A stretch of DNA of 32,415 bases from Desulfovibrio sp. Lineage in GTDB: Bacteria > Bacillota > Dethiobacteria > DTU022 > UBA8154. A program made the translations under genes and the position numbers. This document shows, in pieces, positions 1 to 32,415 of the stretch. Numbering within the stretch: position 1 is the first letter of the stretch; every line of letters starts with the position of its first letter. The notes beneath the pieces were generated by a model. The model was not told the DNA's origin and ran no database searches. It was given only the letters and a program-made list of their open reading frames with translations. The stretch is from positions 1 through 32,415 of the forward strand of contig JAGVAS010000054.1 of assembly GCA_020060185.1 (NCBI GenBank), given 5' to 3'.

Positions 1-163
1 AAAAAGTATATCGGTCCAAGTTCGTTTTCTGACATCCTGTCAGCTGGGTCGTCTCCAGCTCTCGTTTCGTAGTGAACTTGTTTCCTCGCTGCACAAGTCG
101 CTCCGCCAACAGCAAAATGCTGCCTCTGTGGAACAATCGCGGGATCTAAACCCGGTCATTTTC
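1..163 (-). repeat. Structured dispersed repeat, copy A
   Basis: Read on the minus strand this segment aligns with 16551-16770 of the plus strand. Shared blocks, in the same order, are GAAAATG (157-163), TTTAGAT, GCGACTTGTG, AAGTTCACT, CGACCC and a CTGAC/GTCAG hairpin (29-43), ending with GAACTTG. Several short stems can be drawn (CGGG/CCCG, CAGCA/TGCTG, AGCTGG/CCAGCT, CTGACA/TGTCAG). Relative to copy B it lacks a middle hairpin segment. It lies directly against a truncated gene, so it may have arrived with the rearrangement that cut that gene. No protein can be supported here. It could be a non-autonomous mobile element or a repeated non-coding RNA; the family is not recognised. Confidence 0.6.
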
Positions 164-172
164 ATCCAATAA

Positions 173-499
173 AAAGGGGAAATTGTAGACTGGTCAGATG
201 TAAAAGAAGCATTTACATGCTGGCCCCTTATCATGAAAGACGGCCAGGTTGTCGCCCCCGTATCCCGTACTCCTGCCAACCGCTCCGTTATGGCTTTCCG
301 CGCTGACGGCCGCATATTCCTTTTAAATTCAACTCCCGCAACCCTTGAACAGCTGGTCCAAATCATGACGGAAAATCTCGGTGTTTACCATGCTATAAAC
401 TTAGATGGCGGAGGTTCCGCAGGCCTTTATTTTCATGGAAGATACTTAATTGAACCCCGCCGCCTGATCCCCAATGCCCTGGTTTTCCATAAGTTATAA
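173..499 (+). pseudogene. Phosphodiester glycosidase (NAGPA family), C-terminal fragment
   Basis: About 109 codons are open after a TAA at 170-172. The end of the frame carries the NAGPA C-terminal signature 'HAINLDGGGSAGLYFHG', and the body ('PLIMKDGQVV', 'RTPANRSVMAFRADGRIFLL') matches the second half of this domain. NAGPA-family proteins are usually over 250 residues and often have a membrane anchor or SLH/copper-amine-oxidase-like repeats. Here the N-terminal half is missing and is replaced by the repeat at 1-163. An ATG at 233 without a clear ribosome binding site would give an 88-residue piece lacking much of the domain. I read it as a gene remnant. It converges on comEC (15-base gap). 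Confidence 0.6.
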
Positions 500-514
500 G
501 AAGCTTTCTGATTT

Positions 515-3019
515 TTAGCAGGAACATGTTTCCCGACAAGTAAGGATAAAACCTGATTTGTTCATTTCATTTATTAACAGTGAAGAAGAAAAGGGAAGCA
601 TCGTTTTGATCTTCCAGGAGTACCCGTTGCTTTTTAAAATAACAGCACCATGAAAATCTGTACGGTAAATTTCCACACCCCCGTCCTCCAGGGCCGAGAG
701 AGTGGCGGGATGGGGGTGCCCAAAGGAGTTGGCTCCCACGGTAATAACGGCCACACGGGGAGCAGTGCTGTCAAGAAATTGTGGCAGGTTGGAGAGGTAC
801 CCGCCGTGATGGGGTACTTTTAAGATCTGGACGGGCAATATCTTTTCTCCCTTTAAAAGATTATCCACCGCCCTTGTCTCTATATCGCCCGTAAAAAGGA
901 AGCTTATTTCCTTATATCGCAGGTGTAAAACCAGGGAATTATTGTTAGAATCGCTGTTGGTACCGTTAAATAATTCCGAAGGCGGGCTTAGCACCCTTAT
1001 CTCCAGAGACGGACCCGCAACAAAGATGTCCCCTCTCCGGACAATTTCCCGGGGAATATTTTTTTCCCGGGCCAGTTCCAGGAGCTCGCCGTAGGACTGC
1101 GTCTCGGGTAATTCTACCGTTGTTACCAGCCGCTTTACCGGGATTTTATCCAGGACAGCAAACAACCCGCCGTAATGATCCTCATGAGGGTGGCTTATTA
1201 TAACCATATCCAGCTTTTTGACACGGCGGTATTCCAGGAAAGGTACCACAACAAGGCGCCCCGTTTCGTCAATATTTCCCATGTAAGCAGGCTTTCCGCC
1301 GCTGTCCAGAAGAATATTTTGCCCCTGCGGGGTGTGGATAAAGATGGCATCTCCCTGCCCCACATCCAGGAAAACTATTTCCAGCGTGGAAGAGCCGATG
1401 CCGGGCAATCCCCACCATGTTACAAAAAGAGCTATGAGCAGGAGAAACACCAGGAAATAAAAAGGCCTTACCCGAAACTTGCAACGGTAATAGGCGGAAA
1501 GTAAAACTCTCCACCCGCCGGCCAGTAGCGCAAGGAAAAGATAGTATAACATTATTTCCGTTAATCTCGGTGGGTACACTTCACGGTACGAAAAAGGCAG
1601 GGCGCTAAACATCCTGGCAATAAAGAGAATGTAAGACAAAAGAGGATAATTTGCCAGGTTTAACAGTGAACCGGATAGGGGCCATACCAGGCCCAGGAGC
1701 GCAGAAACAAGCCCCAGGCCCAGTACCAGGGCCATAACGGGTAAAACAAATATATTGGCAATAAGGGCTACCAGGGAAACCTGCCTGAAATAATAGGCGG
1801 TCAGGGGAATTACGCCGAGCTGGGCTGCCAGCGTTACGGCTAGAAGCGAGGAAATCATCTTTACCGGAGAAAGAGTAAAAGAGAAAGGCAACCTGGCCAG
1901 AATTGCGGCGATCTTTTCCTGCAATAACGGGGTTAAAAAGAGTATTGCTGTTGTAGCCGCATAGGAAAGCTGGAAACTTACGGAAAATAGTAAAAGAGGG
2001 TTATAAACAAGGGTAATCAATACCGCAGCCGCCAGGGCTGTGGGAAAGTCCCCGGGCCGATCCAGGTGTACGGCTCCCATGGCCAGGAGAACCATTATAA
2101 AGGCCCGTATGGCAGCAGGCTTTAAACCGCACAGGTAAACGTAGGCAAAAAGAAGCAAAGCAACAAAAAGGTACGTGCACCATCCCTGCAGGCCTGTCCG
2201 CCTTCCCAACAGAAAAATAGCACCGGCTACCAGCCCTACGTGCAGGCCGGAAACTGCCAGCAAATGAGAAATGCCGCTCTGGCTGAACAATTGTCCTGTT
2301 TCCCGATCCAGGGCACTTCTTTCACCAAAAAGCATCCCCACCAGCAAGTTCCCCTCCCTTTGGGGAAGGTACGCTCTTAAAACAGCTGACATCCTGTTCC
2401 TGACTTTAAAGGCTGCCAGCTGCAGGCGGGAAAGCTCTTTAGAGATGCCCAAAAAAGTGACACCGGCAGCCGGACCATAAAAAGCTGCCGCTATTCCCCT
2501 CGTTTCCAGGAAAGACTGGTAATCAAATCCACCCGGGTTGCGGAGGCCTTTAGGCTCATATATTTTCCCCCGTAAGGATACTTTCTGCCCGTATGACAAA
2601 TCTAAAGGTATCTCCGCTTTTTCTTTCCATTGAAGAGTTACCCGGACCCTGCCGTTTACGGAATACTCCTCTTCCCTGAAACGAACTTTTTCCGAACGAA
2701 GCGTAAAGACCACATCATCCTCACGCCAGAGAGGCTCGTCTTCCACCATCCCTACCAGCAGGCAGTTCTCCCCGCTGTAGTCCCGGATGTTGCCCCGAAC
2801 CTTATGCAAAGAATAATTATAAACAAGCCCCCCGGCAACCAGGAAAACCAGCAAAAGGGGGATAAAAACCTGTACCACGTTTTTCTGGTTAAAGATATTC
2901 CATAAAGCCCAGAGAAGAGCGGCAGCTGCCGGAAGGATAAATATGTAAGGCGAAAAACAACGCCCCAGGATAATTCCTGCGACGTACGATAAGGTTAATA
3001 AAACCAGGGGACGGGTCAT
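515..3019 (-). CDS. comEC: ComEC/Rec2 competence DNA channel
   Basis: An 834-residue integral membrane protein for moving single-stranded DNA across the cytoplasmic membrane during transformation. Order: short N-terminal helices (about 1-65), an OB-like soluble domain (about 65-200, 'NIRDYSGENCLLVG', 'RNPGGFDYQSFLETRGI'), the Competence domain with many helices (about 220-520, 'SGISHLLAVSGLHVG', 'LKPAAIRAFIM'), then a metallo-beta-lactamase-like domain (about 550 to the end, 'FLDVGQGDAIF', 'SHPHEDHYGG', 'LKVPHHGG'). The full three-domain architecture is intact. The start is set by AGAGGAG seven bases before ATG 3019. The last 25 or so residues, beyond the usual end of the fold, have no recognisable counterpart. 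Its 5' half is also present as a decayed copy at 12818-13404. It lies downstream of the urea channel gene on the same strand, about 190 bases away. Confidence 0.95.
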   Translation of the reverse strand: MTRPLVLLTLSYVAGIILGRCFSPYIFILPAAAALLWALWNIFNQKNVVQVFIPLLLVFLVAGGLVYNYSLHKVRGNIRDYSGENCLLVGMVEDEPLWREDDVVFTLRSEKVRFREEEYSVNGRVRVTLQWKEKAEIPLDLSYGQKVSLRGKIYEPKGLRNPGGFDYQSFLETRGIAAAFYGPAAGVTFLGISKELSRLQLAAFKVRNRMSAVLRAYLPQREGNLLVGMLFGERSALDRETGQLFSQSGISHLLAVSGLHVGLVAGAIFLLGRRTGLQGWCTYLFVALLLFAYVYLCGLKPAAIRAFIMVLLAMGAVHLDRPGDFPTALAAAVLITLVYNPLLLFSVSFQLSYAATTAILFLTPLLQEKIAAILARLPFSFTLSPVKMISSLLAVTLAAQLGVIPLTAYYFRQVSLVALIANIFVLPVMALVLGLGLVSALLGLVWPLSGSLLNLANYPLLSYILFIARMFSALPFSYREVYPPRLTEIMLYYLFLALLAGGWRVLLSAYYRCKFRVRPFYFLVFLLLIALFVTWWGLPGIGSSTLEIVFLDVGQGDAIFIHTPQGQNILLDSGGKPAYMGNIDETGRLVVVPFLEYRRVKKLDMVIISHPHEDHYGGLFAVLDKIPVKRLVTTVELPETQSYGELLELAREKNIPREIVRRGDIFVAGPSLEIRVLSPPSELFNGTNSDSNNNSLVLHLRYKEISFLFTGDIETRAVDNLLKGEKILPVQILKVPHHGGYLSNLPQFLDSTAPRVAVITVGANSFGHPHPATLSALEDGGVEIYRTDFHGAVILKSNGYSWKIKTMLPFSSSLLINEMNKSGFILTCRETCSC

Positions 3020-3088
3020 AACAACGCTCCTCTAAAAACCTTAAATTAAATACAAGTATACTTCTCCTTTCCCCCTCTTTTCCCTTTA

Positions 3089-3100
3089 TTTCCCGGGAAA
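3089..3100. promoter_or_regulatory. Perfect 12-bp palindrome upstream of comEC
   Basis: TTTCCCGGGAAA, preceded by TTTA, lies 70 bases upstream of the comEC start. The same 12 bases, in the same TTTATTTCCCGGGAAA context, occur at 15286-15297 between nnr and the deacetylase gene. A dimeric regulator site is possible; no regulator is identified. Confidence 0.3.
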
Positions 3101-3210
3101 CATTTTTTTCCATTTTTCCTCATTTTTTATCTGTTTTTTCCCGGATTACTGTAGTTCCTTCAAAAAAATGCCGTCTAGCCAGTTATAGTACTACTTTTGT
3201 CTCTTAAAAA

Positions 3211-4260
3211 TTACTGGTTTTTAGCGTAGAAAAATTGTAAATGTTGTTCTGGCGTTGTCATCGTTCCCTCCACGGGAGTAAAAACAAGTGATGTTTTCCC
3301 TATTAAAACGAAAGCCAGAGTCCCCAGGCAAAAGGGTAATGTAAGAGCAGGAACACCCCATGGAACTAAAAACGCACTTATAGCTCCAAAAAGCAAAGCA
3401 ACAACGATAGCACAACCAATTGCCAGAAGGGCGGATCGCCACGTAAGGACATAAAAAAAACCACCAATAGCAATAGCAGCAACAAAAGTATTAAATCCCC
3501 ACAGGCCGTTATAAATTGTATAACTGTTCGCTCCAAGGGCAACTCCTGCCAGCATCCCCACTCCCGAACCAACAAGGGCAAAAGTTCCTGCAATACGTGA
3601 AGCTGCAAGGATCCCGGCAAATATAATAATTCCACTTAAAGGATTGTTGACAAAAAAAAGCTGCCCGATTCCACGAAAAACCGCATTAAAAATAAAGATA
3701 ATATCTAAATAATAAATATTATCAACAACATCGGTTATCGCAGGCAAAGGCGGAGCAGCTACTGAAATTATGGTACTTTCAAAAAAATAAAAAGAAGCGG
3801 CAAGAAAAAGCAAAGCTACAAAATTAAAAGGTAATGTAAAAGACGGTATTTTCCAGACATCAAATATTTTATTTAATGCCTCTGTCAATATAGTGCTTAT
3901 GGCGCTGAGGATAAGAATAAAAATAATTACCCTTCCATCCCACATGTTTTTACTAAATGTTGCCAGGGCCAACCCTACCAGTACACCATTAAAGCCATAG
4001 AGACCAGCACGAATTGTTTCTCTATTTAAACCAAGAATGATTGCTGCTAAAACAGAAACCGCAACTCCAAACGTACCTGCAAAACCAAGCCATCCGGAGA
4101 AGAAATATATTCCTGTTAAAATCATCAACCCTGTGAAGGGATTATTCATAAACACAACCTGGCCAATGCCCCGCAAGCAAGAATCAGCAAAGGCCAAAAC
4201 GGGGATACGAGCCGCCGTTTTTAACCACGCGGGCATGGTTCCATTAATATAACTAAACAT
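3211..4260 (-). CDS. Urea channel (UT family)
   Basis: A urea transporter of the UT family (about 349 residues), an internally duplicated, trimeric channel for passive urea flow. Both halves show the UT signature: 'NNPFTG' (39-44) and 'NNPLSG' (205-210), 'GLYGFNG' (86-92) and 'GLWGFNT' (252-258), and the LPxxTxPF-like boxes 'IPSFTLPF' (138-145) and 'VPALTLPF' (303-310). ATG 4260 follows GGAG by eight bases and is preferred over a GTG six codons earlier. It is the last gene of the minus-strand cluster that begins with the permease, 44 bases after the sodium-pump beta subunit. No urease or urea-splitting gene is nearby, so here the channel may release urea rather than supply it. The DNA is visibly more A+T-rich than comEC. 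Confidence 0.93.
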   Translation of the reverse strand: MFSYINGTMPAWLKTAARIPVLAFADSCLRGIGQVVFMNNPFTGLMILTGIYFFSGWLGFAGTFGVAVSVLAAIILGLNRETIRAGLYGFNGVLVGLALATFSKNMWDGRVIIFILILSAISTILTEALNKIFDVWKIPSFTLPFNFVALLFLAASFYFFESTIISVAAPPLPAITDVVDNIYYLDIIFIFNAVFRGIGQLFFVNNPLSGIIIFAGILAASRIAGTFALVGSGVGMLAGVALGANSYTIYNGLWGFNTFVAAIAIGGFFYVLTWRSALLAIGCAIVVALLFGAISAFLVPWGVPALTLPFCLGTLAFVLIGKTSLVFTPVEGTMTTPEQHLQFFYAKNQ

Positions 4261-4304
4261 AACATTTTCTCCAATCACTTTAAAATCAGTAGGTCCTTTT
4301 CAAC

Positions 4305-5432
4305 TTAGAGCAAGGATAGAAAAATACCGGCTGCTACGGCAGAACCGATAACCCCGGCTACGTTAGGGCCCATGGCATGCATTAAAAGGTAATTATTCGC
4401 ATTGGCTTCCTTACCGACAACCTGGGATACCCTGGCAGCCATGGGGACCGCCGAAACTCCCGCTGAACCAATTAACGGATTGATCTTGCCTCCTGTCAGC
4501 TTACACATAATTTTGCCCATAATAATGCCACCGGCAGTTCCAAAGGCAAAGGCCAACATACCCAACCCTATTATTAACAGGGTTTGCGTTGTCAGGAAAT
4601 AAGCGGCGTTGGCTTTTGCTCCCACAGCTACCCCCAGAAAAATGACAACAATATTATTCAGCTCATTCTGTGCCGCTTTGCTCAGGCGCTCCGTCACCCC
4701 GCATTCTCTCAACAGGTTCCCGAACATCAGCATTCCTAAAAGAGGGATGGCAGCAGGTAGAAAAAGTCCGGTTAAAATTATAACAATAATGGGGAAAAGA
4801 ACTCGTTCTGTTTTAGAGACCGGTCTTAATTGCTCCATAACTATGCTTCTCTCTTTTTTAGTAGTTAATGCTTTCATAATTGGAGGCTGGATGATGGGTA
4901 CTAGTGCCATATAAGAATAGGCAGCAATAGCTATGGCTCCAAGAAGATGAGGTGCCATTTTGGAAGTAAGAAAAATAGCCGTAGGCCCATCAGCGCCACC
5001 TATAATGCCTATGGAGCTGGACTCCTGTGGTGTAAATCCCAGCATGGAGGCACCGATAAATGTTGTAAAGATACCCAGCTGGGCTGCAGCTCCCAGTAAC
5101 AGGGTCATGGGATTGGAAATCAGGGGACCAAAATCCGTTAATGCACCTACTCCTAAAAAAATTAAAGGTGGGTATATTCCCAGTTCGATACCCTGGTAAA
5201 GATAATAAAGCAATCCCCCTACTTGTCCATCAGCGGGAGGAGCCATCAGCGCCCCAAGCGGCAAATTAACCAGCAGCATGCCAAAACTAATAGGCACCAG
5301 CAGTAAAGGTTCATATTTTTTGGCAATACCCAGGTACAGAAGAAAAAGGGCAATAATAATCATAATAAGTTGAGGAATTGTCAGGTTAGCAAATCCTGTT
5401 GAAGATATAAATTCCCCTAGCTTTGCAAGCAT
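4305..5432 (-). CDS. Na+-pumping carboxybiotin decarboxylase, beta subunit (OadB/GcdB/MmdB family)
   Basis: The membrane subunit of biotin-dependent Na+ pumps: it decarboxylates carboxybiotin and couples this to Na+ export. The 375-residue length matches the GcdB/MmdB group. Family signatures are clear: '[10 protein letters not shown]' (145-154, with D148 in the place of the essential membrane Asp of OadB), '[17 protein letters not shown]', and the terminal '[18 protein letters not shown]'. About nine or ten hydrophobic helices are visible. ATG 5432 has AGGGAGGGG five bases upstream; a TTG at 5456 would overlap the biotin-carrier gene and is rejected. It lies 16 bases after the biotin carrier and before the urea channel. 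No OadA, MmdA or GcdA type carboxyltransferase is in the window; the KipA/KipI pair upstream is the only candidate. Confidence 0.95.
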
Positions 5433-5448
5433 TTGTACCCCTCCCTGG

Positions 5449-5859
5449 TTATTCAATAACTATCATTACATCTCCAGTATTAACGGTTGAACCACTAGCA
5501 ACATGTATTGATTTTATCAGTCCTGATGTGGGAGCGGTTACTTCATTTTCCATTTTCATCGCTTCCAGGATCAGTAATGTATCTCCTTCGTTAACGTTAT
5601 CACCGACTTTAACTTTAACGTTAATGACAGAACCAGGCATGGGCGCAACTACCTGGAAGCCAACACTGGTTTTAGGTCCGGTATCTTTTTTCTTCTCTTC
5701 AGAGGGAGATACTGAAATTGTCGGCTTTGCAGCAGGTGTTTGCTGCGCTTTGGGTATTGCAGATTTAGGTATTACGGGTGTAGAAAGAGCAGGTGAATCT
5801 GCTTCTTCCACTATGACCTCAAACGGCTCGCCGTTAACATATACGTTATATTTTTTCAT
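5449..5859 (-). CDS. Biotin carboxyl carrier protein of the decarboxylase
   Basis: A 136-residue biotinyl protein. An N-terminal beta-rich piece ('[15 protein letters not shown]') like that of decarboxylase gamma/biotin subunits is followed by a Pro/Ala/Lys-rich flexible linker (about 22-62) and a biotinyl domain (65-136) with the attachment motif 'EAMKMENEV'. The modified lysine is K102, 34 residues from the C terminus, as is usual. 'APMPGSV' begins the barrel. A GGGGG-type ribosome binding site precedes ATG 5859. In urea carboxylase the biotin domain is the C-terminal end of one long polypeptide; here it is a separate protein encoded between the gamma and beta subunits, as in Na+ pumps. No biotin carboxylase gene accompanies it, so biotin must receive its carboxyl group from a substrate rather than from ATP and bicarbonate, unless a carboxylase elsewhere serves it. 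Confidence 0.95.
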
Positions 5860-5894
5860 CTAAATTTCCCCCTTCTAAAGCATAAAGTCTTGTC

Positions 5895-6278
5895 TTAAGT
5901 TTGATAATCTTGTTCTCTCTGGTTGTCCCCCCATGTTCTGGAGCGGTTCCGATCTACTGATTTTATGTGATAGGTACTGAAGTCTTTTTTAAAAGAATAT
6001 AAAAGGACACCCATGCTTGCAGCTACTCTTTTAGGTATTAAGTCCTGGCCGGAACCTTTCGTGGTACAGGCACTTTCCGCACCGGCTTCAAGATTGACTC
6101 CTGCAGCCGAAACAGGTTTTTCCGCTGTGTTAAAGACAGTTTTTGGTTGTTTTTTTCCTCGGACAGTAAATACTTTGTTAAAAATCATTAAAATAAACGC
6201 AAGTACAAGAAGTGTTACTATAACAACCAAAAACCCTACTGTTAAAATTTCAAAACCAAAGATAATAGTGTTATTCAT
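5895..6278 (-). CDS. OadG-like gamma subunit of the Na+ decarboxylase
   Basis: A small membrane protein with one strong helix near the N terminus (about residues 8-35, 'FEILTVGFLVVIVTLLVLAF'), followed by a basic and then polar tail. This is the layout of OadG/MmdD gamma or delta subunits, which hold the soluble carboxyltransferase to the beta subunit. Sequence conservation in the family is low, so the call depends on the helix, the length (127 residues) and its place between the carboxyltransferase and biotin-carrier genes. ATG 6278 has AAGG five bases upstream and is preferred over an overlapping GTG at 6284. The C-terminal 50 residues are hydrophilic with no conserved motif, and lack the histidine-rich end known from some OadG proteins. 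Confidence 0.75.
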   Translation of the reverse strand: MNNTIIFGFEILTVGFLVVIVTLLVLAFILMIFNKVFTVRGKKQPKTVFNTAEKPVSAAGVNLEAGAESACTTKGSGQDLIPKRVAASMGVLLYSFKKDFSTYHIKSVDRNRSRTWGDNQREQDYQT

Positions 6279-6303
6279 ACTCACCTTCCCCTAAATGAGA
6301 CAT

Positions 6304-7275
6304 TTATGTTAAGCTATTAAGCATTTTTTCTTGCCTCCAGCGGTTAGCAAAGGCTTCCTTGTAGCTCATTTTTTTAAAGTAAATGACGTTGTTAGCCGCT
6401 GCCTGACCAATCTTCCAAAACTCGGAGGTTACTATCGTAGCAATGGATACAAACCCGCCTAAGCTTGGACCATCAACTGTAAGGATAACAGGCATATCGC
6501 CTGTAAAATTTATGGTTCCGATGGCATAAGCACAATCATGAATGTTCGATGGATGGCTCCCGCCCTCCCCTCCATCTGTTCTTGCAAATTGCAGGCGTGG
6601 TCCTTCAAGCCTGTAGCCGAGCCTGTTGGAGTTGTGATGTACGCGCCACGGTGTACTGTAAAAAGTCTCAACATCTTCCGGAGTGAAAAAGTCCGGCGCC
6701 TCGTGAGGTCCGGGAATCACTCCTACGGCCCATTCGTGGTTATATTCAGGTATGTTTTCGGGAGGCAATGTCCTGCCCTCTTTTGTTAAAACTTCTTTTT
6801 TCTTCGCCTCGTCGATTGAAAGCAAATCTCCGGCTTTAAGTGGACGTCCCTCAAGCCCACCAAACCGTCCGTAGGGAAACGTGGCCTTGCTTCCAAGATA
6901 AAGTGGAATATCAAAACCGCCAGCAACGCTCAGGTAGGAACGAAAGCCGGAACCCTGCAAAGTTCCGAAAGAAAGAATATCACCTTTTTTTACATGTACA
7001 GCTTCCCACCAGGGAACCTCCTGGTCCGCAAGATTTCCATGCAACTTGGCGCCTGTTAAAGCAATCATGGTATCCTTCAGGAAAAGTAATTTCGGACCTT
7101 TAGCTGTTATCTCCAACCCTGCCGCATCATCCTGGTTTCCTACCAGCCTGTTGGCGATACGAAAAGCTAGTGGGTCCATCGGCCCCGATGGTGGAATACC
7201 TATATTCCAGTAACCTACCCTGCCAGGAAAATCCTGCACGGTAGTGTGCAAGCCGCCATCTATTACAGCTATCAT
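6304..7275 (-). CDS. Carboxyltransferase subunit, urea-carboxylase type (AHS2/KipA family)
   Basis: One half of the carboxyltransferase that, in urea or guanidine carboxylase, moves a carboxyl group between biotin and the amino group of the substrate. Visible signatures are 'TTVQD' (11-15), 'PPSGPMD' (28-34), 'AGLEIT' (52-57), 'IALTGA' (71-76), 'SVAGGFD' (116-122), 'PEYNHEW' (176-182), 'APDFFTPED' (193-201), 'HNSNRLGYRLEG' (214-225), 'TDGGEGGSHPSNIHD' (233-247) and 'DGPSLGGF' (268-275). From memory the middle and C-terminal blocks match the urea carboxylase branch, not 5-oxoprolinase PxpC. ATG 7275 is preferred to a TTG at 7299 because it begins the conserved 'MIAVIDGG' and has AAAGGA upstream. 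It lies about 30 bases after its partner. Default pipelines would probably call it PxpC or 'allophanate hydrolase subunit 2'. Confidence 0.92.
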   Translation of the reverse strand: MIAVIDGGLHTTVQDFPGRVGYWNIGIPPSGPMDPLAFRIANRLVGNQDDAAGLEITAKGPKLLFLKDTMIALTGAKLHGNLADQEVPWWEAVHVKKGDILSFGTLQGSGFRSYLSVAGGFDIPLYLGSKATFPYGRFGGLEGRPLKAGDLLSIDEAKKKEVLTKEGRTLPPENIPEYNHEWAVGVIPGPHEAPDFFTPEDVETFYSTPWRVHHNSNRLGYRLEGPRLQFARTDGGEGGSHPSNIHDCAYAIGTINFTGDMPVILTVDGPSLGGFVSIATIVTSEFWKIGQAAANNVIYFKKMSYKEAFANRWRQEKMLNSLT

Positions 7276-7304
7276 GGCCTGATCCGTCCTTTCATTCAAA
7301 GATA

Positions 7305-8339
7305 TTAATAACCCTTTGTCCAGCGAAATGACGCTTCTTCCTGTTTAGCTTTAAATGCCTCAACTTCATCTTTAATTGAATTGAGAAAAGAATTATATTT
7401 TTTAAGATTAAAAATGTCACTTTCAATTCGTAACGAATAATCTTGTAAAAGCATCGCCTCCCTAGCCTCTTCCAATTCAGGTTCGCTTACCGGTTCAAAC
7501 TGGATACGATCAAAAGGTCTTAGCAACCAGGGTGCCTCGGAAAAAGCGGGAGAAGTCTGGTTCGTGCTCCAAATGGAAAGTGTACGCCCGACTAACTGGT
7601 AGCCTCCAGGGGATTCCATCGGATAAATACAAACATAGGAACCTCCAATACCCACGGCACCTTCGGGAGTCCACATTCTTGCCGGGTTATATTTGGGAAC
7701 TACAAGGCGGTACCTGGGATCCAGTGGGACAGCACAGGGTGCTCCCAGGTAGACATCCCCTAGGGCCAGAACCATATGCTGTGTAGCAGTATGATAGTAT
7801 ATAACCTGCTCTATTCCATCCAGAGCGTTACAGCGGGCAACAAACTCCATATTATCCGGGAGATAGGGAGCCTCAGCCCTTACCGATTTCATATATTTGG
7901 CTATGGCCTCCTTGGTCCAGCGATCATGATAGGCAATGGGAAGGTAAACAATCCGTGAGGAAACCTCTGCTTCCCCAAGGGAGGGTAAAGAATGTTCAAG
8001 GTCATAAAGCTCCTCAAGTAACTTGTTGAGAGGAAGACGCAGGCAATCATAATTTACCAGCAAAGAACGAACCCCCGGAGCAGTTTCAAGCACTCCTTCT
8101 ATTTGTTTTTCCTTAATAGCATGATCAAGAGCATACACACGGAAAGTAAGATCTAAATCCAACACCATTTCTCCGTATTCCACCAGCAGATAAGCATCAC
8201 CCGCCATTCTATAAACCACGCGCGGGGCCCCTTCTCTTTCAGGGATAGAACTGGCAACAGCATCAGAAAACAATTCCACCATTTTTCCCGGGGTTAGATC
8301 TAACAGGTTTCCTTTATCATTTTTTTTGTTTATGTTCAT
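7305..8339 (-). CDS. Carboxyltransferase subunit, urea-carboxylase type (AHS1/KipI family)
   Basis: The second half of the carboxyltransferase. The KipI/AHS1 fold covers about residues 40-285, with 'LDPRYRLVVPKYNPARMWTP' (206-225), 'GGSYVCIYPMESPGGYQLVGRT' spanning 232-253 and 'PWLLRPFDRIQFEPVS' (270-285). At 344 residues it is about 100 longer than stand-alone KipI or PxpB. The extra C-terminal part (286-344, with 'NLKKYNSFL' and 'EAFKAKQEEA') corresponds, from memory, to the linker that in urea carboxylase joins this domain to the biotin domain. That supports origin from a urea/guanidine carboxylase, split into subunits. ATG 8339 follows a G-rich stretch (GTGGGG) by eight bases. A 193-base gap with a strong hairpin separates it from the hydrolase gene upstream. 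Confidence 0.92.
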   Translation of the reverse strand: MNINKKNDKGNLLDLTPGKMVELFSDAVASSIPEREGAPRVVYRMAGDAYLLVEYGEMVLDLDLTFRVYALDHAIKEKQIEGVLETAPGVRSLLVNYDCLRLPLNKLLEELYDLEHSLPSLGEAEVSSRIVYLPIAYHDRWTKEAIAKYMKSVRAEAPYLPDNMEFVARCNALDGIEQVIYYHTATQHMVLALGDVYLGAPCAVPLDPRYRLVVPKYNPARMWTPEGAVGIGGSYVCIYPMESPGGYQLVGRTLSIWSTNQTSPAFSEAPWLLRPFDRIQFEPVSEPELEEAREAMLLQDYSLRIESDIFNLKKYNSFLNSIKDEVEAFKAKQEEASFRWTKGY

Positions 8340-8386
8340 ATAAATAACCCCACACCTCTCTATAATCTCTTCAATCGGTTATGAGT

Positions 8387-8428
8387 GGGGGAGAACAGCC
8401 TTCTTATTCAATGAAGCCATTCTCCCCC
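8387..8428. other. Strong hairpin inside the operon
   Basis: GGGGGAGAA (8387-8395) pairs perfectly with TTCTCCCCC (8420-8428), and the loop contains a second short stem CTTC/GAAG. On the operon (minus) strand no T-run follows, so it is not a normal terminator in that direction. It lies in the 193-base gap between the hydrolase gene and the KipI gene, where an mRNA processing or stability element would change the ratio of hydrolase/permease to the decarboxylase subunits. No gene is seen in this gap. Confidence 0.6.
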
Positions 8429-8532
8429 TTTTCTCAGCTGAAAATAACAACTTATGGCTTCGCTTTACACCTCACCACGCAGTACAATACCGTAACGAGT
8501 AGTTCATTCTCGGCAAGCTTGACATTGTTAAC

Positions 8533-9393
8533 CTACTTCAGATTCGCAGATTTTACAGCGTCTATAAAACGCTGCGAGTCAGAAACCCAGCCAAAGACGC
8601 CTCCCTGCATCTTAATGGATTTAATGGCTGATTGATAGTTGCCGTAGTCTGTCGCTCCGGTGCAATCCTTCAGCAGTACGCACCAGTAACCAAAATCGTT
8701 TGATTCTCGCATGATGGTATGGACACATACATCAGTAGTAATCCCGGAGATTACCAGATGTGTAACGCCAAGATTTTTTAATACCATGTGGATAGTACTG
8801 GAACCATAAGCTCCCTTTCCGGCCTTATCCACAATATATTCTCCCTCAACCGGGTAAAGCTGCTCAATAATATCCCAATTTTTCTCCCCACGGACCAGCA
8901 GTCGCCCCAGACCATTGGGAGGAATATCACCTATACCTACCCCGTTACCGATTATCTTGCTGCGTAGAACTTTATTAAATGGTGCATCAGAAAGATCAGG
9001 TTCATGACCTTCCCTGGTATGCACAACTTTAATATCGGTTCCCCGAACCGCATCCAGAACATTCCTGATTGGTTTAATAGGTGCGGCTGTTAGAGATAAA
9101 TCATAACCCATAACATCGACATAACCTTTTTCCCCGCAAAAGTCTACCTGCATATCAATGGCAATAAATGCAGTCCTGGCAGAATCAAATTCCACATAGG
9201 CGACATCACCAAACTGAGGGCAATCCTCTACCTCTAACTTAAAAAGTTTACCTTTGGGAGGTCCGTACAGCCAGGTTGGAAAAGCAAAGGTTTTAGTCTC
9301 CTTGAAATATTCATAGCCCTCTTGAACTTTCTCTAACAGTATTTCACGGTTTTTTTGCAGCAAAGACTCATATTTTCTGATTTCAGACATCAT
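8533..9393 (-). CDS. Cysteine hydrolase, biuret-hydrolase-like (isochorismatase superfamily)
   Basis: An amidohydrolase with the Asp-Lys-Cys triad of the isochorismatase-like family: D80 ('IAIDMQVDF'), K190 ('IVDKAGKG') and C223 ('ITTDVCVHT'). From memory, biuret hydrolase BiuH uses D36, K142 and C175 with Q215 contacting substrate. The spacing here is the same for Lys-Cys (33) and Cys-Gln (40, Q263 in 'KMQGG') and near for Asp-Lys. Blocks 'CGEKGYVDVMGYDLSL', 'HTREGHEPDLSD', 'ATDYGN' and 'KMQGGVFGWVSDS' also recall BiuH more than ureidoacrylate hydrolase RutB. The expected reaction would be biuret to allophanate and ammonia; triuret or another ureide remains possible. An N-terminal extension of about 45-70 residues is unusual. 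Start ATG 9393 follows AAAGGGGAG. No allophanate hydrolase is encoded nearby. Confidence 0.85.
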   Translation of the reverse strand: MMSEIRKYESLLQKNREILLEKVQEGYEYFKETKTFAFPTWLYGPPKGKLFKLEVEDCPQFGDVAYVEFDSARTAFIAIDMQVDFCGEKGYVDVMGYDLSLTAAPIKPIRNVLDAVRGTDIKVVHTREGHEPDLSDAPFNKVLRSKIIGNGVGIGDIPPNGLGRLLVRGEKNWDIIEQLYPVEGEYIVDKAGKGAYGSSTIHMVLKNLGVTHLVISGITTDVCVHTIMRESNDFGYWCVLLKDCTGATDYGNYQSAIKSIKMQGGVFGWVSDSQRFIDAVKSANLK

Positions 9394-9542
9394 TTAACTC
9401 CCCTTTCGAAGATTATGTTTTTAAATCTTATTCTTTATAATTTACGAAGCATTCACCTTTGCAGGTATTTTTTTTCTGAGTCTTTCACCTCCCCTGGTAA
9501 TATATTAATTTAAGAGTACCTTTGCCTGAAAAATTCCTGCTA

Positions 9543-10892
9543 CTAAAAGTTTTGCTTCTCTGAAGCCGAACTTTTTACTTCCGGTGCAACTTCCTTTTCA
9601 CGGAAAATAACCTGTTCCATAATTATTACGAGGATAATAACCAGAATAACGGGATTATTCAGAAGCGTTCCAACCAGGCGGGGTATATTATCATAAAACC
9701 CCTGTGGAAGCATGGACATCCCCAGCGCAAAGAACACAGAAAAACCGACGATAAATATTTCCCTGGTCTGGAACGTGCTTCCCTGGTGCCATATATTTGC
9801 GCCAATACCGATCAAGGTTGAAGCCACACCCAGTAAAACAGCTCCAGCTACTGGTTGTGGCATTGCTGCCATAAGCCCCCCAACCTGCCCAAAGAAACTT
9901 AATACAATAAAAACTATGCTGGCAACCAGGATAAAGAAACGGGCAGCCACCCTCGTTAGAAGAATCAGTCCTAAATTTTCACCGTAGGAAACATGGCTCG
10001 GAACACCGAGAATACCTGCAACAGTACCCTCGACGAGGCCGAAAATGAAGAAATAACGCTTTTCTCTTGTAGCGGGTAATTGTGCACCAATGATACCTGT
10101 ATATCCCTGTATATTGCCGTACAGGTTTATAGCGGAGAAAATATTCACAATGATCATTGTAATAATTAAATCAACAGGGGGTATCTGAGTACCAAAGGGG
10201 AAAAGGCTCGGGGTAACAAATACAGGCATGGATCTGACCAGTGCCCAGTCAAATTCTCCCAGGGCGATAAAAATTACATAACCCAGTACGATCGCAATAA
10301 GTACTGGGATAGTAGCCAGCAAGCCTTTCCCTTTAATGGAGATATAACCGCATAACAAAGCAAGAATAATTCCGGCATAGAAAGGCCATGCCGCCTGGTA
10401 GGAAGCAATCAGGCTAATTCCTACCGAGCTGGTAGCCAGCCCCACCATCATAACCATGGCCCCAAGAACTAGCGGCGTCCATACCTTGCCAATATAGCTT
10501 ATAAGGCCTAGTCCTCCGATAATTGCTACAAATATCCCGGCAATTATATATGCGTTAAAAGATAAAAGCGCATATTCCTTGCCCCCAATAACATAAGCTG
10601 CAACAATAGCAAGGGAAGGGATGATATTGGGACCAGAAACCATGGCCAGCCGGTGTCCGCTTGCTGCCTGTACCAGGGTTGAAATACCAATCATCAAAAC
10701 AACTCTGGCCATATAACTGGCAAGAACGTCTCCCGTAAGCCCCAGTCCGAGTCCCACAATGGCATAACCCCAAACTACCGGGTAGAACATTATCAGCACC
10801 CATTGAATTGAATAAATGATCATATCTTTTGTTGACTTTGGCTTATCGTCCGTTCCGTAAACCAGTTGGAACTGGCTTTGTACATCTGCCAT
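9543..10892 (-). CDS. NCS2-family nucleobase-type permease
   Basis: A 449-residue membrane protein of the nucleobase/ascorbate transporter (NCS2) family, with about 12-14 hydrophobic segments. The family signature [Q/E/P]NxGxxxxTR is present as 'ENLGLILLTR' (about residue 310), and an early 'SGPNIIPSLA' lies at the position of the first half-helix. NCS2 members carry uracil, xanthine, urate and related compounds by symport. The substrate cannot be read from sequence; the neighbouring hydrolase suggests a biuret- or ureide-like compound with the same -CO-NH-CO- edge as uracil or urate. GGAAGGAGG eight bases before ATG 10892 is the best ribosome binding site of the cluster. It is the first gene after the pucR terminator, so it probably begins the transcript. 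The 150 bases to the hydrolase gene hold no recognisable feature. Confidence 0.92.
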   Translation of the reverse strand: MADVQSQFQLVYGTDDKPKSTKDMIIYSIQWVLIMFYPVVWGYAIVGLGLGLTGDVLASYMARVVLMIGISTLVQAASGHRLAMVSGPNIIPSLAIVAAYVIGGKEYALLSFNAYIIAGIFVAIIGGLGLISYIGKVWTPLVLGAMVMMVGLATSSVGISLIASYQAAWPFYAGIILALLCGYISIKGKGLLATIPVLIAIVLGYVIFIALGEFDWALVRSMPVFVTPSLFPFGTQIPPVDLIITMIIVNIFSAINLYGNIQGYTGIIGAQLPATREKRYFFIFGLVEGTVAGILGVPSHVSYGENLGLILLTRVAARFFILVASIVFIVLSFFGQVGGLMAAMPQPVAGAVLLGVASTLIGIGANIWHQGSTFQTREIFIVGFSVFFALGMSMLPQGFYDNIPRLVGTLLNNPVILVIILVIIMEQVIFREKEVAPEVKSSASEKQNF

Positions 10893-11055
10893 AACTATAA
10901 CCTCCTTCCAAATTTTTTAACCTTTTAAATTGAACCGAAACATTTTATGAGAAAAGAGTAACTTTTAGTTATTAACACCTCCAGTTCAGGTTTATATTTG
11001 ATTTCTTAATAAAATTTTAAAATAATAGCAGGGAGAAATCTTTAGATTTGTGAGA
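10893..11055 (-). promoter_or_regulatory. Probable promoter/operator region of the permease-decarboxylase operon
   Basis: This A+T-rich gap lies between the pucR terminator and the permease start, and should hold the operon promoter. A short palindrome TAACT-N3-AGTTA (10959-10971) is the only dyad seen and is a weak candidate operator for the PucR regulator. No convincing -35/-10 pair can be chosen. Confidence 0.3.
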
Positions 11056-11082
11056 TAAAAAAACAGCATAATATTGCTGTTA
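11056..11082 (-). terminator. Rho-independent terminator after pucR
   Basis: AACAGCA (11062-11068) and TGCTGTT (11075-11081) form a perfect 7-bp stem. On the minus strand it is followed directly by seven T residues (A-run 11057-11063). It lies about 40 bases after the regulator stop codon, so the regulator and the permease operon are separate transcripts. Confidence 0.75.
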
Positions 11083-11121
11083 AGGGATAAAAAATGTGTT
11101 TGATATTGTAAAAATAAATAT

Positions 11122-11862
11122 TTAAATATCGACCATGGCAAGTATTTTCAAAGCCATATGAAGAGAAAATCTGCACTCGGCATTATTAAGTGAAACCCCA
11201 AGTATTTCTTCGATATTTTTTATGCGGTAAGCCAGGGTCTTGGGATGTATGAACATTTTTTCTGCCGTTAGCTTCTGGTTATTATTATTAGCAAGCAACT
11301 GCTCCAGCGTAAATAAAAGCTTGGTATTCTTTTTTTTGTCATAGTCCAGGAGATTGCCAATTGTTTTATCAACAAAACTTTCCAGTTCTTTTTTATCATG
11401 GAATTGCGCCAGAATCCTGTATACTCCTAAATCATCATAATGGTAGACACCATTGTTTCCCCATACCGATTTACCCACCTTGATAGCAGTAAGCGCCTCC
11501 TTGTAACTGTTCTTAATATCCATAATATCGGGGTAAAAGGAGCCTATTCCAATAGTTACTGTAAAATCCTTAATATTCTCATCTATGGCTCTTTTAATGT
11601 GCCTAGCAATACTGCAAGAAAATTTTTTAACATCTTGATCCAAAGTAGGATTTGGAAAAGGATAAAGAACAATTATGCTGTCACTACGATCCCAAACAAT
11701 GCTTTCCCCCGCTTTAGAAAAAAAGGTTTTAAAAACAAAATTAAACAAGCTGCTTAACAGGTTGTGAGACATTTTTTCATCTTTTTTTAAATTTTGTAAG
11801 AATATATCCTCAAAGGAATCGACATCAATTAAAAATAATATATACGAAAGAGTTAAATTCAT
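11122..11862 (-). CDS. PucR-family regulator, C-terminal part (after frame break)
   Basis: This frame holds the central GGDEF-like region and the C-terminal PucR/CdaR helix-turn-helix: 'TLEQLLANNNNQKLTAEKMF' followed by 'HPKTLAYRIKNIEEILGV' is the typical HTH_30 block. The true coding frame begins upstream of ATG 11862: reading back gives 'YRDDFLNDLVDGEIESKETV', which joins in sense to the end of the upstream frame at the T7 run 11947-11953 (A7 on the coding strand). One extra A would restore one protein of about 535 residues. ATG 11862 has no good ribosome binding site. PucR regulators control catabolism of purines and other nitrogen compounds and are usually encoded beside their targets. 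A terminator follows. Confidence 0.85.
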   Translation of the reverse strand: MNLTLSYILFLIDVDSFEDIFLQNLKKDEKMSHNLLSSLFNFVFKTFFSKAGESIVWDRSDSIIVLYPFPNPTLDQDVKKFSCSIARHIKRAIDENIKDFTVTIGIGSFYPDIMDIKNSYKEALTAIKVGKSVWGNNGVYHYDDLGVYRILAQFHDKKELESFVDKTIGNLLDYDKKKNTKLLFTLEQLLANNNNQKLTAEKMFIHPKTLAYRIKNIEEILGVSLNNAECRFSLHMALKILAMVDI

Positions 11863-11915
11863 GTTAAAAAACGCGCCTCTTTGTATAACTGTCTCCTTTG
11901 ATTCTATTTCCCCAT

Positions 11916-12728
11916 CTACAAGATCATTGAGAAAATCATCACGATATTTTTTTCCACTTCAGCAGCAGCCTGTTTTTTTAACAAAACCAGGGCAACAATC
12001 GTTGCAGCCCTTTCAATTGCCACAATATCTTCACTTTCCACCGATCGCCCTAGAATATTCATAGTTATATTGGCAAATATTTCATTATTAAGAAATACGG
12101 GCCTTTGAATAAACCCGTTTTCAGTTTCACCCCTATTTCCCAGTATATTTTCCAGGTTTTTATTTCTTTCTTTTTGTGGCTCAGCTTCTGCCAGCACTTC
12201 ATCGAAAACATTAATTATTTGCACCCGTGCATAACAAAGATTGGCAAGAGCAAAGGCAACTTCCTGAAATTCCCCTCCAGATAGTACCAAGCTGGTAAAG
12301 GTCTGGTGAATTTGTTCAGTCCTTTTGATAATGAGATAATCCCTGTTAATAACTTCTGCCAGTAAATCCCGAATAATTTTATCAAAGTGTGCATCTGGAG
12401 GCAATTCTATGATGGGAAAATTAAACTTATTTGCAATATTAATGGCTTCTTCGGGAAGGCCCTCCAGGAAACGGCGGGTTTTAACCGCTAGCCCTGTAAG
12501 TTTCTTGCCTGATAACTTTTTAATAAGATCAACAAAACTTGTAGAAGAATCTTTAAAAGGATAGCCCGTGGTTAAAAGAAACTCATCTTCTGAAACCCAA
12601 TCAACTATGTCAGGTACCTCCATAACATTCACAAAACGAATTTCCCGATACAAGCCTTGTTTACCAGCAATAACCCTGGCATTTTTCAAGCATTCCATGG
12701 TTAGCGCTTCTGATAAAGTGAAAGCCAT
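11916..12728 (-). CDS. PucR-family regulator, N-terminal part (before frame break)
   Basis: Residues 1-125 are the PucR N-terminal domain ('MECLKNARVIAGKQGLYREI', 'VNVMEVPDIVDWVSEDEFLL', 'LAVKTRRFLEGLPEEAI', 'NFPIIELPPDAHF'), which is taken to sense a ligand. The middle (130-255) is the variable part before the GGDEF-like domain. The frame ends artificially at 11916 after 'AAAEVEKN' because of a length difference in an A7 run, just where PucR proteins continue into the domain encoded at 11122-11862. Start ATG 12728 follows AGAGGTG by seven bases. The lesion is either a real mutation, a programmed slip or a sequencing error. If real, the protein lacks its DNA-binding domain and the neighbouring operon would not be controlled by it. 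Confidence 0.85.
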   Translation of the reverse strand: MAFTLSEALTMECLKNARVIAGKQGLYREIRFVNVMEVPDIVDWVSEDEFLLTTGYPFKDSSTSFVDLIKKLSGKKLTGLAVKTRRFLEGLPEEAINIANKFNFPIIELPPDAHFDKIIRDLLAEVINRDYLIIKRTEQIHQTFTSLVLSGGEFQEVAFALANLCYARVQIINVFDEVLAEAEPQKERNKNLENILGNRGETENGFIQRPVFLNNEIFANITMNILGRSVESEDIVAIERAATIVALVLLKKQAAAEVEKNIVMIFSMIL

Positions 12729-12817
12729 AGCATTACACCTCTAGCTAATTTTATGTTTTTTATTTCTTTAAAAAGTAATAAATACCTTTATTCTTTTTGG
12801 GAATCGTAATCCGCGAG

Positions 12818-13404
12818 TTAGAGGTTTAAGTCTTCTTCCAGGAAAGCCCGGTAATCAAACCCACCCGGATTGCGTCTTTCCTTTGGCTCGTAGAGAACAC
12901 CCCGCAGGGATATTTTCTGTCCGTATGATAAAAAGGCAGAAGTACCCTCCTTACTCCTGTCCTCCTTTCCACCCCGGATCCCACCCTCGCTCACTCTGGA
13001 ATCATCCAACCGAAGCGTGACCCGGACCGTGCCGCTTACGGGATGCTCCTCTCCCCTGAACTGTACTTTTTCCGAACGAAGCGTAAAGACGACATCAATC
13101 CCCAAGCCAGAGAGGCTCGTCTTCCAGCATCCCCTACCAGCAGGCAGTTCTCCCCGCTGTAATCCCGGATGTTACCGCTAACCTTTTGCAGGGAAAGGTT
13201 GCAGCCCAGGCTCCCGGCAGTCAGGAAAATTAATAACAGGGGAATAAACGCCTTCAAACCTTCCCCCCTGCAAAGCAGGTTGAAGATAGTCCAGGCCAGC
13301 GCCCCCATAGCAAGGTAAACGGATACCCGGGTAGAAAAAGAATAACGCCCCAGGACTATTCCCAGGACATAAAAAAGGGTAATGAAAACCAGGGAACGGG
13401 CCAT
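12818..13404 (-). pseudogene. Decayed 5' fragment of a second comEC
   Basis: The translation matches the first 170 or so residues of the intact ComEC at 515-3019: 'NIRDYSGENCLLVG', 'VVFTLRSEKVQFRGEE', 'SYGQKISLRG', 'RRNPGGFDYRAFLE'. At least two frame changes separate the two readable pieces (near 13131 and near 13105). Identity to the intact copy is moderate by eye, so it is not a fresh duplication. The upstream non-coding bases also resemble those before the intact gene (CTCCTC, ACTTCT). Homology stops abruptly at the 'FLE' codons near 12826, where pucR-side sequence begins. The two comEC sequences therefore bracket the catabolic island in direct orientation. An in-frame insertion relative to the intact copy encodes a Gly/Glu-rich segment. 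Confidence 0.88.
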
Positions 13405-13514
13405 ATAAGCACTCCTCAGGCTAAACTGTAAACACAGGAAATACTTCTACTTTTTCCCTGATTTTCCTTTCCAAAAACAACAGTAGTAAAGAGCTTTAGA
13501 AATGAGTGCTTTAC

Positions 13515-13556
13515 TGTCCAAAATTAGACGTGCGGGTAAACTCCTAATTTTGAACA
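13515..13556. repeat. 13-bp inverted repeat
   Basis: TGTCCAAAATTAG (13515-13527) and CTAATTTTGAACA (13544-13556) are inverted copies matching at 12 of 13 positions, 16 bases apart, in the 200-base gap between the comEC fragment and nnr. No T-run follows on either strand. It could be an insertion-sequence footprint, a protein-binding dyad or an mRNA hairpin. Confidence 0.45.
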
Positions 13557-13602
13557 CTAATCTTTCTTAGTTTCCAACTTCAGCCAATTTCAACTAATAA
13601 TA

Positions 13603-15195
13603 TTAATATGGCTTGACAGAATAGTGTTCTCCAGGTTCAGCAGGAGGGAGCCCGGCCGTTTTGTTCAAAGCCGCGGGGAAAAAGTCTAAAATATCCCCTG
13701 CCTTACTGCCCCGCTGGCCTAAACGAGCAGCAAGCATATCTGCAGCTAACCCGTGCAGGTAAGTCCCGCAAATAGCAGCCTTTTCCGCATCCAATCCCTG
13801 GGCTGCAAGGGCAGCAATCAGGCCTGTAAGCAGATCACCCGTCCCGGCCGTGGAGAGAACAGGATTCCCAGTAGGATTTATATAAATCTCACCTTCAGGT
13901 AAAGCAATAACAGTATGTGCTCCTTTAAGTACCAGAACTACCTGCCATTCTACTGCCTGCCTGGCCGCTAAACCCCACCTATCCTGTTGCACACTGACCG
14001 TATTACTCCCGACCAGCCTGGCCATCTCCCCGGGATGAGGTGTTAAAATGAAAGGCACTTTTACTTCTTTTAAAAAGTCCGGTTCCAGGGACAGGGCACT
14101 TACTCCCCCGGCATCTACCACAAAGGGTACGGATACTTCCCTAGCCAGGTTTTTTAGCAGGTTTAATGTTTCTTCACTGGCGCTTAAGCCCGGCCCCAGG
14201 GCAAGGGCCTGGCAACCTCTGGCATGTTTCAAAATCTCAGTACTTCCACTGGATGTTAAGTTGCCATCACCATCCCCGGGAAAACCCAGCACTATAACCT
14301 CCTTTAACTTGGCTTCCAGAACCGGCCGAAGTTCTGCCGCCGTGCCCAAATAAACAAGTCCTGCACCTCCCCTTAAAGCAGCTTCACCGGCCAGTGCCGC
14401 CGCACCGGTCATCCCCGGCGACCCTGCCAAGATAAGCACCCGGCCATAAGAACCTTTATGACTGTCCAACATCCTGAATGGTAGTTGTGACCGGACATAA
14501 CCTCCTGTTACCAGGTTTTCTTTAATTCCTGCCTGGGAGGCCAGTTCTTCCGGTATACCGATATCTGCTACGAGCAAAATGCCGGTATATTCTGCACCGG
14601 GAAAAAGCAGTAAACCCCTCTTGGGTAAAGCAAACGTAACGGTATAATGAGCTCTAACCGCTACTCCCATCACTTCCCCGGTGTCGGCGGAGATTCCGGA
14701 AGGTATATCCACGGAAACTATCGTGGCTATGCTGTCATTAATTGCCATGATAATCTCTGCAAAAGCCCCGCTGACCTGGCGCTGAATCCCGGTACCCAAA
14801 AGGGCATCTATAATTAAATCGTCGGCTTTTAAACCTTTAATAAATGCAACCGGATTTTTTTCTCCGATCCTGTTAACGTCATATCCCTTTTTTAGCAGAA
14901 TATTGTAATTAACCGCCGCATCACCTTTATATTCTAAGACATCACCTATAGCCCAGGTTTCTACATGATATCCCAGCTGCCATAAGTGCCTGGCGATGAC
15001 AAAACCGTCACCACCGTTATTGCCCCTCCCGCAAAAAATTACTATTTTTCCCTGTTTCCGATCAGGACGTATTTTTTGTACTAAACGTACTACCTGCAGC
15101 CCGGCGTTTTCCATCAGAATAAGCCCGGGTATACCAAACCGGGTCATGGCGAGCCTATCTATTTCACCCATTTTTTCTCCGGAAACTATTTTCAT
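13603..15195 (-). CDS. nnr: Bifunctional NAD(P)HX epimerase / ADP-dependent NAD(P)HX dehydratase
   Basis: A metabolite-repair enzyme of the cytosol. The N-terminal YjeF domain epimerises hydrated NAD(P)H and the C-terminal ribokinase-like domain dehydrates it with ADP. N-terminal signatures are 'GRGNNGGDGFVIARHL' and 'VDIPSGISADTGEV'; C-terminal ones are 'GSPGMTGAAALAGEAALRGG', 'LGPGLS', 'LTPHPGEMARL', 'LKGAHTVIA' and 'NPVLSTAGTGDLLTG' with the catalytic Asp. Both domains are complete (530 residues). ATG 15195 follows GGGAG by eight or nine bases and begins the family's 'MKIVSGEKMGEIDRLAM'; a TTG eleven codons earlier is less likely. In related genomes this gene often stands near alr, acpS or spore genes; here it lies next to comEC remnants. 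Confidence 0.95.
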   Translation of the reverse strand: MKIVSGEKMGEIDRLAMTRFGIPGLILMENAGLQVVRLVQKIRPDRKQGKIVIFCGRGNNGGDGFVIARHLWQLGYHVETWAIGDVLEYKGDAAVNYNILLKKGYDVNRIGEKNPVAFIKGLKADDLIIDALLGTGIQRQVSGAFAEIIMAINDSIATIVSVDIPSGISADTGEVMGVAVRAHYTVTFALPKRGLLLFPGAEYTGILLVADIGIPEELASQAGIKENLVTGGYVRSQLPFRMLDSHKGSYGRVLILAGSPGMTGAAALAGEAALRGGAGLVYLGTAAELRPVLEAKLKEVIVLGFPGDGDGNLTSSGSTEILKHARGCQALALGPGLSASEETLNLLKNLAREVSVPFVVDAGGVSALSLEPDFLKEVKVPFILTPHPGEMARLVGSNTVSVQQDRWGLAARQAVEWQVVLVLKGAHTVIALPEGEIYINPTGNPVLSTAGTGDLLTGLIAALAAQGLDAEKAAICGTYLHGLAADMLAARLGQRGSKAGDILDFFPAALNKTAGLPPAEPGEHYSVKPY

Positions 15196-15285
15196 TAGAT
15201 ACACTCCCAGTAAAGTAATCTTCTCCAATTTTCTTCAATTATATCATAAAAAAACAGATTTTTCCCATGAAACACCATCTTTTTA

Positions 15286-15297
15286 TTTCCCGGGAAA
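15286..15297. promoter_or_regulatory. Second TTTCCCGGGAAA palindrome, nnr/deacetylase intergenic region
   Basis: Identical to the palindrome at 3089-3100, again preceded by TTTA. A nearby imperfect version TTTCCCATGAAA lies at 15261-15272. The site stands between divergent genes (nnr and the deacetylase), where one bound regulator could act on both. The protein that would bind it is unknown. Confidence 0.3.
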
Positions 15298-15375
15298 TTT
15301 GATAGTATTAATAAAAACGGGGAGGGTTAGCAGCAGGGTACCCCTGTTTACATAAAAACCTGCTTAAAGAGAAAC

Positions 15376-16518
15376 ATGAGAAAAAATTTACAGTTGCTAT
15401 TTTGCCTGTTTTTCAGCCTGTTACTGCTTTTTGCATCAATTTCATGCCAGGTACAGAATGATCGGGGAGAAAAAAAGAAATCTCCCGGTCAAAGTGAAAC
15501 TGTGCAGGAACAAGAAAAAGATAACGATCATGAAGATATGGAAAAAGATCAAAAAAGCACAGGGCAAGAAGAGGAGGGTGCTCCAGAAGAAAAGCCCGGC
15601 ACAATGCCCCCGGAACTACTGGTACATAAACCTAACGAACTGGGAGAAATTATGATCTTGATGTATCATGAAATCGGCTATCCGGAAAGCGAATGGAGGC
15701 GAACTCCGGAAAATTTCCGGCGTGACCTGGAAATCCTTTACGAACAGGGTTACCGGTCCATATCTTTAACGGACCTGGTTAGGGGAAATATTAATATTCC
15801 TGCCGGAACCTCACCTGTAGTACTGACTTTTGATGATGGAAACAAGGGAAATTTTTATTACCAGGAAAAAAACAGCGAGTTAGAGATAGCCCCGGATTGT
15901 GCTGTGGCCATCATGAAAAGTTTTTATAAGGAAAAACCGGATTTCGGCCTGGCTGCTACCTTCTTTATTTATTTCCCCAACCCTTTTAGAGAATCCCAGT
16001 ATATTGAAGAAAAGCTTAACTACCTGGCAGCAAAAGGCTTTGAAATCGGCAATCACACTTACGGGCACGCCAATCTTTCACACCTTGGATCCGCAGAAAT
16101 TCAACGGGAACTGGCACAACATGTCCAGGCAACCCGAAAATATGTCCCCGGCTATGAGGTCAATTCCCTCGCCCTGCCTTACGGGAGTTATCCCAGAGAA
16201 AATTTCGAACTGCTCAGGCAAGGTTCATATGAAGGCATCACCTACCGGCATGAAGCGGTGCTCTTGGTGGGATCCAATCCCAGCCTTTCACCTTTTCATA
16301 AAAAGTTTAACAGTTCCAGGCTCCCACGGATTCGTGCCAGTGAGCTAAAAACCGATGGGGTGGGTTTGTATGACTGGCTGGAATATTTCGGGCAAAATCC
16401 CCACAAGCGCTACATTAGCGACGGGGATCCTCGTTACATTACTGTCCCCGAATCATTAAAAGATTTACTCAACGAAGAAGTATTAGGGGAAAAAGAGGCC
16501 CGCTTTTATGCAAACTAA
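15376..16518 (+). CDS. Polysaccharide deacetylase (NodB domain), probable lipoprotein
   Basis: A hydrophobic N-terminal segment (5-22) ends in C24 ('FASISCQ'), a somewhat non-standard lipobox, so surface anchoring as a lipoprotein is likely. A charged, low-complexity spacer follows (27-80). The NodB domain (about 92-340) has 'MILMYHEI' (93-100), the catalytic-base motif 'TFDDG' (151-155) and the zinc histidines in 'NHTYGH' (H227, H231), followed by 'LALPYGSYP'. Such enzymes remove acetyl groups from peptidoglycan or surface polysaccharide amino sugars. Family members with the 'YHEI...TPENFRRDLEIL' opening are common in spore formers. The ribosome binding site (AAAGAG) is weak. It stands alone, divergent from nnr, with the structured repeat copy B downstream. 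Confidence 0.92.
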   Translation: MRKNLQLLFCLFFSLLLLFASISCQVQNDRGEKKKSPGQSETVQEQEKDNDHEDMEKDQKSTGQEEEGAPEEKPGTMPPELLVHKPNELGEIMILMYHEIGYPESEWRRTPENFRRDLEILYEQGYRSISLTDLVRGNINIPAGTSPVVLTFDDGNKGNFYYQEKNSELEIAPDCAVAIMKSFYKEKPDFGLAATFFIYFPNPFRESQYIEEKLNYLAAKGFEIGNHTYGHANLSHLGSAEIQRELAQHVQATRKYVPGYEVNSLALPYGSYPRENFELLRQGSYEGITYRHEAVLLVGSNPSLSPFHKKFNSSRLPRIRASELKTDGVGLYDWLEYFGQNPHKRYISDGDPRYITVPESLKDLLNEEVLGEKEARFYAN

Positions 16519-16550
16519 CCTTCACAACCCTACGGGATACAACAATGCAC

Positions 16551-16770
16551 GAAAATGTCCTATTTTAGATACCGTTCTATGACCCGACCAGGTGGCGCAA
16601 GGCTGGAGCAGGCGACTTGTGAAGCGAAGCAAAAAGTTCACTGCGAAGCGAAAGTGGGAGATGACCCTGCTGGCCTGGATGCCAGCAGCCAGGAGGCGAG
16701 TAGAAGGCGAGCTCCTCCTGGGAAGGTCGTCGGAAGCTCGAGGAGAGCAGTAGAACTTGCCGAGCTGAAC
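16551..16770 (+). repeat. Structured dispersed repeat, copy B
   Basis: This stretch fills most of the 320-base gap before the DUF456 gene and aligns with the minus strand of 1-163. It can fold into consecutive stems: CTGCTGGC/GCCAGCAG (16667-16674 with 16681-16688, 8 bp), CCAGGAGG/CCTCCTGG (16689-16696 with 16714-16721, 8 bp) and AGCTCG/CGAGCT (16735-16740 with 16761-16766). In the first stem the fourth pair of the shared core is G-C here and A-T in copy A, a compensatory change. A reading frame runs through it into the DUF456 gene, but its composition (Arg/Glu/Ala-rich, no domain) and the better start at 16840 argue against translation. Confidence 0.6.
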
Positions 16771-16839
16771 CCGGAACTACGCCACCAGCAAACGCTGCGC
16801 TATTTTCATATTAAGAAAAAGAAAAGAGGATTAAGCAAT

Positions 16840-17316
16840 ATGTCCCTCCCGCTGCTAACATTTCCCATTATCCTTTTCTGCCTGGGTATTATAGGAACCA
16901 TCTTACCCTTGTTGCCGGGCGTAACACTGATCTGGATCGGGATGCTTCTTTATGGAATCCTGACAGGATTTCAAAACCTTACTCCTGAATTTTACATCCT
17001 CCAGGGGCTGGCAGCCTTTTTGGTAATGTCCATCGACTATATGGCCACCGCCCTGGGTACCAAACATTTCGGTGGTTCCAGGACCGCTATGTGGGGAGCC
17101 GCACTTGGTCTTTTACTTGGTCTTATTATTTTAGGGCCCCTCGGAATTATTTTCGGCCCCTTCCTGGGAACACTGCTGGGTGAAATGCTAAAAGGAATAC
17201 CCCCGGAAAAGGCCCTTCGTTCGAGCTTCGGCGCCTTATTAGGCCTCCTCGGGGGTATAATACTGAAACTCAGTATAGAAATAGTTATGATTTATGTTTT
17301 TTTCCAGCACATCTAA
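16840..17316 (+). CDS. DUF456 family membrane protein
   Basis: A 158-residue membrane protein with about four hydrophobic helices and several Gly/Pro-rich turns ('LGIIGTILPLLPGVTLIWIG', 'LGPLGIIFGPFLGTLLGEML', 'SFGALLGLLGGIILKL'), the pattern of the DUF456 family. Glycine-zipper-like repeats (GxxxG) fill the second half. The function of the family is unknown. ATG 16840 has AGAGGA nine bases upstream; a longer frame from 16555 would translate the repeat element and is rejected. The gene converges on gpr and their last codons overlap by four bases, so they may share transcript ends. Confidence 0.85.
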   Translation: MSLPLLTFPIILFCLGIIGTILPLLPGVTLIWIGMLLYGILTGFQNLTPEFYILQGLAAFLVMSIDYMATALGTKHFGGSRTAMWGAALGLLLGLIILGPLGIIFGPFLGTLLGEMLKGIPPEKALRSSFGALLGLLGGIILKLSIEIVMIYVFFQHI

Positions 17317-18344
17317 TGGACGACAGCAGCCCTGTTTTCCTCTTCCTGGGCGATTTTCTGGTGAAAAGCCGCATCAAGGCTGGCAGTAATGACCAGAGAG
17401 ATATCGTCAATAAGAGTATCTATTTCTTTGGGAGTCACAATCAGGTCGCCCGCGAAAGGCTGCATAACTTCCTTGATAATATTTCTTTTTTCCTCCCAGT
17501 CCATTTTTTGAACTATGCCGGCAAACATATTTCCCTGTGGAGATTCCCTTTTTAAAGCCTCCGCCAGTTTATCCATGCTGTCCCCGGCAATGGTTATAGC
17601 ATCTACCACCGTTGGTACGCCTATGGCAAATACTGGTATACCTTCCATCGTTTGCCTGTTTATCCCCAGGCGGCGGTTGCCCACCCCGGAGCCGGGAACA
17701 ACACCTGTATCGGATACCTGGATGGTAGTAGCCAGCCTATCCATTCGTTGAGCGGCTAGGGCATCAATAGCTATAATCACGTCCGGGCGGATTTTTTTCA
17801 CGACTCCTGTAATGATCTCGCTGGTTTCAATACCAGTAATGCCTAACACCCCGGGTGAGATAGCACAGACGGAGCGGTAGCCCTCCCCCAGTATTTCCGG
17901 CTTCATCTGCAGAATGTGGCGGGTAATGAAGAGCTCCTGCACCACCCGGGGTCCCAGGGCATCGGGGGTGACGTTCCAGTTGCCCAAGCCGATGACCAGT
18001 ACGCTTTGCTCACCATTCAGGTTAAAGAAGGCTTGCAGCTCTTTATAGAATACGCGCACAACCTTATCCTGTAAAGCAGTATTCTTCTTGCGCAGGCCGG
18101 GGACTTCAAGTGTCAAGTAGTTGCCAATTTGCTTTCCCATCCGGGCTGCAGCCTGCTCCGTAGTAATGGAAACCCGGTTAATGATAATGTCTTCGTCTCC
18201 TTCTTTTTCCACGTTCACCCCCGGGATATCTTCAGTCCTGGTAATGACTTCATGCGCCTCCAGGGCCAGGTCAGTCCGGACGTTAAACCCCGGTACACAA
18301 CCAAATTTCTCAGAGCTGTTTAATTCAGAAAAACTAAAAACCAT
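17313..18344 (-). CDS. gpr: Germination protease GPR
   Basis: The aspartic-type endopeptidase (family A25) that degrades small acid-soluble spore proteins during germination; it is made in the forespore as a zymogen. The 343 residues cover the full family length. Signatures are 'VRTDLALEAHE' near the pro-region cleavage site, 'VIGLGNWNVTPDALGPRVV' with the first conserved Asp, 'SPGVLGITGIET', 'IAIDALAAQ' with the second, 'SDTGVVPGSGVGNRR' and 'GIPVFAIGVPTVVDA'. This is the clearest evidence that the organism forms endospores. The ribosome binding site before ATG 18344 is distant (GGGGGGAGG about 23 bases away), so the exact start is less certain. In relatives gpr often precedes spoIIP; here a decayed PAS gene stands upstream. 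Confidence 0.96.
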   Translation of the reverse strand: MVFSFSELNSSEKFGCVPGFNVRTDLALEAHEVITRTEDIPGVNVEKEGDEDIIINRVSITTEQAAARMGKQIGNYLTLEVPGLRKKNTALQDKVVRVFYKELQAFFNLNGEQSVLVIGLGNWNVTPDALGPRVVQELFITRHILQMKPEILGEGYRSVCAISPGVLGITGIETSEIITGVVKKIRPDVIIAIDALAAQRMDRLATTIQVSDTGVVPGSGVGNRRLGINRQTMEGIPVFAIGVPTVVDAITIAGDSMDKLAEALKRESPQGNMFAGIVQKMDWEEKRNIIKEVMQPFAGDLIVTPKEIDTLIDDISLVITASLDAAFHQKIAQEEENRAAVVH

Positions 18345-18403
18345 ATTGTGCCCAGAACAACCGGGCCTCCCCCCTTTTCTTTTTCAGTATTATCCTTTTT
18401 AGG

Positions 18404-18790
18404 TTAACCGAAAATCAGGAGGGTATACAGTAACGCAATAGAAATGAATATGTAGCGCCTGCCTAAAAATATGCTCTTTGATCTGTAAAAGGGCTGGCAG
18501 ACGTGGCCGATCCAGCGCACCTCACCGCTACGGTGGATAATACGAAATTCCACGGAAAGTGTGCTGCTGCTAGCGAATGAATTCCGAATATGATTCTTCA
18601 GCAGAGGAAGGTCATCGGGGTGGGTTATCTTCTCAAGCAACCCGGGATTCTGGAGGAAATTCTCGGGACTGTAACCGGTGATATTTATACAGGATGGTGG
18701 CACATAGGTAAAGTTTCCCTCGGCATCCAGCAAAAAGTCCCAGTCCCGGAGTAAAGTCTATCAGCGCGCGAAAACGTTCCGTTTTTAATT
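18404..18790 (-). pseudogene. PAS-domain sensor remnant
   Basis: The readable part encodes most of a PAS domain ('LLDAEGNFTYVPPSCINITG', 'ITHPDDLPLLKNHI', 'EFRIIHRSGEVRWIGHVCQP'). Upstream, 'RFRALIDFT' continues the same domain in another frame, so a frame change lies near 18755. After 'FLGRR' the usual PAC ending is replaced by an unrelated hydrophobic tail, and no kinase, GGDEF or HD-GYP output domain follows. It is probably what remains of a multi-domain sensor gene, cut at both ends between gpr and the HD-GYP gene. Confidence 0.7.
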
Positions 18791-18856
18791 TCTATATCGC
18801 TCCTGGCTGTTACGGCATTGTAACAATCCTTTTAACAGTTATGATAGAGAGAGTTA

Positions 18857-20455
18857 TTATCTCTCATCAATAATCCTGCCTTTCGCTTTTTTAAACCGGA
18901 AACCTTTCCTTCTGAAAAGTCTCAGACAGGCTTCAACAACTTGTTCATCATAGAGCAACCCATTGTTTTTTGAAATCTCTTCAAGTGCATTTTTTACGCC
19001 ATAGGCTGGACGGTAAGGTCGATGCGAAGCCATGGCCTCCACGACATCGGCAACAGTTATTATCCGGGCTTCAAATAGTATATTCTCACCGGAAAGTCCT
19101 TCGGGGTAACCTGAACCATCTAACCTTTCGTGATGCTGGGCAACCATTTTAGCTATGGGCCAAGGAAATTCTATTTTTTTTAATATTTCATATCCCATGA
19201 GAGGATGGGTTTTAATCAGGCTAAACTCGGTGGAGCTGATCTTCCCTGGCCTTGTAAGGATTTCAGCAGGAACATAAATTTTGCCAATATCATGAATCGC
19301 TGCAGCCAAACGGATGCCATTAATTTCATCTTGAGAAAGCCCCATCTCTTCTGCTATAGCAACGGCAAGTTTGGAAACCTGCTGTTGATGTCTAGCAGTA
19401 AATGGATCTCGCATTTCAACTATTATCTCCATTGCTTCTATAATCTTTTCCAAAGTAAGATTAATATTTTTTTCGTTTTGCTTGCGCTCTAATATATCAC
19501 GCAAACAGAGCACAGCTCCTGTAACATGACCAGCATCATCAGTTAATGTGCTGCTTGTAGCCTCGATCCAGAAATAGTTTCCTTTCTCATGTCTAAAGCG
19601 AAACTCGGTTTTTTCGGGAGATTTATTGTTAAATATTGCGGAGATAATCTTTTTTATTTTATCTCTATCTTCAGGATGTATTAGCGTAAAAAACGTAACA
19701 TTTGTCAATTTACTGGGATCGTATCCCAAGTTTTTAAATGACGGGCTAACGTATTTTATCGCTCCGTCTTTATTGATTTGAGTAATAAAGTCATTCATGT
19801 TATTAGTAATCATTCGAAGCATTGACTCACATCTTCTTAACGATTCTTCCGAACGTTTCCGTATCAGGCTATTGATAAAGATTTCACCCAATATTTTAAG
19901 CAAAGAAATTTCTTCTTCTTTCCATCTTTTTTCTTTTGCTACCGTAGCAAATCCAAGGAAGCCGATAAGCAATTTGTTATTGATCATTGGTACAATAACA
20001 AATGAGGAAATGGAATGTTTTTTAACTATTTTTTTTTCTATTAAAGCTTCTTGAGGAAGATCCTGTACTCTGGAAACATATATAATTTCGTTCTTCTTCA
20101 GTTTTCTAATACTCCAGGGAAAATCATTAACAGGTAATCCTCTTAGTTCTTGTGCAAAAGGCGAATTTCCAGGGGAGCACCATTCATATGTTTTTTCTAT
20201 GTTCAGGCCGTCATTTGCAAAAATAAAAAGGTAACAATGGTCTGAAGCCGTAAATTCTCCGATTTTTTGTAAAGCTTTATTAATGCCGTCATCAATTTCA
20301 TCGGTCGGAATGTTTATAAAACCGGAGGAGATGTTTAAAATCAACCTTTCAAAATCAAATCTGTATTGGAGGTCTTCTTTAAGTTGTTCTTCCTGTCCAG
20401 TGGTAAGCTCATTTTCTACTGTTGAAATACCAGACCTTCTACTTTTTCCCGTCAT
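18857..20455 (-). CDS. GAF-PAS-HD-GYP signalling protein
   Basis: A soluble sensor with a c-di-GMP phosphodiesterase-type output. A GAF domain covers about 35-200 ('HCYLFIFANDG', 'ISSFVIVPMINNKLLIGFLG'), a PAS/PAC domain about 210-328 ('GAIKYVSPSFKNLGYDPSKL', 'FRHEKGNYFWIEATSSTL'), and HD-GYP about 335-520. The metal-binding HD is at 389-390 ('AAIHDIGKIYVPAEIL') and the GYP motif is complete at 447-455 ('DGSGYPEGL'), followed by 'ITVADVVEAMASHRPYRPA'. All expected catalytic elements are present, so hydrolysis of c-di-GMP is likely. There is no membrane segment. ATG 20455 has AGGGAGG seven bases upstream. It is monocistronic: the gas-vesicle operon ends about 140 bases upstream behind a terminator-like hairpin. 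A link with gas-vesicle control is not shown by the sequence. Confidence 0.93.
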   Translation of the reverse strand: MTGKSRRSGISTVENELTTGQEEQLKEDLQYRFDFERLILNISSGFINIPTDEIDDGINKALQKIGEFTASDHCYLFIFANDGLNIEKTYEWCSPGNSPFAQELRGLPVNDFPWSIRKLKKNEIIYVSRVQDLPQEALIEKKIVKKHSISSFVIVPMINNKLLIGFLGFATVAKEKRWKEEEISLLKILGEIFINSLIRKRSEESLRRCESMLRMITNNMNDFITQINKDGAIKYVSPSFKNLGYDPSKLTNVTFFTLIHPEDRDKIKKIISAIFNNKSPEKTEFRFRHEKGNYFWIEATSSTLTDDAGHVTGAVLCLRDILERKQNEKNINLTLEKIIEAMEIIVEMRDPFTARHQQQVSKLAVAIAEEMGLSQDEINGIRLAAAIHDIGKIYVPAEILTRPGKISSTEFSLIKTHPLMGYEILKKIEFPWPIAKMVAQHHERLDGSGYPEGLSGENILFEARIITVADVVEAMASHRPYRPAYGVKNALEEISKNNGLLYDEQVVEACLRLFRRKGFRFKKAKGRIIDER

Positions 20456-20518
20456 CAACGAACCTCCCTATCTCAACAACAAGATGGTAACATATTTCCA
20501 TTGAATAACCCGAAAGAG

Positions 20519-20540
20519 AAAAAAATCCCGTTCGGGAATA
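20519..20540 (-). terminator. Probable terminator of the gas-vesicle operon
   Basis: On the minus strand a TCCCG-AA-CGGGA hairpin is followed by seven T residues. The stem is short, but its place about 60 bases after the last small gene of the operon fits. An alternative longer-range stem CCCGAA/TTCGGG shares the same bases. Confidence 0.5.
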
Positions 20541-20598
20541 AATTGTGATAATAATTTTGATTTAAGTTTCTACAGCACGGAAAATAACTTCAGCTTAA

Positions 20599-20793
20599 TT
20601 ACAAAACTTTATTTTGTAAAATATTTTCTGCTTTCCTTTCCGCTTCTTGTTTTCCTATTAAATGCATAACTACAAACATTTCCTTTTCCATTCTTCTTAA
20701 AACTTCATTTTTGTTTTCTACTTTTATTACCCCAGCTAAAATCAACTCATTAAGCGCTATGACGGCATAGGCCTGCGCCTGTGATTCTGTCAC
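20599..20793 (-). CDS. Small protein of unknown function at the end of the gas-vesicle operon
   Basis: A 64-residue, soluble, helical protein ('AYAVIALNELILAGVI', then a charged second half 'NEVLRRMEKEM'). The GTG start at 20793 has GGAGGG eight or nine bases upstream, which makes translation credible. It lies 33 bases after the double ATPase gene on the same strand and before the operon terminator. No domain is recognised. Confidence 0.6.
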   Translation of the reverse strand: MTESQAQAYAVIALNELILAGVIKVENKNEVLRRMEKEMFVVMHLIGKQEAERKAENILQNKVL

Positions 20794-20826
20794 TCCTTAA
20801 CCCTCCTTTTAAAGTTTTCTTTCTAA

Positions 20827-22770
20827 TCAAAAAGCAAACAAAAGACGGGAAAGTTCTTTAATCTTTTTTATACCTTTTACCTGACGGGGAAACAACGGAA
20901 TTTTTGCGATATGAATTCCTGAATATTTTTTATGCAAGTGGATCAGGTACCGTTTCTGCTGAACTCTTAGCTGACTGCAAAAGCTGCAGTTGCTGGCAGG
21001 AACAAGCATGTTCACCACCATGCTTGAGCTTTCGATCTTTAATTGTTCGAGGGTGGAAAAAAGCCGTTTTGTCTCAGACACAATCATTTCTTCTGGGACA
21101 ACCACTCCAATAAAAGCTGTTTCCTTGGGATTAAGGAGTTTATCCTGCAGAGTCCTTACAGATCTTGCCATTTCCAGCATCAGATTTGCCGTTCTCTGCA
21201 GCTGAACAAACTCTCTATATTTAAGCATCACCTTAAAAAAAGACCTGAGCCAGTTCCTGGTCAAATCCGGCAATTCAAGGAATCGAACCAAATGCCCCGT
21301 AGGAGCAGAGTCGAGGACGAAGATGTCGAAACCTTTCTGCACCTCCGGTTCCATCAACCTTAACAATGCCATAATTTCATCCAGTCCAGGGGGAGTGAGA
21401 TTGATAAGCTCGGTCAGAACCTCCCTGTCAAACTTTATATCCAGGTTTTTGCTGCCCAGGAACCCCTCAAAAACCTCTTCGATTTCTTTTTTGTACCTGC
21501 TTTTGAATTCACCCAGCATTTGCGGCGCGGCAATTTCCAAACCGAAAAGATTCCTCAATCCGGGCACCTCTGTAACACTGTTCCCAATGGCAACGCCAAA
21601 GCAGTCTGATAAAGAATGAGCAGGATCGGTAGAGCAAAGGAGAACTTTTTTCCCCTGTTCGGAAAGGTATAAACCCGTAGCTGCTGCAACGGTTGTTTTA
21701 CCTACCCCACCTTTTCCACCAACGATAATGTATTTTTTGCCGAGCAGCTCTTCTCCTGGAAGATAAGTTGATTTTAAAAGATCGTCGCTTAAACCTGTTA
21801 TTTCGGTAAAAAATTCTTTTCTTTGCCTTCTGGAGGTAAATATTTCTTCTCCAAAAGCCTCAAGCTCTTCAATTCCTTTCACTTCACGGGGCCACAAAGG
21901 TGCAAGAACTTTTTTAAACCCTTTAAATTTCCTCTCTATCGTCTCCAGCGCTTCGTCCTGATCGGACTTTCTCTCCTTGCAAAAAATACATTCAGGGTCT
22001 GATATTATACGATTAATAACCACCTGCTTCACAGGGATATTGTGCTCTTGTAAAAAGGCTACGAGCCTCTCTGTTTCATTGATGCTCATCACTTCCGGTA
22101 TCATTACGGGGACAAATAATGTTTTAGTTGAATCGCTGAGTAACTTTCGCAAGCGAGAGACTCTATTCTTCCAGCTCTCAATGAATTTATCGGTTTCGTC
22201 TGAGGTATAACGACCGAAAACCGAACTTATGTAGCGGTGTTTTGCCAGCATTAGGTCCATTACATGGAGCCAATTATTCATCTGTTCGGGGAGTTCAAGC
22301 ATCCTGGAGGTATGTCCGGTGGGCGCGGTATCAAGTATTATTACATCATAACTATGTTCCATCAAATATTCTGTCAGCACAATAATCGCCATGAGTTCAT
22401 CCAAGCCGGGCAGCGAAAGAGAAAAAAAGTGTTTAATATCTTCTTCGTCAAAGTAAGTGCCTCTTTTGACAATTTCAGTTAATACACTGTTGTAATTGCG
22501 CTTGAACAGCTCCAGCTCTCTAGAGGCATCAAGTTCCAGGACAAAAAGGTTCTCCACACCTGATACAGGTACAGGAGTGTTTCCCAGAGATGTTCCCAAG
22601 CTGTCGCTCAGGGAGTGGGCCGGATCGGTAGAGGCTAGCAGAGTGCTTTGACCCCTCCGGGCGCAATGCAAAGCTGAGGCAGCTGCACAGGTGGTTTTAC
22701 CCACTCCTCCTTTGCCGCCAAATAAAATCAGGGCAAGATTTCTGTCCAAAATGAAAGAAGTAGAACACAT
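20827..22770 (-). CDS. Double ArsA/Get3-like ATPase of the gas-vesicle operon
   Basis: Two ArsA/Get3-type ATPase domains in tandem (647 residues). Each has a deviant P-loop (18-27 and 351-360, 'GGKGGVGKTT'), switch I 'DPAHS' (49-53, 382-386) and the 'D(T/S)APTGH...LELP' block (147-161, 487-501). Each also has a CxxC (261-264 'CIFC', 595-598 'CSFC'), the zinc motif that joins two Get3 chains in eukaryotes and archaea. There are no vicinal cysteines of the arsenite-site type that I can assign. With the CxxC pairs and the operon context, a chaperone for hydrophobic proteins such as GvpA is more likely than arsenite export; no arsB, arsR or arsD is present. TAGGAGAG before ATG 22770 fixes the start. 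Confidence 0.9.
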   Translation of the reverse strand: MCSTSFILDRNLALILFGGKGGVGKTTCAAASALHCARRGQSTLLASTDPAHSLSDSLGTSLGNTPVPVSGVENLFVLELDASRELELFKRNYNSVLTEIVKRGTYFDEEDIKHFFSLSLPGLDELMAIIVLTEYLMEHSYDVIILDTAPTGHTSRMLELPEQMNNWLHVMDLMLAKHRYISSVFGRYTSDETDKFIESWKNRVSRLRKLLSDSTKTLFVPVMIPEVMSINETERLVAFLQEHNIPVKQVVINRIISDPECIFCKERKSDQDEALETIERKFKGFKKVLAPLWPREVKGIEELEAFGEEIFTSRRQRKEFFTEITGLSDDLLKSTYLPGEELLGKKYIIVGGKGGVGKTTVAAATGLYLSEQGKKVLLCSTDPAHSLSDCFGVAIGNSVTEVPGLRNLFGLEIAAPQMLGEFKSRYKKEIEEVFEGFLGSKNLDIKFDREVLTELINLTPPGLDEIMALLRLMEPEVQKGFDIFVLDSAPTGHLVRFLELPDLTRNWLRSFFKVMLKYREFVQLQRTANLMLEMARSVRTLQDKLLNPKETAFIGVVVPEEMIVSETKRLFSTLEQLKIESSSMVVNMLVPASNCSFCSQLRVQQKRYLIHLHKKYSGIHIAKIPLFPRQVKGIKKIKELSRLLFAF

Positions 22771-22849
22771 ACCGAATGATCTCTCCTAAAAAAAGAAGAA
22801 CCGCCTTATCTTTTTATCCACAAACCAATTTCCAAAATACTAATTATCC

Positions 22850-23107
22850 TTATTCTTCTGTATCTGCCCGGTTCCTGAGGCTTTTTCTTTTAAATTCCAG
22901 CAGATTTCCATTTTCATCTACGGTTACTTCATAAAGACCGAGCACGTCCATAGACGATGGTATCGATTCCTTTTCTACAAGCTCAACTTGAACAATCCAC
23001 CCTCCTTCGCTCTTGTTAATAGCAACTACCCCGGAAGGCTTCCGTTTGGTCAGGCTTGCTACAGAATTAAGTGCAGATTCAGCAATTTTTTCCAACAGGT
23101 TTGACAA
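22850..23107 (-). CDS. gvpO: Gas vesicle protein GvpO
   Basis: The 85-residue protein carries the GvpO core 'GGWIVQVELVE...SIPSSMDVLGLYEVTVDENGNLLEFKR': a W-containing beta strand, 'IP', 'DVLGLYEV' and a final basic strand. GvpO is an accessory protein needed for vesicle formation in haloarchaea and found in many bacterial clusters; its exact role is unclear. The start is TTG 23107 (AGGTGAG five bases upstream). The N-terminal 30 residues form a helix that varies in the family. The gene lies 21 bases after an uncharacterised gene and 79 bases before the ATPase gene. Confidence 0.85.
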   Translation of the reverse strand: MSNLLEKIAESALNSVASLTKRKPSGVVAINKSEGGWIVQVELVEKESIPSSMDVLGLYEVTVDENGNLLEFKRKSLRNRADTEE

Positions 23108-23128
23108 CGCTTCTCACCTCTCCTTTTT

Positions 23129-23515
23129 TCAATACTCAATAAACATGGAAGAATTGCTGCTGTTTTGAGCTGTTTCACTAATTGTCCTTTCCTTACCTGT
23201 TTCTTTTTTCTGCCTTTCGGCCATAAGCTGCAGCCTGTGCCTGCTTCTTTCCTTGTTCTGTTCTTTAATGGATTTAAGTTTTGAGCGCATGCTGAAGAGT
23301 TTTTTTCTCGCTTTTTGCATGGCAAGCTCCTGTTTGGCAAACCATTGCCGGTCTGTCTCTTTCTGAGCTGCCAGTAAGTTTTCATCTATGGAGTAAGGAG
23401 TGTTCTCTTCTGTTCCAGAAAGGGCGTTAATTGTCTTCAAGCGAGCTTGAGAAAATATCTCGCCCGGCATCTTTAAATCTCTCATCGTCCTCAGATTCCA
23501 GAGACTTTCACCCAT
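23129..23515 (-). CDS. Uncharacterised basic coiled-coil protein in the gas-vesicle operon
   Basis: A 128-residue protein of no recognised family. The central part (about 50-108) is strongly helical and rich in Lys, Arg, Gln and Glu ('WFAKQELAMQKARKKLFSMR', 'SIKEQNKERSRHRLQLMAER'), so a coiled coil is likely; both ends are polar. ATG 23515 overlaps the end of the gvpS/J gene by 25 bases and has GGAGAA upstream, a translationally coupled start. A second frame (23059-23385) overlaps it but would run into gvpO and has less natural composition. It may be a diverged counterpart of the small charged accessory proteins (GvpI, GvpQ, GvpP) of other clusters; this is a guess from size and charge. Confidence 0.65.
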   Translation of the reverse strand: MGESLWNLRTMRDLKMPGEIFSQARLKTINALSGTEENTPYSIDENLLAAQKETDRQWFAKQELAMQKARKKLFSMRSKLKSIKEQNKERSRHRLQLMAERQKKETGKERTISETAQNSSNSSMFIEY

Positions 23516-23856
23516 TTTTCATTCTCCTTATTCAAAATATTTTCCCAGATCTGGTCCTTGAGCCCAGGAGGAAGCTCTGTTTTAACCGGTTGAAGGCTCT
23601 TTTCCCTATTTAAGCGGGTTGAGGAATCGGCCTTAAGGCGCTCGCGTGCCCGCGCCCTTTGTGCTTCGCCCCAATCAGCCATTAGGCCGTATTCAAGCAT
23701 TGTCTCCATTCCCGCAAGCGCAGCTTTAAGGTTCACCCCTAAAAGGGGAATATCAGCAACACAGATAATCAGATCCAGGTTGAGGACCAAACCCTTGTCC
23801 AGCGCCCTGTTGAGGAGGTCTACTATGGTTGCTCTCCCAGCGGGTAGCGGTTTCAT
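23491..23856 (-). CDS. GvpA-related minor shell protein (GvpJ/M/S type)
   Basis: The first 70 residues are a GvpA fold ('IVDLLNRALDKGLVLNLDLI', 'VADIPLLGVNLKAALAGMET'), as in the vesicle shell protein but more divergent. They are followed by a 50-residue charged tail ('QRARARERLKADSS') that GvpA lacks. This arrangement is typical of the minor paralogues GvpJ, GvpM and GvpS, which act in nucleation or at the cone tips. ATG 23856 overlaps the stop region of the gvpL-like gene, so translation is probably coupled. Which of J, M or S it corresponds to cannot be decided from sequence alone; the order (after gvpK/gvpL) resembles gvpL-gvpS-gvpK in Bacillus only loosely. Confidence 0.88.
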   Translation of the reverse strand: MKPLPAGRATIVDLLNRALDKGLVLNLDLIICVADIPLLGVNLKAALAGMETMLEYGLMADWGEAQRARARERLKADSSTRLNREKSLQPVKTELPPGLKDQIWENILNKENEKWVKVSGI

Positions 23857-23857
23857 C

Positions 23858-25021
23858 TTAATCTACGAAGCTGTAGGGCGGCCAAGGTCCTGTAAACCGC
23901 ACCTTATATCCTTTCATCTCAGCAACCCCCTCCAGGACTGATCCGAGGGCCTCAACCTGGTCGGGCGCAACCAGGCAGGACCAGTTTCCGATCATTTCAT
24001 AGCCGTCCTCTGTTTTTTTATTCCGCTCCACTTTGAAATCCGCACAAAAAGGCCGGATTTTTTCTATTAGCTCGCGATGGCGGTTCGCTGCCAGCGCTTC
24101 CATTTTATCTTTGAGCAGCCTTTCCAGTTTTTCCTTGTATATATATGCTGCCCCCGCAGATTGGCCCGCCATATTCTGCTTCAAAGCAGCAAGCTCCTGC
24201 TCGACTTGAAGCAGCTCGTCGGCGATTGACCTGGTATTCCACAAAAGTTGGACGCCGTACTCCTGCCTGTTTTTCACCTTTGCAAGACGCTTTTCCAGCT
24301 GAGGCGCTTCTTTTTTCAGCCAATCCACAACAACGAGATCGGCATCTTCCTTTGAAGGATCATGCAAAATTGTATTGAAGGCATAGGGAAGAACAGCAGG
24401 AAACCTTTCGGCACACTTCTCCAAAACATCATTGTGCCTTTCTACCCACGTTTTTGCCAGCTCCTCATTCTCTGTCACGTAAGGTTCAGGGCTGCAGCGG
24501 TGTACTACCGCAGCCAGGCCTTCGGCAATCAACAGGTAAACCTGCTTTTCGTCAATGCCGCTGCATTCCAGCTCAAGCCCCTCGCGGTATTCTACCACCC
24601 CGTAGAGGTAGCAGGCGGAGCTGTTTTGTACAGTCCCCTGTTCTTCTCCTGAGTGTGCCGCTGGGCCTGATTTTTCTGAGGATGTATCCTTTTTCCCTTT
24701 TACTGTCTCCCTCAGGGAAACAATTTTATTTTCCCCGGGAACCTCTGTAGACCGCAGGGCAAGCAATCTGTTCATATTTTCCTCTACTCTATTTACGCGG
24801 GAACACAGCGATTCTATCTGGGCTTTAATGCTTCCCTGGGCTTCTTTACCGTTAAGACAGCCATAAGAGTCGCCTATAAGAGCCTGCTGCAGGAGCATTA
24901 TTCCCTTTAACTCTTCTGCAGGAGGGTTTTCATCAATTAGGCGGCACATTTCCTGGAGGCTTTCCAGGGTCAACTTTTTGCCACTTGCCAGCACGGCAAG
25001 AGCACAAAGAATGCTAAGCAA
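23858..25021 (-). CDS. gvpL: GvpL/GvpF family protein with N-terminal extension
   Basis: Residues about 135-387 form a GvpF/GvpL domain: 'CYLYGVVEYREGLELECSG', 'LAAVVHRCSPEPY', 'HNDVLEKCAERFPAVLPYAF', 'YGVQLLWN', and the terminal 'VRFTGPWPPYSFVD', which is the family's hallmark end. In front is an extra region of about 130 residues: a helical part ('LESLQEMCRLIDENPPAEEL', 'AQIESLCSRVNRVEENMNRL') and a polar linker, absent from ordinary GvpF/L. GvpF and GvpL bind GvpA and other Gvp proteins during early assembly. TTG 25021 has GGGAGG nine bases upstream and overlaps the end of gvpK by eight bases, which favours coupled translation. Confidence 0.9.
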   Translation of the reverse strand: MLSILCALAVLASGKKLTLESLQEMCRLIDENPPAEELKGIMLLQQALIGDSYGCLNGKEAQGSIKAQIESLCSRVNRVEENMNRLLALRSTEVPGENKIVSLRETVKGKKDTSSEKSGPAAHSGEEQGTVQNSSACYLYGVVEYREGLELECSGIDEKQVYLLIAEGLAAVVHRCSPEPYVTENEELAKTWVERHNDVLEKCAERFPAVLPYAFNTILHDPSKEDADLVVVDWLKKEAPQLEKRLAKVKNRQEYGVQLLWNTRSIADELLQVEQELAALKQNMAGQSAGAAYIYKEKLERLLKDKMEALAANRHRELIEKIRPFCADFKVERNKKTEDGYEMIGNWSCLVAPDQVEALGSVLEGVAEMKGYKVRFTGPWPPYSFVD

Positions 25022-25328
25022 GAGATTCTTCCTCCCATCGCTCAGGGTTGACGATTTTGTCTATTAATTCGTCTACCAGATCATCAAGGCCTTCGCGCAC
25101 CGTCCTTACGGATTCCGTAATACCCTGCTCTTCCTTAATGTCTTCTATGGCCTGGTCAAGTCTTAGCAGCGCCTGTCCCAGGCGTTCTATCTCCTCGCCT
25201 GTCAGGGAACCGCTGTCCATTCGGCGATAAGCCTGGTGCTTTAAGGCATCCCTGATGACCTCGACCAGCGCCAACACAAGGCCCAGAACTCCATGCTTGA
25301 GATTGTTTTCGTCAATCTTGATCGCCAC
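25014..25328 (-). CDS. gvpK: Gas vesicle protein GvpK
   Basis: A 104-residue protein matching GvpK: 'IDENNLKHGVLGLVLALVEV', 'LKHQAYRRMDSGSLTGEEIE', 'RLGQALLRLDQAIEDIKEEQ'. GvpK is required for vesicle formation in several systems, with an unknown biochemical role. The gene begins with GTG 25328 inside the end of the preceding gene (17-base overlap), with a GGGGGG run upstream as ribosome binding site. The C-terminal acidic end ('RWEEESLA') is a common variation. Confidence 0.93.
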   Translation of the reverse strand: MAIKIDENNLKHGVLGLVLALVEVIRDALKHQAYRRMDSGSLTGEEIERLGQALLRLDQAIEDIKEEQGITESVRTVREGLDDLVDELIDKIVNPERWEEESLA

Positions 25329-25737
25329 GGGGAAGCCCCCCTTTTGAGATCTTTACCACCGCATTTCTTTTTGTTACCCAGGCTTCAGCGCTGCCGCTGA
25401 ATGAACTGTTGTCATCGGCGGTAAGGGAGATTAAAACCTCTCTGTCAGATTCACATACCTCGACTAGAGAGCCTGGAGCCATTTCCAGCCACCAGTGATA
25501 GGTCACCGTCTCTCCTGTCAAAGGGTCTGTGGCAGCTCGTTTTAGTGTAAGAAGCTCCTTCCCTGCCAGCCGGCGCGCAAGAGGATTTATTATTTCCCGA
25601 ACGCATCTCAGCGCTTCCATGTGATTTCGTAATCCCGCTGCGGAAGCAAGCTCATGAAGCGAGGCATGGCGCCTGGGAATAAAATATTTGACGATGGCCC
25701 TGCTTTTGGGGTCCAGTTCAGAAAGAACTTTTATCAT
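25312..25737 (-). CDS. Uncharacterised gas-vesicle operon protein, winged-helix-like N-terminus
   Basis: About 141 residues from ATG 25737, which overlaps the preceding stop as ATGA and has GGTGGAGAG upstream; a longer frame from 25794 would lie inside the gvpJ-like gene. The first 60 residues look like a helix-turn-helix or winged helix ('SRAIVKYFIPRRHASLHELA', 'MEALRCVREIINPLARRLAG'). The rest is mainly beta ('TYHWWLEMAPGSLVEVCES', 'EVLISLTAD', 'AEAWVTKRNAVVKISKG') and loosely resembles a shortened Hsp20/alpha-crystallin sandwich. No family is recognised with confidence. Tight overlaps on both sides (gvpJ-like and gvpK) show that it belongs to the operon. Confidence 0.7.
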   Translation of the reverse strand: MIKVLSELDPKSRAIVKYFIPRRHASLHELASAAGLRNHMEALRCVREIINPLARRLAGKELLTLKRAATDPLTGETVTYHWWLEMAPGSLVEVCESDREVLISLTADDNSSFSGSAEAWVTKRNAVVKISKGGLPRGDQD

Positions 25738-26102
25738 GATCTCTCCACCACCGGCAGGGGTGCTTTCAAAGATATTGCACTTTGCCAACCGCACCAGGGG
25801 CAGCCGAATTTAAGAAGCTCAGTGGTATATGACTTTTTCCCGCACTGTGGGCAGTCTTCCTTCTCCAGCGCGGCATTTCTCCAAGCTTCGGTGTTGTAGT
25901 TGGTCCCGCTGGGAAATTCAAGCCCGTAGCGGGCAGCAGTTTCAAAAGAAGCAAGCGCCGCCCTTACCTTCACACCCAAAAGCTCTACCCCGGCCACGGA
26001 AACAGCAATATCCGCATTTACTACCAAGCCCTTGTCCAGAACCCTGTCTATAACATCTACAAGGGAGCTTCCCTCTTTTTTCCTTCCTTCTATTTCCAGC
26101 AC
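25734..26102 (-). CDS. gvpJ: GvpJ/GvpA-like protein with C-terminal zinc ribbon
   Basis: Residues 12-63 are a GvpA-type fold ('SLVDVIDRVLDKGLVVNADI', 'VSVAGVELLGVKVRAALASF'), close to GvpA itself. The C-terminal part carries two cysteine pairs, CPQC (84-87) and CPWC (101-104) in 'KFGCPWCGW', separated by 13 residues: a rubredoxin-like zinc ribbon. Ordinary GvpJ or GvpM proteins have short acidic tails and no such domain. GTG 26102 is chosen as start because GGAGGAGGGG stands nine bases upstream and it lies just after the gvpG stop; an ATG at 26135 inside gvpG has no ribosome binding site. The protein may nucleate shell assembly, with the ribbon as a docking or redox/metal-responsive part; that role is inferred. 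Confidence 0.88.
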   Translation of the reverse strand: MLEIEGRKKEGSSLVDVIDRVLDKGLVVNADIAVSVAGVELLGVKVRAALASFETAARYGLEFPSGTNYNTEAWRNAALEKEDCPQCGKKSYTTELLKFGCPWCGWQSAISLKAPLPVVERS

Positions 26103-26106
26103 AGCT

Positions 26107-26400
26107 TTATTCCCCTCCTCCCTGTTTGCTTTCATGCCTTGCCTCTGCCATAAGCCTCATCCTCCCGGCGATTTTTGAGCGCAGCTGCCTGTATTCCTCT
26201 TCGCCGATGCTACCCAGCTCGTACTCCATCTCAAGCTCCAGTAATTTTTTCCGCAGCTCGTCCTCGTCATAAAGCTCTTTGTCTACCATTTCCCTGATCT
26301 GTTCCAGAAGAAAAACAAAACCCTTTACCGGGACGGCAACAGGGAAAAAAACCAGGTCAAGCAGGGAAATCTTAATCTCTTTACCCTTCAATTTCTTCAC
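26107..26400 (-). CDS. gvpG: Gas vesicle protein GvpG
   Basis: A 97-residue helical protein with the GvpG pattern: a hydrophobic opening 'LDLVFFPVAVPVKGFVFLLE' with conserved Pro and Gly, then 'QIREMVDKELYDEDELRKKL', 'LELEMEYELGSIGEEEYRQL'. GvpG cooperates with GvpF/L in early assembly and binds GvpA. GTG 26400 overlaps the gvpF stop (GTGTGA) and follows GGGAGAAG. The order gvpF-gvpG is the usual one. Confidence 0.92.
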   Translation of the reverse strand: MKKLKGKEIKISLLDLVFFPVAVPVKGFVFLLEQIREMVDKELYDEDELRKKLLELEMEYELGSIGEEEYRQLRSKIAGRMRLMAEARHESKQGGGE

Positions 26401-27149
26401 ACCTTCTCCCAGGGAACCTCAAGCCTCAGATTGACAAAATTATAGGGGGGAACAGGGGCAACGTAGCGGAAGCCGAATTTCCCCGAATATTCTTGGGCAA
26501 CTTTTTCCAGCTCATGTTCAAATTCTTCTCTTCTTGACTTCTTCAAAAGAAAGGAGGAATTGAAAAGCATCTGGACGCCCACCACATCATTCATTTTCAA
26601 ATCCATAGCATAAGGTTTAAGGCGCTTTAGTATTAAGGGAGTATATCGCTCTCTCCACTGCTCCACAGTGTTTTGAACAAGCTGGCCTACCTTTACAGCA
26701 GCCTCATAAGATTTTTTCTTATCTTCCTCTTTCTTTAAATCTTCTATTTTTCCCTGCTTGGCCTCCACTTCCCGCTGCACGGCCTCCTTTGCCCAAAATA
26801 CCTTCAGGCCAGCTTCTATTGTTCCCCGAAGCCTTGTTATTTCAGAAAGCAGATCTTCATAGTAACAACGGAGAAGCTCCAGCACATCCCTTTCGCCAGG
26901 AGCTACCGTCCCAAAACGCATCGGGAGCACTGTGTGTTCTTCCATAACTCTTTCCAGGACCTTCTGGTGGAGAAGCACATCCTCGCGCTCCGGCACGGAA
27001 TAATCGTCTTTGGCCTCCCCTACCACCGCAGCCAGGTGGCCGCAGTTAACCAGCGTAACCTCTGAAGGCGGATTTCCGAAGCCAACCTGCCCGAGGCTTT
27101 TTGACTGTGCACAGTCTGCTATTCCAAAAAGATACTTAGGGCTGCTCAA
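26397..27149 (-). CDS. gvpF: Gas vesicle protein GvpF (GvpF/L family)
   Basis: A 250-residue GvpF/L protein: N-terminal 'KYLFGIADC', 'VNCGHLAAVVGEAKDDY', the conserved 'HQKVLERVMEEHTVLPMRFG', a charged helical insertion (about 115-155), 'DVVGVQMLFNSSFLL' and the hallmark end 'FRYVAPVPPYNFVNLRL'. GvpF contacts the hydrophobic face of GvpA and is a minor vesicle component in cyanobacteria. The start is TTG 27149, with GGAG seven bases upstream, 14 bases inside the end of the CDC48-like gene. Two GvpF/L paralogues in one cluster (here and 23858-25021) is common. Confidence 0.93.
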   Translation of the reverse strand: MSSPKYLFGIADCAQSKSLGQVGFGNPPSEVTLVNCGHLAAVVGEAKDDYSVPEREDVLLHQKVLERVMEEHTVLPMRFGTVAPGERDVLELLRCYYEDLLSEITRLRGTIEAGLKVFWAKEAVQREVEAKQGKIEDLKKEEDKKKSYEAAVKVGQLVQNTVEQWRERYTPLILKRLKPYAMDLKMNDVVGVQMLFNSSFLLKKSRREEFEHELEKVAQEYSGKFGFRYVAPVPPYNFVNLRLEVPWEKV

Positions 27150-29292
27150 GGTATTTCTCCACCCCCTTGCGGGACTTTACTTCTTTTATTCCCTCTTCAA
27201 AATCTGCCCCGGCCAGCAGGGGGCTTGTTTCTTTCCCTTCTTTTTGACTGCGAATATAGCGCCGCATCGCCCTTAAAGCTGCGCTCTGGCAAACCGCTTC
27301 AATCTCTGCACCGCTGAGTCCCTCGCTTTCTTTAGCAAGGTGTTCAAGGTTGACATCTCCACGAATTTCTTTATGGCGCAGATGAATACGAAAGATCTGC
27401 TTGCGCCCTTCTTCCTCCGGTAAAGGAAGATTGATTGTGAGATCAAACCTCCCCGGCCTTAATACGGCGGGATCGAGGATGTCCGGACGGTTTGTAGCAG
27501 CGAGCACGATCACTCCTTTAAGCTCCTCGATCCCGTCCAGTTCGGTCAAAAACTGGCTGACTACCCGATCGGTAACACCCGTATTGTCAACAAGGCCGCG
27601 CCTGGGGAGAAGGGCATCGATCTCGTCGAAAAAGATAATGCAGGGGCTTGCCTGCCGCGCCTTGCGAAACACTTCTCTGACCGCCTCCTCAGACTCTCCA
27701 ACATACTTGGACATTAATTCAGGACCCTTTACGGAGATAAAATTGGCACCGCACCTGGTCGCTGCTGCTTTGGCCAGAAGTGTCTTCCCTGTCCCCGGAG
27801 GCCCGCACAAAAGGATTCCTTTAGGGGGGCGTACCCCAAGCCTGCTGTAGAGCTCACCGTGCTCTATCGGCCATTCGATGGACTCGAGCAATATCTGCTT
27901 CACTTCGTCAAGTCCGCCCACGTCATCCCAGTCAACCTGCGGTACTTCCACGTATGTTTCGCGAAGGGCCGAAGGTTCGACCTCGCCCAGCGCCTCCACA
28001 AAGTCCTGCATCTTTACTTTTAAATTTAAAAGGAGATCGGCAGGCAGTTCGCTTGTATAATCGATTTGCGGCAGGCATCTCCTAAGGGCGTACATGGCCG
28101 CTTCTCTACAGAGGGCCGCCAGATCCGCCCCTACAAAACCGTGGGTAATAGCTGCTATCTTTTCAAGGTCCACATCGGAGGCAAGCGGCATCTCACGGGT
28201 GTGTATATCCAGAATTTCCTTTCGCCCGGCGCGGCTCGGTACGCCAATGGATATTTCCCGGTCAAACCGCCCCGGGCGCCGGAGAGCCGGGTCAAGAGCG
28301 TCCGGGATATTGGTCGCACCGATCACAACTACGCTTCCCCTCGATTTAAGCCCATCCAATAACGCCAAAAGCTGGGCAACAACACGTTTTTCTACATCTC
28401 CTCTTGTTTCTGTGCGGCGGGGTGCAATAGCGTCAAGCTCATCAATGAAAACTATTGCCGGTGCATTCTTTTCTGCTTTTTCGAACACCTCTCGCAGGTA
28501 AGCTTCGCTTTCTCCATAAAACTTGCGCATTATCTCCGGCCCGTTTACGGAAATAAAATATGCCTCTGTTTCTCCTGCAACAGCACGGGCAGTCAAGGTT
28601 TTCCCGCACCCAGGCGGGCCGTGCAAAAGTACCCCTTGGGGAGGGTCAATGCCCAGCTTTTGAAATATCTCGGGATGCCTGAGCGGCAGCTCTACCATCT
28701 CGCGTATTTTACGGATTTCCGTACCAAACCCCCCGATATCCTTATATGTGACACGCCCCGGGGCCGTCTTCATGGAGTTTTTCTCCAGCGCCAGTACAGT
28801 GTCAGGGGAAAACACAACGATACCATCCGGAGAGATTTCCAGCACCTCAAAGTCAGCCCACCGGGCTGTGGGGAAAACTACCCGAAAACGGTCTCCAGCT
28901 GTAGTAGGAAATCCTTCCAGGTAAGATAGTATCTGTGCAGTGTTTTCTGTAGGAAGGTTGCCGGAAAGAAGCTTTACATGAACTTTACCAGCACTGCTCG
29001 TACATGCAAGCGACACCTCCACCGGTTCACCCGTTTCAACCCCGGCGTTATATCTGGCCAGGCCATCAAGCTGGATAACAGCCCGGCCACGCTCTTCCTG
29101 GAAGGCGGGCATCGCTTTTAGCGGTGTCGTTCTCTTGCCGCTAACGGCAATGATATCCCCCGTGCGGGCACCTATTTTCCCCATGTCGACAGGGTCAAGA
29201 CGGGCAATGCCCCGCCATGCATCGCGGGCACCTGCTTCAACCACCTGCAGGGAGATTGGAAGAGGTTCGTTTCTGTGGGGTTTCGCCAGCAT
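27136..29292 (-). CDS. CDC48/VAT-like double AAA+ ATPase
   Basis: A 718-residue protein with the full CDC48 layout: N domain (about 12-90, double-psi barrel, 'RLDPVDMGKIGARTGDIIAV'), second N subdomain (about 105-175), D1 with Walker A 225-232 (GPPGCGKT) and Walker B near 281-286 ('IVFIDELDAIAP'), and D2 with Walker A 497-504 (GPPGTGKT) and Walker B 552-559 ('IIFFDEIDALLP'). Arginine fingers follow 'RRPGRFDREI' and 'LRPGRFDLTI'. Such hexamers unfold or extract proteins. Its place between hsp20 and gvpF, with overlapping genes, ties it to vesicle assembly or disassembly; CDC48-like genes have been seen in other bacterial gvp clusters. GAGGTG before ATG 29292 fixes the start. Confidence 0.95.
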   Translation of the reverse strand: MLAKPHRNEPLPISLQVVEAGARDAWRGIARLDPVDMGKIGARTGDIIAVSGKRTTPLKAMPAFQEERGRAVIQLDGLARYNAGVETGEPVEVSLACTSSAGKVHVKLLSGNLPTENTAQILSYLEGFPTTAGDRFRVVFPTARWADFEVLEISPDGIVVFSPDTVLALEKNSMKTAPGRVTYKDIGGFGTEIRKIREMVELPLRHPEIFQKLGIDPPQGVLLHGPPGCGKTLTARAVAGETEAYFISVNGPEIMRKFYGESEAYLREVFEKAEKNAPAIVFIDELDAIAPRRTETRGDVEKRVVAQLLALLDGLKSRGSVVVIGATNIPDALDPALRRPGRFDREISIGVPSRAGRKEILDIHTREMPLASDVDLEKIAAITHGFVGADLAALCREAAMYALRRCLPQIDYTSELPADLLLNLKVKMQDFVEALGEVEPSALRETYVEVPQVDWDDVGGLDEVKQILLESIEWPIEHGELYSRLGVRPPKGILLCGPPGTGKTLLAKAAATRCGANFISVKGPELMSKYVGESEEAVREVFRKARQASPCIIFFDEIDALLPRRGLVDNTGVTDRVVSQFLTELDGIEELKGVIVLAATNRPDILDPAVLRPGRFDLTINLPLPEEEGRKQIFRIHLRHKEIRGDVNLEHLAKESEGLSGAEIEAVCQSAALRAMRRYIRSQKEGKETSPLLAGADFEEGIKEVKSRKGVEKYLEQP

Positions 29293-29302
29293 TTTTTACA
29301 CC

Positions 29303-29842
29303 TCATTTTATGTTTCTTTTTTTGAATTTTAGCTCCAGAATGCCGTTCCTGTACGATTTTTGCAGTGAAGAGGCATCTACACCTGAAGGAAGAATGATTT
29401 TTTTCTCATAGTGCCTCCCTTTACGCCTGCCCTCTACCGTAAGAATCCTTTCCTTTACCTGGACGTTTATCGCTTCGACATCAACACCGGGCATTTCTAA
29501 AATAACAACAAACTGATCTTCTTCGTCGAATACATCGGTCAATGGTTCAATGGTATCATCGACCCTGCCGTCTTCCCGGATATTCCCAAAGCGCTCGAGC
29601 GCAGGTTTTCCGCCCAGGCCGAGGCGAACCGTATAACCGTAAACAGCCCTGGTTCTGCCGGGTCCTCTTACCTCTTTTCTCCTGGTTATTTCACTTTTGC
29701 CTTCCTTTTCCATTTCGCCGACCAGCTTTACAAAATTCCCCAGCCCTTTAAAAAAGTCACCCAGGGAGAGGCCTATCTCGACCTCGGCCTCGCGGCCTTC
29801 TTCATGATTGTTTCCGTTGTGCTTTTTCTTTTCATCGCCCAC
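29303..29842 (-). CDS. gvpH: Hsp20-family protein, GvpH type
   Basis: The C-terminal 80 residues are an alpha-crystallin domain ('PLTDVFDEEDQFVVILEMPG', 'INVQVKERILTVEGRRKG', 'NGILELKFKKR'). The N-terminal half has a charged start ('KKKHNGNNHEEGREAEVEIG') and a short amphipathic part ('LSLGDFFKGLGNFVKLVGEM') as in GvpH. GvpH proteins chaperone GvpA and other Gvps; the terminal IxI motif of ordinary Hsp20 is replaced by 'RNIK'. The start is GTG 29842, with GGGTGAG five bases upstream. The CDC48-like gene begins ten bases after the stop. Confidence 0.92.
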   Translation of the reverse strand: MGDEKKKHNGNNHEEGREAEVEIGLSLGDFFKGLGNFVKLVGEMEKEGKSEITRRKEVRGPGRTRAVYGYTVRLGLGGKPALERFGNIREDGRVDDTIEPLTDVFDEEDQFVVILEMPGVDVEAINVQVKERILTVEGRRKGRHYEKKIILPSGVDASSLQKSYRNGILELKFKKRNIK

Positions 29843-29864
29843 GTTTTCTCACCCGCTTTCCGCT

Positions 29865-30773
29865 TTATGAAACACCCCTTATAGCAGTCGAAGCAAGGAT
29901 TTTCTTAAGAGATTCCAAGGTGCTTTTCCTGGCCTCGCTTCCATTAATGTGGGAGGAAATTACATCGATGACAACCGCCCTGATGTAAGGATCCGAGAAA
30001 TCCGTTTTCAGGTTGAGGGCCGCCAGTATCTTTGCAATAGCGATAGATGCCCTTGCTGTCGGCCGTACAGGGATATTATCATCTTCCCTGATTCGCCTTA
30101 CCAGCTGAACGATTTTCTTTGCCTCTTTTCCGGGCAGGCCGGATTTCGCAGCGGTAATAGCGGATTCGGTTTCTTCGTCATACTGATCGAGGTAAATGGT
30201 AACCATCCTGTCACGCAGAGCGTCCTGGCTTTTATATACACCGGCGTACTCTTCAGGATTGCTTGTAAATATCGCCGAAAAGCGGGGATCCACCTTGACG
30301 TAAGAAGTTTCGTTGGGTAGGGCAAGCACCCTCTCCTCGAGCGCGGCAAGAAGAACGTTGTTGGCCTCGGGACGGGATCTCGTAAACTCGTCATAAACCA
30401 GGGTGTAGCCCATTTTACACGCTGTAACGAGGCGGCTGTCCACCCAGTGCCGGGAAAAATCCTCCTCCGTTTTTGTCACCGAGTGGATAAAGTTGTCTAC
30501 AACGCGCCTGTACCTATAACCGGACAGCCCTCCCATGATATCCGTGCTGCCAAACTGCTCGTCACCGTAGATGAGCACAACGGGACGGAAAAGACGGGCC
30601 GCAATATGCAGCGCCAGCGTCGTTTTGCCCACCCCCGAAGGGCCGCTTAGGTTTACGGCGAACCCGCACCTGAGGTAAGAAAGCGCTCTCTCCACCACAT
30701 CCCTGATAAAAGTCGTCTCCACGAAATGCTGGCTGGGTCTGGGTTCCAGGGTCATCAGCTTTTCCAACCGCAT
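29865..30773 (-). CDS. gvpN: Gas vesicle AAA+ ATPase GvpN
   Basis: A MoxR-type AAA+ ATPase of 302 residues. Walker A is 44-51 ('GPSGVGKT'), Walker B lies near 115-120 ('TLVYDEFTRSRPEANNVLL'), then sensor I 'FSAIFTSNPEEYAGVYKSQD' and 'ALRDRMVTIYLDQYDEETE'. GvpN is needed for normal vesicle enlargement and binds GvpC-like or shell proteins in other systems. AAAGGCGG precedes ATG 30773. The order gvpA, helical protein, gvpN matches gvpA-gvpC-gvpN of cyanobacteria. Confidence 0.95.
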   Translation of the reverse strand: MRLEKLMTLEPRPSQHFVETTFIRDVVERALSYLRCGFAVNLSGPSGVGKTTLALHIAARLFRPVVLIYGDEQFGSTDIMGGLSGYRYRRVVDNFIHSVTKTEEDFSRHWVDSRLVTACKMGYTLVYDEFTRSRPEANNVLLAALEERVLALPNETSYVKVDPRFSAIFTSNPEEYAGVYKSQDALRDRMVTIYLDQYDEETESAITAAKSGLPGKEAKKIVQLVRRIREDDNIPVRPTARASIAIAKILAALNLKTDFSDPYIRAVVIDVISSHINGSEARKSTLESLKKILASTAIRGVS

Positions 30774-30794
30774 AGCAGTTCACCGCCTTTAGGG

Positions 30795-31640
30795 TTAGTC
30801 CTCTTTCCGTAACGGTACATACAGCAATCCTTCCTTCGCGATTTTTCCCTCGTCAATCAGGGCCCTGGTTAGATTTCCACCACGGATGCGCGGGATATTA
30901 AATTCCAATTCGATATCGGTAAGCTTAACTCCCTGCGGATGGCTGTTTACATAAGCAAAAATACGCTCCTTTATCTCTTCTTCATCTACACCTTCAGGCG
31001 CTGCAGCCTCTTCCGGAACAGGGGTCTCAAAGACAGTCTCTTCTACTATTTCAGCAGCTTCTTCCGGCCTCTCCACGGGCTGCTCCGGCAACACGGGTTT
31101 CACGGCATACAGCGTAAACCAGGCCTTCCGGCATTCTTCTCGTTCCGCCCTGCAGTTTTGGAGGAATCGGTACACATCTTTTCTTCTTTCCAAGCAGCTC
31201 TTTTCCAGCGCTGCCTTCGTCTCTTTCGCATTTTTTCTCCTTGCTTCTCCGAATTCCCTTAGAGTATTACCGACAGCCCCGGCGCGATCTTTTGTCAAAG
31301 CACGAACTTCTGAAAGAAAGTCATTGATATCGGAAAGAAGCCCGTCAATTTCTTTCTTGTTCTGAAGCCGGTATTCGGAAAGCTGTTTTCTCAAATCTTT
31401 TCCAGCATCTTTACGGTAACGTCCGTACTCACTCAGAAGTTCGGCCAGTTCCCTGCGGCGCAGTTGTTTATCCTGGTGAAGCTCCTCCCTCATCAGTTTT
31501 GCTTCAGCCATTCTCGTTTGACAAAAGCCAGATAAGGAGGAAGAAACATCTTTTTTTAAAAAAACTCGCCAACTTTTTCTTTCATCACGCTCTGCGGAAA
31601 TATCCTTACATAGAGCATGGACCTCTTCTGCACGTCCCAT
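30795..31640 (-). CDS. GvpC-like helical protein with C-terminal winged-helix-like domain
   Basis: Residues about 20-175 are almost purely helical and charged, with roughly 18-22-residue units beginning with a hydrophobic pair: 'LLSEYGRYRKDAGK', 'LSEYRLQNKKEI', 'FLSEVRALTKDRAG', 'FGEARRKNAKE', 'FLQNCRAEREE'. These recall the 33-residue helices of GvpC, which wrap and stiffen vesicles, though the period is shorter. A Pro/Glu-rich linker (about 182-212) leads to a compact end (215-281) with a winged-helix pattern ('IKERIFAYVNSHPQGVKLTD', 'IPRIRGGNLTRALIDEGKIA'). No family is certain. Position between gvpA and gvpN supports a GvpC role; the end domain could bind DNA or protein. CGGAGGTG precedes ATG 31640. 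Confidence 0.75.
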   Translation of the reverse strand: MGRAEEVHALCKDISAERDERKSWRVFLKKDVSSSLSGFCQTRMAEAKLMREELHQDKQLRRRELAELLSEYGRYRKDAGKDLRKQLSEYRLQNKKEIDGLLSDINDFLSEVRALTKDRAGAVGNTLREFGEARRKNAKETKAALEKSCLERRKDVYRFLQNCRAEREECRKAWFTLYAVKPVLPEQPVERPEEAAEIVEETVFETPVPEEAAAPEGVDEEEIKERIFAYVNSHPQGVKLTDIELEFNIPRIRGGNLTRALIDEGKIAKEGLLYVPLRKED

Positions 31641-31668
31641 AAAAGCTTACACCTCCGTTATGTTTTTT

Positions 31669-31698
31669 GAGGGCACACTCCAAAAAGGGTGTGCCCTC
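31669..31698. other. Hairpin after gvpA
   Basis: GAGGGCACAC (31669-31678) and GTGTGCCCTC (31689-31698) form a perfect 10-bp stem 15 bases after the gvpA stop. On the operon strand it is followed by A residues, not T, so it is not an intrinsic terminator there. A 3' stability or processing element that raises gvpA mRNA over the downstream genes would fit the need for much more shell protein. Confidence 0.65.
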
Positions 31699-31713
31699 AT
31701 GTCACCACATCCC

Positions 31714-31938
31714 TTACGCTACAGCTGGAACCGCCTCTGGCGCCGCTGTGAGCCCGACAGCCTCGGCGTACTTAAGGTAAGTCTCCACCGAAGCGATCAC
31801 AGCCCTGAGCTCTACCGCCAGAATCTCAATGCCCACCAGCGAGACCCTTGCCCAGACATCCACCACTATCCCCTTGTCCAGCACCCGATCCAACACTTCG
31901 ACAAGACTCGATGACGCATTGGTTTTTTGTACAGCCAT
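31714..31938 (-). CDS. gvpA: Major gas vesicle shell protein GvpA
   Basis: A 74-residue protein with the near-invariant GvpA sequence: '[20 protein letters not shown]', '[20 protein letters not shown]', '[16 protein letters not shown]'. It makes the ribbed wall of the vesicle, a hollow protein shell filled with gas that gives buoyancy. The length and the short Ala/Pro/Val tail are normal. AGGAGG eight bases before ATG 31938 is the strongest translation start of the operon. It is the first gene of the cluster; a promoter and a possible attenuator lie upstream and a 10-bp hairpin directly downstream. Confidence 0.97.
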
Positions 31939-32055
31939 CAGTTAAACCTCCTTTCAGCGATTTTTTTAGTGTTTCGACAATATTTTACTTTATTCGATTG
32001 TTTTTTGAAAGTTGTAACTTTGGTTGATATTTGCTGCCGCAAGGCGGAGGCTCTG

Positions 32056-32081
32056 TAGACCAAAGGGTCTAAACCGTTTGG
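32056..32081 (-). other. Overlapping leader hairpins before gvpA
   Basis: Two exclusive stems can form: TAGACC/GGTCTA (32056-32061 with 32066-32071) or CCAAA/TTTGG (32060-32064 with 32077-32081) enclosing GGT/ACC. They lie between the terminator-like hairpin at 32086-32110 and gvpA. Exclusive pairings suggest a regulatory leader, but no known riboswitch class is recognised. Confidence 0.35.
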
Positions 32082-32085
32082 TGGA

Positions 32086-32110
32086 GAAAAAAAAGCCCAC
32101 TAAGGGCTTT
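32086..32110 (-). terminator. Intrinsic terminator in the gvpA leader (possible attenuator)
   Basis: AAAGCCC (32092-32098) and GGGCTTT (32104-32110) form a perfect 7-bp stem with a five-base loop, followed on the minus strand by eight T residues. It stands about 110 bases after the predicted promoter at 32224-32252 and about 150 bases before gvpA. No complete gene lies between promoter and terminator, so transcripts from that promoter must pass it to reach gvpA. Confidence 0.75.
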
Positions 32111-32223
32111 GACAATTTTTTTTCAATTTTGGACATCCGTGAAGAACCGTTTACCACAAAATGATAATACTTGCCAAATGTGGGAAAAATATCAGTAGCT
32201 GTTACAAACATCCCTGGTTTCTC

Positions 32224-32252
32224 ATAATAACAGTTACAAAAATATCCTGCAA
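32224..32252 (-). promoter_or_regulatory. Predicted sigma-A-type promoter of the gas-vesicle operon
   Basis: On the minus strand TTGCAG (32247-32252) and TATTAT (32224-32229) are separated by 17 bases, matching -35 at four of six and -10 at five of six positions. Transcription would begin near 32217 and give a leader of about 280 bases before gvpA. Other promoters closer to gvpA (for example around the TAAAAT near 31975) cannot be excluded. Confidence 0.45.
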
Positions 32253-32273
32253 AAAGTTGCCTCCGCTGTTAAA

Positions 32274-32305
32274 ATAAAAAACCCAAAAATGGAATGACTT
32301 TTGGG
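32274..32305 (-). terminator. Terminator of an upstream gene outside the window
   Basis: CCCAAAA (32282-32288) and TTTTGGG (32299-32305) form a 7-bp stem, followed on the minus strand by TTTTTTATTTT. It isolates the gas-vesicle operon from whatever lies beyond the right edge. Confidence 0.7.
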
Positions 32306-32356
32306 CAGATCAGGGAACTTAATATTAAATTGGCAAAAAACAGGGATTTCTAAAGT

Positions 32357-32415
<59 letters not shown>

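Follow-up and report, generated by a model that had tools for sequence, protein, structure and literature searches.

A UT-family urea channel as the possible product exit of a predicted Na+-pumping allophanate decarboxylase operon

The window (the whole stretch of DNA that we analysed, 32,415 nucleotides) holds an operon on its minus strand, with a PucR gene upstream; the genes are transcribed in the order PucR, NCS2, BiuH, carboxyltransferase C/D, carboxyltransferase A/B, OadG, biotin carrier, OadB and UT. From carboxyltransferase C/D to UT the gaps between the genes are 5, 19, 35, 16 and 44 bp. The features of the locus are as follows.

3211..4260, minus strand: UT-family urea channel, 349 aa, start ATG at 4260 (Pfam UT 284 bits), the sole copy in the genome
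4305..5432, minus strand: OadB-type carboxybiotin decarboxylase / Na+ pump, 375 aa (OAD_beta 532 bits, TIGR01109 508 bits)
5449..5859, minus strand: biotin carrier protein, 136 aa, EAMKME motif, Lys102 (Biotin_lipoyl 81 bits)
5895..6284, minus strand: OadG-like small subunit, 129 aa (OAD_gamma 28.2 bits, just above the cut-off of 27)
6304..7299, minus strand: carboxyltransferase A/B, urea-carboxylase type (TIGR02712 445 bits at model positions 445-767, versus 182 bits for PxpC), Asn264
7305..8339, minus strand: carboxyltransferase C/D, urea-carboxylase type (TIGR02712 391 bits versus 65 bits for PxpB), Asp195 and Lys216
8533..9393, minus strand: BiuH-type biuret amidohydrolase, 286 aa (NF050097 285 bits, cut-off 370; PDB 6azo)
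9543..10892, minus strand: NCS2-family permease (Xan_ur_permease 154 bits), 68% identical to the NCS2 protein of G256, a genome of the same phylum
11122..12728, minus strand: PucR-family regulator, frame broken once (ORFs 11916-12728 and 11122-11862; PucR 118 bits, HTH_30 71 bits)
12836..13470, no strand assigned: decayed second comEC 5′ region, matching 2504-3087 (self-BLAST, 72-83% identity in three blocks)

The sequence-only reading had placed a complete UT-family channel at 3211-4260, and both its coordinates and its description proved correct. The reading frame spans 3211-4278 on the minus strand with ATG 4260 as the probable start, preceded by its own GGAG ribosome-binding site, and the protein covers positions 2-290 of the 292 of the Pfam model with 284 bits against a cut-off of 25, a whole-length family match. 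Profile searches recovered a single copy in the 2.47-Mb draft genome. The best solved relatives are the UT-A/UT-B channels (E ~1e-60) and the bacterial UT 3k3f, with which the protein shares whole-length homology, both pore repeats and the filter threonines. The repeats are intact, with RGIGQVVFMNNP spanning aa 30-41 and RGIGQLFFVNNP spanning aa 196-207; RGIGQ..NNP is present twice, and the threonines, whose role in the UT filter has been described (PMC12171576), lie within IPSFTLPFN and VPALTLPFC. The score of 207 bits with the NCBIfam yut equivalog TIGR03441 is below its cut-off of 274.6, which makes the protein a UT outside that equivalog. The gene starts 44 bp past OadB on the same strand. 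The claim that it is the last gene of the operon holds by gene order, but comEC begins 191 bp further downstream, and no terminator could be recognised in the gap. The reading was right that no urease, urea amidolyase or nitrogen-assimilation gene stands beside it: none was recognised among the neighbours.

At the other end of the operon, the NCS2 permease probably imports a nitrogen-rich substrate. The PucR protein continues in another frame across a single break, which lies within an A-run and may be either a real inactivation or a sequencing error. The best PDB relatives of the amidohydrolase are the R. leguminosarum BiuH 6azo and its variants. Its score is under the cut-off of the NCBIfam equivalog NF050097 (285 vs 370 bits), but the catalytic triad Asp80-Lys190-Cys223 is kept and the biuret contacts reported for the R. 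leguminosarum enzyme are present (Phe85, Tyr91, Lys193, Asp221, Gln263 and Val266). Asp221, Val266 and the BiuH-marking tyrosines place the protein with BiuH rather than with the TrtA type, as the positions that differ in triuret hydrolase are kept.

Both carboxyltransferase subunits have the K. lactis urea carboxylase (3va7) as their best PDB relative. Asn264 of the A/B subunit corresponds to K. lactis N1330, and Asp195 and Lys216 of the C/D subunit to D1584 and K1605. According to a published rule, urea carboxylases carry Asn and guanidine carboxylases Asp at the site of K. lactis residue 1330, with Asp1584 conserved (PMC11410670); Asn is the residue of urea carboxylases at 1330 (PMC12186494), and Lys1605 is the proposed general base (PMC5770610). 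A guanidine carboxylase was ruled out by Asn264, as the guanidine type would have Asp. In the trees the subunits group with urea carboxylases and apart from PxpB/PxpC, with support of 100/96 for A/B and a weaker 83/71 for C/D. The operon contains no biotin carboxylase domain; the genome has copies elsewhere.

Among some 400 genomes sampled across the phylum and the 98 that make up our class sample, no second pairing of such a carboxyltransferase with OadB was found, so the system rests on one draft genome. Standalone pairs elsewhere in the phylum were set aside, as they fall into the PxpB/PxpC branch and the flanks fetched for them contain no OadB. We also dropped as sisters the urea-carboxylase-like pairs of G004 and G015, which stand with their own biotin carboxylase and with LamB/YcsF-like and hydantoinase A/B-like proteins, names that we assigned by sequence inspection. 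These two loci (L080 in G004 and L079 in G015) perhaps encode an ATP-driven cyclic amide carboxylase.

No known alpha subunit (OadA, MmdA, GcdA or the malonate type) is found in the operon; the CT_A_B and CT_C_D proteins stand in its place. OadB keeps the Na+ site (Asp148, Ser327 and Asn357, equivalent to Asp203/Ser382/Asn412) and the conserved Arg334. OadB itself is common, being found in 77 of the 98 class genomes, and the genome has a second, native OadG-carrier-OadB set on contig C123, with OadB cut by the contig end. The two carriers are 65% identical. The window OadB protein shares 93% identity with its counterpart in the genus mate G004 and is placed inside the genus. At the DNA level, the 187-bp native OadB fragment is 94.7% identical to G004, while the window copy is 90.9% identical to either. 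The OadG, carrier and OadB genes of the window thus appear to have arisen by duplication of the pump module native to this lineage and to have been recruited to a foreign carboxyltransferase. No biotin carboxylase lies alongside, unlike at the pair of G004, which argues for a complex that would run decarboxylation rather than ATP-driven carboxylation.

The operon is bracketed by direct repeats (2504-3087 and 12836-13470); comEC lies just downstream and the outer copy of its 5′ region is decayed. UT was not found in four genus mates, the operon genes were absent from the comEC stretches fetched from them, and only one of the four, G004, has a urea-carboxylase-like carboxyltransferase pair, of a different kind. 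The flanking comEC repeats, together with the genus mates that lack UT and the operon genes at comEC, fit the insertion of an acquired cluster, and the repeat looks like an insertion scar. No Rfam family, Na+ riboswitches included, exceeded its threshold.

We searched the draft genome (2.47 Mb in 200 contigs) with profiles for enzymes that could use urea; the assembly is 89% complete, so each absence of a gene carries roughly one-in-ten doubt. No urease alpha subunit was found in the draft, nor in any of the four genus mates, and no complete urea carboxylase, the only urea carboxylase pieces being the operon subunits. The remaining matches to urea carboxylase lie on separate contigs; they are biotin carboxylases and carriers, which in our reading resemble those of pyruvate carboxylase and acetyl-CoA carboxylase. 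Allophanate hydrolase was not detectable in the draft either: the one similar match, an amidase on contig C150 (208 bits), was rejected as GatA (636 bits) adjoining a GatB-like gene. The draft also yielded no cyanuric acid hydrolase; no control genome matched this model, yet it matches G256 at 518 bits. The urease, or other urea-using system, that would have pointed to uptake according to the sequence-only reading was thus sought in the rest of the draft and not detected.

Based on the gene content, the gene order and the conserved key residues that we observe, and on the lack of urea-consuming genes in the draft, we infer the substrates, the direction of the reaction, the coupling to Na+ and the outward flow of urea. 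Quite probably, the operon converts biuret to urea and ammonia with Na+ pumping, and UT lets the urea diffuse out. NCS2 would import biuret or a precursor, and BiuH would deaminate biuret to allophanate and NH3. The two carboxyltransferase subunits would then shift the carboxyl group of allophanate onto the biotin carrier, in a reversal of urea carboxylase that leaves urea. Finally, OadB would decarboxylate the carboxybiotin and export Na+, while UT would act as a passive exit that holds internal urea low, the outward gradient arising from urea that is made inside and left unused. We assign the exit role to UT because the cell has no visible means of using urea. As urea could pass such a passive channel either way, this role can only be inferred. 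The idea of the channel as an exhaust receives partial support, from the missing urea consumer in the draft and from the urea-making types of its neighbours, with outward flow as the probable direction.

In water, allophanate breaks down spontaneously to urea and CO2 (PMC6219798), so its decarboxylation is downhill. By our computation, each tenfold drop in internal urea would add about 5.7 kJ/mol to the driving force. Urea also crosses lipid membranes unaided, with a permeability of 4e-6 cm/s. With this value, the estimated steady-state urea gradient is 0.2 mM at a flux of 0.01 and 23 mM at 1 umol/min/mg protein. A channel would thus be useful mainly at high, catabolic flux, and if the model is right, the presence of UT hints that biuret serves the cell as an energy source and not just for its nitrogen.

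The sequence-only reading also took it that UT genes in most bacteria accompany urease. Among the 98 class genomes, genuine urease (~190 bits) occurs in three, G075, G087 and G091, other matches reaching 22-32 bits, and exactly these three are the other carriers of UT, with UT directly behind ureC. Since all three other carriers have urease, UT appears to mark urea metabolism within the class, and the window pairs it with the biuret operon. Urease is likewise present in the UT-bearing L008, L012 and L013 outside the class. The nearest relatives of the window UT, however, are from Actinomycetota (50-53% identity) and adjoin the formamidase/acetamidase FmdA at each of the seven loci whose flanks could be read, with no ureC in the flanks fetched, so the premise holds in the class (3/3 other carriers) but was too strong as a general statement. 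The arrangement beside FmdA (L002-L007 and L010) suggests a formamide or acetamide role for those UTs. The protein is best seen as a channel for urea, perhaps also for similar small amides, with its neighbours setting its use. Plasmid searches, run for UT and for the carboxyltransferase, turned up nothing beyond ordinary urea carboxylases, carboxyltransferases of other kinds and distant UTs.

The formamidase neighbours keep alive the alternative that UT takes in another small amide or the substrate of the operon (formamide, acetamide or biuret) instead of letting urea out. We consider this unlikely, as BiuH is the sole amidase of the operon, NCS2 is already an importer, the contig of G256 with NCS2 and BiuH has no UT, and the pore motifs of the window UT are intact. 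Import of urea itself would follow the usual role of UT channels; nitrogen assimilation would then begin with an ATP-independent conversion of urea to allophanate, driven by the Na+ gradient. Biotin Na+ pumps are reversible in principle and the chemistry of urea carboxylase normally runs in the carboxylating direction, but there is no allophanate hydrolase that would remove the allophanate, BiuH would only add more of it, and allophanate is unstable and reverts to urea (PMC6219798), which makes this scheme quite improbable. It is similarly doubtful, if anything slightly more so, that UT chiefly lets out ammonia, whether alone or along with urea. In mammalian UTs, the pore and threonines that serve urea also conduct NH3 (PMC12171576), and BiuH would release one NH3 per biuret, so the channel may also pass this ammonia; on the other hand, NH3 readily crosses membranes and an organism grown on biuret would be expected to keep its nitrogen.

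Two further explanations concern the neighbours of UT. The carboxyltransferase pair could be a split urea carboxylase that borrows one of the biotin carboxylases encoded elsewhere in the genome, in which case UT would supply urea and OadB would have another job. We regard this as very unlikely, given that OadG, the carrier and OadB are tightly ordered between the carboxyltransferase and UT (gaps of 16-44 bp), that allophanate hydrolase is missing and that the similar pair of G004 keeps an adjacent biotin carboxylase, unlike the window. Least credible of all is that the junction of OadB and UT was created in assembly through the second OadB, cut as it is by the end of C123, with UT misassembled. 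This was tested and rejected by sequence divergence and by the neighbours of the native gene: the window OadB differs from the native type along its whole length (its last stretch is 79% identical to G004), and in G004 and G002 a gene other than UT adjoins the native OadB. Urea exit through UT appears the best of the readings considered, and the predicted pump is the more novel part, on stronger sequence evidence.

Related BiuH loci show what else may happen to allophanate. The nearest plasmid-borne relative, the BiuH of Natronorubrum (64%), is directly followed by allophanate hydrolase. In G256, NCS2 (68%) is followed by BiuH (74%) in the same order as in the window, and then by cyanuric acid hydrolase (532 bits), a deaminase-like amidohydrolase, a membrane protein, AllH and AllF/FdrA. 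In E. coli, AllFGH convert oxalurate to carbamoyl phosphate (PMC11326118). Three outlets thus appear joined to BiuH, namely hydrolysis, probable carbamoyl transfer and, as predicted for the window, Na+-pumping decarboxylation to urea. Among these loci only the outlet of the window should leave urea as an end product, and only the window has a UT. As a separate observation, the NCS2-BiuH-AtzD-AllH-AllF/FdrA run of G256 (L148, contig C25, 252-8566) is a probable fermentative pathway for cyanuric acid that ends in carbamoyl transfer. A further locus (L150, G383 contig C4, 9029-17106) encodes a BiuH-like protein (320 bits), AllG and CoA-ligase/FdrA-type proteins with PucR upstream, and L151 in G127 has a similar layout of BiuH and PucR.

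Compared with the known biotin-dependent Na+ decarboxylases for oxaloacetate, methylmalonyl-CoA, glutaconyl-CoA and malonate, the operon shares OadB with its Na+-site and decarboxylation residues, an OadG-like subunit and a free biotin carrier, all in one operon, but has a two-gene carboxyltransferase of urea-carboxylase type in place of the substrate-specific alpha subunit. With urea carboxylase and urea amidolyase it has in common the carboxyltransferase domains and the equivalents of Asn1330, Asp1584 and Lys1605; it differs in having these domains in two genes, in lacking a biotin carboxylase domain and allophanate hydrolase, and in the reverse direction expected. BiuH and a permease are also found in the catabolism of cyanuric acid and biuret (AtzD, BiuH, AtzF), where the Natronorubrum relative continues with atzF. 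In the window the decarboxylase pump replaces allophanate hydrolase, so one nitrogen instead of three is predicted to be released while urea remains. The window UT adjoins a predicted urea-producing system, whereas other UTs adjoin urease or formamidase. The nearest physiological parallel is urease-negative E. coli on allantoin, in which urea is an unusable end product of the anaerobic use of a nitrogen-rich compound (PMC11326118), as proposed here. There, however, urea is formed by ureidoglycolate lyase, without a Na+ pump or UT (PMC11326118).

Taken as a whole, the operon looks reasonably likely to represent a further class of biotin-dependent Na+ pump, an allophanate decarboxylase assembled from a urea-carboxylase-type carboxyltransferase and a copy of the OadG/carrier/OadB module. 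With it an anaerobe would conserve energy from biuret (or from cyanuric acid upstream), and the urea channel would be the product exit. In the open-licence literature that we searched, we found neither an allophanate-decarboxylating Na+ pump nor urea export by a UT in bacteria, and a Na+ pump run on allophanate would be new. If true, the small family of decarboxylation-driven Na+ pumps gains a substrate that loses CO2 without cleavage of a carbon-carbon bond, and biuret becomes a source of energy and not of nitrogen alone. Such a pump would have originated by swapping the carboxyltransferase and keeping the membrane module, and UT channels would gain a role in the release of urea from bacteria. 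The model predicts that urea builds up in the medium of a urease-negative organism grown on biuret. This compound occurs as an impurity in fertilisers and is fed to ruminants as a supplement, which gives its anaerobic fate practical importance.

Outside the operon, the window carries a gas-vesicle cluster at 20827-31640 (Gas_vesicle, GvpK, GvpL/F, AAA ATPases and Hsp20). Near the gas-vesicle genes lies a double ArsA/GET3-type ATPase (20827-22770), and the spore protease gene GPR (17313-18344) is found in the same lineage as the gas-vesicle cluster.
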